Below, piece by piece: positions 1 through 64,000 of a stretch of DNA of 64,000 nucleotides. The stretch is from Kiloniella majae (GTDB taxonomy: Bacteria > Pseudomonadota > Alphaproteobacteria > Kiloniellales > Kiloniellaceae). The stretch spans positions 62,001 to 126,000 of the forward strand of contig NZ_MTSZ01000008.1 of assembly GCF_002118315.1 (NCBI RefSeq). The letters are read 5' to 3'. The translations under genes were made by a program, and so were the position numbers. The stretch's first letter is position 1. Every line of letters starts with the position of its first letter. The notes under the pieces were generated by a model. That model ran no database searches. It was not told where the DNA came from and saw only the letters and a program-made list of their open reading frames with translations.

Positions 1-720
1 GTTCACGGCATCAAGTTTTGCATTCAAATCGCGCCAAAACATATTTAACCTGCTCTTTGTCAGAATGTAGTAGTCCGATGTGGTGATCGCTTCTTGAAAG
101 GTAAAGTAATCACAGAGCATTCGATTAATGTCATGCGCCATTAGATCTCCTCTCTCTGGCCCCAAAGGAATAAGACCATCTATGCGATCTTCATAATGGG
201 AATAAAACCGCGTGCTTTCGAAATTTTGCTCATCAATTAATATTTCTCCAAAATACCCGTTTAACCAAATCATCACATGACTGTCAGGAAAATTATCCAT
301 TAGAGACCTGTAACTATTGAGAGCTTCTGCCTCCGAAGCTCCCCCCACTATAATCGAATGTAATAAGGTTCTTTTTCCAAAAGATCGTGCTTCATCCAAG
401 AAGCCTTTTTCTTTCAAGGCTTCACAAATGCATAGGTAAGATCTGCTTCCGCAATCCACGATGACTTCTGTTTCATCGTCAGTTCTCAAAATCATATTAA
501 AAAGGCTATCAATAGATTTGGGGTCAGCGGGATCATCACAATAGATATCAAACCATTTGGTATGGAAGACTTGGTATCTTGATAAGGTTCCCCCACCAGG
601 CTCTGTACTCACGCAAAGAACTTTTTTATTCCGCGCGATATAGTGCTGAGTTAAAAGAGATGCTGTAAAGGAAGTACCAACACCTCCTTTGCCGTTTAAG
701 AAAAAATGAATTGTCCCCAT
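1..720 (-). CDS. TraL-like conjugal transfer ATPase (ParA/MinD fold), C-terminus beyond the window
   Basis: An open minus-strand frame runs from an ATG at 720 to the left edge (240 codons, no stop). A GGAG sits about nine bases before the ATG. The N-terminus MGTIHFFLNGKGGVGTS is a deviant Walker A of the ParA/MinD class. Later motifs, such as IIVGGASEAEALNSYRSL, VMIWLNGYFGE and DYFTFQEAI, resemble TraL of the IncP transfer region, a cytoplasmic ATPase-like protein needed for conjugation. The usual second P-loop lysine (GKGGVGKS) is a threonine here, which may abolish or alter ATP hydrolysis. It follows repA, separated by iteron-like repeats. A plain ParA partition protein is the alternative; the TraL resemblance is by eye. 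Confidence 0.7.
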   Translation of the reverse strand, partial: MGTIHFFLNGKGGVGTSFTASLLTQHYIARNKKVLCVSTEPGGGTLSRYQVFHTKWFDIYCDDPADPKSIDSLFNMILRTDDETEVIVDCGSRSYLCICEALKEKGFLDEARSFGKRTLLHSIIVGGASEAEALNSYRSLMDNFPDSHVMIWLNGYFGEILIDEQNFESTRFYSHYEDRIDGLIPLGPERGDLMAHDINRMLCDYFTFQEAITTSDYYILTKSRLNMFWRDLNAKLDAVN

Positions 721-769
721 AATTATTCTCCAACTACAGGTTATTTAAATATAAGGTGATATAGGTTTG

Positions 770-835
770 CGCGACCAAATGACCGTGAAAATGACGTAAT
801 AACGCGACCGTTTGACCGTGAAGGCGCGACTAAAC
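770..835. repeat. Iteron-like direct repeats between repA and the TraL-like gene
   Basis: CGCGAC occurs at 770, 803 and 825, and TGACCGTGAA at 780 and 813. The spacings are 33 and 22 bp, both whole multiples of about 11 bp, so the repeats face the same side of the helix. The third copy covers the repA stop codon. Phased direct repeats next to a RepA gene are typical of an iteron origin or copy-control locus. Binding by RepA is inferred. Confidence 0.55.
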
Positions 836-1777
836 GTCTGTGGATAGTTTCGCGTTATAAGGAATGGGCGGCGGACTATGTTTCAATATCAATCCCCGGC
901 TCTTTCCCTGTGCGTCAAGGCTCTCACTCACCCGTGCATTGGGATAGATAAGCTTGACCGTTGAAAGCGTGCATATGAACTTCCGACGGAAATCTCTTAG
1001 TCGGGCATAGCCTCGACCAAATTGCCTCCACAACACAGGCCAATAGACGGTATAGGGCCTCTTCAATCTATGTAGACGCTGCGTCAACCAAAGATAAATA
1101 TCCATCGCCAAAGGAGAATGAGACACGGCTGTTACAGCCTTTAGATCTATCGGAACAGCTTGTTTTTGTAATGTCGCCCAATATTCTCGGGAGAGAACAA
1201 ACTCTGCCGACCAAAGTACCCGCGTTTTGGCCAGGGATAACCACATTAAGTCAAAATCGGATACAATATGACCTTGGCTTTGCCGCCCGCTTGAAGCCAT
1301 TCGAATAGTTGCCGTTCCTAAAGCGGATAGCTGATACTTGAATTCGGAAACATCTTGGCCATTTGGCTCTCTATTCAGTACCTTCTTCAAAAAAGCAGTC
1401 ATGGAACGGTTCGGCTTTATGACTGGGGATTGTTGCTTGATAGCCTCTGTACTCAAATGGATTAATGCCAATCTTGCCCGGCTACCATTAGGTAAAGGCA
1501 TTTCTCGCCACTTTTGAGTTCTGGGATCAAAAGCAGATCCTGCCTCTATCTGTAGAGCGGAGTTTCCATTCGTACACTCCCAAACCCGCGTTTCTTCTGG
1601 TAACCGCCGTGTGGGCAGAAAGTTTTGGCACAACGTACTATGTAAAAAGCCAATATCCGCACTTGGACCGGCCAGTAAATCATTTGCAGCACGAGCTACT
1701 CTGCACAATCGCGGATCAAGAAACTTACCGGCACGATCCTTGCCCTCAACAATAATCCTGACGTTCCTATTTCGCAT
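830..1777 (-). CDS. repA: Plasmid replication initiator, RepA family
   Basis: The protein (315 aa from the ATG at 1777) has the layout of the alphaproteobacterial plasmid-encoded RepA family (PF04796 type). Supporting motifs are FLHSTLCQNFLPTRR near the N-terminus, SRARLALIHLSTEAIK, a middle SEFKYQLSAL, and the C-terminal block SPLAMDIYLWLTQRLHRL followed by WRQFGRGY, FRRKF and a final SPPPIPY. Such proteins bind iterons and start plasmid replication. The ATG at 1777 has GGAG nine bases upstream inside the preceding gene and overlaps that gene by 11 bases, so translation is probably coupled. An upstream GTG at 1792 lacks a ribosome site. Its presence in an integrated element suggests that the excised circle can replicate. 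Confidence 0.85.
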   Translation of the reverse strand: MRNRNVRIIVEGKDRAGKFLDPRLCRVARAANDLLAGPSADIGFLHSTLCQNFLPTRRLPEETRVWECTNGNSALQIEAGSAFDPRTQKWREMPLPNGSRARLALIHLSTEAIKQQSPVIKPNRSMTAFLKKVLNREPNGQDVSEFKYQLSALGTATIRMASSGRQSQGHIVSDFDLMWLSLAKTRVLWSAEFVLSREYWATLQKQAVPIDLKAVTAVSHSPLAMDIYLWLTQRLHRLKRPYTVYWPVLWRQFGRGYARLRDFRRKFICTLSTVKLIYPNARVSESLDAQGKSRGLILKHSPPPIPYNAKLSTDV

Positions 1778-2024
1778 TATCGTTTGCTCCACCGGGAGAT
1801 TGTCGACAACGCCCTCTCTTTCGCGGGCGACCGCGTTTGCCTTTTCCGGGATCTATCACCTGATCCTCCAGCCAAGCTTCAATATCATCGACACGGTAAA
1901 CCGCGCTCTTCCCAATAATGGCATAAGCAGGCCCCGCCCCCCGACAAGCGAGCTGCGCAAGAGTCGTAAATTTCACGGGATACCGGTTAGGGACTTCTTT
2001 TCGAGTTAAGTATTTACTGCACAT
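1767..2024 (-). CDS. Excisionase/AlpA-like helix-turn-helix protein
   Basis: An 85-residue basic protein. Residues 6-55 (YLTRKEVPNRYPVKFTTLAQ, then YRVDDIEAWLED) form the winged helix-turn-helix seen in AlpA and excisionase-type proteins (HTH_17 class). The tail is rich in Lys/Arg (GKGKRGRPRKRGR), which suggests extra DNA contact. It is preceded by AGGAG eight bases before the ATG and overlaps repA downstream. In plasmid-like elements a small HTH gene just before repA usually regulates repA or, in integrated elements, helps excision. Which role it has here cannot be told from the sequence. Confidence 0.75.
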   Translation of the reverse strand: MCSKYLTRKEVPNRYPVKFTTLAQLACRGAGPAYAIIGKSAVYRVDDIEAWLEDQVIDPGKGKRGRPRKRGRCRQSPGGANDNAK

Positions 2025-2030
2025 TCAAAT

Positions 2031-2071
2031 CACTCCTAATCAACTGTATTGCAGTCCAATTAGGGTGAGTG
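2031..2071. promoter_or_regulatory. Imperfect inverted repeat upstream of the HTH-repA operon
   Basis: CACTCCTAAT (2031-2040) is mirrored by ATTAGGGTGAGTG (2059-2071) with a small bulge. The left arm covers the ribosome-binding region of the HTH gene. It could be an operator for the HTH protein or an RNA hairpin hiding the start site. Inferred from sequence only. Confidence 0.35.
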
Positions 2072-2180
2072 AATAGGAGCCAAATATGCAAATTGAGAAA
2101 TTTATAAATTTTCTGAATGTTCTATTGTCTTTGTTTATTCGCCATATAAAAATCACAATAAACTAATTAATAGCAAATAC

Positions 2181-3002
2181 TTATGAGATATTTTTTAATA
2201 AATCTTGATACTCAATCTCAATTTCATTTCGCACTGATTTAGGGCTTCTATCAACATCCCATAGCTTAACTATCAATTCAGATACTTCTTCTAACCCACC
2301 TACTCTAGGTTTGTGTAGACCAGCCTTAACAATCCAACATAAATGCTCATAACAAACTTCTTTAATTGGCCTCTCTTTATATCTTCTTCCTCTAGAAGGA
2401 ACTCGATAGTATTCAGTTTCATAGAACTGTTTAACCATGCCCGGTATAATCCCGTGCACTTCGACACAATATCTAATGGCTAGTTCTAATGTCATAGAAA
2501 CTCTGTATACAGCAGCCCACTGTCGCTCACTTAAATCTTCAATTTCGATCTGCTCAGAAACTTCTTTACAACGAAGCTGTATAGTTTTGCCTTCTGTTTG
2601 TTCTATTAAGTTCGGAACTTTTAAATTAGTCCAAGTATATTCATTTAAATAGAGGAGAAAAAGCCACCCAGTTATTGGTGAATCGATACTAGGCCCTTCA
2701 ACTTTATAATCACTAGGATCAGTATCCCATGCGTGCTCCTCAGTAATAAACATATCTGGGCGCCCCATACGTAAAAACCATTGAGTCTTTTTATATTTCT
2801 CTAAGGAAGACGTTTTTGCCCCTTGGTCTAGATACCTTTCCTCAGTAAAGCTCGTTTCTAAATACCTAGCATCCGAGATAAATATTCTGGAATCACCATG
2901 GATCCAATGCTTTAAAAATTTAAAAACTTCCTCACGGACAGAACCTTCACGACTGTTATTGATATAATCGGCAAGCTCACCAATTAAAAAACGTTTTCTC
3001 AC
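2181..3002 (-). CDS. Hypothetical protein, AT-rich orphan cargo gene of the element
   Basis: A 273-residue soluble protein without signal peptide or membrane segments. I recognise no domain. It is rich in charged and aromatic residues; the middle (PITGWLFLLYLNEYTWTNL) is hydrophobic/aromatic and the C-terminal half looks helical (LSERQWAAVYRVSMTLELAI). Base composition is clearly more AT-rich than the chromosomal genes, and the flanking DNA to the attachment site is very AT-rich, as expected for recently acquired cargo. It lies next to the attachment site, a common place for accessory or defence genes, but no function can be assigned. The start at 3002 is an ATG followed by a basic N-terminus (MRKRFLIGEL). 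Confidence is that it is a real gene. Confidence 0.7.
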   Translation of the reverse strand: MRKRFLIGELADYINNSREGSVREEVFKFLKHWIHGDSRIFISDARYLETSFTEERYLDQGAKTSSLEKYKKTQWFLRMGRPDMFITEEHAWDTDPSDYKVEGPSIDSPITGWLFLLYLNEYTWTNLKVPNLIEQTEGKTIQLRCKEVSEQIEIEDLSERQWAAVYRVSMTLELAIRYCVEVHGIIPGMVKQFYETEYYRVPSRGRRYKERPIKEVCYEHLCWIVKAGLHKPRVGGLEEVSELIVKLWDVDRSPKSVRNEIEIEYQDLLKNIS

Positions 3003-3097
3003 GCTATTTCCTTAAAACAATTCTTGGGACAATTTTGGGACAGTGAATTTAGATTCGAATGAAGTTCATTAAACTCAACCAAATTATATTACATTCA

Positions 3098-3143
3098 ATA
3101 TCAATAAGTTAAATAAAATATACTCTGATACCAATAGGTTAAA
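3098..3143. repeat. Pair of 16-bp direct repeats next to the attachment site
   Basis: ATATCAATAAGTTAAA (3098-3113) and ATACCAATAGGTTAAA (3128-3143) differ at two positions and are spaced by 30 bp, about three helical turns. The second ends three bases before the tRNA fragment. The layout resembles integrase arm-type or excisionase sites beside an att core; this role is inferred. Confidence 0.4.
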
Positions 3144-3146
3144 AAG

Positions 3147-3194
3147 GCCCTCCGAAGGCGAAGGTCACAGGTTCGAATCCTGTCGGGTGCGCCA
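3147..3194 (+). other. Attachment site: 3' end of tRNA-Arg(CCG), truncated copy
   Basis: The 48 nt hold a partial anticodon arm with loop CTCCGAA (anticodon CCG), the variable loop, a complete T arm (ACAGG, loop TTCGAAT, CCTGT), the acceptor 3' strand CGGGTGC, discriminator G and an encoded CCA. The sequence to its left does not supply the D arm or 5' acceptor strand, so it is not a working tRNA. A 3' tRNA fragment of this kind is the usual scar (attR) of an element that integrates into a tRNA gene with a tyrosine recombinase. The intact tRNA-Arg should lie at the other end of the element. Confidence 0.85.
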
Positions 3195-3216
3195 ATATTT
3201 CAGGCAAATTTTTCTC

Positions 3217-4137
3217 TTAGACTTTAAAACAATTATCCCGATGCCATCCCAAGAACTTTGGGTGCGGGCGTAATGAGGGGTTTTCAGGCGCAAATGCTCT
3301 CCCGCTGGAATTCACCAGACGTTCAATTTGGATTGGGTCGTTTACTTGTCGTGAGATCAAAATATCTAAATCATCGCTCAATGAAATCAGTCCACGATCA
3401 AACATCCAGTGCACTGTACCGGACAATGCTATTCCATTTCTGACCGTATCAGGGCCGTGTTGGGCCACTGGTTTAATGTGAGCGGCTTCAACCTCTGCTC
3501 TACCGCCACCGTTGATAAGCTGTAATCCAGTAATGGCACAGCGTCTGTCATAAGCATCTAGTACGTGTTTTCGAAACACACGATCCCGCGGGATACGCGA
3601 GATGGTTTGCTCAACTCGAAGACGTTCACTTTCATGGATAAAGCCTGAAGCGTCTTCCGATAAACCGTCCCATGCAGGTAAATCTTTGTTTCGCCCCAAA
3701 GCATCAGCCCGTGGCAGCATATCCGTTTCCTCGGGAAAACCTTGCAAAACAATCTGATTAAAATCAGCATCAGAAATCGGTCGTATCGCCCACTGAATCA
3801 AGCCAGCATTTAAAGACCCATCTTCTTTTCTAAGGTCAGATTCCATAAAACCATTATCTTTTCGAAATGAGACAAACTCTTCGAAAGACAAGAAAGTTCC
3901 CGGCGCAATGCGGGCAATATACATATCCTCGTTCAAGGTATCTGGTTCAATCGCCTCAATCTTGGCTATCGCGTTGTAGCCAAGCCTTCCGCCACCTCCG
4001 CGTGGTTCGTAATAAAGAACCCAATCATTTTCAAAGCGCTTTGCACGTTTCAAATAACGTTTGGGGAACTGATATTGCTCTTCCGGAAAATCGTCGTATT
4101 TTGAATCTGCCCGATGGACAAAAACGCCCTTTGCCAT
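3217..4137 (-). CDS. HNH endonuclease with an N-terminal PUA/SRA-like domain
   Basis: The C-terminal part carries an HNH_2-type nuclease motif: CAITGLQ, then EAAHIKPVAQHGPD, NGIALSGTVHWMFDRGLI. It contains the expected AH, N and H residues. The first 130 residues (from MAKGVFVHRADSKYDDFPEE through RFENDWVLYYEPRG to YIARIAPG) look like a small beta-rich reader domain of the PUA-like class, which in other HNH proteins recognises modified bases. A modification-dependent restriction role is therefore plausible. The gene begins 23 bp outside the tRNA scar, so it is either a host gene at an integration hotspot or part of an older insertion. The ATG at 4137 is used; a GTG at 4146 is possible. Confidence 0.7.
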   Translation of the reverse strand: MAKGVFVHRADSKYDDFPEEQYQFPKRYLKRAKRFENDWVLYYEPRGGGGRLGYNAIAKIEAIEPDTLNEDMYIARIAPGTFLSFEEFVSFRKDNGFMESDLRKEDGSLNAGLIQWAIRPISDADFNQIVLQGFPEETDMLPRADALGRNKDLPAWDGLSEDASGFIHESERLRVEQTISRIPRDRVFRKHVLDAYDRRCAITGLQLINGGGRAEVEAAHIKPVAQHGPDTVRNGIALSGTVHWMFDRGLISLSDDLDILISRQVNDPIQIERLVNSSGRAFAPENPSLRPHPKFLGWHRDNCFKV

Positions 4138-4204
4138 GATCAACACTTATTAGTTGAATAAATCACCTGGAATCACTTTAGGCTGATAAAACTTCCCCTG
4201 CAAT

Positions 4205-4249
4205 TAATTTCACCTGTCATAATTTCACCTGCCATAATTTCACAGTTCA
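4205..4249. repeat. Three tandem 15-bp repeats upstream of the GGDEF-EAL gene
   Basis: The unit TAATTTCACCTGTCA occurs at 4205, 4220 and, less exactly (TAATTTCACAGTTCA), at 4235. It lies in the 252-bp gap between the HNH gene and the GGDEF-EAL gene. A binding site array for a regulator is possible; nothing else is recognised in the gap. Confidence 0.5.
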
Positions 4250-4389
4250 AAATGTAAGAAAAACGCAATGCAACCCATGCTTGTTCATTTCTTGTTCATA
4301 AATTCAAGTGATAATTGAATATACGGGCTTATTTAAGCTTAAGGGTGGTTTTTACGAGCATATCAGGCATTTCCCCAAGGGACGTCACG

Positions 4390-6693
4390 ATGGAGCAGGT
4401 ACCACAGAATTTAAAAACCAAAATTCTAATTGTTGATGATAATGAAGGGGATAGACTGCTTATTGAGGCATTGCTATCTCATTCTTCCAATCAGTTTGAT
4501 TTTCAATGGACTCGGTCAGTTGCCGAAGCCAAGGCAGTTTTGGAAGATAACGCCAATATTCAGGCGGCACTGGTTGATTACAACCTTAACGATGGTAAAG
4601 GGATTGAGCTTTTACAGCATCAATCCAATCAAAACGAACAATGTCCCTGTATCGTGATGACAGGGCTGGAAAGTGCCGAAGTCGATCATGCCGCGATGGA
4701 GGCCGGGGCCGCAGACTTCCTGCCAAAAAATGAGATGACCGGCGTGTTGCTGGAACGAACCATCCGTTATGCCATCGAGCAGGATCAGGTACGACAGACG
4801 CTGCGACAGAAAAATATAGAGCTCAAACGCGCCCAGATGCGACTTGAAGCCCAGAATCTCAGTATCGCCAAGCTTGCCGAACACCTGACAGAAACCGCGC
4901 TGGAAAAAATTGACAAGCTGCGCAAGCACACCAACCTTCCCACCAGTGATCTGCATGACCTGCAAAAAACAAATCGGCTGGCAATCTGGCAGGTAACCTA
5001 TAGCGGTCAAACCCTGTTTATGAACAATGCCATGACCAAGTGGTTCTATCCCTTTTCCGGCGGCGATCAAGCCGACAGAGGTTTCACCAGCAGCGAGGAG
5101 CTCAGTAACATATCCTTTGCCTCCTTCCCCGACTATTTCATTGAGCAGGATCGTGGGCTGGTTGCCACCGAATTGACAAAGTGGCAGCGCGGGCAAGTTA
5201 CAAGCTTTGAAGCTACACTGAGGTTAAAGGACAAGAGATCAAACAAGCTTATCTGCCAAGATCGACACGTGATCGTTTCTGCAGCGACAACAGCCCCCCA
5301 CGATAATCTGGACGACACACTGTTAATCACCATGGTGGACATTACCAAGCGCCGGGTGATCGAAAAAAGCATGCAGGAACTGCTACACCGCGATGATCTG
5401 ACCGGATTGTACAACCGTCTTGCGTTCAACGAGTTCTTACCAACGGCCGTCGCAAATGCAGACCGCAACAATTACATGGTCGGCGTTCTCTATCTGGATA
5501 TAAACGGCTTTAAAAACGTAAACGATACCTATGGTCATCAGATTGGTGACCAGCTTTTGCAAAAGACCGCAAAGAAACTGGATTTCCATACACGGATATC
5601 AGACATAACCGCCCGGCTGAGCGGGGATGAATTTGGCATTATCCTCAACAATCTTCACTGTGAAAATGATGCCGCCGAAGTTGCGCTCAATATTCTAGAG
5701 GGTTTTAAAGATCCAATCACCATTGATGATCAGACCATTCTTATTGATATCAGCATCGGTATTTCACTCTATCCTCTCAACGGGGCTGATCCTGAAACCC
5801 TGATCAGAAATGCCGACCTTGCGCTCTATCGCGCCAAAAAGCTACCCGGAGCAAACTATGGCTTTTTTGACCCGGAAATGCTCAAGAAAATTTCTAACCG
5901 TCGCAATGTTGAACACAGCCTTCGCCTGGCAACCCATAATTTCAAGCAGTTTTCCATTCATTACCAACCACAGGTCAATGCGCTGGATGGGCAGCTTTCC
6001 GGTGTCGAAGCCCTGATCCGCTGGAACCACCCGGAACGCGGCCCTTTGTTACCCGGTGATTTCCTGACCGTTGCGGAACAAACCGGGCTCATTCTACCAA
6101 TTGGCACCTGGGTGCTTAATCAAGCGTGCAAACAGCTGAGAGAATGGCAGCTGGCCAAGCATCCAATCACGTCTCTGGCTGTTAATCTGTCTGCCATACA
6201 GCTTTATCAAGAAGACACCGTCGACAAGATCCGGAAAGCCATTATGCAATCCGGCTGCAACCCTGCCGGGCTAGTTCTGGAATTGACTGAAAACATCGTT
6301 CTCAAAGATCTGATTACCGCTAAAAAAGTCATTAATGAACTACGAAATCTGGATATCCGAATTGCGCTGGATGACTTTGGCACAGGTCATTCTTCGCTTT
6401 CTCTTTTGAAAGAACTTTCGGTTGATATTCTAAAGATAGACCGTTCATTTGTGAAAGATATCCACAGCCACAATCGCAATACCATTATCGTCAAAAACCT
6501 GACCCGAATGGCGCAAGATCTTGGCATTTCCGTTGTTGCAGAAGGCGTAGAAACAGCGGAAGAATTTTCCACAATCAAAGAATGCAAGTGTGAACATATT
6601 CAAGGTTTTCTGTTTGGAAAACCACTTGATCTTGATGCTTTAGAACGGTGGACCAGCAAGAATTTTACACCGGAAACACAAACACTCAATTAA
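4390..6693 (+). CDS. Response regulator with PAS, GGDEF and EAL domains (c-di-GMP turnover)
   Basis: A 767-residue cytoplasmic protein. Residues 10-125 form a receiver with phospho-acceptor Asp63 (ALVDYNL). A coiled coil and a PAS-like region follow. The GGDEF domain has SGDEF preceded, five residues upstream, by the RISD inhibitory (I) site. The EAL domain has EALIRW, DDFGTGHSSLS, KIDRSFV and EGVET. Both catalytic signatures look intact, so the protein may make and break c-di-GMP under control of phosphorylation. The start is the ATG at 4390, with AAGGGA eight bases upstream; an upstream TTG frame extends to 4315 without a ribosome site. It is followed at 40 bp by a sensor kinase, the likely source of its phosphate signal. 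Confidence 0.93.
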   Translation: MEQVPQNLKTKILIVDDNEGDRLLIEALLSHSSNQFDFQWTRSVAEAKAVLEDNANIQAALVDYNLNDGKGIELLQHQSNQNEQCPCIVMTGLESAEVDHAAMEAGAADFLPKNEMTGVLLERTIRYAIEQDQVRQTLRQKNIELKRAQMRLEAQNLSIAKLAEHLTETALEKIDKLRKHTNLPTSDLHDLQKTNRLAIWQVTYSGQTLFMNNAMTKWFYPFSGGDQADRGFTSSEELSNISFASFPDYFIEQDRGLVATELTKWQRGQVTSFEATLRLKDKRSNKLICQDRHVIVSAATTAPHDNLDDTLLITMVDITKRRVIEKSMQELLHRDDLTGLYNRLAFNEFLPTAVANADRNNYMVGVLYLDINGFKNVNDTYGHQIGDQLLQKTAKKLDFHTRISDITARLSGDEFGIILNNLHCENDAAEVALNILEGFKDPITIDDQTILIDISIGISLYPLNGADPETLIRNADLALYRAKKLPGANYGFFDPEMLKKISNRRNVEHSLRLATHNFKQFSIHYQPQVNALDGQLSGVEALIRWNHPERGPLLPGDFLTVAEQTGLILPIGTWVLNQACKQLREWQLAKHPITSLAVNLSAIQLYQEDTVDKIRKAIMQSGCNPAGLVLELTENIVLKDLITAKKVINELRNLDIRIALDDFGTGHSSLSLLKELSVDILKIDRSFVKDIHSHNRNTIIVKNLTRMAQDLGISVVAEGVETAEEFSTIKECKCEHIQGFLFGKPLDLDALERWTSKNFTPETQTLN

Positions 6694-6733
6694 CCAATTT
6701 GACAATAGTATCATGAAAAGAAGCTCGTAAATA

Positions 6734-8203
6734 ATGACAATTGCCACAGACATCCAATCACCTAAGATTTATAATTTTGCGCCTTGGGCTTTATCATCTT
6801 CTTTGTGTCTTGCTGGCTTCTTATATGACTGGCTCACCCCGCTTGGTGTGGCTGGCGGTCTTATCTATACAGTCTTTATTCTTAGCGGTGTTTTTCTGGA
6901 TTCAAACCGAATTGTATTTCTCTTTGCAGGAATTTCGTCCGCTTTAACCATCTTTGGCTATTTCCATATCCCTGATTCAATTGTAGATACTCAATGGATA
7001 ATCGTCTTGAACAGGACCATGACAATCATGGTTCTATGGGCCACCGCCTATTTGGCCTATGCAATCCAGCAATCCCTTCATAAAACCAAAGCAGCACAAG
7101 CACACACCGAAGCAATCATTAAAAGCGCAATAGACAGTATTGTTCTGATCAATGAGCGTGGAAAGATCCTGAATTTCAACCCTGCTTCGATAAAGCTTTT
7201 TGGGTACTCATTTAACGAAGCTGTTGGTCAAAACGTCAAAATACTGATGCCTGAACATTACGCCCGACAGCACGACCAGTTTCTGGATTATTACTTCAAA
7301 ACGGGTCAGGAAAAATTTATGGGTGAAAATCGCCAGATGATCGGAAAACGTAAAGATGGCAGTGAATTTCCTATGGATATCACAGTTGGCAAGTTGACTG
7401 CAGGAAACCAAACCCACTTTATTGGTATTATACGTGACATCAGTAAACGTATAGAGGCCGAACAAGCACGAGATCAGATGATTGAGGATCTCACCAAAAG
7501 CAACCAGGCCTTGGATGACTTTGCCTATATTGCCTCTCACGATCTGAAAGAACCGCTACGCGGCCTCGCCAACAACGCTATGTTTTTTGCTGAGGATTAC
7601 GCTGAAACATTAGACGAAGATGGTAACAAACGCATTGATCGCATGTGCACACTAACCAAGCGCATGGAAAAGCTGATCGACAATCTGCTTTATTTTTCAA
7701 GGCTTGGACGACAGGATTTAGCTATTCAACAGACAAATATCAACGACGTGGTTGGTGAAATCACAGGCATGATAGATACCCTGATCGAAGAGGAAGCCGT
7801 CCAGATCAATATCATCAAGCCTCTGCCCAGCATTATCTGTGACAGACACAGGATTGCAGAGGTTTTCAGAAACCTTATTACCAATGCCATCAAATACAAT
7901 GACAAGCCTGAGAAGGTTATCGATATCGACTTTTTGCCCGAAAAAGACGGACGAGAGAATGTCTTTTCAGTCAAAGATAATGGTATTGGCATCGCCCCCG
8001 AGTACCATGACGATATTTTCAAAATTTTCAAACGCCTGAACGTAGAAGAAGAGAAAGCCAGAGGAACCGGTGTTGGTTTGACCTTTGTCCAGAAAATCAT
8101 TGAACGGCACAGAGGCGAAATCTGGCTGGAATCAGAACCCGGCCTTAGCACCACTTTTTACTTCACAATAAACAGTAGGGAGGAAGACAATGACATCACA
8201 TAA
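6734..8203 (+). CDS. Membrane sensor histidine kinase with FixL-like PAS domain
   Basis: A 489-residue protein. Residues 15-112 contain about four membrane helices. Residues 118-240 form a PAS domain very like that of FixL (ILMPEHYARQHDQFLDYY, later GKRKDGSEFPM). His180 and Arg200 are 20 residues apart, matching the haem-ligand His200 and the oxygen-sensing Arg220 of Bradyrhizobium FixL, while the FixL Arg206 and His214 positions are not kept. The kinase part has phospho-acceptor His269 (YIASHDLKEPLRG), N box NLITNAIKYN, DNGIGI and GTGVGL. It overlaps the next receiver gene by 14 bases, so the two are a translationally coupled pair. Haem or oxygen sensing is a hypothesis; light or other signals cannot be excluded. 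Confidence 0.9.
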   Translation: MTIATDIQSPKIYNFAPWALSSSLCLAGFLYDWLTPLGVAGGLIYTVFILSGVFLDSNRIVFLFAGISSALTIFGYFHIPDSIVDTQWIIVLNRTMTIMVLWATAYLAYAIQQSLHKTKAAQAHTEAIIKSAIDSIVLINERGKILNFNPASIKLFGYSFNEAVGQNVKILMPEHYARQHDQFLDYYFKTGQEKFMGENRQMIGKRKDGSEFPMDITVGKLTAGNQTHFIGIIRDISKRIEAEQARDQMIEDLTKSNQALDDFAYIASHDLKEPLRGLANNAMFFAEDYAETLDEDGNKRIDRMCTLTKRMEKLIDNLLYFSRLGRQDLAIQQTNINDVVGEITGMIDTLIEEEAVQINIIKPLPSIICDRHRIAEVFRNLITNAIKYNDKPEKVIDIDFLPEKDGRENVFSVKDNGIGIAPEYHDDIFKIFKRLNVEEEKARGTGVGLTFVQKIIERHRGEIWLESEPGLSTTFYFTINSREEDNDIT

Positions 8204-8645
8204 TGTCGAACTGGAAACCATTCTCATCGTCGAAGACAACGTCGACGATTACGAAGCAACCGTTCGCAGCTTCAAAAAATCCCATCTACAGAACCCGGTC
8301 AGGTGGTGCAAAAATGGGGAAGAAGCCCTGAATTACCTTTATCGGACAGGCCCCTATGAGAATGATGACAGTGTGTTAAAGCCCTGTTTAGTCTTGCTGG
8401 ATTTGAATATGCCTGGTCTTGATGGACGCAAAGTTCTGGAGAGGATGAAGTCAGAAAAAGATACGACAAACATTCCCGTCATTGTTTTAACCACTTCATC
8501 TGATGAGATTGATATCAATAAATGTTACGAGCTAGGTGCCTCTACCTACATCCAGAAACCTGTTGGCTTTGAGGGGCTGCTCAAAGCAGCAGAGCAAATC
8601 AAGAACTACTGGTTCGGTCTCGCTCTACTCCCAAACAGGAGTTAA
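8190..8645 (+). CDS. Single-domain response regulator (Rcp1-like)
   Basis: A 151-residue stand-alone receiver. The acidic pocket is ILIVEDNVDD, phospho-acceptor Asp71 lies in VLLDLNMPGLDG, the switch residues are LTTSSDE, and the conserved lysine is in IQKPVG. There is no output domain. The extra loop between helix 2 and strand 3 (TGPYENDDSVLKPC) is typical of Rcp1-type regulators, which partner with phytochrome-like kinases. It starts inside the end of the kinase gene and ends two bases before the next gene. It probably shuttles phosphate between the two flanking kinases or to the GGDEF-EAL protein. Confidence 0.92.
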   Translation: MTSHNVELETILIVEDNVDDYEATVRSFKKSHLQNPVRWCKNGEEALNYLYRTGPYENDDSVLKPCLVLLDLNMPGLDGRKVLERMKSEKDTTNIPVIVLTTSSDEIDINKCYELGASTYIQKPVGFEGLLKAAEQIKNYWFGLALLPNRS

Positions 8646-8647
8646 TA

Positions 8648-10219
8648 ATGGCAGAGGCAATTCAGATACTCATAATTGATGACAGTGTTGATGACCAAGA
8701 ATTGTACAAACGCGCCCTGAAAAAAGTTAAAGACACAGTCTACGATGTAACCGAAGTCACGGATGGTGAAAAAAGTATTGCAATTATTAACCGAAATTCC
8801 CCTGATTGTGTGCTTCTTGACTATTCCATGCCAGGAAAGAACGGCATTGAAATTCTCAAAATCATCAAATCAAAACACCCCCACCTACCCGTTGTTATGC
8901 TGACCGGACAAGGCGACGAAACCATTGCCGTGGAAGTTATGAAAAATGGCGCGCAAGATTACCTTACCAAAAACACAATAAGCGCCGTTGTTCTCAATCG
9001 TGTCATCAAACACTCAATGGAACGTGCCCGACTGTCCAAAGAAATTTCTTTGCAACGAGATTCCTTAACCACATTCAGCCATGCACTGGCTCATGACCTA
9101 AAAGAGCCTGTTCGTATGATCAGGTCTTTTTTGAATCTGATTAGCTCTACCCAGGAATTGTTGCCTCAGAACAAAGAATATTTTGAACACGTTATCACGG
9201 CGACAAACAACATGGATCGGTTAATTGATATGGTCCATTGTTACACAAAACTGGATGCGCCAGACGAGTATTATCAAAAAGAACCTATAACTTTGCACAA
9301 GGTAATAGAACTGGCCCGGGTTAATCTTATTCGCGTATTAGAAAATGATATTCTAAACCTTTCTGTGGACCAAAATGTCAGCGTCAACGGTAATGAAACC
9401 CAACTGATGCAGCTGTTTCAGAACCTGATTATGAATGCGATCATTCACAACGACAAAGCCATCCCCCAAATTTCATTGGAAATTAAAACCGAAGATGATC
9501 TGGCGATGGTTACTGTCACCGATAATGGCCCCGGTATTCCAATGGAATATGCCGAACGAATTTTTGAACCTTTTGCGCGTTTTAGCTCTGAGAAAAAAGG
9601 CACCGGCCTCGGGCTGGCCATCTGCAAGAAAACGATTGAACGGCATGGCGGGAAACTTTGGTACGAACAATCGGCAGAAGGCGGAAGTACGTTTAAATTT
9701 ACGTTGAAACTCTGCAACAAGAATGAAAATCAGGAAAATCCAGAAAATACGCTGCCATCTCAGACACAAAATGGATCATCTAATGACAACATCCTCGCCA
9801 ATGTACTGCTGGTTGATGACGATGATCTCGACATTAAGCTAACCAAAGTTATGCTGCTTGAACGCGATGGTCTTAACTGTCGCTTACATATCGCTAAAAA
9901 TGGCGAAGAGGCGCTGACCTTCCTCAAAGCTCCTGATAATCCAAACATCGATCTTGTTTTGCTTGATATCAACATGCCGATCATGGATGGATTTGAGTTT
10001 TTACAAAACCTGCGCAGTACGGACCCCATCAAGGAAACCGCGATTATCATGTGCACAACCTCTAACAACGACAATGATATTCGTAAGGCAGAGAGCTTTG
10101 ATGTTCTTGATTACCTGAACAAGCCTATTACCCTCGACAAGATGCGCCCTTGTCTGGATAGTTACGAAAATCTGGATCTTCAGGAAAAAAATGGACAGAC
10201 TCTACTTTGGCGGCATTAG
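8648..10219 (+). CDS. Hybrid sensor kinase, REC-HisKA-HATPase-REC
   Basis: A 523-residue soluble protein with no membrane segment. An N-terminal receiver (phospho-acceptor Asp58, LLDYSMPGKNG) is followed by a kinase core with His149 (FSHALAHDLKEPVRM), N box NLIMNAIIHN, DNGPGIP and GTGLGLAI. A second receiver at about 383-510 has Asp440 (LLDINMPIMDG). Input therefore comes through the first receiver rather than a membrane sensor, which fits a phosphorelay with the neighbouring kinase and single-domain receiver. It closes the four-gene cluster and converges on the MFS gene 29 bp away. Confidence 0.92.
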   Translation: MAEAIQILIIDDSVDDQELYKRALKKVKDTVYDVTEVTDGEKSIAIINRNSPDCVLLDYSMPGKNGIEILKIIKSKHPHLPVVMLTGQGDETIAVEVMKNGAQDYLTKNTISAVVLNRVIKHSMERARLSKEISLQRDSLTTFSHALAHDLKEPVRMIRSFLNLISSTQELLPQNKEYFEHVITATNNMDRLIDMVHCYTKLDAPDEYYQKEPITLHKVIELARVNLIRVLENDILNLSVDQNVSVNGNETQLMQLFQNLIMNAIIHNDKAIPQISLEIKTEDDLAMVTVTDNGPGIPMEYAERIFEPFARFSSEKKGTGLGLAICKKTIERHGGKLWYEQSAEGGSTFKFTLKLCNKNENQENPENTLPSQTQNGSSNDNILANVLLVDDDDLDIKLTKVMLLERDGLNCRLHIAKNGEEALTFLKAPDNPNIDLVLLDINMPIMDGFEFLQNLRSTDPIKETAIIMCTTSNNDNDIRKAESFDVLDYLNKPITLDKMRPCLDSYENLDLQEKNGQTLLWRH

Positions 10220-10248
10220 TGTTTGTTAAATTTGGATTTTTTCTAAAG

Positions 10249-11487
10249 TTAGATCACCTTCGCACGTAAACTGAAAATTTCCATGCCTCGTTTCAAAGCA
10301 GCAAACAGAGCGATGGTTCCCAGCAACAGTGCAACTCCCTGATAGGTTCCACTATACCCAAAAGATGTAATCGACGGGATACTTAGAAAAGGAGAGCAAA
10401 ACTGACCGAGGAAAACAGCAGTTGTCAGAACACCGCCGGCCATACCCCGTCGGCTTGAGGGCGAAATTTGCAGGGCGATACCCACAAAATTTGGAACGGC
10501 AAGAGCAAAGCCAATACCAACCGCGATACAACCAGCAAGGATTACCATGACATCAGCGACAAGTGGCAAAATGGCAAATCCCAATGCCATAAAGCCATAC
10601 CCTAACGCGTAGGTACCTGCGTAACTCAACACACGTTTAATTCGACTATAAAACAACGCAGCACAGCCCCCTGCCAAAGATAAAGCGCCCAGTCCAGCCC
10701 CCGTCATAACGGCACTATCGTAGCCCAAACTATCGAGGAAAAACGGTAATTGAGTTGGCATCAAGAAGAAGATCATGTTTGTCATCAACTGCAACACTGC
10801 CAATGCAGCAATCCACCCTTTCCAGGCACGATGTCCATCAATTTCACTTCCACCAGACTTCTTCACAGTTTCAGTTGAGTTCTTTTTGACAGAGACAATG
10901 GGGCTCTCTTTTATCACCAACCACATAAAGGGCAGGTAAAGTACTGCCAATCCATAGATGACAAAAGGCAGGCGCGGCGAACTGACAGCAAACCAACCCG
11001 CGAGAGTCAGAAAAACAAACCCGCCAAAATTTCTTGCAGAGATCTGTAATCCGGTTAGCGCACTACGTTTTTCCCCTGTAAAATAATCCCCTATCAAGGC
11101 AGTTTGTGATGTCATAATCATTGCAACTGCAATACCAAGGGCCAATCGGCTGGCAAAAATCAGTTCAAGGCCGGGCAAGTAAAAACCGGCGCTTCCGGTC
11201 ACGACAAACAGCATCACGCCAGATAACAGCATCACACGTCGGCCATAACGATCAACAAGATATCCGGCAAGTGGCGCAAAAATCACAACAGTAAGAGAAG
11301 GCGCGGGCACCAACAATCGGATCAAAAGATCCGCGTTGGGTTGCCCCATAAAAGCACGCTCTAATCCCGCCAAAGCCGGACTGATCGTCGCATTTGCCAT
11401 AACCATAAGAGTAGCCGCCATCATCAAGGCAATGGCTCTGCCATCCTGCCAAACCGGACTTTCTTTCGTTACGAGCGGCTGTATCAT
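10249..11487 (-). CDS. MFS transporter, probable drug/multidrug exporter
   Basis: A 412-residue inner-membrane protein with about 12 hydrophobic segments. The loop 2-3 motif of the major facilitator family is clear (GYLVDRYGRRVMLL), and the N-terminal half carries the pattern of proton-driven drug exporters. The substrate is unknown. The frame is open to an ATG pair at 11529, but a MerR-type promoter (-10 at 11525-11530) overlaps that ATG, so translation must start lower. The ATG at 11487 (MIQPLVTK) is preceded by AGAGGAAAG and is chosen here. It is divergent from a MerR regulator, which very likely controls it. Confidence 0.88.
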   Translation of the reverse strand: MIQPLVTKESPVWQDGRAIALMMAATLMVMANATISPALAGLERAFMGQPNADLLIRLLVPAPSLTVVIFAPLAGYLVDRYGRRVMLLSGVMLFVVTGSAGFYLPGLELIFASRLALGIAVAMIMTSQTALIGDYFTGEKRSALTGLQISARNFGGFVFLTLAGWFAVSSPRLPFVIYGLAVLYLPFMWLVIKESPIVSVKKNSTETVKKSGGSEIDGHRAWKGWIAALAVLQLMTNMIFFLMPTQLPFFLDSLGYDSAVMTGAGLGALSLAGGCAALFYSRIKRVLSYAGTYALGYGFMALGFAILPLVADVMVILAGCIAVGIGFALAVPNFVGIALQISPSSRRGMAGGVLTTAVFLGQFCSPFLSIPSITSFGYSGTYQGVALLLGTIALFAALKRGMEIFSLRAKVI

Positions 11488-11524
11488 TTGCTCTTTCCTC
11501 TTGTATGAATCATCTGTTGAGAGC

Positions 11525-11555
11525 ATCATACAAACTCAAGTTAACTTGAGGTCAA
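11525..11555 (-). promoter_or_regulatory. MerR-type promoter of the MFS gene with a sox-box-like palindrome
   Basis: Read on the minus strand, TTGACC (11555-11550) and TATGAT (11530-11525) are separated by exactly 19 bp, the over-long spacer that marks promoters activated by MerR-family proteins. The perfect palindrome CTCAAGTTAACTTGAG (11535-11550) fills the spacer and matches the core of the SoxR box of the enterobacterial soxS promoter. The divergent MerR gene is the obvious ligand-controlled regulator. Confidence 0.88.
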
Positions 11556-11591
11556 GCCAGAAAATTTACTAAAAAATTAACCGAGAAAAAC

Positions 11592-11993
11592 ATGCGCGTT
11601 TTAGATATTTCAGAAATCGTTGAACAGACAGGGTTGCGCCCTTCAACCCTACGATATTACGAAGAAATTGGTTTGATTAAATCCATAGGCAGGCACGGAC
11701 TTCGGCGACAGTTTGCCCCCCAAACCCTGATGCAGTTGTCTTTGATAGCACTGGGAAAATCTGCTGGTTTTTCGTTGGATGAAATCGCGGGCATGTTTGG
11801 CGAGGACGGACAACCCAACTTGCCCAGAGATGACTTGAAGACACGTGCAGATGATTTGGACAAACAAATCCACGACCTGACTGTTCTCAGTAAAGCCTTA
11901 CGCCATGTAGCCGATTGCCCTGCCCCGTCCCACATGGAATGTCCAAAGTTTCAAAAGCTGCTTCGCGTGGTAAAGCGATATAAACGAAGCTAA
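11592..11993 (+). CDS. MerR-family transcriptional regulator
   Basis: A 133-residue protein. Residues 4-30 (DISEIVEQTGLRPSTLRYYE) are the MerR winged helix-turn-helix, followed by the dimer helix. The C-terminus has Cys109 and Cys117 (CPAPSHMEC) but lacks the four-cysteine CxxCxC motif that binds the 2Fe-2S cluster of SoxR. It thus reads a sox-box-like operator without being SoxR. The two cysteines could bind metal or respond to thiol-reactive drugs; this is inferred. It is divergent from the MFS gene, with the palindromic promoter between them. Confidence 0.9.
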   Translation: MRVLDISEIVEQTGLRPSTLRYYEEIGLIKSIGRHGLRRQFAPQTLMQLSLIALGKSAGFSLDEIAGMFGEDGQPNLPRDDLKTRADDLDKQIHDLTVLSKALRHVADCPAPSHMECPKFQKLLRVVKRYKRS

Positions 11994-12046
11994 CTCTCTA
12001 AAGAACAAAACCCTTATTCCTGTAATATCTGTGGTATATATACTTT

Positions 12047-12110
12047 TGTTTAAGTGCCCCGGTGTTTAAGTGCCCCGGTGTTTAAGTGATCTGGTGTTTA
12101 AGTGATCTGA
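12047..12110. repeat. Four tandem 16-bp repeats
   Basis: Units start at 12047, 12063, 12079 and 12095. The first two read TGTTTAAGTGCCCCGG exactly; the last two read TGTTTAAGTGATCTGG and TGTTTAAGTGATCTGA. They lie between the MerR gene and a small ORF. The array could be a regulator-binding site or a slippage-prone repeat; no coding role is seen. Confidence 0.75.
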
Positions 12111-12200
12111 CAGAATTGGATTACCTAAAGTCTGGTTTACAAACAGGCAAGAAAGTGCTCTTCCATATAGTACAAAACAATTAAGGGAGAAGATGGCGTT

Positions 12201-12419
12201 ATGGGATCAGGATCAACACGACCAAACACTGCCGATGACAAGATGATCGCGGCTATTGAGCGCGGTGATAACAGTGAGTTTAGAGATCGTCGCCCAGGTA
12301 AAAATACAGACAACAAACTCATCAAAGAAAAAGAAGCCAGAGAAAAGAAAATTCAAGAAAAAACCGACCGCTTGAGAGCCTTGAGGCTGGCTGCTGAAAA
12401 AGAAGCAAAGGCAAAATAA
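12201..12419 (+). CDS. Small highly charged hypothetical protein
   Basis: A 72-residue hydrophilic protein. It begins GSGSTRPNTADDKM; residues 35-72 are a Lys/Glu-rich helix likely to form a coiled coil (KEKEAREKKIQEKTDRLRAL). AGGGAG lies 11 bases upstream of the ATG. A hairpin follows its end. It resembles small basic coiled-coil proteins common in alphaproteobacteria, but I recognise no named family. Its function is unknown. Confidence 0.6.
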   Translation: MGSGSTRPNTADDKMIAAIERGDNSEFRDRRPGKNTDNKLIKEKEAREKKIQEKTDRLRALRLAAEKEAKAK

Positions 12420-12450
12420 CAAGGGCAAGAAAGATCCCTTTTGAAGACGT

Positions 12451-12480
12451 ACCCTGAAAATCAAAATTTTCAGTCAGGGT
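12451..12480. terminator. Nested hairpin between converging genes
   Basis: ACCCTGA (12451-12457) pairs with TCAGGGT (12474-12480), and an alternative inner stem CTGAAAAT/ATTTTCAG forms within. It lies between the small ORF and the converging AdaA-like gene; a T-run follows ten bases later on the plus strand. Probable bidirectional terminator. Confidence 0.5.
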
Positions 12481-12505
12481 CGTCATATGATTTTTTAGAA
12501 AACAA

Positions 12506-13072
12506 TTATTTTTTACGCATGGATGTTGGTGGGCGCCCATAAAGTGTAGAAAATACCGCATTAAAACGCCGCAAACTACCAAACCCTGCCGCAAAGGCAA
12601 TTTCCGTCATAGACATATTACTATGATTTAACAGACGCTTGGCCCTTTGTATCCGGTAGGTTTGCGCGGCTTGTAACGGGCTCGCGCCAAAATGCTTTTT
12701 AAACAGGCGGGTTAAGTGACGCGCCCCAATACCAAGACGATCAGACAGTTCTTCTACAGAGCCTTCATCCAATGCGCCGTCCTTAATAAGCTTCAAAGCT
12801 CGACTAACAGTAGATTTTGATCCTTGCCACGCCGGACTAAAGGGCGCTGTTTCAGGACGACAACGCAAACAGGGCCGTAGTCCTGCAACTTCTGCGGCTG
12901 GAGCAGTTGTAAAAAACTGGACATTTTTAGTCATCGGCATACGTGCAGGACATATAGGTCGGCAATAGATCCCTGTCGTAAAAACACCCACGAAAAAAAC
13001 ACCATCATAGGCTGGATCACGCCTTAGCCGTGCCGCATTAAATTCATCAAACCGATCAATAGACTTTGTCAT
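12506..13072 (-). CDS. AdaA-type methylphosphotriester-sensing AraC regulator
   Basis: A 188-residue protein from the ATG at 13072. The N-terminus is the Ada zinc domain with Cys37, Cys41, Cys68 and Cys71 (IYCRPICPARMP, then CLRCRPE), matching the positions of E. coli Ada Cys38/42/69/72; the first is the methyl acceptor. Residues 85-188 are an AraC-type double helix-turn-helix (GIGARHLTRLFKKHFGASP, MTEIAFAAGFGSLRRFN). There is no O6-methylguanine methyltransferase domain or AlkA domain. It should activate genes on DNA methylation damage, like Bacillus AdaA. No adaB or alkA is adjacent; the divergent neighbour is a PEP-mutase-family enzyme. Confidence 0.88.
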   Translation of the reverse strand: MTKSIDRFDEFNAARLRRDPAYDGVFFVGVFTTGIYCRPICPARMPMTKNVQFFTTAPAAEVAGLRPCLRCRPETAPFSPAWQGSKSTVSRALKLIKDGALDEGSVEELSDRLGIGARHLTRLFKKHFGASPLQAAQTYRIQRAKRLLNHSNMSMTEIAFAAGFGSLRRFNAVFSTLYGRPPTSMRKK

Positions 13073-13228
13073 GTGTTTATTATAACGAGCATCAAAACAC
13101 TTTGCAGAATAGAAAAAATGACCAGGTCCGATTTCGACCAGATTTTGTGAAAAGAGAAAGCTATAGCTTGGGCAGAAACACAATGACCACTATATTTTCA
13201 ACATCACCTTTACACAGGAGTCATTTCC

Positions 13229-13999
13229 ATGCCCTCGCTTCAAGAAAAATCCTCAACTTTTCGCAATCTTCACAAAAAGGGTGATCCGCTGGTTCTCTAT
13301 AACATCTGGGATCCCGGAACAGCCAAGATTGCAGCAGGCGCGGGTGCCCCGGCCATAGCAACAGGTAGCTGGTCAGTTGCAGAGGCATTTGGCTTTCCCG
13401 ATGGCGAAAAACTTCCACGCGATCTTGCTATGGAAAATATCAACCGCATTTGCAATAGCGTTGATGTGCCTGTCTCTCTCGATCTTGAAGCTGGGTATGG
13501 CACGACACCAGAAGAAGTTGCACAATCTGTAACTCTCGCCGGGCAAAATGGTGCCGTCGGGGTTAACTTTGAAGATCAAATCATTGGTGGCGAAGGGCTC
13601 TATAGCATCGAAGATCAGGTCGCCCGGGTTTCAGCAGCCAGGAAAGCATCCGATGCCCTCGATGTACCAACTTTCATTAATGCGCGCACAGACATCTTTC
13701 TGAAAGCAAGCGCATCGGACGATAAAAGAAAACTGTTGGAAGAGGTCATCGTGCGCGGTCAAGCCTATACAGATGCTGGCGCAGACGGCTTTTTTGTCCC
13801 TGCCTTGATTGATGCCGATCTTGTAAAAGAACTCTGCGAGAAATGTCCTCTACCCGTAAACATTATGATGATGTCTGGCTGCCCATCAATTCGTGAACTC
13901 GCTGCCCTTGGCGTTGCCCGCATCAGTCACGGCCCCGGCCCCTTCCGCGCGGCAATGGCAATGATTGAAAAGGACTGTTCAGCGCTTTATGGCGGCTAA
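13229..13999 (+). CDS. Isocitrate lyase/PEP mutase family protein
   Basis: A 256-residue TIM-barrel enzyme of the PEP mutase/isocitrate lyase superfamily. Supporting segments are YNIWDPGTAKIAAGAGAPAI, the metal-site motif DLEAGYG, GVNFEDQI and FINARTD. The KKCGH signature of isocitrate and methylisocitrate lyases is absent, so a lyase or C-C/C-P hydrolase acting on a small 2-oxo acid is more likely; the substrate cannot be named. The ATG is preceded by CAGGAG. It is divergent from the AdaA-type regulator, a pairing that suggests control, and is followed by a terminator hairpin. Confidence 0.85.
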   Translation: MPSLQEKSSTFRNLHKKGDPLVLYNIWDPGTAKIAAGAGAPAIATGSWSVAEAFGFPDGEKLPRDLAMENINRICNSVDVPVSLDLEAGYGTTPEEVAQSVTLAGQNGAVGVNFEDQIIGGEGLYSIEDQVARVSAARKASDALDVPTFINARTDIFLKASASDDKRKLLEEVIVRGQAYTDAGADGFFVPALIDADLVKELCEKCPLPVNIMMMSGCPSIRELAALGVARISHGPGPFRAAMAMIEKDCSALYGG

Positions 14000-14026
14000 G
14001 TTCTGCATCATGTGATTTAAATATAA

Positions 14027-14055
14027 GGGCAGGCTTGAAATCCTGCTCTTTCTTT
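14027..14055 (+). terminator. Rho-independent terminator of the PEP mutase family gene
   Basis: GGGCAGG and CCTGCTC form a 7-bp stem with one G-U pair around a short loop, followed by TTTCTTTTT. Confidence 0.7.
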
Positions 14056-14180
14056 TTCATCAGAATTTTGTGACCACAGGTTTTTCCCTTGTTTCTTCTG
14101 ACTTCTTTCTCTCTATTATGGCGCGCATAATTACCGTGCAAAGAACGCGGTTATAAGTAACGTCGGTGTAGAGGTATAGA

Positions 14181-14861
14181 ATGGCCGTTGATAAGGAACT
14201 GTACGAGTTCCATTTTGGCTCACTCAAGGGATGGGAAAACTTTGATGAAAAGTTGGACCGTCCCATAGAAAACTGCTGTGTCATGGCAATGGATTTCTGT
14301 TCCTACAGTGCCTTTGTTCGCGAAACGAGTAATATTTCCCTCGCCCACAGAATGTTGAGTGCCTTTTGCGATGGTGCGCGGGACATCCTGATCGAAAGTG
14401 GTGCGTTGGTTGATCGCGTTCAAGGCGATGGACTGCTTGCCGTTTGGGGTGTCCATGAAAAGGTCGATGCCGCCAATGTTCTCAGCGTGGCTGCAAAAAT
14501 TCACAAGCTGGCCAAAGAAACAGCCAAGATCTGGCAGGACTCGATTGATCGTGTAATCGAAACTCAAGGTGCACGCATAGGACTGTCTTACGGCCCCGTG
14601 ACACTACTTTCCCTTCCCTCAGCCTATCCCGGATTCAGTTTGCTGAGTGAAATTGTCAACTTGGCTGCCCGACTTGAAGCACGTGCTGATCCCGGTACGG
14701 TTTTCATGACGAACCGTTTTGAAAACTTACTGCCCTTTGCCCTGCAAAAAAATTGTACCAGCTTGTCAGATGAAGATGGGCTAAGAGGCTTAAAGCTCAA
14801 GAACGTTGGCCGTGTTCAAGCCTTCAAATGGTCGCCGGAAGAAGAAATGTTAAATCCCTAA
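14181..14861 (+). CDS. Class III nucleotidyl cyclase with non-canonical substrate residues
   Basis: A 226-residue soluble protein consisting only of a class III cyclase catalytic domain. The first metal Asp is in AMDFCSYSAF and the second in RVQGDGLLAVWG. The transition-state Asn and Arg are in IVNLAARLEA. By manual alignment the base-selecting Lys is Arg and the base-selecting Asp is Ser, so ATP preference cannot be assumed. No regulatory domain is fused. The next gene starts 43 bp downstream and may be co-transcribed. It is probably active because the metal and transition-state residues remain. Confidence 0.85.
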   Translation: MAVDKELYEFHFGSLKGWENFDEKLDRPIENCCVMAMDFCSYSAFVRETSNISLAHRMLSAFCDGARDILIESGALVDRVQGDGLLAVWGVHEKVDAANVLSVAAKIHKLAKETAKIWQDSIDRVIETQGARIGLSYGPVTLLSLPSAYPGFSLLSEIVNLAARLEARADPGTVFMTNRFENLLPFALQKNCTSLSDEDGLRGLKLKNVGRVQAFKWSPEEEMLNP

Positions 14862-14903
14862 GTATGTACTATACTGATGCTAAAGATGATCAAGGGGATG
14901 AAA

Positions 14904-15890
14904 ATGAATCACCTTTCCTTCTTAGCGATTTTTAGTCTCAGCTATCTAGTATCAAGTCCGCTTTCATATGCACAAACGCCGGAAATTTTCCTTGAAAAAG
15001 CAGTTTGTAGCTCTGAAACAAGCCACGCTCTGATTATTCATGGGGGCGTCACTTATCGCAATCGTCCAGAGCACGATACCCTCCGCCAAGCTCATATCCA
15101 TGATTTACTAATCAAAGGACAAGAAGCTTTGAGACGGGGCGTTCCAAGCCTTGATGTCATTTCCTACACCTTAACATCGATGGAAAACTCCGGCGCCTTT
15201 AATGCAGGCACAGGATCTATTCCCAATCAGGCAGGTGAACGCGAAATGGATGCTTCCATAATGACAGGGCACAATCAAAAAGCGGGTGCTGTTGCATCAG
15301 TACGACAGATGAAAAACCCTATCCTCGGCGCACGCTATGTTATGGAACAGACTAAAAACGTATTCTTTGTAGGAACAGCCGCAGATCAATTCCTTGAAGA
15401 CAAAGTTATCCAAGCCGATCTATCTGAAAGCACCCGCCACTTCGCGCAGCAGGATACTGAAGACATCAAGATCCCCCCGCATGGAACTATTGGCGCAGTA
15501 GCTCTTGATATCTGTGGCAACATATCAGCTGGTACATCGACAGGTGGCTTTGGGTCAAAGATTCCAGGTCGCGTTGGCGACAGCCCCGTTATTGGTGCGG
15601 GCACCTATGCAAATAACCAAGTTGGGATTTCTGCCAGTGGTCATGGTGAGTACTTCATCCGATACGCCATCGCACACGACATCAGTGCCCGAATAAAATA
15701 CCTTGGTGACAATCTAAAAAAAGCAACGACAGACGCAATTGAGGAGCTAACTCACAACGGTGGAACTGGGGGCGTCATTGCCTTGAATAAAGCCGGAGAT
15801 ATTTCCATCGCACAGAATACTCACGGCTTTATTTATGGATACGCAGGTTCCAAATATCCTGATATCATTACCTCTGACGGGACAGAATAA
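14904..15890 (+). CDS. Exported Thr-nucleophile isoaspartyl peptidase/L-asparaginase
   Basis: A family T2 Ntn-hydrolase. From the ATG at 14904 (AAGGGG six bases before) the first 23 residues form a signal peptide ending near SYAQT, so the enzyme is probably periplasmic. ALIIHGGV marks the alpha chain start. The autocleavage site is HGTIGAVALD, making Thr195 the N-terminal nucleophile of the beta chain. GNISAGTSTGGFGSKIPGR and GAGTYANN are the substrate-pocket motifs of the family. It would hydrolyse beta-aspartyl peptides or asparagine. Earlier in-frame ATGs at 14877-14898 are possible. Confidence 0.9.
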   Translation: MNHLSFLAIFSLSYLVSSPLSYAQTPEIFLEKAVCSSETSHALIIHGGVTYRNRPEHDTLRQAHIHDLLIKGQEALRRGVPSLDVISYTLTSMENSGAFNAGTGSIPNQAGEREMDASIMTGHNQKAGAVASVRQMKNPILGARYVMEQTKNVFFVGTAADQFLEDKVIQADLSESTRHFAQQDTEDIKIPPHGTIGAVALDICGNISAGTSTGGFGSKIPGRVGDSPVIGAGTYANNQVGISASGHGEYFIRYAIAHDISARIKYLGDNLKKATTDAIEELTHNGGTGGVIALNKAGDISIAQNTHGFIYGYAGSKYPDIITSDGTE

Positions 15891-15909
15891 TCAAGCCCAA
15901 CTTTAAGCC

Positions 15910-17091
15910 TTAATCCAAGAACTCCAAAGCCTGATGATTATATAGCTCTAAAAGGAACTCCATATAAGCGGATTCCGAGAAGAGATCTGGATAGGTTTTG
16001 GAATTTACAACCTCTTCTTTCATGAAAAGCTGGACAAGCGGGAACATGCGTTCATCCAAGGTGAAGCTCTGGCTATCAAAACCAAGACAGAACCCACCCG
16101 TTGGTGATGCCGTGATGGCGAACTTCACATATTCCGGCTTAATCAGGCTGGCACCTTCCTGTAATTCATTCTCGAATTCATCGTCATAGAGCATCTCTTC
16201 ACGCTCGCTGTAGATACCAAAATCTTCATGCGAAGATTCAGTAAAAAATTCAACAAGCCATTGTGTGAAGTTTGCTGATGACAACTGCCGATCAAAACAG
16301 TCTTTGATATCTGCGACAGCCTTCTCGCCCAAGTTAAAACCTGAAGAAATTTCCGAGAGATTTTGACCAGTGTAGCGTTGGTCAAGCTCATCAAATTCGG
16401 AAATATATTGCGCATAACCACTGAAAAGTTCAGATATTTTCGGGCCAAGAAAACCAACTGAATAGGTCAGCGCAGCCTCAATCGTTGTACCTTCATGACC
16501 AAAACGCGGTGGAACATACAGTACATCGCCACTTGTCACCTCGACCTCGTCACCCTCAAAACCGCCATCCAGAACCTTGAGATCTATGCCTTCGATATAA
16601 ACTTCTTCCTCAATGGCTTCGCGTCCGATTTTCCAGCGACGCTTTCCTTCGCCCTGTACTAAAAAAACATGATAGCTGTCGATATGCGGCCCAACAGATC
16701 CCCCCACAGCAGAGAAACTGACCATGACATCATCCATCAGCCAACGAGGAGCGAAATCAAAACAAGGGAGAAGAGCCGCTGTATCAGGGTGGAACTGCTC
16801 CACATTCTGAACCAACAAACTCCAATCTTTATCACCAGCCTTATCAAAGGCAGATTCATCAAACGGTCCGAACTCGCAAGTCCAGTTACTTTCTTGACCC
16901 GCCGTCATAACCATCCGTGATCTCGCCGTTTCCTCCATAGAAAGTCCAGCCAGTTCATCCGACTTGATCAAAAGATCCAACGTTTCTTCAGAGATCGCCT
17001 TTCGAACCAGAAATGGCTTTTGGTTCCAAAATTCTCCGTAAAATTCGTGGGGAGTTGGCATTTGATCGAGAATAGTAAGCGATCTGGTCAT
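15910..17091 (-). CDS. roxA: Ribosomal protein L16 arginine hydroxylase (JmjC/cupin-4 oxygenase)
   Basis: A 393-residue Fe(II)/2-oxoglutarate oxygenase of the YcfD/RoxA family, which hydroxylates an arginine of ribosomal protein L16. Iron ligands are His136, Asp138 (GPHIDSYHVFL) and His199 (PPRFGHEG), in the same order as E. coli YcfD. The N-terminal FYGEFWNQKPFLVRKA and the winged-helix C-terminal part are also typical, and the length fits the family. It converges on the peptidase gene 20 bp away. The ATG at 17091 opens MTRSLTILDQMP. Confidence 0.9.
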   Translation of the reverse strand: MTRSLTILDQMPTPHEFYGEFWNQKPFLVRKAISEETLDLLIKSDELAGLSMEETARSRMVMTAGQESNWTCEFGPFDESAFDKAGDKDWSLLVQNVEQFHPDTAALLPCFDFAPRWLMDDVMVSFSAVGGSVGPHIDSYHVFLVQGEGKRRWKIGREAIEEEVYIEGIDLKVLDGGFEGDEVEVTSGDVLYVPPRFGHEGTTIEAALTYSVGFLGPKISELFSGYAQYISEFDELDQRYTGQNLSEISSGFNLGEKAVADIKDCFDRQLSSANFTQWLVEFFTESSHEDFGIYSEREEMLYDDEFENELQEGASLIKPEYVKFAITASPTGGFCLGFDSQSFTLDERMFPLVQLFMKEEVVNSKTYPDLFSESAYMEFLLELYNHQALEFLD

Positions 17092-17202
17092 TGCGACATC
17101 CTGAAGGCAAAAGAGAAAACAGACGTTATATAGCCCCTTATTACACCCTTCTGTTGGCGATAAAAGTGTTTCGTTTTTTGATGTGGTAAATTGAGAGCTT
17201 TC

Positions 17203-19593
17203 TCAATGCAGAGTGATTTCGTCTTCAGCAATAACGCGCGGCAGGATAATCGTAATCTCGGTACCTTTACCTTGATTGCTTTTTATCTGGATTTCCCCCC
17301 CCTGCTTCTCAACAAAATCCCGACAAATCAAAAGCCCTAGTCCCGTACCTTTTTCTCCATCTGTGCCCATTGTTGACTGACTGGCTTCTTCTTCAAAAAG
17401 CTTGGTCAAGACATCCTCTTTAATGCCCACCCCGTTATCGCGGATATAAATCTCTAAGAATCTATCCGATTTCTCAGTAGACAGATCAATCTTACCGCCC
17501 CTATTGGTAAATTTAATCGCATTCCCAATCAAATTACGTAGAACAGTTCCTGTCATATTTCTATCGCCAATTAGAACATGCTGATCAGATTGAAGATTGA
17601 TTTTTAAATTTTTCTCATCAATAAGCACCGAGAGTTCTTTCAGAACCTGTTGTGTCATCGCAGTAAATTCAAAGGTTTGCGGGTCATATTCGATCTGATT
17701 CATCTGTACCCGCGACCATTCCAGCAAATTTTCAAGTAAGTCATAAGCTTGTTGTGCAGCCTGATGAATTGTATCCGCATATTCCAGAACCTGTTCTCCG
17801 GACATGTTTGATACATTCATTTTAAAATAATCCGAGTAGCCCAATAAGGCGTTAAAAGGATTACGAAGATCATGAGCAATAATGGAAAAGAACCTGTTTT
17901 TCTGTTGATTCAACAGATGTAAATCATCTCTCTGTCGCAGAATTTCCTGTTGCTGCACCCTGTCCTGTGTCACATCCGTATAGACGATTACAAATCCACC
18001 ATCAGGCGTTTGTCTTGATAGCGCTTCACACACTTCACCCTCGCGAAAACTGATCTCGCTTCGGGTCTCAACAGAGCTTCGAAAAAAGTTCAACCGCTCC
18101 TGTGCCAGTTCTTTTGGGTCGCCAACGCCATAAGCGCCCCTTTGTGCAAAGTGAAACGCCAAATCATTAAATGAAGTGCACCCGTCAAGAAGATCTTCAT
18201 TAAAGTCTAGCTTCTCGAGATATTGCTTATTGTAAACCAGAAGCCGTCCATTATGATCAAACAAAACAATACCATGTGCGATATTATCCAGAACCACTTG
18301 TAACAACATGGTCTGTTCAACTAATTTTTGATCGGCTTTAGCGCGCTCAATAGCAGTATCGCGGAACACCTGTAACGCATCTTCCATGCCCCCAATTTCA
18401 TCTTGTCGCCCGGATGACATAATCTCCGTCTTAAAATCACCTGCCGTCAAACGGGTCATGGCATCAGTCATTTTGACAATAGGAGACGCAAGACTGCGTG
18501 ATACTTTAAAACCAATCGCTGTTACCACGATTGCAATCAAGACAAACTCGATAATCAGACTTTGTTTCATGCGTTGAATCGGCGCCAGGATTTCACCCTC
18601 TTCAATCTCAGCAATCAATGCCCAGCGCACATTTTGAAAATCTACAAAATCAAAGGCAGCAAAAACATTTTCCCCATCAGAGTTCTCATAACTCATAACT
18701 CCCTGCTGCCCCTGTAACGCTGATCTTACAACATCACTTTCAACCCTTTCCTGTAAAACAAGTTGGTCGCTTGTAAAGCGTGAATTACTGCGTCGGAGCA
18801 AGTCATCGCCAACAACGATAACCTCACCTGTCTTTCCCATACCAACCGACGACAGTATCAAAGAATTCAAGCGATCGACGGGAAGCTGAAAGGCCAGAAC
18901 GCCAACGAACTGATCATTTTCTCCGCGCAAGGGATGGGCAACAAAACTGGCGGGTTGATTGTTACTGGGCTCATAAAGCGCAAAATCAAAGAAAAAAACT
19001 TCATTCGCCTCAGCTTCAGCTTTGATCTTACGAACTCCCTTACCAAGATTGGTTTCTCGCCACTGCCCTTCAAGAAAATTGGTCGAGAAATCAGTCTCTT
19101 TCACCACGGTATAAACAAGATTACCTTGTGCATCGAAAAGAAAAATATCGTGATAACCGCGTTCTTCACGCAATGCCCGGAACATTGGATGATACTCAAA
19201 ATGATACTGGCTGTAGAGTGAACCATCTGTTGCTCTATCCAGTCGCTCTCTTCTTTTATCCGGGAAAGGATTTTCAAGAATATAATGCTGTTGAAAATAG
19301 CTTTGCGGATTATCGGTCTGTTTTTGCCAGCTGGTGGAAAGATTGTATAGAGCTTCAAGAACCAATGGATTTTGCGATTGAAACCGGAGATCTTCTGCTA
19401 TGAGTGACAGGTAATTTGCCAAAGCACTTTTTCGGGCCACCAACAAGGCTTTTAGATTATCATGTGAAGAAACACGAAGCTCTGATGACGTCGTGACATA
19501 GGCAACTATCCCGGTCAGGATACTCGCCAAAAGCGCCAGAGTTACAATAACAACAGTATATTTAGTTGTTATCTTGAGGTTATGAAACATCAA
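17203..19593 (-). CDS. Large membrane sensor histidine kinase (Cache-HAMP-PAS-HisKA)
   Basis: A 796-residue kinase. A membrane helix at about 13-33 and another at about 338-360 enclose a roughly 300-residue periplasmic Cache-type ligand domain. A HAMP linker follows (RSLASPIVKMTDAMTRLTAG), then a PAS domain (VLDNIAHGIVLFDHNGRLLV), the H box FFSIIAHDLRNPFNALLGYS and an HATPase with NLIGNAIKFTN, DNGVGI and GTGLGLLI. No receiver is fused and no response regulator is adjacent, so its partner is elsewhere. The ligand is unknown. It lies on the same strand as roxA, 111 bp upstream of it. Confidence 0.9.
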   Translation of the reverse strand: MMFHNLKITTKYTVVIVTLALLASILTGIVAYVTTSSELRVSSHDNLKALLVARKSALANYLSLIAEDLRFQSQNPLVLEALYNLSTSWQKQTDNPQSYFQQHYILENPFPDKRRERLDRATDGSLYSQYHFEYHPMFRALREERGYHDIFLFDAQGNLVYTVVKETDFSTNFLEGQWRETNLGKGVRKIKAEAEANEVFFFDFALYEPSNNQPASFVAHPLRGENDQFVGVLAFQLPVDRLNSLILSSVGMGKTGEVIVVGDDLLRRSNSRFTSDQLVLQERVESDVVRSALQGQQGVMSYENSDGENVFAAFDFVDFQNVRWALIAEIEEGEILAPIQRMKQSLIIEFVLIAIVVTAIGFKVSRSLASPIVKMTDAMTRLTAGDFKTEIMSSGRQDEIGGMEDALQVFRDTAIERAKADQKLVEQTMLLQVVLDNIAHGIVLFDHNGRLLVYNKQYLEKLDFNEDLLDGCTSFNDLAFHFAQRGAYGVGDPKELAQERLNFFRSSVETRSEISFREGEVCEALSRQTPDGGFVIVYTDVTQDRVQQQEILRQRDDLHLLNQQKNRFFSIIAHDLRNPFNALLGYSDYFKMNVSNMSGEQVLEYADTIHQAAQQAYDLLENLLEWSRVQMNQIEYDPQTFEFTAMTQQVLKELSVLIDEKNLKINLQSDQHVLIGDRNMTGTVLRNLIGNAIKFTNRGGKIDLSTEKSDRFLEIYIRDNGVGIKEDVLTKLFEEEASQSTMGTDGEKGTGLGLLICRDFVEKQGGEIQIKSNQGKGTEITIILPRVIAEDEITLH

Positions 19594-19842
19594 ATCAGAT
19601 TAGCTCCGATACATTCCTTTCCCCTCAAGCAGCTATTTAATAACGACGGCAAGCAAATTAATACTATAAGAATAAAGAGCTAATTACTAACATTTCGTCA
19701 CAAATATTAGTTAATAGAAGATAAATTACCCAGATAAATCAGTCCAAAAGATACAATAAATATCAACTTGTTTCATCAAAAAGCAATTTTGATCAAGATC
19801 GTAGGCAAGCCGATGTCTATTCTCGTCCAGGCAGGAGTTAAA

Positions 19843-20706
19843 ATGTCGATAAATAAAGCAATTATCTTTATAGAACAAAATCTTGGCGAGCAGGTTACCC
19901 TTGATGAGATTGCCAGAAAATCAGGACTTTCACCCTATTATTTTTCACGGTTGTTTCGATCTACCACAGGTAAGACGACAATGGGCTATCTTCGCCATCG
20001 ACGTTTAACCGAGGTCGCAAAAATTCTGGAAACAGATGAAAATGCTTCTCTTATCCATCTCGCTTTAGATTATGGCTTTGACAGCCAGGAAGCCTTCACG
20101 CGTGCTTTCAAAAAATATTTCGGCTTACCGCCCGGTCAATATCGATCCAGTGGACACTCGATGAGTGCAAAGTATCAACTACCCCTCCGGCACCCGTTAA
20201 TCCCAGATACAGGAGCTTCTCAAATGGAGCCAAATATTATAAAAAAACAGTCATTTAACGTTATAGGAATCAGTGACGAATTTGGCCAGGACAACAATAA
20301 AAGTGTTGTTGATCTCTGGAAGAAAGTTGGCTGTCGTTACCCGGAACTTCATAACAGCAGTGGACCTGCTTATGGTCTCTGCCTGAAAGGGTCACCAGAA
20401 AGCTTTACCTATATGGCAGCTTTCGAGGTTGATGACCTCTCGGCGACACCATCCGATATGGAAGGTCTTGTCATTAATGATGCTGAATATGCTGTTTTCA
20501 CCTTCACTGTTGACGATAGATCCCCCATTGGCGACCAATTCTCAAAAATCTATCAAGGTATTTGGGGAAACTGGCTACCAAACTCGGATTATGAGTACGC
20601 AAAAACACCGGATTTTGAACTCTATGATGACCGTTTTGACGGTGCCTCTGCAACGGGTGAAGTTGATATCTGGATACCTGTGGTCAAGAAAGCCCTATCC
20701 GCTTAA
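19843..20706 (+). CDS. AraC-family regulator with GyrI-like effector domain
   Basis: A 287-residue protein from the ATG at 19843 (AGGAG seven bases upstream; the frame opens earlier at 19768 without a site). Residues 1-105 form the two helix-turn-helix units of an AraC-type regulator (LDEIARKSGLSPYYFSRLF, HLALDYGFDSQEAFTRAFKK). Residues 130-287 are a GyrI/Rob-like small-molecule binding domain. The layout is that of Rob and BmrR-like effectors, which bind hydrophobic or cationic drugs. Its targets are not apparent. It converges with the OxyR-like gene and overlaps it by 12 bp. Confidence 0.88.
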   Translation: MSINKAIIFIEQNLGEQVTLDEIARKSGLSPYYFSRLFRSTTGKTTMGYLRHRRLTEVAKILETDENASLIHLALDYGFDSQEAFTRAFKKYFGLPPGQYRSSGHSMSAKYQLPLRHPLIPDTGASQMEPNIIKKQSFNVIGISDEFGQDNNKSVVDLWKKVGCRYPELHNSSGPAYGLCLKGSPESFTYMAAFEVDDLSATPSDMEGLVINDAEYAVFTFTVDDRSPIGDQFSKIYQGIWGNWLPNSDYEYAKTPDFELYDDRFDGASATGEVDIWIPVVKKALSA

Positions 20707-21624
20707 CAGTACCTCGTGAGAAATCTGTCGTTTAAGAGATATCAACAAATCTTCTTTGAACTGAAGAAACTCATTTATCCGGGGAGAATTTCCGCGCCAG
20801 GCCAAGCCGACCTGTCTTTTGACCGCTCTCGACGCAATCGGTCTGGCGCAGACCTCCTGATCTTTAGTTATTTCAGACCGGGCATAGAGACTGGGGAAAA
20901 ACGATATCCCCATTCCCATACCAACCATCTGCCGTAATGTATCCAGACTTGTGCCTTCATAATCATCCTGAAGATCAGCCCCAAATTCCCGACAAAATTC
21001 TTGTGCCTGTTCGTACAACCGATGCCCAGCCCCCAAAGATAGAACAGCTTCCCCCCTAAGATCCTCAGGAGCTACATCACCAGCGCCAGCCAGACGATGA
21101 TCTTTAGGAAGACCAACCATAAGCGGTTCACTGAAAAGCGCCTCGGTCCACAAGCTTTCATCTTCAAGCGGTAAAGCCGTCAAAATAAGATCATGCTGCC
21201 CGGTTCTCAGAGCCTGCTCTAAAGAAGATGACCTGTCTTCGCGAATATAGAGCTTCAAATCAGGATAGGCGCGGTGCAAATCAGGCAAAACATAAGGCAG
21301 TAAATAGGGACCAACAGTAGGCGCCACCCCTAAACGTAATGTGCCACCCAACATTGATTTCGCTGTTTTCGCATGATCACAAAGATCATTGAGATCGCGC
21401 AGCAATAGTTTTGTTCGATCAAGGATCTCTAAACCAATAGGTGTCAATTCAACACTGTGACGGGTTCGGTCTAAAAGAACGACACCAAGCCGGTATTCCA
21501 GCTCTTTTATCTGGTCACTTAACGTCGGCTGTGAAACATGAAGCTGTTCCGCTGCCTTACGAAAATGCAGGGTTTCTGCGACAATGCTAAAATATTCCAG
21601 TTGTCTGATAGTTGGTTTCATCAT
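20695..21624 (-). CDS. OxyR-like LysR regulator lacking the peroxidatic cysteine
   Basis: A 309-residue LysR-type regulator whose closest look is OxyR. Shared motifs are RQLEYFSIVAETLHFRKAAE, HVSQPTLSDQIKELE, APTVGPYLLPYVLP and TSLDTLRQMVGMGMGI. In OxyR the redox segment reads GHCLRDQAMGFC; here it is GHRLYEQAQEFC. The peroxidatic Cys199 is therefore Arg, while the resolving Cys208 is kept. A disulfide switch cannot form in the usual way. It is divergent from nhaA with 124 bp between them. An ATAG-N7-CTAT site lies just upstream of its start. It probably regulates itself and perhaps nhaA; its signal is unknown. Confidence 0.88.
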   Translation of the reverse strand: MMKPTIRQLEYFSIVAETLHFRKAAEQLHVSQPTLSDQIKELEYRLGVVLLDRTRHSVELTPIGLEILDRTKLLLRDLNDLCDHAKTAKSMLGGTLRLGVAPTVGPYLLPYVLPDLHRAYPDLKLYIREDRSSSLEQALRTGQHDLILTALPLEDESLWTEALFSEPLMVGLPKDHRLAGAGDVAPEDLRGEAVLSLGAGHRLYEQAQEFCREFGADLQDDYEGTSLDTLRQMVGMGMGISFFPSLYARSEITKDQEVCARPIASRAVKRQVGLAWRGNSPRINEFLQFKEDLLISLKRQISHEVLLSG

Positions 21625-21639
21625 ATTGAAAAGATATTA

Positions 21640-21654
21640 ATAGTTTTTTTCTAT
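21640..21654. promoter_or_regulatory. OxyR-type half site, ATAG-N7-CTAT
   Basis: ATAG and CTAT are separated by seven T residues, 16 bp upstream of the OxyR-like gene. The spacing matches one half of an OxyR operator and the generic LysR T-N11-A rule. Autoregulation is inferred. Confidence 0.45.
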
Positions 21655-21748
21655 TACAAATTGAGCATAAAACGATTACACTTATCAGGCAATAGTTCCC
21701 ACTTCTTTCACGGGTAAATGTGTAATCGGCAACCTGGAGATCCCTGTA

Positions 21749-22939
21749 ATGCCATCAAGAATGATCAAGAACTTCCTACAGTTGGAATCATCCGGGGGTA
21801 TCATCCTTATGATCGCTGCCCTTCTGGCTCTGGTTGTATCAAATTCTCCATTGGCATCGTTTTATTCAAGTGCTCTGGACGTCCCCTTCACCATCGCATT
21901 AGGCGATTTCGCTATTTCCAAAGCTATCTTGCTTTGGATTAATGATGGCATGATGGCAATCTTTTTCCTGCTGATCGGTTTGGAACTGAAAAGAGAAATC
22001 CTTGAGGGGCAATTGTCCTCTGCTGATCAAATTGTCTTACCAGCAATCGCGGCTGTTGGTGGCATGCTCATTCCAGCATTAGTTTTCACCAGCATTAACT
22101 GGGGAGTAGGATCAAATATGAACGGTTGGGCTATTCCAACCGCAACAGATATTGCCTTCGCTCTTGGTATCATGGCTCTTTTGGGTAACCGGGTTCCCTT
22201 GGCACTCAAAGTCCTTTTGACTGCCATTGCCATTTTTGATGATCTCGGTGCGATCATCATCATCGCGCTCTTCTATACAGCTGAACTCTCCTTAATCTCA
22301 TTGGCTCTGGCTGCGGTGGCTTTGATTGGTCTCCTGATCCTCAACAGATCCGGCGTCACCGCAAAAACGCCCTATATCCTGGTTGGCATCGTGCTTTGGG
22401 TCTGCGTCTTAAAGTCAGGTGTCCACGCCACATTGGCAGGTGTTGCTCTTGGATTTGCCATTCCCTTGCAAGGAAAAACGAAAGACAGCGCCAGCCCGCT
22501 TAAAAATCTGGAACACAATCTCCACCCCTGGGTTGCCTATATGATCTTGCCTGTCTTTGCCTTTGCCAACGCAGGTGTATCACTCGTCGGCATTACGATG
22601 GAAACAGTTCTAGCGCCTCTTACCCTTGGTATCGCGGGTGGTTTATTTATCGGTAAACAAATCGGCGTCTTTGGTTTTACCTGGGTAGCGGTGAAAGCAA
22701 AAGTTTGTCGTCTCCCCCAAGGCATCAATTGGGTACAGATCTATGCCTTGTCACTCTTAACCGGTATTGGTTTTACAATGAGTTTGTTTATTGGCGGCTT
22801 GGCCTTCGATGATCCGGAAATCGCCAGTCAGGTACGAATTGGTGTCCTCAGTGGATCGATCCTATCTGCAATTATTGGCTATCTGTTGTTGAAGTTCTCA
22901 CCAGCTCCCCAAAACAATCCTGCAGCAGAAAAAAGTTGA
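21749..22939 (+). CDS. nhaA: Na+/H+ antiporter NhaA
   Basis: A 396-residue, roughly 12-helix inner-membrane antiporter that exports sodium in exchange for protons. The paired ion-binding aspartates are in TAIAIFDDLGAIIIIA (Asp163/Asp164 of E. coli NhaA), and the TATDIAFALGIMALLG helix with its family Asp is intact. The N-terminus LESSGGIILMIAALLAL and the C-terminal SLLTGIGFTMSLFIGGLAF are diagnostic. A sodium exporter fits a marine bacterium. It is divergent from the OxyR-like regulator and is closed by a strong terminator. Confidence 0.95.
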   Translation: MPSRMIKNFLQLESSGGIILMIAALLALVVSNSPLASFYSSALDVPFTIALGDFAISKAILLWINDGMMAIFFLLIGLELKREILEGQLSSADQIVLPAIAAVGGMLIPALVFTSINWGVGSNMNGWAIPTATDIAFALGIMALLGNRVPLALKVLLTAIAIFDDLGAIIIIALFYTAELSLISLALAAVALIGLLILNRSGVTAKTPYILVGIVLWVCVLKSGVHATLAGVALGFAIPLQGKTKDSASPLKNLEHNLHPWVAYMILPVFAFANAGVSLVGITMETVLAPLTLGIAGGLFIGKQIGVFGFTWVAVKAKVCRLPQGINWVQIYALSLLTGIGFTMSLFIGGLAFDDPEIASQVRIGVLSGSILSAIIGYLLLKFSPAPQNNPAAEKS

Positions 22940-22956
22940 TCACCCGAAAACAGCCT

Positions 22957-22987
22957 AAAAAAAGAGCCCGGAAATCCGGGCTCTTTT
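22957..22987 (+). terminator. Rho-independent terminator of nhaA
   Basis: AAAAGAGCCCGG and CCGGGCTCTTTT form a 12-bp stem around a short loop, with A-runs and T-runs on both sides. Between it and the riboswitch (22988-23175) I see nothing coding. Confidence 0.9.
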
Positions 22988-23175
22988 CGTCTCTATTTGT
23001 GATTAATATCAACATATCCTTCGTACCAGACAAGACTCATTTGTTGCCCATTTTTCCGTTCTGAAATAATGGTATCAGGCCTATATCTACGTTTGAATTG
23101 AAAGCTGAACAGGCCCTACTTAAAAACGACGGGATTAACTTGCTGCTAACCAGCGAACAGTCTAAGCTCGACAAC

Positions 23176-23270
23176 GGTCTCAACGGGGTGCCCTTTATGG
23201 GCTGAGAATTTTCAATATTGGAATAGACCCGTGGAACCTGAACCGGTTAATACCGGCGGAGGGAATTGAA
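23176..23270 (+). promoter_or_regulatory. TPP riboswitch (THI element) controlling thiBPQ
   Basis: All conserved blocks are present in order: CGGGGTGCC (23184-23192), GGCTGAGA (23200-23207), ACCCGTGGAACCTGA (23227-23241), and GGTTAATACCGGCGGAGGGA (23244-23263). This is the thiamine pyrophosphate-binding aptamer. It precedes thiB by about 125 nt and would repress uptake genes when TPP is plentiful. I could not tell whether it acts on transcription or translation. Confidence 0.96.
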
Positions 23271-23396
23271 GACTGGATGCTGTTTGTGATTTTAAAGTCT
23301 CTGCCTTAATTGGGGTGATTTTCTTTAATCAGGAACACATGGCTATTTCCAGATTTTTCAGGTCCTTGCCCGCCCCACTCATTTATGGAGCGTCGC

Positions 23397-24413
23397 ATGA
23401 TCCTGCGCACAACAATGGCTGCCATGGCAGCAACAACACTCGCCCTTGGCTTGAGCTTCAACGCACAAGCACAAGACAAGAAAATCCTGACCGTATATAC
23501 CTATGATTCCTTTGCTGCCGATTGGGGAGCAGGCCCAAAGGTGGAAAAGGCTTTTGAAGCCAACTGCGACTGCGACCTGAAGTTTGTCGCACTTGATTCT
23601 TCGGTCGGTATTCTCAGCCGCCTGAAGCTCGAGGGAAAAGACAGTACAGCAGATGTTGTATTGGGCCTTGATACCAATTTGACCGCTGAAGCCGCCGCCA
23701 CAGGCTTATTTGCGCAAAGCAATGTAGATTTATCCAACGTTGACCTGCCCATCGATTGGAAAGACGAACAGTTCATTCCTTTTGACTACGGTTATTTTGC
23801 CTTTGTTTATGACAGTGAAAAGCTGACCAACCCGCCTTCAAGCCTTGATAGTCTTATTAACGACAATCCAGATTTGAAAATCATCATTCAAGATCCGCGC
23901 AGTTCAACCCCGGGCCTAGGTCTGATGATGTGGATTCAAAATGTATACGGTGACAAATCAGCTGACGCGTGGGAGAAACTTTCTCCCAAGATTGTCACTG
24001 TGACCAAAGGGTGGAGCGAAGCTTACGGCCTCTTCCTTGATGGCGAAGCAGATATGGTGTTGAGCTATACAACATCCCCTGCCTATCACATCATTGCCGA
24101 AGAAAAGAAGCAGTACAAAGCCGCGATTTTCTCTGAAGGTCACTACATGCAGGTCGAAGTTGCGGCTCAGCTGAAAACCGCAAAAGAGCCAGAATTAGCA
24201 CAGAAGTTTCTGAATTTCATTGCGACCTCCGGCTTCCAGAGCGAAATTCCTACTGGCAACTGGATGTATCCGGTTATCGACTTGGGCGAAGACCTTCCCG
24301 CTACATTTGTCAAGCTACCGCGCCCAGATAAATCACTTCTCTTTGCCCCTGAAGAAGCAAAAAGTAATCGACAGATCTGGATTGATAACTGGCTAAATTC
24401 CATCAACCAGTAA
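23397..24413 (+). CDS. thiB: Thiamine-binding periplasmic protein ThiB
   Basis: A solute-binding protein of the ThiB/iron(III)-binding class. A signal peptide ends at the AQAQD motif. The mature part begins ILTVYTYDSF, and SSVGILSRLKLEG, QDPRSSTPGLG and GWSEAYGLFLDGEADMVLSY follow, all typical of ThiB. It delivers thiamine, TMP or TPP to ThiPQ. It stands behind the TPP riboswitch and is the first gene of thiBPQ. The ATG at 23397 has GGAG six bases upstream; an ATG at 23385 is also possible. Confidence 0.93.
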   Translation: MILRTTMAAMAATTLALGLSFNAQAQDKKILTVYTYDSFAADWGAGPKVEKAFEANCDCDLKFVALDSSVGILSRLKLEGKDSTADVVLGLDTNLTAEAAATGLFAQSNVDLSNVDLPIDWKDEQFIPFDYGYFAFVYDSEKLTNPPSSLDSLINDNPDLKIIIQDPRSSTPGLGLMMWIQNVYGDKSADAWEKLSPKIVTVTKGWSEAYGLFLDGEADMVLSYTTSPAYHIIAEEKKQYKAAIFSEGHYMQVEVAAQLKTAKEPELAQKFLNFIATSGFQSEIPTGNWMYPVIDLGEDLPATFVKLPRPDKSLLFAPEEAKSNRQIWIDNWLNSINQ

Positions 24414-24460
24414 ATCAAATAAAAACTGGTCGTGTTAACACCCCGATATCAAGGCTATTT

Positions 24461-26137
24461 ATGATGCAACGGTCTTTGCAAAAGTGGCTGATGTATGTTT
24501 GGCCTGGCTTGTTAAGCCTCGGCTTCATCGCCTTGATATTGGGTTTTGCCTTTAACGGTCTTGTCTCTGAGATCAAGAACATAGATCTCGCTCGTATATT
24601 TCAGAACAACTATCTATTTCGGGTGATCGGCTTTACCTTCTTTCAAGCTGGTTTGAGCACACTGCTAGCAACACTTGTTGCCGTTCCTGTTGCCCGCGCC
24701 CTTTCCAGACGCCCAACCTTGCCCGGGCGAAAGATCTTCCTGCAACTCGCCTCACTCTCACTTATTATTCCGACAATTGTTGGCGTATTTGGTGTTGTCG
24801 CCATACATGGTCGCAATGGGTGGCTTAATCAGTTTCTTTCCCTGTTCGACATCAGTGCCGGAAACTATCTCTACGGTCTTACAGGAATTCTAATCGCCCA
24901 CGTCTTCTTTAATGCCCCGCTTCTCTCGCGAATTTTCTTACAAAGTCTCGAATCTTTACCACCGGAATACTGGCGAACTACGGCGCAACTTGGCATGACC
25001 GGCACAGATGTTTTCCGGCTTGTAGAATGGCCCCTTCTGCGACGCATTATTCCTGCGTCTTGTGGGCTCGTTTTTCTGCTTTGTTTTACGTCTTTTGCCG
25101 TTGTCCTTGCCCTTGGGGGGGGACCTTCAACAAACACATTGGAAGTTGCCATCTATCAAGCGATCCGCTTTGATTTTGATATTCCTAAAGCTGTCATTCT
25201 GTCTCTTGCCCAGTTGAGTCTTTGTTTTATCCTACTGATGATTGGCAGCAAGTTTGCCCGTCACATTGCGCTGCAAAAAACAGAAGAGCGATCTATTCGG
25301 CGGTTTGATGCGCAGCATACCCGTGCCAAAATAACGGATAGTTTAGCACTTCTGGTGATGGTGCTTTTAGTAGTCCCGCCTTTGCTTGCAACGATCTGGA
25401 AGGCCCTGTCTCCTCGCTTGATCGCAGTCATCACAGATGAGAAATTATGGACAGCATCGTTCAACAGTCTGCTCATTTCACTAACCGCGGGCAGCATCGC
25501 ACTCATACTTGCGATAGGTATTGCATTAATGCTTCGAAGCCTACAATCGCCCTATCGTCTGGGCAGGTACCGCTTGGCCTCACCCTTTGCGACAATGACT
25601 GATTTATCTGGAAGTATTATTCTCCTTCTCCCACCTTTTGTCCTGGCAACCGGATTGTTTATTACCTTCAGAACCGCTGCCAGCCTGACAGTATTGGCAC
25701 CCTTTCTGGTCGTCATTGTTAACGCCTTGATGACATTACCCTTTATCCTGAGAATTCTTATTCCTGCCTTTGAAACCTCGGCACAGAAAAGCGATTACCT
25801 ATGTGATAACCTGGGCATCAAGGGGCTGAACCGTATTCGTATTGTTGACTGGCCACAGAATAGAAAAGCACTGGGACTGGCCTTAGGATTATCTGTCGCG
25901 CTATCAACCGGTGATTTAAGCGTTATAGCCCTTTTTGGGACACAGGACTTTACGACCTTGCCACTTCTAATGTTTCAGAAGATGGGTAGCTACAGATTGG
26001 ATGATGCCGCAATTACAGCTCTGTTTCTTTGCCTTCAAAGCCTGCTGCTCTTTATTTTAATAGAACGCACCATATCTGGGAAAGGCTTCTCCCGCTCGAT
26101 ATTAAAACCCAACAGGAAGGCTATATCCCGTGTTTGA
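24461..26137 (+). CDS. thiP: Thiamine ABC transporter permease ThiP
   Basis: A 558-residue permease with two fused inner-membrane domains and about 12 helices. Each half contains a permease loop of the EAA type; the first reads SLPPEYWRTTAQLGMTGTDV. The fused arrangement and the position between thiB and thiQ fit ThiP. The ATG at 24461 is followed by a second ATG; either may be used. It overlaps thiQ by 8 bases. Confidence 0.93.
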   Translation: MMQRSLQKWLMYVWPGLLSLGFIALILGFAFNGLVSEIKNIDLARIFQNNYLFRVIGFTFFQAGLSTLLATLVAVPVARALSRRPTLPGRKIFLQLASLSLIIPTIVGVFGVVAIHGRNGWLNQFLSLFDISAGNYLYGLTGILIAHVFFNAPLLSRIFLQSLESLPPEYWRTTAQLGMTGTDVFRLVEWPLLRRIIPASCGLVFLLCFTSFAVVLALGGGPSTNTLEVAIYQAIRFDFDIPKAVILSLAQLSLCFILLMIGSKFARHIALQKTEERSIRRFDAQHTRAKITDSLALLVMVLLVVPPLLATIWKALSPRLIAVITDEKLWTASFNSLLISLTAGSIALILAIGIALMLRSLQSPYRLGRYRLASPFATMTDLSGSIILLLPPFVLATGLFITFRTAASLTVLAPFLVVIVNALMTLPFILRILIPAFETSAQKSDYLCDNLGIKGLNRIRIVDWPQNRKALGLALGLSVALSTGDLSVIALFGTQDFTTLPLLMFQKMGSYRLDDAAITALFLCLQSLLLFILIERTISGKGFSRSILKPNRKAISRV

Positions 26138-26777
26138 TGATCAAGAAGCATTCCAAGGGCTGAATATTGAAAAGCTGTCCTATCAACATCATGGCAGTGA
26201 AGAGGTATTGGATTTTGACTTGAGGGTAGAGCCCAATGAACTCGTCGCCATCCTTGGCCCTTCGGGTGTCGGAAAATCAACTCTTCTCAGCTTAATCGCG
26301 GGCTTTGAAGATCCGGCTTCTGGTACCATCACGTTTGAAGGCAAAAAACTGAACACCCTGTCACCATCCGAACGGCCGATAACAACTCTATTTCAGGAAC
26401 ATAATCTTTTCGCTCATTTAACAGCCGAAGAAAATATTGGCTTGGGTATTCATCCCGGCTTACGCCTGAGAGATCAAGACAAGGACCAGATAACACAAGC
26501 TCTTAATGACGTCGGTCTCAAAGGATTGGAAAAACGCCTTCCTGCCGAGCTATCAGGCGGTCAACGGCAACGGGTAGCACTTGCCAGATGTTTAGTTCGG
26601 CGGCGGCCTATCCTATTACTCGACGAACCTTTCAGTGCCCTTGATCAGGATTTGCGCAAAGATATGCTAAAACTGGTGAAAGATCTGCACAAGAACCACG
26701 ACCTTCTAACACTAATGGTCACGCATCTGAAAGAAGATGCCGATGCCATTGCTGATCGAATTGTCCACCTTTCCTGA
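26130..26777 (+). CDS. thiQ: Thiamine ABC transporter ATP-binding protein ThiQ
   Basis: A 215-residue ABC ATPase. Walker A is GPSGVGKST, the Q loop lies in LFQEHNLFAHLT, the signature is LSGGQRQRVALARCL, Walker B is PILLLDEPFSALD, and the switch His is in MVTHLKEDA. The short length without a C-terminal regulatory domain is usual for ThiQ. It begins with GTG inside the end of thiP, so the pair is coupled. Confidence 0.94.
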   Translation: MFDDQEAFQGLNIEKLSYQHHGSEEVLDFDLRVEPNELVAILGPSGVGKSTLLSLIAGFEDPASGTITFEGKKLNTLSPSERPITTLFQEHNLFAHLTAEENIGLGIHPGLRLRDQDKDQITQALNDVGLKGLEKRLPAELSGGQRQRVALARCLVRRRPILLLDEPFSALDQDLRKDMLKLVKDLHKNHDLLTLMVTHLKEDADAIADRIVHLS

Positions 26778-26929
26778 TCAGGAACAAGCGATTGTCTCGG
26801 CTCCTCTGTTCACAAAACTTTGAAGCAAACCTCTAGCCCACACCTGCCTTTGAACTGGTGCAAAATATTCAACTGCTCTACACTTGCATTTGAGCCCATC
26901 TTTGAAATAGCCGTAAAACCGGAATTCTC

Positions 26930-27718
26930 ATGCTTAAAATTCAGACACTACTCGCCACAGTTACACTTTTAACTGTTGGCCTTTTTACATCTGCGCATGC
27001 CGCCGATGAATCACGACTGAACAAAATTCTCAGCTCTGGAGAGTTAAGAGTTGGCACCACTGGGGACTGGAATCCCATGACGGTCAAAAACACGACAACA
27101 GGGAACTACGAAGGCTTTGATATCGACGTAGTCACTGAGCTTGCCAAAGACATGGGCGTAAAACTGACCTTTGTTCCAACTGACTGGAAAACACTGATCA
27201 ACGGTGTCGTTGCCAATAAGTACGACATGACAACATCCGCGTCTCTAAATCCAAAACGCATGGCTGTTGCCGGATATACAGACAGTTATTACAACGTCGG
27301 AACCGTACCATTAACGCTGAAAAAGCATCTGGATAAATTCAATTCCTGGGATGATATCAACAAAGCTGATGTATCTGTGGCAACTACTCTTGGAACCGTA
27401 CAAGAGCAACAAGCTAAAGAATACTTCCCCTTGGCTCAACTAAAGTCTGTTGAAGCACCGGCACGCGATTTTCAGGAAGTCCTGTCCGGTCGCGCGATGG
27501 TGCACATTACGTCCAACGTAGAAGCGGCAACTCTCGTTGAAAAGTATGAACAAATGGCCATTGTTCCTGTGAAAGAAGCGCGGTCACCAACGCCACTCGC
27601 AATGTTAATTGCCCAGGATGATCAAGTATGGATCAACTATCTCAACCACTGGATCGAGCTTAAGAAGACTCAAGGTTTTTTCAACAAGCTCGCTGTGAAA
27701 TGGAAATTGGCTGAATAA
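26930..27718 (+). CDS. Family 3 solute-binding protein, possibly cyclohexadienyl dehydratase-like
   Basis: A 262-residue exported protein; the signal peptide ends at SAHAAD. The mature N-terminus ([20 protein letters not shown]) and [19 protein letters not shown] follow the family 3 amino-acid binding fold. The wording of the N-terminus is also close to periplasmic cyclohexadienyl/arogenate dehydratase PheC, which shares this fold. No permease or ATPase gene is adjacent, so it is either an orphan receptor for a transporter elsewhere or an enzyme. It lies 150 bp after thiQ and is probably a separate transcription unit. Confidence 0.8.
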
Positions 27719-27799
27719 GATTATTTCCATATACCAAAGGGATAACGGGCTGTTCACGGCCCGTTTATTCTTGTGGACAGTCCAAAAAGTAAATTCGCT

Positions 27800-28447
27800 A
27801 TGATTTTTTATGCTGTTCCCGTCAGTAACTTTTGCGCAAAAGTTGAAATTGTACTGACCTTGAAAGACCTTTCCGCCGAAGTTCGTTTGCCACCATCAGG
27901 CTATGGATCCACCGAATACAAATCCATTGTTCCAGCAGGCACTGTTCCTGCGTTGGTTGATGACAGTCTTGTCCTGAGTGAATCAGATAGTATTTGCGAA
28001 TATCTGGAAGAAAAATACCCTCAACCAAAACTGCTACCAACAAAGATAGAGGATCGCGCCAGAGTACGCATGTTGGCTCGGCTACATGACTTGAAGGTAG
28101 AACCGCTGATCAGGTCCCTTTTCAAACACATGGCTCCGTCACTAAGGGACGTAGAGTTCATTGAAACGACAAAAGCATCTCTTTCTCAGCAATTAGATCT
28201 TTTGATCCAGCTCGGCGATTTTAACCCTTATATAGCAGGAGAAAAAATAACTCTGGCTGATTGCGGGTATGCACCTAGCTTATTACTGGCGCAAAAGATG
28301 TTTATTGAAAGCACTATAAATTTCACCTTACCAGATGAATTTATTACTTGGCAGGAAAGGCTGAACCAGCACAGCCAGATTGGCCCTGTATTAAAACGGT
28401 ATGGTCTTGCTGTAGATGAGTGGATAGCCCTTAAAAGAACACAGTAA
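27800..28447 (+). CDS. Glutathione S-transferase family protein
   Basis: A 215-residue cytosolic protein. The N-terminal thioredoxin-like half has FYAVPVSNFCAKVEIVL, the cis-proline motif GTVPALVDD and the glutathione-contact ESDSICEYLEEKYP; the C-terminal half is all-helical with the N-capping segment ITLADCGYAPSLLL. The substrate is unknown. The ATG at 27800 begins at the fold; a GTG at 27773 would add nine residues. A strong terminator follows. Confidence 0.85.
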   Translation: MIFYAVPVSNFCAKVEIVLTLKDLSAEVRLPPSGYGSTEYKSIVPAGTVPALVDDSLVLSESDSICEYLEEKYPQPKLLPTKIEDRARVRMLARLHDLKVEPLIRSLFKHMAPSLRDVEFIETTKASLSQQLDLLIQLGDFNPYIAGEKITLADCGYAPSLLLAQKMFIESTINFTLPDEFITWQERLNQHSQIGPVLKRYGLAVDEWIALKRTQ

Positions 28448-28497
28448 GTCAATACTCTCTGGATAAATCAGCTTCTAAAATTTGATATAAAAAAGTC

Positions 28498-28531
28498 AAA
28501 GGCAGAGCTGATTTTTCAGCTCTGCCTTTTG
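28498..28531. terminator. Strong bidirectional terminator after the GST gene
   Basis: AAAGGCAGAGCTGA and TCAGCTCTGCCTTT form a perfect stem of about 14 bp with a 3-nt loop, with an A-run before and a T-run after. Confidence 0.9.
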
Positions 28532-28787
28532 TTCTAGGTGCGTCTGATTTGGAGATCGAACGATTTAACCCAGACTTCGACTGTACTATGAACTCGGAGT
28601 CCCCTGCAAATAAGCAAGATTACTAATGCTTTTCCCGAAAGGAATTTTTGAGCAAACTCGGAGCCTAAAAATTAGTTAACCAAGTCTTAAACCAAGAAAA
28701 CGAATCGAGCAACAACATTCGATTCAATTCAGTCATGCAAAAAGTACAAGCCTTTAAAATTTAGGTTTTTTACGTATCAAACCCGTA
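28532..28787. other. Non-coding gap between two terminators
   Basis: The 256 bp between two opposed terminators hold no convincing ORF, tRNA or promoter. I see nothing further in it. Confidence 0.6.
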
Positions 28788-28817
28788 CAAAAAAGGAGCT
28801 TAAAAGCTCCTTTTTTC
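28788..28817. terminator. Terminator of the 2-hydroxyacid dehydrogenase gene
   Basis: AAAAAAGGAGCT and AGCTCCTTTTTT flank a 4-nt loop, directly after the stop codon of the minus-strand gene; the T-run is present in both directions. Confidence 0.9.
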
Positions 28818-29804
28818 TTAGAACATGGCCTCAACAACGCGGTCAGGCGGTGTATGCCCATCAACAAAAGTTTTGATGTTGATTATGACTTTTTCGCCCA
28901 TATCATGACGACCTTCAATCGTCGCCGACCCCATATGCGGCAACAGAACGACGTTCTCACTGGCCTGTAGTTTCGGATTAACGGCTGGTTCCTGTTCAAA
29001 AACATCCAACCCGGCACCCGCAATGTCTCTTGATTTGATCAAACGGGCCAAAGCATTTTCATCAATGACCTCTCCGCGACTGGTGTTCACAATGATCGCA
29101 CGGTCATTCAACAGCTTAAGACGCCGACTGGATAACAAATGGAATGTCGCAGGCGTATGGGGACAATTCACAGAAATAACATCCATGCGTGAAAGCATCT
29201 GATCCAAGCTTTCCCAGTACGTTGCTTCCAGCTCGTTTTCAATATCCGGATGTACTTTCCGTCTGTTATGATAATGAATGGAAAGACCAAAGCCTTTTGC
29301 ACGACGGGCAACAGCCTGACCGATGCGTCCCATGCCTATGATACCAAGGCGCTTACCCCACATGCGATGTCCAAGCATCCCTGTCGGGCTCCACCCATTC
29401 CATTCACCAGACTTGATCAGCTTGACACCCTCGGTAATACGGCGAGAAACAGCGAGGATAAGCGCCATTGTCATATCCGCAGTATCTTCGGTCAAAACAC
29501 CCGGCGTATTTGTGACGGTAATCCCCCGTTGGCGACAGGTTTTGAGATCAATGTGATCCACACCTGTTCCAAAAGAAGCTATCAATCGCAGATTCGGTCC
29601 AGCCTGAGCAAGAACTCCTGCATCAACCCGATCTGTAACTGTCGGCACCAGAACGTCGGCTTCTTTTACAGCCGCAATCAATTCTTTTTGAGAGAAGGGT
29701 TTATCGTCAAGATTCAAACGACAATCAAACAGCTCCATCATCCGGGTCTCAATCGCGTCCGGAAGTCTCCGCGTAACAATTACTAGGGGTTTTTTCTGTG
29801 TCAT
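28818..29804 (-). CDS. D-isomer-specific 2-hydroxyacid dehydrogenase (glyoxylate/hydroxypyruvate reductase type)
   Basis: A 328-residue NAD(P)-dependent oxidoreductase. The nucleotide-binding loop is GIIGMGRIGQAVARRAKGFG. The catalytic triad Arg, Glu and His lies in NTSRGEVIDE, DVFEQEP and LPHMGSATIE. The pattern, with RLIASFGTGVDHIDL near residue 70, matches glyoxylate/hydroxypyruvate reductases (GyaR-like) rather than lactate or phosphoglycerate dehydrogenases. Asn-Arg-Arg after the second beta strand (YHNRRK) suggests NADPH preference. It is divergent from the SH3-domain gene. Confidence 0.88.
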   Translation of the reverse strand: MTQKKPLVIVTRRLPDAIETRMMELFDCRLNLDDKPFSQKELIAAVKEADVLVPTVTDRVDAGVLAQAGPNLRLIASFGTGVDHIDLKTCRQRGITVTNTPGVLTEDTADMTMALILAVSRRITEGVKLIKSGEWNGWSPTGMLGHRMWGKRLGIIGMGRIGQAVARRAKGFGLSIHYHNRRKVHPDIENELEATYWESLDQMLSRMDVISVNCPHTPATFHLLSSRRLKLLNDRAIIVNTSRGEVIDENALARLIKSRDIAGAGLDVFEQEPAVNPKLQASENVVLLPHMGSATIEGRHDMGEKVIINIKTFVDGHTPPDRVVEAMF

Positions 29805-30062
29805 GTGCCTATGGGATCCCCGTCGCTGGTCCTTAACGACAAGCCGTTATTATTTGAGAGTTAACGGTCTTGTTTTATCTTCCCTAGTCTATGCTGTGAA
29901 CAAGGTCTTTGCCAAGAGAGAGAAACAGTTGTTTCGATAAATTCTAGCCAGCACAGAATTGTGAAGGTAATCTCTCAAACAATTCGCAACTTATTTGAAT
30001 ATTTATTGAAAATTCGGCATGGAAAAAAGTTTGCTGCGTCTGCCTTTTCCGGGGGACAAAAA

Positions 30063-30638
30063 ATGACGCTCTGGCTTGTACAGACTTTCTCGAACAAACG
30101 TATCCTGAGTGCACTCTGCCTTGCAGGGATGATCGGTTGTTTTCTGATCACCACCCCTAATGTCAAAGCACAAACAGTCGGTACCCCCACGGGAGATCAA
30201 ATACAAAGAAAGATCGGGCCGAGTGGATTGCCCCTTCCCCGGTTTGTGAGTTTTCGATCCAGCAAGGTCAATATGCGCGCGGGACCTGGATCCCGATATC
30301 CCATCCAATGGATATACCAGCGCCGTCGATTGCCCGTCGAGATAATTGATGAATTTGATACCTGGCGACAAATCCGTGATTGGCAGGGAACAACAGGTTG
30401 GGTGCATCAATCCATGCTCAAAGGTCAACGGAGTATGATGATCACGGGCACCGTCCGGACGATCTACGATGATCCCGAAGCCAATAGTCGACCCGTTGTC
30501 CAGGCCGAAGCAGGTGTCATTGGCGAATTGGAATCCTGTAATGTCGACGACTGGTGCCAAGTAGAAATCAACGACATTTCTGGATGGCTCCAACGAAGCT
30601 CCCTGTATGGTTCATACCAAGGGGAAATTTTCGACTGA
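30063..30638 (+). CDS. Exported SH3-domain protein
   Basis: A 191-residue protein from the ATG at 30063, which has GGGGGAC upstream; the frame opens at 29961 without a site. A signal peptide or membrane anchor (ILSALCLAGMIGCFLIT) ends near VKAQT. Two bacterial SH3 repeats follow: one around NMRAGPGSRYPIQWIYQRR and WVHQSMLKGQR, and one around VVQAEAGVIGELE and GWLQRSSLYG. Such proteins are thought to bind cell-wall peptides. This gene often accompanies irr and fabA in alphaproteobacteria (from memory). Its precise role is unknown. Confidence 0.85.
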   Translation: MTLWLVQTFSNKRILSALCLAGMIGCFLITTPNVKAQTVGTPTGDQIQRKIGPSGLPLPRFVSFRSSKVNMRAGPGSRYPIQWIYQRRRLPVEIIDEFDTWRQIRDWQGTTGWVHQSMLKGQRSMMITGTVRTIYDDPEANSRPVVQAEAGVIGELESCNVDDWCQVEINDISGWLQRSSLYGSYQGEIFD

Positions 30639-30781
30639 CACAGACCAGCGGTCATGAAAAGAAGGATTTCAGTCGGGGTATACAAAGCTACTTCAATAAC
30701 CAGAAACGCTATATCTGTAAGCTTAGAAAAGAAAATTCAATGTTGGGAAGTTTTTAGCCCAAAAACTGGAAGAGCTACCTG

Positions 30782-31219
30782 TTAAACGGGTTTGTTCTTC
30801 TCATCAAGATCGACCACGTGGACAACAACCTCAACCCTTGAAATAGCTTTACCTTCTGGCAACTTGGGCAAATTCTTGAACTGGACGGTCTCTTTATCAA
30901 TATCAATCAACTCACCGGTTTCTTCGTAGAAGATATGATGATGGTCACTGATGTTGGTATCAAAATAGGATCGACCTGCTTCAACCAAAACTTCTCTTAA
31001 AAGTCCTGCGTCATGAAACTGATGAAGCGTGTTATAGACAGTCGCCAGAGAAACAGACACCTTGGCATCCATCGCCTCGACATGAAGTTGTTCAGCAGAA
31101 ATATGACGATCCCCGCGAGAGTACAATAACTTGGCCAAAGCCAGTCGTTGCCGCGTCGGGCGCAGGCCTGCACCTTTGAGAGTATCGATCAGTTCTGTAT
31201 ACGGTCGTATCTTTTCCAT
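30782..31219 (-). CDS. irr: Iron response regulator Irr (Fur family)
   Basis: A 145-residue Fur-family DNA-binding protein. The winged helix contains LRPTRQRLALAKLL and VSLATVYNTLHQFHDAGLL, and the three-histidine stretch SDHHHIFYEETGEL is the haem-binding signature of Irr. The N-terminal GCPWHD-type haem motif of Bradyrhizobium Irr is absent, as in most other Irr proteins. Irr represses or activates iron genes when haem is scarce. It is divergent from fabA, a conserved arrangement. The ATG at 31219 is used; a TTG at 31228 is less likely. Confidence 0.92.
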   Translation of the reverse strand: MEKIRPYTELIDTLKGAGLRPTRQRLALAKLLYSRGDRHISAEQLHVEAMDAKVSVSLATVYNTLHQFHDAGLLREVLVEAGRSYFDTNISDHHHIFYEETGELIDIDKETVQFKNLPKLPEGKAISRVEVVVHVVDLDEKNKPV

Positions 31220-31530
31220 GCTTATCAATATAAGGCAGTTTTTGCGCTATTAAAGGAAAAAATCCATATAGCGCCGTGTTTTCCACACTTAAGGTTGCGC
31301 CTGAATAGAATTGTTTTCTGAATATCTGTCCCAAATTACCCAGATCTTTTTTTATTTCGGAACCAAGAAAAATAAAAAAATTTAGGGAATATAGTCCAAA
31401 TGTTTCAAATTGTTTCAATTTTTGATTGATCTTTTCCCTTAGAAACCGCACATGTCAGGGCAATAGATTACTTCTCGTGACAAGGGATATAAAATTCCTT
31501 AATAAACGAGCTGTTACAACTTGAAGAACA

Positions 31531-31561
31531 TTGCCAGGACATGGTGTGCCTGTGCTATAGT
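31531..31561 (+). promoter_or_regulatory. Probable promoter of fabA-fabB-fabI
   Basis: TTGCCA (31531-31536) and an extended -10 TGCTATAGT (31553-31561) are separated by 19 bp. The rest of the 408-bp irr-fabA gap (31220-31627) is AT-rich; I see no clear Irr box and no ORF worth calling. Confidence 0.45.
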
Positions 31562-31627
31562 CACGCCGGATTCGGCCGATTAGAGCTGATGTTCGGATAA
31601 CAACACAAAAAGACGGTGGATAAACCT

Positions 31628-32140
31628 TTGAGCGAACGCCAGAACAGCTACTCCTATGAAGAGATTCTATCTTGTGGACGTGGTGAACTCTTTGGTCCTG
31701 GAAATGCCCAGTTACCTTTACCCCCAATGCTAATGTTTGATCGTATAACAACCATCAACGACGATGGTGGCGAACATGGCAAAGGCCAGATAATTGCAGA
31801 ATACGACATCAAACCAGATCTCTGGTTTTTTGGTTGCCATTTCGAAGGCGATCCGGTTATGCCCGGCTGCCTTGGTCTTGATGCCGTCTGGCAAATGACT
31901 GGTTTCTTCCTTGGATGGACAGGCGCACTTGGCAGAGGCCGTGCTCTCGGTGTTGGCGAAGTTAAGCTGAAAAGCATGATCACGCCTTCCGTAAAAAAAG
32001 TGACCTATAAAGTTGATATGAAGCGAGTCATAAATCGCCGACTGGTTATGGGGGTCTCTGACGGTATCATCATGGCTGATGATGATGTTGCGTTTGAGAT
32101 TAAAGATATGAAAGTTGGTTTGTTTCAATCTGACTCTTAA
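31628..32140 (+). CDS. fabA: 3-hydroxydecanoyl-ACP dehydratase/isomerase FabA
   Basis: A 170-residue enzyme that dehydrates 3-hydroxydecanoyl-ACP and isomerises the double bond, the branch point to unsaturated fatty acids. The catalytic His71 and Asp85 lie in [12 protein letters not shown] and CLGLDAVWQ. The N-terminal [18 protein letters not shown] is diagnostic. The TTG at 31628 (MSERQNSY) is chosen, with GGTGG about eight bases upstream; a GTG at 31616 would have no ribosome site. It is first in the fabA-fabB-fabI operon, divergent from irr. Confidence 0.95.
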
Positions 32141-32206
32141 ACCAGTACATTAATTTTTGCCGCCGTTTATCCATATAGGTTGGCTTGTAAAGAAGGGATA
32201 CGACAG

Positions 32207-33430
32207 ATGCGTCGCGTAGTCGTCACCGGACTTGGAATTGTTTCCAGCATTGGCAACAACAAAGAAGAAGTAATCGATTCTTTGAAAGAAGGTCGCTCAG
32301 GTATTGAATATTGCGAAACCTATGCTGAGTTAGGCTTTCGCAGCCATATACACGGATCAATCAACATTGATCTGGATTCTTTGGTTGATCGTAAACTTCG
32401 CCGTTTTATGGGCGACGGTTCTGCCTATAACTACGTTGCCATGAAAGAAGCCATCGAAGACGCTGGCCTTGGTGATGATCTGGTCTCAAACATCAGAACA
32501 GGTCTGGTGATGGGATCCGGCGGCTCTTCCACATCCAATCAGGTTGCAGCAGCAGATATCACCCGTGAAAAAAGCCCCAAACGTGTTGGTCCCTATATGG
32601 TGCCAAGATGTATGGGCTCCACGAACTCTGCTAACATGGGTACTGCCTTTAAAATCAAAGGTCACAGCTACTCCATTACTTCAGCCTGTTCCACATCTGC
32701 TCACTGCGTTGGTAATGGGGCAGAGCTTATTCAAATGGGCAAACAGGACATCGTTTTTGCCGGTGGGGGTGAAGAGCTTCACTGGACTTTGACCGTTCTT
32801 TTTGACGCCATGGGCGCTCTGTCCAGTAAATACAACGATGACCCAACCAAAGCATCCCGTGCGTATGATGCTGACCGTGATGGTTTTGTTATATCTGGCG
32901 GCGCAGGCGTCGTTGTACTAGAAGAATACGAACACGCCAAAGCGCGTGGCGCAAAAATTTATGGTGAACTCGTTGGCTATGGTGCAACATCCGATGGTGC
33001 AGATATGGTTGCGCCATCTGGCGAAGGTGCTGTCCGGTGCATGCAGCTTGCACTTGCCGAAGCAGGAAATACAAAGGTCAATTACATCAACGCTCATGGT
33101 ACGTCTACACCAGTTGGGGACGGTACCGAGCTGAATGCAATCAAGGAAACCTTCGAGGGACAGGATATTCCTTGGATTTCGTCAACAAAGTCCCTAACCG
33201 GACACTCTCAGGGTGCTACCGGTGTTCAGGAAATCATTTACTCGCTGCTTATGATGGACAATAACTTCTTGTGTGCATCAGCAAATATCGAAAACCTCGA
33301 TCCCGAAGCTCAAGGTATGCCAATTCTCCTTGAAAGAAGAGACAACGAGGAAGTCGACTGCGTTATGTCCAACAGCTTTGGCTTTGGTGGAACAAACGCA
33401 TCGGTGATCTTCAAACGCCTGAGTGAATAA
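32207..33430 (+). CDS. fabB: 3-oxoacyl-ACP synthase I FabB
   Basis: A 407-residue condensing enzyme that elongates both saturated and cis-unsaturated acyl chains. The nucleophile Cys161 is in [13 protein letters not shown], and the two catalytic histidines are in [14 protein letters not shown] and [11 protein letters not shown]. The start at 32207 ([16 protein letters not shown]) follows AGAAGGGA. It lies 66 bp after fabA, as in most bacteria using the FabA/FabB route. A small hairpin (about 33450-33470) lies between fabB and fabI. Confidence 0.96.
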
Positions 33431-33519
33431 TCCCTAATAATAAAAATCAGGGTCCTGAAATCAGGATCCAGGGAAAATAACAAAGCTTCGAAAAGCAGTA
33501 TTAGACGAAAGGTAGAAAC

Positions 33520-34317
33520 GTGACGATGACAACGGCATTGATGGACGGGAAGCGCGGCTTAATCATGGGCGTCGCGAACAACCACTCCATCGCCTGGGGG
33601 ATTGCTCAAGCGTTACACAACCAAGGGGCAGAACTCGCTTTCACCTATCAAGGTGACGCCTTTAAAAAGCGTGTTGAACCTCTGGCTGAATCATTGGGAT
33701 CAGATCTGGTTCTTCCTTGTGATGTTGAAGATGGCGACGCATTGGAAAATGTCTTCGCGACACTCAAAGAACAATGGGGAAGTCTGGACTTTGTTGTCCA
33801 TGCAATCGCTTACTCTGACAAAGAAGAGCTAAAAGGTCGCTATGTAGATACCACGCGGGAAAATTTCCGTAATACCATGTCTATATCCTGCTACTCCTTT
33901 ACGGCTGTTGCACAAAAGGCAGCACCATTCCTTAGCGAGAACAGCAGCTTGATTACCCTGACGTATCTGGGATCAGAACGCGTCACACCAAATTACAATG
34001 TAATGGGTGTTGCCAAGGCTGCCTTGGAAGCGTCTGTACGCTATCTGGCAACAGATCTCGGGCCGACAGGAACACGCGTCAATGCTATTTCAGCAGGACC
34101 AATGCGCACCCTCGCAGGTTCTGCTATTGCAGATGCCAAATACACCTACGGCTTTACACGGGATAACTCACCGCTTAAGCGCAACGTACTGTTGGAAGAA
34201 GTTGGCAATGCAGGTCTTTATCTTGCTTCCGATCTTTCAGCAGGTGTCACTGGTGAAGTTCATTTCGTCGATGCAGGCTTTAACGTCATCGCGATACCAA
34301 GTCCCAAAAAGGACTGA
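33520..34317 (+). CDS. fabI: Enoyl-ACP reductase FabI
   Basis: A 265-residue short-chain dehydrogenase that reduces enoyl-ACP with NADH, the last step of each elongation cycle and the target of triclosan. MGVANNHSIAWGIAQAL is the FabI cofactor loop. The catalytic Tyr and Lys are in NYNVMGVAKAALEAS (the Y-x6-K spacing of FabI), and SAGPMRTLAGSAI forms the flexible flap. The GTG at 33520 has GAAAGG seven bases upstream; the ATG at 33526 is the alternative. A terminator follows. Confidence 0.95.
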   Translation: MTMTTALMDGKRGLIMGVANNHSIAWGIAQALHNQGAELAFTYQGDAFKKRVEPLAESLGSDLVLPCDVEDGDALENVFATLKEQWGSLDFVVHAIAYSDKEELKGRYVDTTRENFRNTMSISCYSFTAVAQKAAPFLSENSSLITLTYLGSERVTPNYNVMGVAKAALEASVRYLATDLGPTGTRVNAISAGPMRTLAGSAIADAKYTYGFTRDNSPLKRNVLLEEVGNAGLYLASDLSAGVTGEVHFVDAGFNVIAIPSPKKD

Positions 34318-34345
34318 GGTCATTCTTTTGATATGATGAGAAATT

Positions 34346-34372
34346 AAGGCTGCCTAAAGGCAGCCTTTTTTA
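34346..34372 (+). terminator. Rho-independent terminator of the fab operon
   Basis: AAGGCTGCC and GGCAGCCTT form a 9-bp stem with loop TAAA, followed by a run of T. Confidence 0.92.
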
Positions 34373-34405
34373 CAGGTCGTTTCAAGGGTTCAAGACATAT
34401 TCAGC

Positions 34406-34822
34406 ATGTTCACTCTTCTCAGTCTTTTTCTAGGTGCGTTTTTAGCCGCAACGATACTTCCCTTTTCTTCCGAAATAATGCTGGCAGCAGCTTTAAACTC
34501 AGGGGAATATCAAACTTGGCTTCTGGTGCTGATCGCCACGACAGGAAACACACTTGGCGCCATTGTGAACTGGTGGCTTGGCATTTACCTCTTACACTGG
34601 TCAGATCGCAAATGGTTTCCCTTTTCAACAAAGCAGCTGGATCAAGCATCAGAATGGTTTCGTAAATACGGAACATTATCATTGTTACTTGCTTGGGTAC
34701 CTGTGGTCGGTGACCCCCTAACTTTTGCCGCAGGTGTGCTCAGAGTTCGGTTTATCCTCTTTCTACCCTTGGTGTTTATCGGTAAAGGATTGCGATATAT
34801 CTTTATCGGCTGGATATTTTAA
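34406..34822 (+). CDS. yqaA: YqaA-family small inner-membrane protein
   Basis: A 138-residue membrane protein of the YqaA/DedA-related (SNARE-associated) family. Segments LGAFLAATILPFSSEIML, IATTGNTLGAIVNWWLGIYL and AWVPVVGDPLTFAAGVLR carry the family's Gly/Pro re-entrant pattern. DedA-class proteins are lipid flippases or transporters; YqaA itself has no settled function. It stands alone after the fab terminator. Confidence 0.85.
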   Translation: MFTLLSLFLGAFLAATILPFSSEIMLAAALNSGEYQTWLLVLIATTGNTLGAIVNWWLGIYLLHWSDRKWFPFSTKQLDQASEWFRKYGTLSLLLAWVPVVGDPLTFAAGVLRVRFILFLPLVFIGKGLRYIFIGWIF

Positions 34823-34980
34823 AGCAAAGCATATCCACGTAATTTCGCACCCCTCTCAAAAAAACTCGAGAACAACCTTGTAAAGCTTCGACAAAAGCTT
34901 CCCTGAATTACAAAGCAAGAAACAGATAGAAAAAAGTATCCACAATTATCATGATGCCACTCTAAGTAAGGAGATAAAAC

Positions 34981-35580
34981 ATGGCACTCATGACAATACC
35001 CCTAATCATATTTCTCTTTCCCTTAGCCTATAGTCCTGGTCCAGGTAACATGTTTTTTGCTGCAAATGGTGCACGCTTCGGCTTCAAAAGCACCCTAAAA
35101 GCAAACATAGGATATCATATTGCAACTTTTATCGTAACTTACCTGCTTGGTATAGGGTTTGGAGTGGGAGCATCATACTCCCCTACCCTCATGTTGATAA
35201 TTCGCTATGTCGGGGTGTTATACGTAGTTTATCTTGCTTGGGGCTTAATCCGTGCTGGCATCACAAAAAGTAATCAATCCGCAAAACACGCCAGCTTCAC
35301 TGACGGCGTTGTACTTCTTGTTTTAAATCCAAAAGCTTACATAATTATTTCTCTTATGTTTTCCCAGTTTCAACCAAGCACTCTTGACCCTCAATTCTAT
35401 TTCATTATCGCTTGGATCAGTGCCGTTTTTACACTCAATAACATGATTGCATTTTTCTTCTGGACCGTATTAGGTGACCAAATAGTCGGGCTTTTTCGAG
35501 ATAAAACAAAAGCACATATTCTTAATTTTATTCTTGGCTCAATGCTTTTAGTTGTTGCAGCGTGGATGGCATACAACTAA
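34981..35580 (+). CDS. LysE/RhtB-family amino-acid exporter
   Basis: A 199-residue, six-helix inner-membrane protein. The N-terminal YSPGPGNMFFAANGARFGFK and KANIGYHIATFI are the LysE/RhtB signature, and LNPKAYIIISLMFSQF marks the fourth-fifth helix region. The family exports amino acids such as threonine, homoserine or lysine; the substrate is not evident. AAGGAG lies just before the ATG. No regulator is adjacent. Confidence 0.88.
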   Translation: MALMTIPLIIFLFPLAYSPGPGNMFFAANGARFGFKSTLKANIGYHIATFIVTYLLGIGFGVGASYSPTLMLIIRYVGVLYVVYLAWGLIRAGITKSNQSAKHASFTDGVVLLVLNPKAYIIISLMFSQFQPSTLDPQFYFIIAWISAVFTLNNMIAFFFWTVLGDQIVGLFRDKTKAHILNFILGSMLLVVAAWMAYN

Positions 35581-35626
35581 GAAAATCCATAATCACAAAG
35601 CTTACCACCAATTGATCATGTATGCT

Positions 35627-36025
35627 TCAGCTCTTTGGATAAGTTCTGTGTTTCGGAAGCTCGTCATCCAGATCGTAGTAGTCCCCTTTTTTGGAAACAT
35701 AGATATGACTGGACGTCTGGATACCCGTATCCCCATCAATCGTTCCGCTCATGATGCCCATTTTATCGCGACTGTCTTGATCCCAAAACAAGCTGGAACC
35801 ACAATTAGCGCAAAATCCCCGCCGAGCCCGATGAGAAGATTGATACCACTTCAAGCCTTTATCGACAGTAATCTTGAAGTCATCTTTGGAAACTGCTGTC
35901 GCAGAAACAAAATGGCCACTGGTTTTACGGCATTGATTACAATGACAAGCAACGGAATCACGTAGTTCGCCCGTAATTTCAAACTGCACATCCCCGCAAA
36001 GGCAAGAACCCGTTTTTTTATCCAT
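35627..36025 (-). CDS. GFA family zinc protein
   Basis: A 132-residue protein of the GFA/CENP-V fold (named for glutathione-dependent formaldehyde-activating enzyme). Zinc-binding cysteines are in GSCLCGDVQFEI, CHCNQCRKTSG and FCANCGSSLFW. The true reaction of most members is unknown, so the formaldehyde role should not be assumed. The ATG at 36025 has AGGGGA seven bases upstream and is preferred to the GTG at 36031. It starts 12 bp after the next gene's stop, probably one transcript. Confidence 0.88.
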   Translation of the reverse strand: MDKKTGSCLCGDVQFEITGELRDSVACHCNQCRKTSGHFVSATAVSKDDFKITVDKGLKWYQSSHRARRGFCANCGSSLFWDQDSRDKMGIMSGTIDGDTGIQTSSHIYVSKKGDYYDLDDELPKHRTYPKS

Positions 36026-36036
36026 ACCCACTTCCC

Positions 36037-36654
36037 CTAATACAGGCTTTTCCGATATCGTTCTTCCATAGATGCATCATACGCATCTGCATCCAGTCCT
36101 TCCGCAATATGATCCGCGAGAATTTTTCCCATAGATGGCAAGCTTTTACGATCTATCTGCTTTTCAGGGTTCCAGATTTCCGAGCGCATAATCGACTTTG
36201 CACAGTGGATATAGGCCTCTTGAACCGTCACGACAAAAGCACAGCGAGGCTCTTTTCCATCTACGGAGAGTTCTTGTAACAATTCGGGTTCTACAGAAAT
36301 TTGTACCTCACCATTAATCCGCAGTGTTTCTTTAACACCAGGTATCAAAAAGAGAAGACCGACTTGTGGATTTTCAATAAGGTTGAGCAAACTATCGATA
36401 CGATTGTTGCCGGGACGATCAGGTATAGCCAGTTGGGTATCGCTCAAAACCTTAACAAACCCCGGTGCATCACCTTTGGGAGAACAATCAGTCCCCGATT
36501 TCGGGCTGTTCGTTGCCATGGTCAAAAAAGGACAATTCGCAATAAATGTCCGGCAGTGTTTGTCCAAACGAGACAGAACTTTTTTGTCTGCCCGTGGGCT
36601 CCGTTCCCCGTAAATTTTCTTTAAATCACCAACACTGGTAATAATATGTGACAT
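36037..36654 (-). CDS. Pyridoxamine 5'-phosphate oxidase-like FMN-binding protein
   Basis: A 205-residue split-barrel flavoprotein-like protein of the MSMEG_1061 class. ANCPFLTMATNSPKSGTDCS, SPKGDAPGFVKVL and LAIPDRPGNNRIDSLLNLIE are its markers, and RINGEVQI follows. Members bind FMN or F420, but their substrates are mostly unknown. It is upstream of, and probably co-transcribed with, the GFA gene. Confidence 0.85.
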   Translation of the reverse strand: MSHIITSVGDLKKIYGERSPRADKKVLSRLDKHCRTFIANCPFLTMATNSPKSGTDCSPKGDAPGFVKVLSDTQLAIPDRPGNNRIDSLLNLIENPQVGLLFLIPGVKETLRINGEVQISVEPELLQELSVDGKEPRCAFVVTVQEAYIHCAKSIMRSEIWNPEKQIDRKSLPSMGKILADHIAEGLDADAYDASMEERYRKSLY

Positions 36655-36822
36655 GAATATCCAAAACCCAATTGAAATTGCAGAACGCAGAAGAATTAAA
36701 CAAAAATCAGCAAAACACTCTCTTATCCAGCGTAACTCTGCTAATCATGTTTCATGGTTTGATAGATATTATCTTATTTTCACAAGCTTTCAATCAACAT
36801 ATTTCGTTTATAAATCAATCAC

Positions 36823-36886
36823 TAAAGCCCCACCTGCGACAACATGCTGATCTATGCTATCGCAGGTGTACAAATATCGGGCTTTA
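36823..36886. other. Long nested inverted repeat at the end of the tautomerase operon
   Basis: An outer stem TAAAGCCC (36823-36830)/GGGCTTTA (36879-36886) encloses an inner stem CACCTGCGA (36831-36839)/TCGCAGGTG (36860-36868). The right arm includes the tautomerase stop codon. No T-run follows, so it is not a classical terminator; it may stabilise the mRNA 3' end or act as a rho-linked terminator. The rest of 36655-36822 is AT-rich with nothing coding that I trust. Confidence 0.55.
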
Positions 36887-37105
36887 TAGTTTCAGCTTCC
36901 GAAATTCGGGCACCGAAAGCCCCCCAATTCCCCAGTCATCAAGTGCAACTTCATCAATAACAACAAAGGTTGTCGCAGGATTTTTGTGAAGCACTTTTTC
37001 CAAAAGCTCCGTCACCCCCTTGATCAACTCTGCTTTTTGTTCTGAGCTTGGACCTGTTCCTTCTGGTCCGCCTTCTTTTGTCACTTTGATATTTACATAC
37101 GGCAT
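36884..37105 (-). CDS. 4-oxalocrotonate tautomerase-family protein
   Basis: A 73-residue tautomerase-fold protein. After Met removal Pro1 (PYVNIKVTKEG) would be the general base. The middle (SEQKAELIKGVTELLEKVLH) and the strand TTFVVIDEVALDDWGIGG fit the family. It probably forms a hexamer and tautomerises a small oxo acid, but the substrate is unknown. Its ATG directly follows the stop codon of the NTF2-like gene, so it is the last gene of a GST/NTF2/tautomerase operon. Confidence 0.9.
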   Translation of the reverse strand: MPYVNIKVTKEGGPEGTGPSSEQKAELIKGVTELLEKVLHKNPATTFVVIDEVALDDWGIGGLSVPEFRKLKL

Positions 37106-37507
37106 TTAAGCCTCCTTGGATTTAGGCTGATGCTTCGGGATGTACGAGAAGATTTTTGACATGATCTGCCAACGACCATTGTCGTAAACAAGCGTCAAAA
37201 AATCCAGATAATCACGTCCCATCATGGTCATCGTTGCCTTCACAAAAGCCATTCGATCACCGCCAAATTCGATTGAATTAATAACATCCGCGCGAATTTG
37301 TCCTGTGCTTGCTGGCGGCGTGCGCTGATCAACCTTCGCAAAATAATCAGACATTGCGTAATTCATGTAATCCCCGTCTTTTGCATTCACATAACGAGCA
37401 TCAGGATGAAATGCCTTTGCCAAGATCTGACTATCTGCCTGGTACAACCCTTCGAAATAACTCTCCAGCACACCAATAATGTTGGTAATGTCTTTTTCTC
37501 TTACCAT
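37106..37507 (-). CDS. NTF2-like protein, lumazine-binding-like subclass
   Basis: A 133-residue cone-fold protein. SYFEGLYQADSQILAKAFHP, ARYVNAKDGDYMNYAMSDYF and the strand DYLDFLTLVYDNGRWQIMSK match the NTF2-like group often annotated as putative lumazine-binding (Lumazine_bd_2). Function in such operons is unknown. The ATG at 37507 overlaps the GST stop codon by one base (TGATG), indicating coupling. Confidence 0.85.
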   Translation of the reverse strand: MVREKDITNIIGVLESYFEGLYQADSQILAKAFHPDARYVNAKDGDYMNYAMSDYFAKVDQRTPPASTGQIRADVINSIEFGGDRMAFVKATMTMMGRDYLDFLTLVYDNGRWQIMSKIFSYIPKHQPKSKEA

Positions 37508-38118
37508 CACCCGAGTAACCCTTCTGCCCGCATCGCGGCTTGTGATGATGATCGCTTAGCAACACGCGCCACAAAAGCCGCAACATTTGGCCATCTAGCA
37601 AGCTCAACACCGACGAAGTTGGACCAGTTACTCACAACAAACATATAAGCATCTGCAACAGAGAACTGATCGCCCAAAAGATAAGTCCTACCATCACCAA
37701 AAAGATCGTTCAGATAATCGAACTTGGTTCCGACGTTCACAATCGCGGCCTGTTTTTCTTCATCAGTGGCGGAACCAGAAAACAACGGACCAAATGCTTT
37801 GTGAAGCTCAGCACTGGTATAGTTCAAATATTCCTGCAGCCGAGCAGTGGCAACTGTCCCTACTTCAGGAACAAGCCCCTTCTCTGGATACTGTGCTGCA
37901 ATATATTGTAGAATAGATGCCCCTTCGGTCAGAACTTCACCTGTTTCCAACTCCAGAGCTGGCACATAGCCTTTGTTGTTGATTTCCTTATAGTCTTTAC
38001 CAGATTTGGTTACGCCTGCATCCGTATCAACTTCTTCAATCTCAAAAGCAGCACCCACTTCATGCAAAATAATGTGTGAAGCAAGAGGGCACGCACCGGG
38101 TTTATAAAACAATTTCAT
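37507..38118 (-). CDS. Beta-class glutathione S-transferase
   Basis: A 203-residue GST. MKLFYKPGACPLASHIILHE carries the beta-class catalytic Cys; GYVPALELETGE has the cis-proline, and EGASILQYIAAQYPE contacts glutathione. SVADAYMFVVSNW is the C-terminal N-cap box. The ATG at 38118 has AAAGGAAAG upstream; the frame extends to 38202 without a site. It is first in a three-gene operon with an NTF2-like protein and a tautomerase, divergent from a LysR regulator. Together they look like a detoxification or degradation module. Confidence 0.92.
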   Translation of the reverse strand: MKLFYKPGACPLASHIILHEVGAAFEIEEVDTDAGVTKSGKDYKEINNKGYVPALELETGEVLTEGASILQYIAAQYPEKGLVPEVGTVATARLQEYLNYTSAELHKAFGPLFSGSATDEEKQAAIVNVGTKFDYLNDLFGDGRTYLLGDQFSVADAYMFVVSNWSNFVGVELARWPNVAAFVARVAKRSSSQAAMRAEGLLG

Positions 38119-38253
38119 AATCTTTCCTTTCTCAATCAATGACGTGTTAACTGAAAGAAAGATAGGAACTAAAACAATCAAAAGATAATATTGTTTATTC
38201 AAATTAACGATCTATTATTCTAATCATTATTGATATCGTTAGAGAGTTTGATC

Positions 38254-39129
38254 ATGACACATGAGCAGTTGGTCGTTTTACAAGCCATTGTCACGACGGG
38301 AACATTTCGGGCCGCTGCAGAACGATTGAATAAATCCCAGTCTGCCATCAGTCATATGCTCAAAAAGCTGGAAGAAGAAATCGATATTATTCTGTTATCA
38401 CGTGAAGAATACCGCCCGAAGCTCACGCCACAAGGCAAAGTGTTTTATCGTCATGCAACCCGCGTGTTACAGCAAATGCAGCAACTGGGGAGTGTTGCAA
38501 AAAACCTCACGGCCAAACAGGAAGCAGAAGTATATTTAGCCGTCACGGCTACATATCCCTTAAAACCCCTATTGGAAGTCATCCGCGAAACAACAGAAAC
38601 CTACCCTGCAACACACATTCATTTGTCACGGGAAAGTATGAGTGGGCCTATCGAACGGCTCCTCCAGGGCAACGCAGATATCATCGTGGCAACAACGGAT
38701 GACGCCCCGATGGATCAAGTAGAAGCACTTCCCTTCGCATCGGTAAAAATCATCCCGGTTGCCCATCCCGACTATGAGCCCGCGCAAAATACAGAAATGA
38801 ACTCTATTAGCGAGATGCAAAGTTATATTCAGGTTGTTGTTGCTGACAGTGGAAGCGGTAAACAACCACAAAGTCGTGACCTATTACCCGGCGGTCTTCG
38901 CTGGACTGTTTCAGACTTTGCCGCAAAAAAAGATATCATCTTGGAAAAAATGGGGTGGGGAGGTCTGCCAGAACATTTAATCCGGGATGAAATTGATACA
39001 GGCAAGCTCGTCCCTCTCAATGTTGAGGGCTATCCGCCACGACAATCTCATCTCTTTCAAATGCGCGCCCGTAATCGGGATACTGGCATCGTCGCCCAAT
39101 TTATCTGGGAACGACTATCAGCTGCGTAA
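38254..39129 (+). CDS. LysR-family transcriptional regulator
   Basis: A 291-residue protein from the ATG at 38254. The helix-turn-helix is LQAIVTTGTFRAAAERLNKS and AISHMLKKLEEEIDIILL; the rest is a periplasmic-binding-like effector domain. It is divergent from the GST/NTF2/tautomerase operon and likely controls it. The inverted repeat ATCATTATTGAT (38223-38234) just upstream is a possible binding site. The inducer is unknown. Confidence 0.9.
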   Translation: MTHEQLVVLQAIVTTGTFRAAAERLNKSQSAISHMLKKLEEEIDIILLSREEYRPKLTPQGKVFYRHATRVLQQMQQLGSVAKNLTAKQEAEVYLAVTATYPLKPLLEVIRETTETYPATHIHLSRESMSGPIERLLQGNADIIVATTDDAPMDQVEALPFASVKIIPVAHPDYEPAQNTEMNSISEMQSYIQVVVADSGSGKQPQSRDLLPGGLRWTVSDFAAKKDIILEKMGWGGLPEHLIRDEIDTGKLVPLNVEGYPPRQSHLFQMRARNRDTGIVAQFIWERLSAA

Positions 39130-39190
39130 CCACCCATTAGGCTCCCACCAAGAATGACAACTTTCTTGCCGCGATGACAAATCAAAGCAA

Positions 39191-39943
39191 TTACTTTAAT
39201 GCTGCAATCATATCACCCGGAAAATCGGTAATGATGCTTTCGACGCCCATAGCCACTAGCTCAACCCCGCGATCAACGTCATTGACTGTATAGGTCGCCG
39301 TTGCATAGCCTGCCTGTTTGATTTCCTTGACCAGTTCAGGCGTATACATCTTATGCCACAGATGAATTGCCGAGCATTCCAGACGCTTAGCATTTTCCTG
39401 CCAATCCGTCATATCATCGTAAAGCAACAAGCCTCTGGGGTGGTCCGGGGCAAGATCTCTGACAACTTCCAACGACTTCAGCTTAAATGAACTAAACAAT
39501 GGCTTATCCAAATGCTTCGGCCATATTTTGTTCAATAGCTCAACCACTCTGCGTGACGTTTCTTCTTCTTCGCCATCGGATGGTTTCAATTCAATGTTCG
39601 GATGAAGGTCATGTTCAATGTGGAACAGCAAAAATTCTTCCAGCGAAGGAATTTTCTCGCCACGGTATTTTTCCTCAAACCATGCACCGGCTTCAATATC
39701 CTGCAACTCGGCAAAGCTATAGTCTTTGACCAGTTCGTCGATACCGGACGTCCGCTTTAGATCTTGGTCATGATAAATAATGGGAACGCCGTCTTTTGAC
39801 AGTTTCACATCAAATTCAGTCCAGTGAACTCCTTGATCAAGAGCTTCACGCAGACTTGCCATTGTGTTTTCTGGTCGAACGCCTTTTGCCCCTCTGTGGG
39901 CCTGTACTTTAGGCAGTGTTACCAGCGGAGTGGCGTTTGCCAT
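39191..39943 (-). CDS. Glycerophosphodiester phosphodiesterase
   Basis: A 250-residue GDPD-fold enzyme. The active-site His, Glu and Asp lie in VQAHRGAKGVRPENTM and WTEFDVKLSKDG, and the second His in IIYHDQDLKRTSG. It would split glycerophosphodiesters into glycerol-3-phosphate and an alcohol. No signal peptide is present from the ATG at 39943 (GGAG upstream), so it acts in the cytoplasm, like UgpQ. An upstream start at 39994 would run into the pnp terminator and is rejected. Confidence 0.9.
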   Translation of the reverse strand: MANATPLVTLPKVQAHRGAKGVRPENTMASLREALDQGVHWTEFDVKLSKDGVPIIYHDQDLKRTSGIDELVKDYSFAELQDIEAGAWFEEKYRGEKIPSLEEFLLFHIEHDLHPNIELKPSDGEEEETSRRVVELLNKIWPKHLDKPLFSSFKLKSLEVVRDLAPDHPRGLLLYDDMTDWQENAKRLECSAIHLWHKMYTPELVKEIKQAGYATATYTVNDVDRGVELVAMGVESIITDFPGDMIAALK

Positions 39944-39982
39944 GCTCCATCTCCCATTACTTAACCATGCTGACTTGAAATA

Positions 39983-40020
39983 AAAAACGGACAATCTTTT
40001 TACAAGATCGTCCGTTTCTT
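39983..40020 (-). terminator. Terminator of the rimP-pnp operon
   Basis: On the minus strand ACGGACGATCTT and AAGATTGTCCGT form a 12-bp stem with a small loop, followed by TTTTTTA. It lies about 90 bases after the pnp stop. A second small hairpin (about 40071-40091, GTCCAG/CTGGAC) lies between. Confidence 0.9.
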
Positions 40021-40109
40021 AATACCTGCTTTTTATGACAGGTCAATTACCAGTTTACATGGCGTAGTAGGTCCAGTTTATCCCTGGACTTCCTAACCAG
40101 TCAGAAGAC

Positions 40110-42227
40110 TTATTCTTCGTCTTCCTGACCTTCAAGATCTTCACCGGTTTCTTGGTCAACACGTTTCATGGAAAGTTTAACCTTACCACCGCGTTCGATA
40201 CCGATACATTTGACCTTAACCATGTCGCCTTCGTTTACAACGTCAGTCACTTTGCCAACACGACGATTTTCCAATTCAGAAATATGAACAAGACCGTCAC
40301 GTGCACCCATGAAGTTCACGAAAGCACCGAAGTCAACACAGCGAACGACTTTACCGTCGTACACAACACCAACTTCTGGCTCGGCAACAATTGATTTAAT
40401 CCAATCAACAGCCGCATCGCCTGCTTCTTTATCAACAGCAGCAACCTTGATTGTACCGTCATCTTCGATGTCAATCTTGGCGCCCGTTTCTTCAGTGATT
40501 TCACGGATAACTTTACCGCCAGTACCAATAACTTCGCGGATTTTATCTTTTGGAATGCTGAATGTGGTGATGCGCGGTGCGTGCTCGGAAACGCCTTCAC
40601 GACCAGATGTAAGGGCTTTCGCCATTTCACCCAGAATATGAATACGACCATCATGTGCCTGCTCCAGGGCAACCTTCATGATTTCCTGTGTGATGGATGT
40701 GATTTTGATATCCATCTGCAGAGCAGTCACACCGTTTTCAGTACCGGCGACTTTAAAGTCCATATCCCCAAGGTGATCTTCATCACCTAGAATGTCAGAA
40801 AGAACAGCAAAATCATCGCCTTCTTTAATCAGACCCATCGCAATACCAGCAACTGGTGATTTCAATGGAACACCTGCATCCATCAACGCAAGGGAAGAAC
40901 CACAAACTGTCGCCATAGAGGAAGAACCGTTAGATTCAGTGATCTCTGAAACCACACGCATTGTGTATGGGAAATCTTCTTTTGTTGGAAGCAATGGGCG
41001 AATCGCACGCCAAGCAAGTTTACCATGACCAATTTCACGACGACCTGGGCCGCGAAGGAAGCCAGCTTCACCAACTGAATATGGAGGGAAGTTATAATGT
41101 AGCAAAAAGTGCTCACGATAACTGCCTTCAAGCTGATCGATAATCTGCTCGTCTTGTCCAGTACCCAATGTAGAAGTCACAAGCGCCTGAGTTTCACCAC
41201 GCGTAAAGAGTGCTGAACCGTGTGTTAGCGGAAGTTTACCAACTTCAGAAACAATCGGACGAATCTGTTTGGTGTTACGACCATCGATACGCATGCTTGT
41301 CTTTAAGATGCTACCGCGAACAACTTCAGCTTCCAGCTTTTTGAACAGACCGCCAGCAATCGCTGCTTCGTCTTCTTCCAAGCCTTCCAAAGCTGCTTGT
41401 TTAACCGCAGCAATGTTTACCTGACGCTGCAGTTTTTCCTGCTCGCCATAAGCTTCTGTGAATTTATCAAGAATGCCACCAGCAATCAGTTTTTCTTTCA
41501 CAGCTGCCACGGCAGGATCTACAGGTGCAAGTTCACGAGGATCTTTTGCACACTCTTCAGCCAACTCAATAATAGCATTGATCACAGGCATCATCTGTTC
41601 ATGACCAAAAGCAACAGCGCCAAGCATAATTTCTTCGGACAGCTCTTTTGCTTCTGATTCGACCATCAACACACCTTCGTGTGTACCGGCAAGCACAAGA
41701 TCAAGATCCATGTTTTCGTAGTCTTGCATCAGCGGATTAAGAACATATTCATCGTTCTCGTAACCAACGCGACAGCCACCAATTGGGCCAAGGAATGGAA
41801 GACCAGAGATTGTCAGTGCTGCAGAAGCACCAACCATAGCAACGATATCAGGATCGTTCTCAAGATCATGACTGATAACAGTACAGATAACCTGAGTTTC
41901 GTTTAGATATCCATCAGCAAAAAGCGGACGAAGTGGACGGTCAATCAGACGAGAAACCAAGGTTTCTTTTTCAGATGGACGTGCTTCACGTTTAAAGAAG
42001 CCACCTGGTATCTTACCTGCGGCGTATGTTTTTTCCTGATAGTTTACTGTCAGTGGGAAAAAGTCCTGACCTGGTTTTACGCTACGTGCGCCAACAGCTG
42101 TACAAAGTACAACAGTGTCACCGTAAGTTGCCAATACTGCACCGTCAGCCTGACGTGCAATCTGACCAGTTTCCAGCTTAAGGGTACGACCACCCCATTC
42201 AATTTCTTTAGTGTAGATGTTAAACAT
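40110..42227 (-). CDS. pnp: Polyribonucleotide nucleotidyltransferase (PNPase)
   Basis: A 705-residue phosphorolytic 3'-5' exoribonuclease. Two RNase PH domains are visible ([20 protein letters not shown] in the first; the second, with [16 protein letters not shown] and [20 protein letters not shown], is catalytic). They are followed by a KH domain ([20 protein letters not shown]) and an S1 domain ([20 protein letters not shown]). It degrades mRNA as a trimer with the degradosome. It is the last gene of the rimP operon. The leader carries two hairpins typical of its autoregulation. Confidence 0.98.
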
Positions 42228-42246
42228 CAGTTTTCCTTATTATGAC

Positions 42247-42315
42247 GGGCCGGCTTCTTTTATTTTGCCGGGCCTACGAAAGCTGTCCGCTCAATTGAAC
42301 AGCTTACGCAGGACC
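42247..42315 (-). promoter_or_regulatory. Double hairpin in the pnp leader
   Basis: One long stem (42271-42315) pairs GGTCCTGCGTAAGCTGT with ACAGCTTTCGTAGGCC around a short loop, 14 bp with one mismatch and one G-U pair. A second (42247-42274), GGCCCGGC/GCCGGCC, lies nearer to pnp and partly overlaps it. In E. coli a comparable stem in this position is cut by RNase III and used for PNPase autocontrol; the same role is inferred here. Confidence 0.6.
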
Positions 42316-42441
42316 GGCGCAGACCTGACATTGCCCCGACCCCCGAAACAATATCAAATAACTATTCAACTCATGGCCCAGTTCTTGGATTAGCGAGAAA
42401 AGCTCTCACATTCCAGTTCTGGCTACTCCTTGAATAGACGT

Positions 42442-42483
42442 ACACCCGGCCAACAGGAATGATATTCGCTGTGGACCGGGTGT
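42442..42483 (-). other. Hairpin just after rpsO
   Basis: ACACCCGG (42442-42449) pairs with CCGGGTGT (42476-42483) around a 26-nt loop, 20 bases after the rpsO stop. No T-run follows on the minus strand, so it may be an RNA-processing or stabilising element rather than a terminator. Confidence 0.5.
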
Positions 42484-42503
42484 CACATGAAACTTCCTTT
42501 GCC

Positions 42504-42773
42504 TTAGCGGCGAAGGCCGAGACGTTTAATCAGAGCATCATAACGGCCCTGATTTTTCTTTTTGGTATAGTCCAGCAGACGACGACGCTGACCAACCATC
42601 CCAAGAAGACCACGACGGGAATGGAAATCCTTTTTATGATCTTTCAGGTGTTCAGTCAGGTTGTTGATACGCTCAGATAGAATAGCTACCTGTACTTCTG
42701 GAGAACCAGTATCACCTTCAACAGTTGCGAACTCTTTGACGAGTTCCTGCTTACGCTCAGCCGTAATCGACAT
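42504..42773 (-). CDS. rpsO: 30S ribosomal protein S15
   Basis: An 89-residue protein, the standard length for S15, which binds 16S rRNA and nucleates the platform. [20 protein letters not shown]-type motifs are present ([49 protein letters not shown]). It lies between truB and pnp, as in most proteobacteria. Confidence 0.98.
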
Positions 42774-42808
42774 CGCTTTTCCTTCTTTAAAAGCTATCTA
42801 GGAAAACC

Positions 42809-43738
42809 CTAGAGATTTAAAACACGTACTGATCTCACCTCACCTTTTTCAAATCGGGCCAGAGCAACGGGAGTTCCATTTTCTGTTGCCAGAAAAACAT
42901 CGCCGTTAACTAAGTCTCCAATCCGGTCAAGGTCATGTCGCGTTATCATAGATAACACCTGCCCCTGACGAAGGCGGGTTGCTTCAGCTTCTGATAAGGC
43001 CAACGCCGAGATGTCGTCCAGCGCGGTCTCTACCGGGAGCAAAAGCCCGTCGGCAGCGGGACTATGCCCGATCTCTTCAAGAGATTCCAGTGAAATCGCA
43101 TGTTCTAGAGTAAAGGGTCCTACGCGTGTACGTCGTAGCTCGATTACATGCGCACAAGTCCCCAGTGCCTTGGCAAGGTCACGCCCCAAAGAACGGATAT
43201 ACGTTCCTTTACCGCAATCGACCTCAAACTCGGCGACATCCTCGTTGCGCATGTCGATTAAATCAAACCGACTAATATGCACAATACGGGACTTTAGCTC
43301 GAACTCTTCATCTCCATCACGCGCAAGATCGTAAGCTCTCTTTCCATCAACTTTAATTGCTGAATAGCGCGGTGGTACTTGTTCCACATCGCCAACAAAA
43401 TTTGCAAGAGCTTGAAGTATATCTTCTTTTACAGGGCGTACTGGACTGATTTCAATAACTTCGCCCTCGCGATCTTCTGTAGAGGTCGCTTCCCCCCACT
43501 TAACCGCAAAGCGATAGGTTTTACGCCCATCCATTGCATAGGATACTGTTTTGGTTGCCTCACCAAATGCCAAGGGAAGCAAACCACTGGCCAAGGGATC
43601 AAGCGTTCCGCCATGCCCCACTTTCTGAGCATTAAGAGCTCGTCTGGCCTTGCCAACCAATTGTGTAGAAGAAAGTCCAAGAGGCTTGTCCAAAACAAGC
43701 CATCCATGGATAGGAAGACCTTTTTTCTTACGGGCCAT
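42809..43738 (-). CDS. truB: tRNA pseudouridine-55 synthase
   Basis: A 309-residue enzyme that makes pseudouridine 55 in the tRNA T loop. Catalytic Asp47 is in GHGGTLDPLASGLLP; LDKPLGLSSTQLV and RYSAIKVDGKRAYDLAR are the other family motifs, and DCGKGTYIRSLGRDLA follows. A C-terminal PUA-like segment (FLATENGTPVALARFEKGE) is present. It overlaps the end of rbfA by one base. Confidence 0.97.
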   Translation of the reverse strand: MARKKKGLPIHGWLVLDKPLGLSSTQLVGKARRALNAQKVGHGGTLDPLASGLLPLAFGEATKTVSYAMDGRKTYRFAVKWGEATSTEDREGEVIEISPVRPVKEDILQALANFVGDVEQVPPRYSAIKVDGKRAYDLARDGDEEFELKSRIVHISRFDLIDMRNEDVAEFEVDCGKGTYIRSLGRDLAKALGTCAHVIELRRTRVGPFTLEHAISLESLEEIGHSPAADGLLLPVETALDDISALALSEAEATRLRQGQVLSMITRHDLDRIGDLVNGDVFLATENGTPVALARFEKGEVRSVRVLNL

Positions 43739-44190
43739 CAGCTGTCCGCTTCGTCATCCCCGGCTTGCGAATCGATCAACGCATCATCGTCATCGTGACG
43801 CAGATCCTGCTGAACACTATCACTTTGCAGCAACGTATTGATTTTGGCAGCTTCATCAAATGAAGTATCCGGTTCGAAACCAATCCTAGGGCAACTTCTC
43901 AATCGCAGCATATGGCTTAATTCACGCCGGAAAAATCCATTCGCTTTATTCAACGATTTTGTCACTGCTTCAAGATCTGCCCCACCCAAAGGCACAACAA
44001 AAGCTGTCGCATTCTTCAGATCAGGACTAATGCGCACTTCTGAAATAGTGATAATCACACTTTCCAGGTTCGGATCATTAAAGCTTGTCCGGTTCAATAT
44101 CTCAGACATCGCGTGGCGAATTTCTTCGCCCACGCGTAACTGTCTTTGACTTCTGGGTGTACCACTGCGGTTTTTATTATTGGAACTCAT
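43738..44190 (-). CDS. rbfA: 30S ribosome-binding factor A
   Basis: A 150-residue KH-fold protein that assists late 30S maturation. RQLRVGEEIRHAMSEILNR, ITISEVRISPDLKNATAFVV and RLRSCPRIGFEPDTSFDEA are diagnostic. It has an acidic, disordered C-terminal tail after residue 130. It sits between infB and truB in the conserved operon. Confidence 0.96.
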   Translation of the reverse strand: MSSNNKNRSGTPRSQRQLRVGEEIRHAMSEILNRTSFNDPNLESVIITISEVRISPDLKNATAFVVPLGGADLEAVTKSLNKANGFFRRELSHMLRLRSCPRIGFEPDTSFDEAAKINTLLQSDSVQQDLRHDDDDALIDSQAGDDEADS

Positions 44191-44218
44191 ATCATCCCTT
44201 TATCGCTGACGAGAGCTA

Positions 44219-46897
44219 CTATAGCTCTCGTGCGATTTCTTCGATGACGTAACACTCAATCTGATCACCCACTTGAATGTCTGAATAGTTTTCAAAGGCC
44301 ATACCACATTCGTAGCCTTCTTTCACTTCCTTCACTTCGTCTTTAAAGCGACGCAAAGTTTTCAGCGCACCATCATGGATAACCACGTTATCGCGTAGCA
44401 AGCGAACTTTAGATCCACGTTGAACTGAACCCTCGGTGATCATGCAACCCGCAATCTTACCAACCTTGGTAATATTGAAGACTTCGCGGATCTGAGCATA
44501 ACCAGTGAACTTCTCACGCTGTTCAGGCTCAAGAAGGCCGCTCATCGCTGCTTTCACATCATCCACGACGTTGTAGATAATGGAATAATAACGAATATCA
44601 ACGTTTTCGCGACGTGACATTTCACGTGCCTGCGGGTTTGCACGAACGTTAAAGGCAATAACGAATGCACCCGTAGACTGAGCCAGGGTAATATCTGATT
44701 CGTTAATCGCACCAACGCCAGTGTGAAGAATGTTCACCTTAACTTCGTCAGTGTTCATTTTCTGCAAGCTTGTTGCGATGGCTTCCATAGAACCGTGTAC
44801 GTCAGCCTTGACGATAACCGGAAGTTCTTCCGCTTTGCCTTCTTTCAGCTTGGCAAGCATCTGTTCCAGAGAACCACGACCAGCTGCTGCGGCAGCAAGA
44901 TCTTTTTTCTTCTGCTCACGATATTCAGCAATTTCACGAGCTTTGGCATCGGTATCAACAACAACAAAATCATCGCCGGCACTCGGTGTACCGTTTAGAC
45001 CCAACACCTCGACAGGAAGTGACGGCCCAGCAGAATTCACCTTCTGACCGCGTTCGTTTGTCATGGCACGAACACGACCCCACTCGCTACCTGTTACAAA
45101 AATATCACCAATATTCAGCGTACCTTTTTGAACAAGCACAGTCGCGACAGAACCACGGCCCTTATCAAGCTTGGCTTCAATCACAGCACCAATAGCAGCA
45201 CGATCAGCATTTGCTTTCAGTTCAAGCAATTCAGCCTGGAGCATGATGGCTTCTTCAAGCTTATCGATACCCATCTTTGTTTTAGCTGACACTTCAACAG
45301 TCTGGATTTCACCACCCATGTCTTCGACAATCAGCTCGTGCTGTAGCAATTCCTGCTTAACACGATCAGCATTCGCTTCGGGTTTATCCATTTTGTTGAT
45401 CGCAACAATGATCGGCGCATCAGATGCTTTAGCGTGGTTAATCGCTTCGACAGTCTGTTCCATAATGCCATCATCACCGGCAACGACCAGAACAACGATA
45501 TCCGTTACAGTCGCACCACGCAGACGCATTTCAGTAAAGGCGGCGTGACCCGGTGTATCCAGGAAGGTGATCTTGTTACCAGAGGCAAGGTTCACCTGAT
45601 AGGCACCAATGTGCTGGGTAATACCACCGGCCTCACCACGGACAACGTCCGCAGAACGAATGGCGTCCAACAAAGATGTCTTACCGTGATCCACGTGGCC
45701 CATGATGGTAACAACAGGAGAGCGAGTTTGTTGCTCTTCATCGGTCTCATCCTGATTACCGAGAATACCTTCTTCAACATCCGCCGCAGTAACACGTTTG
45801 ATTGTGTGACCAAGTTCCTGAACAACAATTTCCGCAGTGTCAGCATCGATCGTCTGATTGATCGTTGCCATCACACCAAGCTTCATGAGCTGTTTGATAA
45901 CTTCAGTCGCACGTTCGGCCATACGGTTCGCCAGTTCCTGAACTGTAATTGTTTCAGGCAGGATAACTTCACGTAAAACTTTGGTCGGCGCTGCGCGATT
46001 ACCACCACGCTCTTGTTGAAGCTTCTTCTGACGGCGGCGCTTAACAGACGCCAATGAACGTTGACGCCCATCATTATCTGAAGTCGCACTGGATATAGTT
46101 AGTTTGCCTTTATTACGGCGATCGCCAGTGGCCTCTTTTTTATCAGTAGCCTGCTTTGGAACAAAGGTAGGTTTGTTCCCTTGCTTAACACGACCACCAA
46201 GTTCATTTGCAATAGCTTCCCCAACGGATGCTGGTGCAACATTAGGCTTTTTCTTTGGTCTTGGCTTTGGTTTAGCAGAACGAGGATCAGGCGCACGCTC
46301 AGCAGCTTCGCGCTTCTTGCGAGCTTCCGTGGTTACACGTGCAGCAACTTTGGCTTCTTCTTCTGCTTTTTCCATTGAACTTTTAGTGTTTTCGGCTCGA
46401 GCAGTAGCAGCTTCGGCTTTTACGCGCTCAGCTTCTTCCGCAGCGAGACGCGCATCTTCTTCAGCTTGAATAGCAGCTTTACGTTTGTTTTCTTCTTCCA
46501 GACGCTTTTGCTCTTCTTCCACAGCCTGCTTCTTGCTTTCTTCAGCTTCACGTGCAGCCGCTAGGACCTGCATACGTTTTGCTTTTTCAGCATTTGTCAG
46601 ATCATCATGCGGTGCCACAGGCTTTGCTGCTTTCTTTGGCGCAGCAGGTGCCTTTTTCTCTGGCTCCGGCGCTTCGGTCAGGCTTGGCTCTGGCGTCGTA
46701 ACTTCAGCCATGCGCCCACTCTCACCGCGCTCGAATGTGCGGCTACGTTTTACTTCCACAGTAACGGATTTAGACCGCCCATGGCTAAAACTCTGCTTAA
46801 CCTGGCCGGTTTCTACAGTTTTCTTCAACTCAAGCGTATTCGGCCGGCTTAATGTCAGCGGCTTTTTGCTCTTACTGGTGTCCTTGCTCGAGGTCAT
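44219..46897 (-). CDS. infB: Translation initiation factor IF-2
   Basis: An 892-residue GTPase that places initiator tRNA on the ribosome. The first 300 residues are a long Glu/Lys/Ala-rich, probably helical and flexible region. The GTPase has [28 protein letters not shown] and SAKTKMG; domains II to IV follow. An alternative internal start, as in E. coli, cannot be judged. It overlaps the ylxR-like gene by 4 bases. Confidence 0.98.
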
Positions 46898-47574
46898 TCT
46901 TTCAGGCGTCCACTTACTTTTTTGGCGGGATGTCCCGCAATTCCTCTTACAGCTAACAACCGCGCCACATCAGCGGCGAACCTATCAGCGATTCCACTCG
47001 GTCTAAGCGCTACATGTACCCAGGTATCCCGGCCTAGCGCTTGCCCTAGCTCATGCCCGGTAAAGGTTTCGTTTATCGGCAAGTCGGGATCAATAGCCCT
47101 GGCCAATGCACGAATTTTACCGCGCCCATCTTCTGCCGCATCGGCGGCTTGTACAAGTATCTTGACGTTCCCTGAAGAAAGCCAAGCTTTCGTTTTTTCA
47201 AACCCTGCTACTAAATGTCCTGCACGTTTTGCCAGACCAAGAGCATCAAGGCAACGTTTCGTTAGCTGCGCGTCAAGTTGCTCGATCAAATCATCGGGCA
47301 CTTTGACCTTCGCTTTAGCCGAACGAGCGAATAATTGTTTATGACACGCTTTCTCTACCATATCCCGGCTTGGAGACAACCAGATTCCGCGTCCCGGCAG
47401 TTTTCCGAATAAATCCGGCACCACATTTCCGTCCGGCCCGATCACAAATTTCAACAGGGCCGACTGAGGGAAAAGATCACCAGAAGCGATACAGCGTCTT
47501 TCAGGCTCGCTCTTCCGCTTCTTTCTAACCTTCTTCTTTCCCTCAGTTTTTTTTGTCGTTACAGACTTAACCAA
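46894..47574 (-). CDS. YlxR/L7Ae-type RNA-binding protein
   Basis: A 226-residue protein with an N-terminal YlxR domain ([38 protein letters not shown]) and a C-terminal L7Ae/L30e-like domain ([33 protein letters not shown]). The fusion is usual in alphaproteobacteria and sits between nusA and infB. It probably binds RNA or ribosomes; its role is not settled. The N-terminus is strongly basic. Confidence 0.92.
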
Positions 47575-47597
47575 AGTATCTAATCCTCTGGCTTTAT

Positions 47598-49142
47598 CTA
47601 TTCACTCGCCTCAACAGGCTCAGAAGCAGCTGCATCTTCATCTGCAAACCAGTGTGCACGTGCTGCCATGATGATTTCATTAGCTTTATCTTCTGAAATT
47701 GCAAGCTCTTCACCAAGCATCTCAACAAGCTCATCACCAGCCAAGTCAGCCAGATCGTCCAACGTCTTAACGCCTTGCTCACCCAAGTGAACAACCTGTT
47801 CGGAAGTGAGACCATCAACAGACATCAAATCATCCTGAACACCCAGGTTCTGACGAGATTCTTCAAGCTCTTTCTCGTGTGCTTCAAGGTAAGTACGGGC
47901 ACGATTACGAAGTTCTTCAGCGATATCTTCGTCAAAGCCCTCAATCGCGGCAAGCTCATCAACAGGAACGTATCCAACCTGCTCAACGCTTTCAAAACCT
48001 TCGGCAACAAGAAGATGGGAAATCACATCATCAACATCAAGTGCATCCATGAAGTTTTGAGAACGCTGTTTGATTTCTTCCTGACGACGACGAGATTCCT
48101 CTTCGTCGGTCATGATATCAATATCCCAACCTGTCAGGATAGAAGCCAAGCGCACGTTCTGACCACGACGACCAATTGCAAGAGACAGCTGATCATCTGG
48201 AACAACAACTTCAATACGCTTTGAATCTTCGTCCAGAACGACTTTGGAAACTTCGGCAGGAGCCAAAGCGTTCACAACAAATGTCGCAACATCTGGAGAC
48301 CAGGGAATAATGTCAATTTTCTCACCCTGAAGCTCTGTCACGATTGCCTGAACACGGCTACCACGCAAACCAACACAGGCTCCGACAGGATCAATTGATG
48401 CATCTTCAGAAAGAACAGAAATCTTGGCACGGCTTCCCGGATCACGGGCAACTGCTTTAATCTCAATTACGCCATCATAGATTTCCGGCACTTCCTGCGA
48501 GAAGAGTTTCGCCATGAACTGTGGATGGGAACGTGATACAAAGATCTGTGGTCCGCGAGGCTCTTCGCGTACGTCATAGATATATGCGCGAACACGATCA
48601 CCATTACGGAAGTTTTCACGCGGCAGTGTTTCATCACGACGCATAATGGCTTCGGCTTTACCCAGGTCAACAGTAACATTGCCAAACTCGTTCCGCTTGA
48701 CAACACCGTTGATAACTTCACCAACACGGTCTTTATATTCACGGAACTGTCTGGCGCGTTCTGCATCGCGAACTTTTTGCACAATAACCTGTTTTGCGGT
48801 CTGCGCAGCAATACGACCAAGATCGATTGGCGGAAGCTCATCAAAGAAGAACTCACCAATTTCAATATCAGCCTGACGAACTCGTGCATCTTTGAGTGTT
48901 GTTTGTGTCAGTTCGTTCTCAACTTCCTCAACAACCTCTGTATAACGGCGCAGTCTAACTTCACCGGTTTTACGATCAATTTCAGCACGAATATCGCGTT
49001 CGTGACCATATTTTGCGCGTCCAGCTTTGGAAATAGCCTGCTCCATTGCATCGAGCACTTCATCGCGCTCAATACTTTTTTCACGAGCAACAGCTTCAGC
49101 AACCTGAAGAAGTTCAGTTCTATAAAGAGCAGTCGTTTCCAT
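47598..49142 (-). CDS. nusA: Transcription termination/antitermination factor NusA
   Basis: A 514-residue RNA polymerase-binding factor. The N-terminal domain (ALYRTELLQVAEAVAREKSI) is followed by S1 (GEVINGVVKRNEFGNVTVDL), KH1 and KH2 (SIDPVGACVGLRGSRVQAIV, LSLAIGRRGQNVRLAS), and two C-terminal acidic helix-hairpin-helix repeats (YVPVDELAAIEGFDEDIAEE, QVVHLGEQGVKTLDDLADLA). It affects pausing and termination, including potentially the terminator in this operon's own leader. It follows rimP after 124 bp. Confidence 0.98.
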   Translation of the reverse strand: METTALYRTELLQVAEAVAREKSIERDEVLDAMEQAISKAGRAKYGHERDIRAEIDRKTGEVRLRRYTEVVEEVENELTQTTLKDARVRQADIEIGEFFFDELPPIDLGRIAAQTAKQVIVQKVRDAERARQFREYKDRVGEVINGVVKRNEFGNVTVDLGKAEAIMRRDETLPRENFRNGDRVRAYIYDVREEPRGPQIFVSRSHPQFMAKLFSQEVPEIYDGVIEIKAVARDPGSRAKISVLSEDASIDPVGACVGLRGSRVQAIVTELQGEKIDIIPWSPDVATFVVNALAPAEVSKVVLDEDSKRIEVVVPDDQLSLAIGRRGQNVRLASILTGWDIDIMTDEEESRRRQEEIKQRSQNFMDALDVDDVISHLLVAEGFESVEQVGYVPVDELAAIEGFDEDIAEELRNRARTYLEAHEKELEESRQNLGVQDDLMSVDGLTSEQVVHLGEQGVKTLDDLADLAGDELVEMLGEELAISEDKANEIIMAARAHWFADEDAAASEPVEASE

Positions 49143-49266
49143 TTGCCCTCAAATCCTCAATCTATCATGAAAGCCAGAATTATATTCTGTACCATCACTT
49201 TACTTGTTTATCCTATAGCGCGGCGTATTCAATACCTCGCTACAACGCATTATTCACAAGCGCGTA

Positions 49267-49812
49267 CTATCCACCCGCTTGTGCTGCAGCAATCAGTTCA
49301 TCGGTCAAAATAAGCTTTGCGCGCGACATGTCCTGAAAAGCCAGATATACTTCGGCCTCTTCTTCTTCCAGATCAAGATGAATAGCTTCACCTTCAACAC
49401 CAAGAAGACGCCCTTTAAAACGTCTGCGCCCATCAACGTTTATCAACATTTCAATCCTGGCATCAAAGCCGGCAAAGCGCTGAAAATCCGACAAGCGTGT
49501 TAATGGACGATCTATACCAGCGGAACTTACTTCCAGACGAAAAGCGCCGGAGATAGGATCTTCCACATCCAAAAGAGCCTCAATCGCGCGGCTGATATCT
49601 GAACAGTTATCAACTGTCATGATCTCGGTCAGATCACTATGCTCAGCCATCACCTGCAGCGTTTTGCGCTCATCGCCACCTGTAATCATAACACGAACGA
49701 TATCAAAGCCCATAGACGCCAGAGTCGGGGCTATAATCTGCTCTATCTGGGCAGCTTTACCGTCACTCGTTTTGGCAAGAAGAGGTATCGTACCTCCTTT
49801 AGCGTCTAACAA
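49267..49812 (-). CDS. rimP: Ribosome maturation factor RimP
   Basis: A protein needed for 30S maturation. IEQIIAPTLASMGFDIVRVM, the block SDISRAIEALLDVEDPISGA and LEVSSAGIDRPLTRLSDFQR are diagnostic. The start is uncertain: the frame opens at a TTG at 49878 with no ribosome site and has no ATG in the right place. The TTG at 49812 has GGAG eight bases upstream and is chosen. It is the first gene of the rimP-to-pnp operon, about 100 nt after a leader terminator. Confidence 0.93.
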   Translation of the reverse strand: MLDAKGGTIPLLAKTSDGKAAQIEQIIAPTLASMGFDIVRVMITGGDERKTLQVMAEHSDLTEIMTVDNCSDISRAIEALLDVEDPISGAFRLEVSSAGIDRPLTRLSDFQRFAGFDARIEMLINVDGRRRFKGRLLGVEGEAIHLDLEEEEAEVYLAFQDMSRAKLILTDELIAAAQAGG

Positions 49813-49908
49813 TAACTCATCTCCGTTTGCATATGCGTCCGTTTTATGTTTTTGGTTATGCCCTTGATATAAAGACAAAAAACAATAAAAGACGCTGAAT
49901 TTAGATAC

Positions 49909-49956
49909 AAAAAATGGGCCTTAAGGCCCGCTTTCAAAACTTCGATGTAGCGGGCT
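49909..49956 (-). promoter_or_regulatory. Attenuator-like alternative hairpins in the rimP leader
   Basis: On the minus strand GCCCGCT (49955-49949) can pair with AGCGGGC (49932-49926). The later GGGCCTTAAGGCCC (49929-49916) forms a terminator stem followed by ATTTTTT (49915-49909). The two stems share 49929-49926, so only one can form. This is the layout of a transcription attenuator upstream of the rimP-nusA-infB operon. The trigger is unknown. Confidence 0.6.
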
Positions 49957-49979
49957 ACAACAAAGTGTGTCCCGGGCGC

Positions 49980-50008
49980 ACTGTAACCTCAGCCCCATTA
50001 CAGTGCAA
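49980..50008 (-). promoter_or_regulatory. Probable promoter of the rimP operon
   Basis: On the minus strand TTGCAC (50008-50003) and TACAGT (49985-49980) are separated by 17 bp. The same segment can also pair GCACTGTA with TACAGTGC. A further hairpin (50009-50037) between trmB and the promoter, with stem GCGCTTTT-CTG/CAGAAAAGCGC, has no T-run. Confidence 0.5.
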
Positions 50009-50078
50009 GCGCTTTTCTGAAACACCAGAAAAAGCGCAATTTAGCACACATTTAAACAATAGCAGTATCTTGAAGAAT

Positions 50079-50786
50079 TTATGCCCGTGGCACTCTTTTG
50101 AAACGTAGATACCCTGGTTTGAGACCTTTTTTCAGGGCCTTTTCTTCATACCGGGTTTTAGGCCAGTCATCTGTACGCTGGTTCCAATCGTCTTTTGATT
50201 CAGCTTGCCAGCTAAACAAAGGGTGAGGAACCGTTCTCTCAAGCATCCATTGCAGATAACCCATGTCATCCGTCGCCATACGAAGTTCACCACCGTCTAC
50301 AAGCAAGTCAGCAAGAAGATCCAGTGTTTCGATCTGGACAATGCGACGCTTGTTATGACGGGCTTTATGCCAAGGGTCAGGGAAAAGAATGAAAACCTTA
50401 CTCAGGGAATTCTTGGGTAAGAACGGCATCATATCGCGTACATCGCCCCGATAGATACGAACATTCTCGGCACCATTATCATCAAGGTGACCAAGTAAGC
50501 TGGCTACCCCATTAATAAAGTACTCGGCCCCGATCAGATTAACATCAGGATTGTGTTCTGCCTGCCAGGCCAAATGCTCGCCGCCGCCAAAACCGATTTC
50601 AAGCCATGTTTCATGGCCGGATCGCCCGAACATGTCATCCAGATTATAAGGGATGATGTTTTCTGGATCCCCCAGCGCTATCTGGATTTTTGGCAGAACT
50701 GTCTCAACAAGCTCTGTCGCTTTTTTTCGCAGAGGGCGACCCTGTCGTCGGCCATAAAAAGTACTACGCTTAACAGGATCGCTCAT
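50079..50786 (-). CDS. trmB: tRNA (guanine-46-N7)-methyltransferase
   Basis: A 235-residue SAM-dependent methyltransferase for tRNA G46. WLEIGFGGGEHLAWQAEHNP is the SAM site, GAEYFINGVASLL follows, and FILFPDPWHKARHNKRRIVQ is the tRNA-binding/catalytic signature. It lies 28 bp after metK, which makes its methyl donor. Confidence 0.97.
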   Translation of the reverse strand: MSDPVKRSTFYGRRQGRPLRKKATELVETVLPKIQIALGDPENIIPYNLDDMFGRSGHETWLEIGFGGGEHLAWQAEHNPDVNLIGAEYFINGVASLLGHLDDNGAENVRIYRGDVRDMMPFLPKNSLSKVFILFPDPWHKARHNKRRIVQIETLDLLADLLVDGGELRMATDDMGYLQWMLERTVPHPLFSWQAESKDDWNQRTDDWPKTRYEEKALKKGLKPGYLRFKRVPRA

Positions 50787-50814
50787 CTTCTTTACTCTAC
50801 GTCTTCTTCAGCTC

Positions 50815-51987
50815 TTAAAGATTAAAAGCTGACTTAAGGTTATCCACAAGATCAAGGCGCTCCCATGAGAAGCCTCCATCATCTTCCGGACGACGGCCAA
50901 AGTGGCCATAAGCAGCTGTACGCGCATAAACAGGCTTGTTCAAAGCCAGATGCTCGCGAATACCGCGCGGAGAAAGATCCATGATATCCATAAGGATAGC
51001 TGGAAGCTTCTGCTCATCAACCTGGCCTGTGCCATGAGTATTCACATAAAGTGAAAGCGGTTTGGACACACCAATTGCGTAAGAAACCTGAATTGTACAA
51101 CGCTCGGCAAGGCCAGCACCAACAACATTCTTCGCAAGATAGCGCGCTGCATAAGCAGCTGAACGGTCAACCTTGGTCGGGTCTTTACCAGAGAAAGCAC
51201 CACCACCGTGCGGTGCAGCACCACCGTATGTATCAACGATAATCTTACGGCCAGTAAGACCAGCATCGCCATCAGGACCACCAATAACAAAGCGGCCTGT
51301 TGGATTCACATAAAATTCATCATCAGAACACATCCAGCCCTGTGGAAGCTCTTTTTCGACGTGACGGCGGACGATTTCACGAATCTGATCGCTATCCATA
51401 CCCTCAGCATGCTGAGTAGACACAACCACAGACGTCGCACGAACAGGTTTGCCGTCGACATATTCCAGCGTAACCTGGCTTTTCGCATCTGGTCCCAAGC
51501 CTGGCTCTTCACCAGAGTGGCGGACATCAGCCAAGGAACGTAAAATATTATGCGAATAAAAAATTGGTGCAGGCATGTAACCATCGGTTTCCTTACAGGC
51601 ATAACCGAACATAATACCTTGGTCACCAGCACCTTCGTCTTTATTACCAGCGGCATCAACGCCCTGGGCGATATCCACGGACTGCTCATGGATGAAATTC
51701 TGTACATCCATGTTTTTCCAATGAAAACCGTCTTGTTCATAGCCAATGTCACGAACAGCCTGACGAGCCACTTCTTCAATAACGTCAGGCGTCACTGAAG
51801 CAGGACCACGAACTTCACCGGCCAAAACGATCCGGTTTGTTGTTGCAAGTGTCTCAACCGCAATACGGGACTGCGGGTCGTGAGAGAGGTATAGATCTAC
51901 GATAGAATCTGATACGCGATCACAAACTTTGTCAGGGTGTCCTTCAGACACGGACTCGCTTGTGAAAAGATAGCTGCCAAGTCGCAC
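50815..51987 (-). CDS. metK: S-adenosylmethionine synthetase
   Basis: A 390-residue enzyme forming SAM from methionine and [56 protein letters not shown] and the P-loop-like [19 protein letters not shown] are diagnostic. The GTG at 51987 has AAAGGGG seven bases upstream. A roughly 80-nt leader precedes it; I recognise no SAM riboswitch in it. Confidence 0.98.
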
Positions 51988-52074
51988 GACAACCCCTTTC
52001 TATATGATTAATTAAAAAATTGACCGTGGCACCGGAAAATAACGATAATGCGACCCATGCCCGACCAAATGCAC

Positions 52075-52102
52075 TATATAACGCAAAATGCATATAATGC
52101 AA
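52075..52102 (-). promoter_or_regulatory. Possible metK promoter among repeated GCATTATA motifs
   Basis: On the minus strand TTGCAT (52102-52097) and TATATA (52080-52075) are 16 bp apart. The motif TTGC(A/G)TTATA occurs three times between about 52140 and 52075. Confidence 0.4.
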
Positions 52103-52130
52103 AACGCGATCAGGAATGCCTGATCGCGCT
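52101..52130 (-). terminator. Hairpin between the PraR-type gene and metK
   Basis: CGCGATCAGG and CCTGATCGCG form a perfect 10-bp stem with a 4-nt loop (52105-52128), followed by TTTT on the minus strand. It probably ends the regulator transcript. Confidence 0.75.
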
Positions 52131-52209
52131 CTATAATGCAATGCTTAATTATCGATTCATGCTGAAATCAATCATTAAGCAGATATTTTCTGCAATGTCT
52201 TAATAAAAC

Positions 52210-52692
52210 TTAAGAGTTTGCGGCTTCCTCAGAAGCAGTTTCTGCCGCAGTACCCAATGCTTTTGTCATTTCGAAAAGACGTTTGCGCACATGCGGATCA
52301 ACGATCTTGTAATAAGCCCTGACCAACTCAAGCGTTTCACGCTTCGCCATTGGATCAGCTTCATGAACAAAAGCTTCAACCTTTTCTTCACTCATTTCGC
52401 GCAAGCGAACGGGTGACTGCGAAGCAACTTCATCAGGCATATCCGCAAAGAAATAACCAACCGGTACCTCGAGAACACGAGCCAAGTCATATAAACGACT
52501 GGCGCCAACACGGTTTGCCCCACGCTCGTACTTTTGAACTTGCTGGAAAGTCAGACCAATAGCTTCGCCAAGCTTTTCCTGACTCATACCAAGAAGCGTC
52601 CGACGCAATCGGACTCTGCTGCCGACATGAACGTCAACAGGATTTGGTTTGCCTTTACCACGAACTGGTTCGTTTTCTTGTACTCGACCCAT
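52210..52692 (-). CDS. praR: XRE-family regulator, PraR/PhrR type
   Basis: A 160-residue protein from the ATG at 52692. The Cro/C1 helix-turn-helix is [20 protein letters not shown] with [20 protein letters not shown] and [16 protein letters not shown]. The sequence and the place beside lnt (actA) match the rhizobial PraR/PhrR regulators, which control quorum sensing, biofilm and symbiosis genes. The C-terminal 60 residues are helical and charged. Two inverted repeats just upstream suggest autoregulation. Targets in this organism are unknown. Confidence 0.8.
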
Positions 52693-52729
52693 AATTCCAC
52701 TCTTTCTAAACTGCACACAAGCAACCATC

Positions 52730-52761
52730 TATACGAGTATATTTATGCATACTATCGTATG
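52730..52761. promoter_or_regulatory. Two inverted repeats upstream of praR
   Basis: TATAC-GA-GTATA (52730-52741) and CATAC-TATC-GTATG (52748-52761) share ATAC/GTAT arms, and their centres are 19 bp apart. They lie in the praR-lnt gap and may be praR operators. Confidence 0.5.
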
Positions 52762-52794
52762 TAGTCAACTTATTTCTTACAAAAGAGTGTATTT

Positions 52795-54405
52795 TTAGGG
52801 TCGCCCTCCGCTTTTTCGCCTGATTACCAGTGGTAGCAGCAAGAGAGCGATCAGTATCAACACAGAGAAATTGCCAATGATAGAAAACAACGTTTTCCCT
52901 GATACTTTTTTAGGTAACCCAGTATCAACAATGCCCTTTTCTCCTAAACCAAGGCTCTTAACAACACGCCCATAAGGATCGATCGAGGCTGATATACCCG
53001 TATTCGCAACACGAATCACAGGCAAACCCTCTTCGACAGCCCTGAGTTGTGCCATACCAAAGTGCTGATAAGGGCCGCTGGTTATTCCAAACCAGCCATC
53101 GTTGGTTGAATTGAGTATCCAATCTGGTCTTTCAGAAGACTTAGCGACAGCGCCGGGGAAGATAATTTCATAACAAATCAACATACTCATCGCAGGAAGG
53201 CCTGGAACACTCATTGTTCGAAGCCCTTCACCCGGAGTAAAATCTGAACTACCCGCGGTCATTTTTTTGAGAAAGGGTAGCCAACTTTTCAAAGGCACGT
53301 ATTCACCAAAAGGAACGAGATGAAATTTGTCGTAAGTATCGACAATTTCGCCACGCCGGTCGAGAACATGCATGGAATTGCGAAAACTCCGTTCAACTCC
53401 ACCATCAACTGATAGCTCTTCGACTCTTGGAGCCCCTGTGATCAAATACCCTGAAGGCGGGACAACTCTTGAGACAACTGATCGCAGCTCTTTGTCACCA
53501 GACAACAAAAATGGTACGGCTGTTTCTGCCCAAATTACATGGGTAATATCTTTAAACCCCTCGCGTGCGCTTAATTGCATTTGCGTAACAATATGCTCAC
53601 CACGCAAGTCAGGCTTCCATTTATCTTCCTGAGGAATATTGGGCTGAACCAAGCGCATTTTTATGTTGTCAACAAAGGCCTCTGCACCTGTTGACGCCGC
53701 ACTCAATCGAAAAGCACCATACCCCCAAATCACTAAAGGCATGCACAACACAACAAGTACAAAAGCAACCCGACGCTTCATCTCAGCAAAAGGAAGGCTT
53801 TTATCTTCGAACAATACCGAAGCTGCACTGGCAACAAGCAGAGAGAGAACACTAAGCCCCCATACGCCAGTTAAGCTTGCGAACTGAAGCATATGATCAG
53901 AGAAGGTCCAGACCGAGCCAATCAGATTCCAAGGAAATCCGGTAAAAATCCAGGACCTCAACCACTCAATAAAAAGCCAGATAGCTGTAAAGGCCAAAAC
54001 CCGCTCTACCCCCCGGAACTTCAGTCGCCCCATTGCATAGCCAACGAGAAGATGAAAAAGCCCCATGCCTGCGGCTAAAGCAAGAATTGCAAAAGGCATT
54101 AACCAGGCATGGCGGGCAGTGTTCACCAAAAAAGCAGCGCCGACCCAATAGAGGCCAACAGCAAAATATCCTGTCCCAAAAGCCCATCCGATAAAGGCAG
54201 CCTTTTTCGGAGTTTCAGCCCCCTTCCAGAGCCAAAGCAAGCCAACAAACGCGGGGATCAAAAGAGGGATGAGAAACAAAGGCGCAAAGGCTGTTGCTGA
54301 TAGTCCGCCCAAGCCGGCAGCAATCGCATAACGCTTCCATCCTGTGATTGATTGCAACTTATCACTCAGGCTATAGATACCAGCCAACCCCCGCCCCATA
54401 ACCAT
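52795..54405 (-). CDS. lnt: Apolipoprotein N-acyltransferase
   Basis: A 536-residue inner-membrane enzyme that adds the third acyl chain to lipoproteins. About seven N-terminal helices precede a nitrilase domain whose catalytic Glu, Lys and Cys are in VIWAETAVPF, YDKFHLVPFGEYVP and MLICYEIIFPG. LNSTNDGWFGITSGPYQH is the other conserved loop. The rhizobial counterpart is actA. It begins five bases after the CBS-domain gene. Confidence 0.96.
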   Translation of the reverse strand: MVMGRGLAGIYSLSDKLQSITGWKRYAIAAGLGGLSATAFAPLFLIPLLIPAFVGLLWLWKGAETPKKAAFIGWAFGTGYFAVGLYWVGAAFLVNTARHAWLMPFAILALAAGMGLFHLLVGYAMGRLKFRGVERVLAFTAIWLFIEWLRSWIFTGFPWNLIGSVWTFSDHMLQFASLTGVWGLSVLSLLVASAASVLFEDKSLPFAEMKRRVAFVLVVLCMPLVIWGYGAFRLSAASTGAEAFVDNIKMRLVQPNIPQEDKWKPDLRGEHIVTQMQLSAREGFKDITHVIWAETAVPFLLSGDKELRSVVSRVVPPSGYLITGAPRVEELSVDGGVERSFRNSMHVLDRRGEIVDTYDKFHLVPFGEYVPLKSWLPFLKKMTAGSSDFTPGEGLRTMSVPGLPAMSMLICYEIIFPGAVAKSSERPDWILNSTNDGWFGITSGPYQHFGMAQLRAVEEGLPVIRVANTGISASIDPYGRVVKSLGLGEKGIVDTGLPKKVSGKTLFSIIGNFSVLILIALLLLPLVIRRKSGGRP

Positions 54406-54410
54406 ATCGG

Positions 54411-55352
54411 CTAGCCTTCTTCTTGTTCTTCGCTATCTGTTAGCGTGTTCTTCCATACCTTCAAACGCTTGATTCTGCGCGGATCTGCGTCCAATACCTC
54501 GAACATAACCGCGGTTTCTTCATGTTCGATCAACTCACCTCGTGCAGGCACCCGATCTGCAAGCCAAAAAACAACACCACCAAGCGTGTCGATATCTTCG
54601 TCACGCTCTTCATCTGTCAGAATGGGGCCAATTTTCTCTTCCAACTCACCTATTGGGCAACGTGCGTCAGCGATGAATGAGCCGTCCGGGCGTGGATATA
54701 GCCTCGGTCCTTCATCAGTGTCATGCTCATCCTCTATCTCGCCGACGATCTCTTCAACAAGATCTTCAATGGTTACAAGGCCATCGATACCACCAAATTC
54801 GTCAACGATCAGCGCCATGTGGACGCGCGACATACGCATCTCCAGAAGCAAATCAATGGCTCGCATGGAAGGGGCAATGATTAAAACACGGCGTACGATG
54901 CTGGCAAGATTGGGGTTACGAGCACCTTTGGAATATTCCAAAACGTCCTTGATATGAACCATACCAATGACATCGTCCAAGGTTTCGCGGAACACCGGCA
55001 GCCTTGAATGGCCTGCACGGCTCATCATATCAATCAAATCGCCGATGGATGTATCCAGATCCACAGCAATAATGTCAGCCCGAGGCACCATGACATCAGA
55101 ACAGGTCAGATGTCGAAGCTTGAGGATATTTCCGAGCATAACGCGCTCGTCTTCACCAATCGGCGTAGATGACGCCGCCTCGTCTTCACTGCCTTCAATC
55201 TCTTCAATGATCTCTTCCATCGTCTCGCGAAAACTGGAATCGCCATTTTTAAATCCAAAGCTGCGTGTTAACCAATTCCATAGTCCGCCGCGCGACGATG
55301 CCTCTGCATCCTGGTCGCGCAGCGATTTACTATTACCCGATATTTCACTCAT
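54411..55352 (-). CDS. CBS-domain protein of the CorC/HlyC type
   Basis: A 313-residue protein with two CBS domains at about 85-210 (LRHLTCSDVMVPRADIIAVD, MSRVHMALIVDEFGGIDGLV) and a C-terminal CorC_HlyC domain (GELEEKIGPILTDEE). It has no DUF21 membrane part and is thus like CorC, linked to magnesium or cobalt efflux. Its function next to ybeY and lnt is conserved but not clear. It overlaps ybeY by 8 bases. Confidence 0.92.
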   Translation of the reverse strand: MSEISGNSKSLRDQDAEASSRGGLWNWLTRSFGFKNGDSSFRETMEEIIEEIEGSEDEAASSTPIGEDERVMLGNILKLRHLTCSDVMVPRADIIAVDLDTSIGDLIDMMSRAGHSRLPVFRETLDDVIGMVHIKDVLEYSKGARNPNLASIVRRVLIIAPSMRAIDLLLEMRMSRVHMALIVDEFGGIDGLVTIEDLVEEIVGEIEDEHDTDEGPRLYPRPDGSFIADARCPIGELEEKIGPILTDEERDEDIDTLGGVVFWLADRVPARGELIEHEETAVMFEVLDADPRRIKRLKVWKNTLTDSEEQEEG

Positions 55353-55971
55353 CTATCGCACCCTCAACAAATCGCTTGTCACCAAGCTCATAAGGGTTTC
55401 CAACGCCAAGCCTATTCAAAATATCTACCTCAAGCCCTTCCATCTCAAACGCATCATCATCGTCAATATGATCATACCCCAGTAAGTGCAAAACACCATG
55501 CACCAAAAGATGCGTGAAATGATCTTCCAGTCTTTTAGATTGCTCATTTGCTTCTAAAATCAAGGTTTCCAGAGACAAAACTATATCCCCAAGAGGCAAA
55601 ACACCGCGTTGAGAGGCCAAATCTGCCTCATCCGGGTCATCCAAAGTAGAGAAAGACAACACATTTGTAGGTTTGTCTTTACCGCGATATTCCTTGTTTA
55701 ATGCCTGAACAGAAACATCGTTTGCAAGAACAACAGATAATTCCGCTTCCGAAATTAACGTTGTCTCAGACGAAGAAGGCTCAGCAGAAAATCCGGCAAA
55801 GACATAAGAGGCAATTACAGCCCGATGGATAAGTGCCTGATAATGAGGGAGCTTATCAGCCCACTGAGATTCTCTCAGCTCAACAGCAACCTCGAGTCCC
55901 GAAGACATAAAAGATACACCTTCATCACTCAAAGACCGCTCCATAGCTTCGGTCATGATAAGGTCAGACAC
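55345..55971 (-). CDS. ybeY: Endoribonuclease YbeY
   Basis: A 208-residue zinc-dependent RNase for 16S rRNA 3'-end processing and ribosome quality control. The three zinc histidines are in HLLVHGVLHLLGYDHIDDDD, and LNKEYRGKDKPTNVLSF is the second family motif. It lies 38 bp after phoH, its usual partner. The first 30 residues are longer than in most YbeY proteins, so an internal start is possible. Confidence 0.95.
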   Translation of the reverse strand: MSDLIMTEAMERSLSDEGVSFMSSGLEVAVELRESQWADKLPHYQALIHRAVIASYVFAGFSAEPSSSETTLISEAELSVVLANDVSVQALNKEYRGKDKPTNVLSFSTLDDPDEADLASQRGVLPLGDIVLSLETLILEANEQSKRLEDHFTHLLVHGVLHLLGYDHIDDDDAFEMEGLEVDILNRLGVGNPYELGDKRFVEGAIDE

Positions 55972-56009
55972 TTCTCGGAACCTTTGAAATCAGGTAAATC
56001 TCTGGCTTA

Positions 56010-57053
56010 TCAGCCATCAAAGAAATCTCTTTCTTCTCCATCGCCCTTGTTCTGACGATTATCATAGGCACGTACAATTTTTGTAACCAACTCATGCCGA
56101 ACAATATCTGCATGAGCAAACTGAACAAAGCCCACCTCTTCCAACTTGGCAAGAGTATGTGACGCATCCCGAAGTCCGGACAATTGCCCTTTTGGCAGAT
56201 CCACCTGTGACATATCACCCGTCACGACCATGCGAGAACGCTCGCCAAGTCGAGTCAGGAACATTTTCATCTGCACAGGGGTCGTGTTCTGGGCCTCGTC
56301 AAGAATAACGAAGGCATTCGACAGTGTTCGCCCACGCATAAAGGCAAGAGGTGCAATCTCGATCTCGCCGTTTTCCAATCGGCTCATGACCTGATCCGAA
56401 GGCAGCATATCGTGAAGCGCATCATAAAGCGGACGCAGATAAGGATCGACCTTATCCTTCATATCTCCAGGCAAAAAGCCCAGACGTTCACCGGCCTCAA
56501 CAGCAGGGCGAGAGAGAATAATGCGCTCAACATCCCCGTTCAGCAAAAGGGAAACCCCATAGGCAACCGCCATGTAGGTTTTCCCCGTTCCGGCAGGCCC
56601 GACACCAAACACCAACTCATGACGTTGCATTGCCTTGATATAAGCTGCTTGTCCGGGAGACCGGGGGTTAAGGCGTCTTTTACGGGTAACAATCGCCAGC
56701 TCATCCCCATGTGTTGATTCTACCGCTTTTTCGGTTTCATCAACATCCGGTGTTATTTGCGCCATGCGAACAACGGCATCAACCTCGCCATCGCCAACAT
56801 CCAGACCCTTTTGCAATCGTTCGTACAATGCTTTTAAAACAACCTTTGCTGTCGCTACAGAATCTTTACTACCGCTTATTGATACTTGATTTCCACGCGA
56901 AGCGAGATCCACATCAAGGTGCTGTTCCAATCGAACTAGATGCTGATCATGTTCCCCATAAAGCATGGGGAGAAGGCTATTATCATCAAACTCAATTAAT
57001 TTATTCTGCCGTGTACCACGGGCGGCTTGTCCGTTACGAGCTCTGGCTGTCAA
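56010..57053 (-). CDS. phoH: PhoH-like ATPase
   Basis: A 347-residue cytoplasmic P-loop ATPase of the PhoH/YbeZ family. Walker A is [16 protein letters not shown], Walker B is [20 protein letters not shown], and [20 protein letters not shown] follows. YbeZ works with YbeY in rRNA maturation. The start is a TTG that overlaps the miaB stop (TTGA), which is a coupled arrangement. Confidence 0.94.
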
Positions 57054-58468
57054 ATGCGTCCCTCCATTCCGGCTTTGGCATGTTCCATATTATGCGCGTC
57101 AAAAACGCCAAAGTCACCTGTTACTACTGAACCTGTTAAAGAATTTGGTTTTGCTGTTTCAATTTTGACATCAACAATTTGCCCCATCAGGCGCTCTGGC
57201 GCCTGTACAAAGACAGACTGCATATAAGGACTACGTCCACCCAGTTGACCTGCTTCACGACCTTTACGTTCAATTAGAACCGAAAGTGTTTTCCCGATCA
57301 TACTTTGATTAAACGCCATTTGCTGCGCATTGAGCAGTTCCTGTAACATTGCAAGACGTTTCGACTTAACATCTTCCGGGACCTGCGCATCAATACCAGC
57401 AGCCGGTGTTCCCGGACGCGGGCTATATTTGAAAGAATAGGCCTGAGCATAATTAATATCAGTAACCAAACGCAGTGTATCAGCAAAATCCTGATCACTT
57501 TCGCCCGGAAAACCGACAATAAAGTCAGATGACAGCGCCAGCTCAGGACAGGCATCCCGAAGCTTATCGATTACCCGGCGATATTCATCGCCAGTGTGTT
57601 TGCGATTCATCATTTCCAATATGCGGTCAGAGCCACTTTGGATCGGCAAATGAAGATACGGCATCAATTCAGATAGATCACGATGGGTTTCGATAAGCTC
57701 ATCATCCATATCATTTGGGTGTGAGGTAACGTAGCGAAGGCGCTCAATACCATCAACGTCTGCTAGTTCTCTGAGCAGACGCCCCAAACGCCACGTTTTG
57801 CCGTCGGCTGCTTCGCCGTGGAAACCGTTCACATTTTGCCCAAGCAACGTAATCTCACGCGTTCCATTGGCAACCAGACGTTTGGCTTCATCAACAATCG
57901 CGGTTACCGGGCGTGAAAATTCAGCACCGCGGGTATAGGGAACAACACAGAAAGTACAGAACTTGTCACAACCTTCCTGCACAGAGAGAAAAGCAGAAGG
58001 ACCATGTGTCTGGCTTTCTTCAGGCAAAAAGTCAAATTTGGATTCTACGGGAAAATCCGTATCGGAAATTCCTCGACCAGAAGTATTGCCCAGCGCCTTG
58101 GTGACCATTTCAGGCAGCCGATGATAGGTTTGCGGACCAAACACCATATCGACCTGTTTCGCACGGCGTAAAATCTCTTCACCTTCAGCCTGCGCCACAC
58201 AACCGGCGACACCAATCAGCATGCGATCACCATCGGATTCGCGCTTTTCTTTGAGCCGTCTGAGCTGGCCAAGTTCAGAAAAGACCTTTTCAGAAGCCTT
58301 TTCACGGATATGGCAAGTATTGAGAATAACCATGTCCGCCGTATCGGGGCTATCCACAGTCTTGTATCCCAAAGGGGCCAGAACATCTGTCATACGAACA
58401 GTATCATAGACGTTCATTTGACAGCCATAGGTCTTAATATAGAGCTTTTTCGCCAACGTAATTACCAA
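57050..58468 (-). CDS. miaB: tRNA-2-methylthio-N6-dimethylallyladenosine synthase
   Basis: A 472-residue radical-SAM enzyme. The N-terminal cluster cysteines are in [22 protein letters not shown] and [11 protein letters not shown]. The radical-SAM triad is [19 protein letters not shown]-terminal TRAM domain ([18 protein letters not shown]) binds tRNA. The start is a TTG with AGG five bases upstream; a second TTG at 58456 is possible. Confidence 0.97.
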
Positions 58469-58527
58469 TTCAGCCTAGCATCATATTCGGTATATTTATG
58501 AATAAACCGTTCTGACACCTTGTTAAA

Positions 58528-59364
58528 TTACCATCTGTTGGGATTTGAAGCTATCTGTAATCGCTGCCCTCTCAGAGCATCAGAAACACCACCCGACACT
58601 GCCTTATGACAATGACTGGCCATCGCTTTCCGATTGGCGAAAAAACTCGCTTCTACTGGCTCCAGGAACTCAACCTCGACAGTTAAAACCCCCATCGCCA
58701 GCGCATGCCATAAATGCCCGGGCAATTCCATATCACCATACCAAGCATAAAAAGGACGCCATAAGCGGCCCATCGGCATACCATCCAACCGGGTGTATGT
58801 AATAGAGATTGGCTGAACCAGCAAGGGGCTATCGTTTTCGGATGCCTGGGCAACTGAAAAGAGAGCCGATTTAAAAGGCAACACCCGGGTACCGTCGCTT
58901 GACGTTCCCTCGGGAAATAAAATCAGATCACGCCCATTCCCAAGACGCTTCGCCATGTTATCGCGACTTTCGCTGGATTTATGTCGGCGGCGCTGAATAA
59001 AAACTGTGCCGGATAGCTTGGCAAGCCAGCCAAAAAACGGCCAATTACCAACCTCGGACTTCGCAACGAAGTGCCCGTCAATCAAACTACCCAGAATAGA
59101 AATATCCAGATAGGAAACATGGTTGGATACATAGAGTGTCGGCTGTCGCGTACTTTGCTGTCCACGGGTGACGATCTTGATACCATTCAAGAAACAGGTC
59201 GCGTTGTGATACCACAGAGGCAGTTTATACCGTCCCGGCAACCGCAGCAGCAAAAGCAAAAGTTGTAGCGGCATCAAAGCCAAAGTGAAAAGGACATACA
59301 CAACCAAACGGCAAGAGGCTCTTAAATCAGATCCCAAACCAGAAGCTACAGCGATGTCCGACAT
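58528..59364 (-). CDS. 1-acyl-glycerol-3-phosphate/lyso-ornithine lipid acyltransferase (PlsC/OlsA type)
   Basis: A 278-residue membrane-bound acyltransferase with an N-terminal helix (VYVLFTLALMPLQLLLLLLR). The catalytic NHxxxxD is YVSNHVSYLDISILG, followed by VFIQRRRHKSS and LILFPEGTSSDGTR. It begins one base after an OlsB-like gene, so it is likely OlsA, the second enzyme of ornithine lipid synthesis, although a PlsC role is not excluded. Confidence 0.88.
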   Translation of the reverse strand: MSDIAVASGLGSDLRASCRLVVYVLFTLALMPLQLLLLLLRLPGRYKLPLWYHNATCFLNGIKIVTRGQQSTRQPTLYVSNHVSYLDISILGSLIDGHFVAKSEVGNWPFFGWLAKLSGTVFIQRRRHKSSESRDNMAKRLGNGRDLILFPEGTSSDGTRVLPFKSALFSVAQASENDSPLLVQPISITYTRLDGMPMGRLWRPFYAWYGDMELPGHLWHALAMGVLTVEVEFLEPVEASFFANRKAMASHCHKAVSGGVSDALRGQRLQIASNPNRW

Positions 59365-59365
59365 A

Positions 59366-60184
59366 TCATGCTACCTGTTGTGCTGCATTGTCCGTTTCAC
59401 GGCGATAGTGTTTATAGTACTTGTCTGTCACCCGGCTTGTTTCAACAATCACACAAACATCCGTGGTGCCAAACTGTTCATCAATCACGGCGCCATCTCC
59501 GATAACACCACCAAGCCTTAGATACCCCTTAATCAAAGGCGGTAGCTCTTTAATGGCTGCCTTGGGATCAATCTGATCCGCAGGCATAAGATTCATGGAA
59601 CTAAATCTTTCCGGCAGCGCTTTGGGGCGGATGGCAGTCTCTGCCAAGTGATTATGATAGAGATACGATAAAGGCAGTTTCATTTGCTCTGGATCAATGC
59701 CATGCAAACTTGCGCAACCAAACATATACCGAATATCATAGGTGAAAACATACTGGGCAATACCACGCCACAAAAGCTGCATTGTCGAACCACGCCGATA
59801 CTCCTGATCGATACAGGATCGGCCCAATTCAAGAATTTCTCCATCAAAATTCAGCAATTTCTCCAGATTAAATTCATCGACAGAATAAAACTGCCCGCGC
59901 TTTTCCGCACCTTCACGACGCATTACACGATAGGTGCCAACAACAGCCTCGGGCCCTGTCCCTTTCTCATTGTCGAAAACAAGCAAATGATCGCAGAAAG
60001 GATCAAAGCTATCAAAGTCCCGACTCTGGGCTTCCATCTCTGGTGTGGGTTGAGCGGAATTCTCGCGATAAAAAATATCATATCGCAGATTCTGCGCGGC
60101 CAAAACTTCCCGTTCGCTTTCGGCCAAACGGATCGTGAGTTGTCCCGCAGTTACATCGACGGGTCGTGAATTACCCTCATTCAT
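59366..60184 (-). CDS. OlsB-like GNAT acyltransferase
   Basis: A 272-residue protein of the hemolysin-like GNAT group (Acetyltransf_5), which in alphaproteobacteria makes lyso-ornithine lipid from ornithine and 3-hydroxyacyl-ACP. Markers are AAQNLRYDIFYRENSAQPTP, FDPFCDHLLVFD, GTYRVMRREGAEKRGQFYS, LELGRSCIDQEYRRGSTMQL and MFGCASLHGIDPEQ. The coupled PlsC-like gene supports an OlsBA pair. The annotation by family is firm; the substrate is inferred. Confidence 0.85.
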   Translation of the reverse strand: MNEGNSRPVDVTAGQLTIRLAESEREVLAAQNLRYDIFYRENSAQPTPEMEAQSRDFDSFDPFCDHLLVFDNEKGTGPEAVVGTYRVMRREGAEKRGQFYSVDEFNLEKLLNFDGEILELGRSCIDQEYRRGSTMQLLWRGIAQYVFTYDIRYMFGCASLHGIDPEQMKLPLSYLYHNHLAETAIRPKALPERFSSMNLMPADQIDPKAAIKELPPLIKGYLRLGGVIGDGAVIDEQFGTTDVCVIVETSRVTDKYYKHYRRETDNAAQQVA

Positions 60185-60254
60185 GCTCAGCGTGTTCCCT
60201 GGAAATAGACATGGCGAATTTAAACATGGCGAGGACTGTGCCAGAAAATTGTGT

Positions 60255-60677
60255 CTATTTTATTGCACTACAGCCTTCACGAACAGCATAAAGTTCAAGG
60301 CGGTGATCGACCAGTCGATAACCAAGCTTTTGCGCCATTTTACTCAAGAGCTCATGAATCTCATCATCAGAAAATTCCAACACTTCACCTGAATTCACAT
60401 CAATCAGGTGATCGTGAACTTGCTCCGTTGCTTCTTCGTAACGGGCACGCCCATCGCCAAAATCATGTCGTTCCAGTATGTTAGCTTCTTCAAACAGTTT
60501 TACTGTCCGATAGACTGTCGCAATAGAAATCTTCGAGTCTAGTTTGGAAGCACGGTGATAAACCTGTTCCACATCAGGGTGATCCGTAGAATCAGAAAGA
60601 ACCCTTGCGATAACTCTTCGCTGTTCGGTCATTTTCAGACCTTTTTCAGCACAAAGAACTTCCAGTTTTGATGCCAT
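60255..60677 (-). CDS. fur: Ferric uptake regulator, alphaproteobacterial Fur
   Basis: A 140-residue Fur-family regulator. KMTEQRRVIARVLSD and ISIATVYRTVKLFEEANILE form the winged helix. The metal site contains HDHLIDVNSGEVLEFSDDEI. It lacks the two CxxC motifs of enteric Fur, as is usual in the alphaproteobacterial Fur/Mur group, where the protein may sense manganese as well as iron. The ATG at 60677 has AGGG nearby. Irr is encoded in the same window, so iron control may be shared. Confidence 0.93.
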   Translation of the reverse strand: MASKLEVLCAEKGLKMTEQRRVIARVLSDSTDHPDVEQVYHRASKLDSKISIATVYRTVKLFEEANILERHDFGDGRARYEEATEQVHDHLIDVNSGEVLEFSDDEIHELLSKMAQKLGYRLVDHRLELYAVREGCSAIK

Positions 60678-60804
60678 AATTACCCTGAAGTCGTCGTTAA
60701 TGAATACGGTTACTTTTTTGAATAATTCTAATTTACACAAAATGCGCTACCGAGAAAAGCCCGATAGCGCATTTTTTAAGACATATCAGTTCAAAGAAAT
60801 TTGA

Positions 60805-61218
60805 TTACTTTGTTCTGTTTGCTTTTGTCCCCAAGCCAATCTGTTTTGCCAAAGAACTACGCTGTTTCGCATAGTTAGGGGCAACCATTGGATAGTCTTG
60901 TGGCAAGCCCCAACGTTCGCGATATTCTTCCGGCGTCATGTTGTAAGCCGTTTTCAAGTGACGCTTAAGCATTTTGAGCTTTTTACCGTCTTCCAGACAG
61001 ACAATGAATTCCGGTGTAATGGATTTTTTAACGGATACAGCAGGTGTTGGCCGCTCAGGTTCTTTTTTCTCTTCCTGACCCAAGGTAGACAGGGTGCCAT
61101 ATACCTCGCGAATTAATTGAGGCAAATCTGACATTGCAACAGAATTGTTGGAAACATGTGCAGAAACAAGACTCGTAGTAAGCTCTACTAATTCTAATGA
61201 GGAGTTATCTTCAGACAT
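60805..61218 (-). CDS. mucR: MucR/Ros-family zinc-finger regulator
   Basis: A 137-residue regulator. The zinc-finger core is FIVCLEDGKKLKMLKRHLKT, followed by YNMTPEEYRERWGLPQDYPM and APNYAKQRSSLAKQIGLG. MucR is an H-NS-like silencer that binds AT-rich DNA with T-A steps and controls motility, polysaccharide and cell-cycle genes. In the finger the second cysteine of related Ros proteins is Asp, as in many MucR proteins. The ATG at 61218 is used. Confidence 0.94.
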   Translation of the reverse strand: MSEDNSSLELVELTTSLVSAHVSNNSVAMSDLPQLIREVYGTLSTLGQEEKKEPERPTPAVSVKKSITPEFIVCLEDGKKLKMLKRHLKTAYNMTPEEYRERWGLPQDYPMVAPNYAKQRSSLAKQIGLGTKANRTK

Positions 61219-61384
61219 AGTATGACTGTTCTTTCCCAATACAAAGTTATCTTATAATGATCAAAATATTATTTAGTTCATAACATACCAGTAAGTGAAT
61301 TAAAGTTATTTTATGTAACTTTCAAGTTAGTTCGCATAAAATATTTATGATTATGGTGTCTATGCTAAGAATTTCTTGAAGGTT
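61219..61384. promoter_or_regulatory. AT-rich mucR upstream region
   Basis: The 166 bp are strikingly AT-rich, with many T-A steps (for example AAAATATTATTTAG and AAAATATTTATGAT). This suits binding and autorepression by MucR. No ORF is seen. Confidence 0.4.
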
Positions 61385-61843
61385 TTAAATATCCACAGAC
61401 ATAACAACTGCATCAACGGCAGTTCCATCAGATTTGTGGTAGTATTTGGATCTCCGTGCAATTTCAGAAAACCCCATCGCCCGATAAAGAGAAAGCGCAA
61501 CGATATTTTCTTCGGAAACTTCTAAAAACACCTTATTAACAGATGCTTGACGAAATATTTCAAACATCTCGAGTATTATCTTCTTGGCAAACCCCAGTCC
61601 CCTTGAGCTCGGATCAACACAAAAGGTCAATATTTCAGCTTCGCCGACAACTTCTTGCCAAAGAATAAAACCAACCGGTTTTTCATCATGACAATAGATC
61701 AAGCCACTATTGGCTTTCTGAACAAGTATTGCCGAAATATCCTTGGCTTTCCACGCAGAAGAAGAAAATGACCTCAGGTGCATTTCAGCCAACAGGTCTG
61801 CATGCTCAACACCGCACTGAATTATTTTTTCAGAGCTGCTCAT
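61385..61843 (-). CDS. rimI: Ribosomal protein S18-alanine N-acetyltransferase
   Basis: A 152-residue GNAT protein. ILTFCVDPSSRGLGFAKKII binds acetyl-CoA, and VFLEVSEENIVALSLYRAMG followed by YYHKSDGTAVDAVVMS is typical of RimI, which acetylates the N-terminus of S18. It lies eight bases after tsaB, its normal partner. Confidence 0.92.
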   Translation of the reverse strand: MSSSEKIIQCGVEHADLLAEMHLRSFSSSAWKAKDISAILVQKANSGLIYCHDEKPVGFILWQEVVGEAEILTFCVDPSSRGLGFAKKIILEMFEIFRQASVNKVFLEVSEENIVALSLYRAMGFSEIARRSKYYHKSDGTAVDAVVMSVDI

Positions 61844-61851
61844 AGCATCAT

Positions 61852-62553
61852 CTAGAAAGTCGTTTTGTCTTTGGGTAACGACACATCCGGAGCCCGCAAA
61901 TACAAAGGTTCAACAGATTGTTTTTCCTGCTCAAAAAGTTTCTGCTCCAAAGCGCACCGTAACAAGTTCCCGGCATCCGCATTGGCAGAGGCTTTAGAGA
62001 AATTAATCGAACGCCCTGCCGTTTTCAAATCTTCAGCCACCTGATCAACGCCATCGCCGACCAGCAATAGATTACCATCAGGTAGCTGATCATTAAGATT
62101 CTCGGGAAGCGAAGCAAACGGCGCTGTCAAAGGCACGAGTTTTGAATCAAAACTTTGAACAAATAAATCTGCACGTTTGGCATCTATTACAACAACGATT
62201 TGTGTATCAACACCTTTTTCATCAACAGGGACATCACGGGCCAACACTTCAAAGTTATTAACCCCGACAAGTGATTTGTTACAGGCAAGAGCAAACCCTT
62301 GAGCCGCTGCCAAACCAATTCGAACACCCGTAAAACCGCCAGGGCCTGTTGTAACCGCAAAACCATCCATATCCATCAGATCTTTGCCCGTTTCTGCCAA
62401 CAAGTCTTGCACAATCGGCAAAAGGCGTTCGGACTGTCCCCGTCGCATGGGCTCTACTCGAGAAGCCAGAACATGGCCTTTGTCGATAATCGCAACGGAG
62501 CAAGAAGATCCCGCAGTATCCAAACCAAGTAACAATGAACTATCAGCACGCAT
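61852..62553 (-). CDS. tsaB: tRNA threonylcarbamoyladenosine synthesis protein TsaB
   Basis: A 233-residue ASKHA-fold protein that activates TsaD in making t6A on tRNAs. LLGLDTAGSSCSVAIID, the GFAVTTGPGGFTGVRIGLAA loop and QGFALACNKSLVGVNNFEVL are diagnostic. It is divergent from the deacetylase-family gene with 195 bp between them. Confidence 0.95.
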   Translation of the reverse strand: MRADSSLLLGLDTAGSSCSVAIIDKGHVLASRVEPMRRGQSERLLPIVQDLLAETGKDLMDMDGFAVTTGPGGFTGVRIGLAAAQGFALACNKSLVGVNNFEVLARDVPVDEKGVDTQIVVVIDAKRADLFVQSFDSKLVPLTAPFASLPENLNDQLPDGNLLLVGDGVDQVAEDLKTAGRSINFSKASANADAGNLLRCALEQKLFEQEKQSVEPLYLRAPDVSLPKDKTTF

Positions 62554-62748
62554 TATCGCGAAATCATCCCTTTGACACTCAAGTTAACTTAGCCCATAGC
62601 ATAGGCAAAATAACATAATGGCTTATATCCGTGATCTGGCTTTGTTACAATTAAAGACAATCATTGATGATACCTTAATGATATTGCGCTAACCAATTGG
62701 CCAATATCAAAGCAACACTGACAGACAAAGAAATAGAAATAACCCCCT

Positions 62749-63825
62749 ATGTTTAACCTGAAACGCTTTCAATTATTTTATCTTATCCTTACCGTCATCA
62801 CAGGTATCATCGGCTTTCAAAAGGCAGTCTTTTCACAAGACAATGAAACAACAGGTGAAGCCAAAAATGGCGCTGTCGTTGTTATGTACCAACGCTTTGG
62901 AGAAACCCGATACCCGACAACCAGCACGTCGATATCAACATTAACGAGCCACATCCAGGAACTTCAAGACAGTCGCTACAATATCTTACCTCTCTCAAAT
63001 ATCGTAGATGCCATCACACAGAATCTGCCGCTGCCAGAGCGTGCGATTGCGATCACTATCGACGATGCCTATATTTCTTTCTATGAAAGCGCCTGGCCTG
63101 AATTTAAAAAAGCGAACCTTGCGGTCACCCTTTTTGTAACAACATCTGCAGTAGATCAAAACCGGCCCGGTTATATGTCCTGGTCTCAAATAAGAGAGCT
63201 AGCCTCGGACCCACTTGTAACAATTGGCAGTCACGCCAACGAACTTCGGCACATTGCGCATTTATCCGTCGAAGAGCAAAAACAGGCAATCGATAAATCC
63301 AATCAGACCTTCAGACGGGCTTTAGGAAAACAACCCAATCTATTTGCTTACCCCTACGGTGAAATCAGCAATGGCCTGCAAAGCACCTTGAAAGCAAATG
63401 GTTTCAAAGCAGCATTTGGTCAGCATTCTGGCGCTATTGCTCGCAATGCCAACCTTATGTCTTTACCACGCTATCCATTCAATGACCGGTTTGGCCCAAT
63501 CGACCGCTTCAAACTAGCCATTAACAGTCTGCCGTTGCCAGTCACCGCAGTTTTACCTGAAGATTTAACCCTTAGCGACGCCACTAACCCACCGCTTTTC
63601 GGCTTCACAATTGGTCCGGAAATAAAACCTCGTGAAGACGGATCTTATCGCGGACTGAATTGCTACAGCTCGCAAGGAGAGCTATCATTACAGGAACTTG
63701 GTGGCGGGCGTATTGAAGTCAGATTAACAGAGCCTTTCAAACAAGGAAGAGCCCGTATTAACTGCACAATGCTTGGCCCAAACGGACGCTGGCGCTGGTT
63801 TGGACAACAATATTACATTCCCTGA
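62749..63825 (+). CDS. Exported polysaccharide deacetylase-family protein
   Basis: A 358-residue protein with an N-terminal signal anchor (FYLILTVITGIIGFQKAVF). The NodB domain has the metal-site pair Asp105-Asp106 (ITIDDAYISF), the histidine motif GSHANELRHIAH (His162, His168) and AYPYGEI. The spacing between the two histidines is six residues rather than the usual four or five. The C-terminal 110 residues form a beta-rich domain I do not recognise. It probably removes acetyl groups from a cell-surface sugar polymer; the polymer is unknown. Confidence 0.85.
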   Translation: MFNLKRFQLFYLILTVITGIIGFQKAVFSQDNETTGEAKNGAVVVMYQRFGETRYPTTSTSISTLTSHIQELQDSRYNILPLSNIVDAITQNLPLPERAIAITIDDAYISFYESAWPEFKKANLAVTLFVTTSAVDQNRPGYMSWSQIRELASDPLVTIGSHANELRHIAHLSVEEQKQAIDKSNQTFRRALGKQPNLFAYPYGEISNGLQSTLKANGFKAAFGQHSGAIARNANLMSLPRYPFNDRFGPIDRFKLAINSLPLPVTAVLPEDLTLSDATNPPLFGFTIGPEIKPREDGSYRGLNCYSSQGELSLQELGGGRIEVRLTEPFKQGRARINCTMLGPNGRWRWFGQQYYIP

Positions 63826-63846
63826 ATGAAAAATATTACCCCATAC

Positions 63847-63885
63847 AAAAAGCCCGGAGCTGAATAATCAACACCGGGCTTTTTG
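63847..63885. terminator. Terminator between the deacetylase-family gene and the nifU-like gene
   Basis: AAAAAGCCCGG and CCGGGCTTTTT form an 11-bp stem around a 16-nt loop. It serves both converging genes. Confidence 0.9.
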
Positions 63886-63908
63886 TGTTTTGGAAATCAG
63901 TTCAATAC

Positions 63909-64000
63909 CTAAGCACTGGCGCGCACTTCAGATACTTCAGGGATGTAATGACGCAGCATGTTCTCGATTCCCATTTTCAGGGTCGCAGTAGAACTTGGGC
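63909..64000 (-). CDS. NifU-like iron-sulfur protein, C-terminus only
   Basis: The last 29 codons before a TAG at 63909-63911 read PSSTATLKMGIENMLRHYIP and then EVSEVRASA. This is the end of the NifU C-terminal domain, where PSST follows the second cluster cysteine. The gene continues beyond the right edge. In alphaproteobacteria a NifU-like scaffold gene next to tsaB is common. Confidence 0.85.
   Translation of the reverse strand, partial: PSSTATLKMGIENMLRHYIPEVSEVRASA

Follow-up and report, generated by a model that had tools for sequence, protein, structure and literature searches.

In the available part of one published account (PMC5704250), the IncP islands of Brucella suis and Burkholderia glumae are small proteobacterial elements for which IncP helpers are proposed; the Brucella island is listed there with a tyrosine integrase, RepA and the 3′ end of guaA, and the B. 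glumae island is given as encoding TraK, TraJ, a MobP relaxase and TrbJ/TrbL. GIsul2, in the same part of that account, is relaxase-less and has Rep proteins and a proposed IncP helper; it sits at guaA, has trbJ-trbK-trbL and is described as lacking any relaxosome protein (PMC5704250). Islands of the MGIVflInd1 type (MGIs) and SGI1 appear there as relaxase-less chromosomal islands needing a helper, which is an SXT ICE (MobH relaxase) or an IncA/C plasmid; the MGIs have Int, RDF and a helper-like oriT, and for SGI1 the listing gives a theta replication initiator (PMC5704250). The iOriT class of Hitcher Genetic Elements is defined, in the available section of another paper, as integrating and oriT-bearing without a relaxase (PMC11389934). 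As far as its partly available description goes, pPDL2 of Sphingobium fuliginis is a plasmid with RepA, int, an attP matching tRNA-Ser, an oriT likened to that of pLB1 and organophosphate-degradation cargo, and it recombined with a cloned attB (PMC3516476).

The window, that is, the whole stretch of 64,000 nucleotides analysed from Kiloniella majae, opens with the right end of a 22,718-bp element, which is probably an integrative mobilizable element lacking a relaxase ("iOriT") and equipped with a plasmid-type replicon of its own. This reading is built on sequence features: Int lies beside the intact tRNA-Arg(CCG), the att repeats match, the site is empty in a congener, and the element has an oriT as well as a replicon made up of RepA and iterons; excision, replication and transfer of the element we infer. 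The element carries the integrase; type I secretion genes, a giant RTX protein and an HlyC-like acyltransferase as cargo; an XseA-like gene; the IncP-type oriT; the TraK-like gene; TraL; the iterons; RepA; and an AlpA-like gene. Since it has its own integrase, replication gene and transfer start site, and no transfer machinery was found by the searches given below, it would most likely excise from the chromosome and ride on the conjugation systems of other plasmids. The features are as follows (C55, contig coordinates).

C55:42400-42476, intact tRNA-Arg(ccg)
C55:42429-42479, attL inside the intact tRNA, exact 51-bp partner of attR
C55:61375-61448, composite IncP-type oriT, upstream of the traK-like gene
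window 1..720, minus strand, TraL-like protein, continuing 6 bases left of the window, to C55:61995
window 763..838, no strand, putative oriV of three iteron-like repeats between repA and traL
window 830..1792, minus strand, RepA replication initiator
window 1767..2024, minus strand, AlpA/excisionase-like helix-turn-helix protein, overlapping the repA start by 26 bp
window 2181..3002, minus strand, 273-aa protein in a variable slot
window 3147-3194, truncated tRNA-Arg 3′ end proper
window 3147..3197, plus strand, attR, the 48-nt 3′ end of tRNA-Arg(CCG) plus 3 nt, exact 51-bp repeat
window 3217..4146, minus strand, HNH_2 gene of the right chromosomal flank

The first-pass annotation took the truncated tRNA-Arg(CCG) for the boundary between plasmid-type genes and the chromosome, held that only a right end was in view, and advised looking leftward for an intact tRNA-Arg(CCG) with the same 48-nt end, a tyrosine integrase and further tra/trb genes. 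The boundary is borne out by attR and its partner within the intact tRNA; the left end lies 22,718 bp away, and both tRNA and integrase were found there, about 22 kb to the left, the integrase 98 bp beyond the tRNA, so that the refuting outcome named at first pass, neither a second 48-nt copy nor an integrase over 100 kb, did not occur. A 34-base pattern searched through the whole genome with up to two mismatches found two sites only, attL and attR (none in the reversed control). When the element's own flanks were fused at the att core into a query of 601 bases, contig C157 of a congener (G048) aligned over query positions 122-601 at 91% with 2 gap positions; the alignment begins where the tRNA starts, crosses the junction and takes in 400 bp of right flank. 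The left flank was on another contig, C79, which terminates at the tRNA. The tRNA-Arg site of this congener is accordingly empty, and the HNH_2 gene directly adjoins it. In another genome (G046) the HNH_2 gene lies about 375 bp from the tRNA, and about 350 additional bases beside the tRNA ruled it out as a clean empty site; a third (G044) was ruled out by a different HNH gene next to the tRNA. Att repeats, Int and empty site together point to site-specific integration by the element's own integrase. At E 1e-90, Int was matched in 3 of 385 genomes of the class, namely its own, one from another family (G226) and G115; the G115 match is 47%, and the 3,984 bases retrieved around it hold tRNA-Ser(tga), not tRNA-Arg.

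The RepA, the iteron-like repeats and the excisionase-like helix-turn-helix gene proposed at first pass all withstood closer analysis. RepA matches PF04796 at E 9.8e-10, above the cut-off. The first iteron-like repeat overlaps the repA end; when the same stretch was shuffled 300 times by mononucleotide, one shuffle reached the quality of the repeats, and the intervals between the three GTCGC cores are 22 and 33 bp both here and in the relative from another family. RepA and iterons thus make up a plasmid replicon of the RepA_C type, with replication predicted from these features. The AlpA-like protein matches PHROG 66, "excisionase and transcriptional regulator" (E 5.6e-6), with HTH_17 at E 7e-5 and 23.4 bits, below the cut-off of 27. 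Prophages commonly have a tyrosine integrase, an AlpA-like regulator and a tRNA site, and Int and AlpA here do match PHROGs, so that a prophage or phage satellite might be supposed. However, nine proteins searched against PHROGs (the secretion and RTX proteins left out) gave no structural, terminase or packaging match, relatives of RepA occur in 898 of 72,556 plasmid records as against 1 of 50,697 phage records (that one of 3.9 kb), one scan of viral contigs yielded no confirmed RepA relative, and an IncP-type oriT is present. On the PHROG, phage-record and viral-contig results a phage origin was rejected, and it is extremely improbable.

The composite oriT comprises a GTTGAGC hairpin, GCGAAGAAG, an 8-bp inverted repeat and the nick TATCCTGCC. 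The same layout is found in the traJ-traK gap of R751, which was read by eye, and in that of a Nitrosomonas conjugative plasmid (nick TATCTTGCC; the best hairpin found by script is 12 nt from the nick), and the oriT also resembles that of contigs in two congeners (G042 and G047). The arms of the nick-adjacent inverted repeat vary among the relatives, yet they are complementary in five of the six sequences tested. A search of 61 genomes from the order found the composite pattern in 4, each belonging to the same genus, and not in the reversed control; the pattern was drafted after these sequences had been seen and so tests specificity only. A shorter pattern gave 2 matches in the reversed control of the 61 genomes, only the longer one being clean. 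The element can thereby be said, on its nucleotide pattern alone, to carry an oriT. The TraK-like protein gave a profile match (probability 95.5, E 1.3e-8, 46 columns) to three plasmid proteins, two annotated as TraK family and one hypothetical beside TraL; its match to DUF5338 (E 0.061) is below the cut-off, and tblastn against plasmids gave no match at E 0.01. Of the "TraL-like ATPase" suggested initially, the first half holds, with NF010461 matched at E 9e-44 over residues 1-239 of 241, at 149.7 bits against a model cut-off of 360. The second half is doubtful, because the P-loop reads GKGGVGTS, where both Kiloniella copies have threonine in place of the lysine.

Pfam scans of the main ORFs found no relaxase, coupling protein or VirB4 among the element's proteins, and its own draft genome has no PF03432 relaxase and no PF03135 VirB4, hence no helper genes of these two families, although identical searches do find matches in congeners. 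Within that scope (main ORFs; genome-wide, PF03432 and PF03135 only), neither a relaxase nor a mating-pair formation system is present, and the relaxase, coupling protein and type IV secretion system that an integrative conjugative element encodes are missing. The element is therefore hardly self-conjugative; on these scans self-conjugation was rejected, and the first-pass suggestion that the element perhaps conjugates is not supported. The element does have the TraK-like gene and the IncP-type oriT. With these and without a relaxase, transfer would need mobilisation in trans.

Relatives at the same tRNA were found in Kiloniella spongiae and in the genome from another family. The latter relative spans 18.2 kb, shares the tRNA base at which the att core begins, and has other cargo (a Piwi protein, restriction and Fic genes); it retains a TraJ/NikA-like gene, and this complete element has no relaxase or T4SS gene among 12 ORFs given to Pfam. 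The K. spongiae genome has no PF03432 and no PF03135 match. The AlpA-like gene is retained in both relatives. At the position of the 273-aa protein, K. spongiae has a 376-aa ORF that gave no tblastn match to it, and the other relative has no ORF of 100 aa or more. A survey of named genomes with the RepA profile gave 37 loci, with TraL, TraK and nick motif together only in K. spongiae; among the other 36, in a listing that left out HlyD and ABC matches, the T(A/G)TCCTGCCC string is present in three and an Int match in four, none with TraL or TraK. Could the element once have been a self-transmissible ICE, its tra/trb genes deleted and the RTX block put in within its own lineage? The retained TraL and TraK-like genes, and the TraJ/NikA-like gene of the distant relative, would fit; however, that relative, with other cargo, likewise shows no relaxase or T4SS gene among its 12 scanned ORFs, the K. 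spongiae genome lacks PF03432 and PF03135 matches, and RepA relatives are frequent in plasmid records, which leaves this history very unlikely.

In both relatives RepA is broken (by in-frame stops in the one, by frame breaks in K. spongiae), and in K. spongiae TraL is also frame-broken, so the replicon is not intact in either. This damage, the TraL without its P-loop lysine and a genome without PF03432 or PF03135 would also suit a stranded remnant, a formerly mobilizable plasmid fixed at tRNA-Arg and now an RTX-secretion island that neither excises nor transfers. Against it, the frames of Int, AlpA, RepA, TraK and TraL are all open in the K. majae copy, nick and hairpin pairing are preserved in the oriT, all 51 bp of the att repeats are identical and a congener site is empty; such a remnant is unlikely. 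Tentatively, and with a chance slightly below even, these islands may represent an unnamed family in the Alphaproteobacteria, made up of hitchhikers that replicate themselves, have no relaxase and combine a single chassis with interchangeable cargo. The chassis might then consist of Int at tRNA-Arg(CCG), an AlpA-RepA-TraL operon, and oriT with TraK, and the cargo could be RTX secretion in one and Piwi, restriction and Fic genes in another. TraL would perhaps have moved from a transfer operon into the replication operon, where it may be a ParA-like maintenance protein or, without the P-loop lysine, a non-ATPase part. PADLOC on seven proteins gave only a weak DruC match on the XseA-like protein (E 0.027), and HNH matches on the flanking gene; Rfam gave no match in window 1-6000.

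For the preferred mobilizable element, the following course may be proposed. First, the AlpA-like protein would steer Int toward excising the element as a circle, which RepA acting at the iterons would keep replicating. Second, in a cell with a helper plasmid whose MOBP relaxase matches and which also brings a type IV secretion system, this relaxase and the element's own TraK-like protein would nick oriT, and the strand would be exported. Third, Int would reinsert the element at the tRNA-Arg of the recipient. On this reading the RTX secretion genes of K. majae would be exchangeable cargo. The two congeners with resembling oriT contigs carry TraI-type relaxases and are potential sources of helpers, so that helper-dependence is directly testable in a marine genus. 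Relaxase-less integrating elements are difficult to detect because the usual marker gene is missing, and an oriT with TraK but no relaxase is suggested as a search key for more of them.

As far as the available parts of the cited accounts allow comparison, the element shares a tyrosine integrase and RepA with the Brucella IncP island, but that island is at guaA and the Kiloniella element at tRNA-Arg(CCG). With the B. glumae island it shares the IncP-type relaxosome protein TraK, but only a TraK-like gene, and no relaxase, TraJ or Trb, was found in it; it differs from these IncP islands also in having TraL (PMC5704250). It is like GIsul2 in the missing relaxase, the Rep and the proposed IncP helper, whereas the guaA site, trbJ-trbK-trbL and the stated lack of a relaxosome protein are features of GIsul2. 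MGIVflInd1-type MGIs and SGI1 are likewise relaxase-less, but the oriT here is of the MOBP/IncP type instead (PMC5704250). Like pPDL2, this element is a replicon from the Alphaproteobacteria that has RepA, int, an att site matching a tRNA, and an oriT, but pPDL2 was found as a plasmid and with tRNA-Ser, the present element in a chromosome and at tRNA-Arg(CCG) (PMC3516476). By sequence the element falls under the definition of the iOriT class, which is a category and not a sequence family; a replicon of its own, TraK and TraL come in addition here (PMC11389934). The relaxase-less iOriT kind is already known, and an IncP-type oriT, a traK-like gene and a replicon together in one tRNA island would be a variant of it.

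The boundaries of the integrative element are settled. The window spans C55:62001-126000, and subtracting 62000 from a C55 coordinate gives the window position. A 34-base pattern from the end of the tRNA, run against the entire genome (56 contigs, 4.38 Mb) with up to 2 mismatches permitted, was found at exactly two sites, C55:42443-42476 and C55:65161-65194 (window 3161-3194), while a reversed control run alongside gave 0 matches in the same genome. The exact repeat is 51 bp (C55:42429-42479 and 65147-65197). ARAGORN places an intact tRNA-Arg(ccg) at C55:42400-42476 but reports no tRNA at the right copy. The element is 22,718 bp in size, its right end lies at window 3147-3197, and its G+C content is 43.3%, compared with 46.0% in window 10001-64000. 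What the first-pass annotation observed, a boundary at a truncated tRNA-Arg end, is right; its refuting condition, the lack of a second copy of the 48-nt end and of an integrase within 100 kb, does not hold, as both are present, and both boundaries are now located.

Gene content of the element, left to right (C55 coordinates, strand, feature)
42575-43561, +, tyrosine integrase (Phage_integrase, E 5.5e-31)
43568-44896, -, HlyD, type I secretion adaptor (above NCBIfam cut-off)
44897-46699, -, ABC exporter (above NCBIfam cut-off)
46706-58255, -, RTX protein of 3,849 aa, scanned in two pieces (RTX repeats; Lipase_3 match just below cut-off)
58255-59502, -, 415-aa protein with no Pfam family
59524-60069, -, HlyC-type acyltransferase
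60257-61417, -, XseA-like protein (longest reading overlaps oriT)
61375-61448, oriT-like site
61582-61944, +, TraK-like protein of 120 aa
61995-62720, -, TraL
Right of TraL, inside the window: iterons, RepA, AlpA-like HTH protein, 273-aa orphan

Scans of the element's proteins revealed neither a relaxase nor a coupling protein nor a T4SS gene. As cargo, the island carries the RTX protein together with a dedicated HlyD/ABC exporter and a HlyC-type acyltransferase (L003:7568-16000, L004:1-8069). The XseA-like protein (L004:8257-9417) combines an Exonuclease VII large-subunit C-terminal region with a hydrophobic tail recognized by eye, and occupies the slot at which R751 carries traJ/traI; since its longest reading overlaps oriT, the real start is probably downstream.

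Read by eye, the traJ-traK gap of R751 shows GTTGAGC, then a short hairpin, then GCGAATAAG and finally the nick CATCCTGCCC; the TraK gene comes next, and after it an ATPase gene at the traL position. The oriT-like site of our element has GTTGAGC, next a hairpin, then GCGAAGAAG, then an 8-bp inverted repeat and lastly CCTATCCTGCCC; the order and the orientation to the traK-like gene are identical to those of R751. In RP4, according to excerpts of PMC7314908, TraJ binds an inverted repeat near nic and TraK acts at oriT. By script, five of the six sequences show perfect pairing of the inverted repeat beside the nick despite differing letters; its arms are GTTAAGTG/CACTTAAC in our element, GGAAAGTGG/CCACTTTCC in K. 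spongiae and AAAGTG/CACTTT in G226, a genome of another family, and those of the congener G042 and of G344, another genome of the class survey, are likewise paired. The best scripted hairpin of a Nitrosomonas plasmid lies 12 nt from the nick. A loose oriT pattern matched 4 of the 61 genomes of the order, yet also gave 2 control matches, and a composite pattern matched the same four with 0 control matches; both were composed after the members were known and speak for specificity rather than for independent discovery. A class-wide pattern, composed after the relatives were known and not fitted by our own nick, matched 2 of 385 genomes (G226 and G344) with 0 control matches. The G344 site (L090 about 1440-1545) is IncP-like and stands in another context, with an IS3-type ORF, a pair resembling a toxin-antitoxin system and a TraK-like ORF in its vicinity, all named by eye.

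The P-loop reads GKGG(V/I)GKS in TraL of R751, the Nitrosomonas plasmid, an Azospirillum plasmid and G226, and GKGGVGTS, with threonine in place of lysine, in that of our element and K. spongiae (window 1-720; L011 about 3003-3450). The replaced residue is the P-loop lysine, and its loss makes ATPase activity of TraL in Kiloniella doubtful. In R751, as in RP4 (table in PMC7314908), traL comes after traK and has the same orientation, whereas in our element and in G226 it follows repA and points opposite to traK; we hypothesize that TraL works in the replication unit. RepA belongs to PF04796. Its relatives occur in 898 of 72,556 plasmid records, always below 60% identity; among 50,697 phage records, one has a relative. 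In our element as in G226, the stretch separating repA from traL holds iteron-like repeats with core spacings of 22 and 33 bp. As 1 of 300 mononucleotide shuffles matched the observed repeat quality, our own repeats alone are modest evidence.

TraL matches were found in 10 of 385 class genomes, our own among them; G226 reaches 50% over residues 1-240, and the remaining places 19 to 41%, the 41% one spanning just 46 residues. G226, whose genome is a single contig, carries tRNA-Arg(ccg), Int (78%), TraK (48%), TraL (50%), RepA (69%, interrupted by in-frame stops) and AlpA (65%). Its att core and ours begin at one and the same tRNA base (index 29), and a second copy of its core lies 18.2 kb away. 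The G226 element retains a TraJ/NikA-like gene, and its cargo (12 ORFs given to Pfam) includes Piwi-domain, DUF4365, RES-domain, Fic, DndB-like and PRiA4 ORF-3-like proteins and a DpnII/MboI-type nuclease. The Piwi-domain (Argonaute-like) protein, of 799 aa, adjoins this nuclease (L049:11204-14811). A RepA match was found in G226 alone among 25 genomes of its family, and in three of the 61 in our order, namely our own, K. spongiae and G013 (32%). The chassis is thus rare in these samples yet common to both elements, and the cargo differs.

Within Kiloniella, the tRNA pattern occurs without mismatch in 5 of 9 genomes. In G048, our flanks joined at the att core align with contig C157 over query 122-601 of 601 (91.25%, 2 gap positions), beginning at the tRNA start and running through the junction, and our left flank aligns with contig C79, which stops at the tRNA; by these alignments the site is empty, as seen over two contigs overlapping in the tRNA. 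Two G048 contigs end in an identical exact 77-bp tRNA. A separate G048 contig holds an integrase fragment of 94% identity to ours, and a population with filled and empty sites mixed is possible (L034, L036, L035). G046 has about 350 extra bases after the tRNA and then the same HNH gene as our right flank, and G044 has a different HNH gene there. Right of the HNH gene, our genome has response-regulator/GGDEF and histidine-kinase-like genes (window 4315-10219, by eye), as against an MFS-like transporter nearby in G046 and G048. The K. spongiae site is filled: the tRNA and an integrase (93%) lie close to the end of one contig, and a second contig holds attR, AlpA, RepA, TraL, TraK and oriT, with the RepA N-terminus and TraL frame-broken. 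Past oriT follow different genes, including an A24 prepilin peptidase and an MshEN-domain protein, which, as the contig stops, may or may not be cargo of that element.

Of the 9 genomes of the genus, 3 (G042, G043, G047) have PF03432 relaxases and 2 (G042, G043) PF03135 VirB4; neither was found in our own genome. An 8.7-kb contig of G042 carries a NikA/TraJ-like gene, a matching oriT and a relaxase with a TraI middle domain, assigned to MOBP type, besides two genes that match DUF5338 weakly, below the cut-off. G047 has a full IncP-like oriT on a repC-bearing contig (C96; L101 6177-6254), and the nick region of this oriT has ACCTATCCTGCCC in common with ours; none of the PF03432 matches of this genome is on that contig, and its TraI-type relaxases lie on two other contigs. 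The G042 and G047 relaxases are possible helpers that may act on our oriT.

The reading that fits our element best is that of a self-replicating integrative mobilizable element without a relaxase, one predicted to excise, replicate and transfer. Among the matches listed in the open-access literature, seen mostly by title and abstract opening, none deals with a Kiloniella element or with such a combination at tRNA-Arg(CCG). iOriT elements are defined, in the part of PMC11389934 consulted, as integrating, with oriT present and relaxase absent, and our element fits the sequence part of this definition. According to portions of PMC5704250, IncP islands have RepA and TraK in common with our element; the island of B. 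glumae differs in having its own relaxase, and that of Brucella is listed at guaA, ours being at tRNA-Arg(CCG). GIsul2, in the same source, resembles our element in lacking a relaxase but differs in carrying trb genes and in its listed site, guaA.
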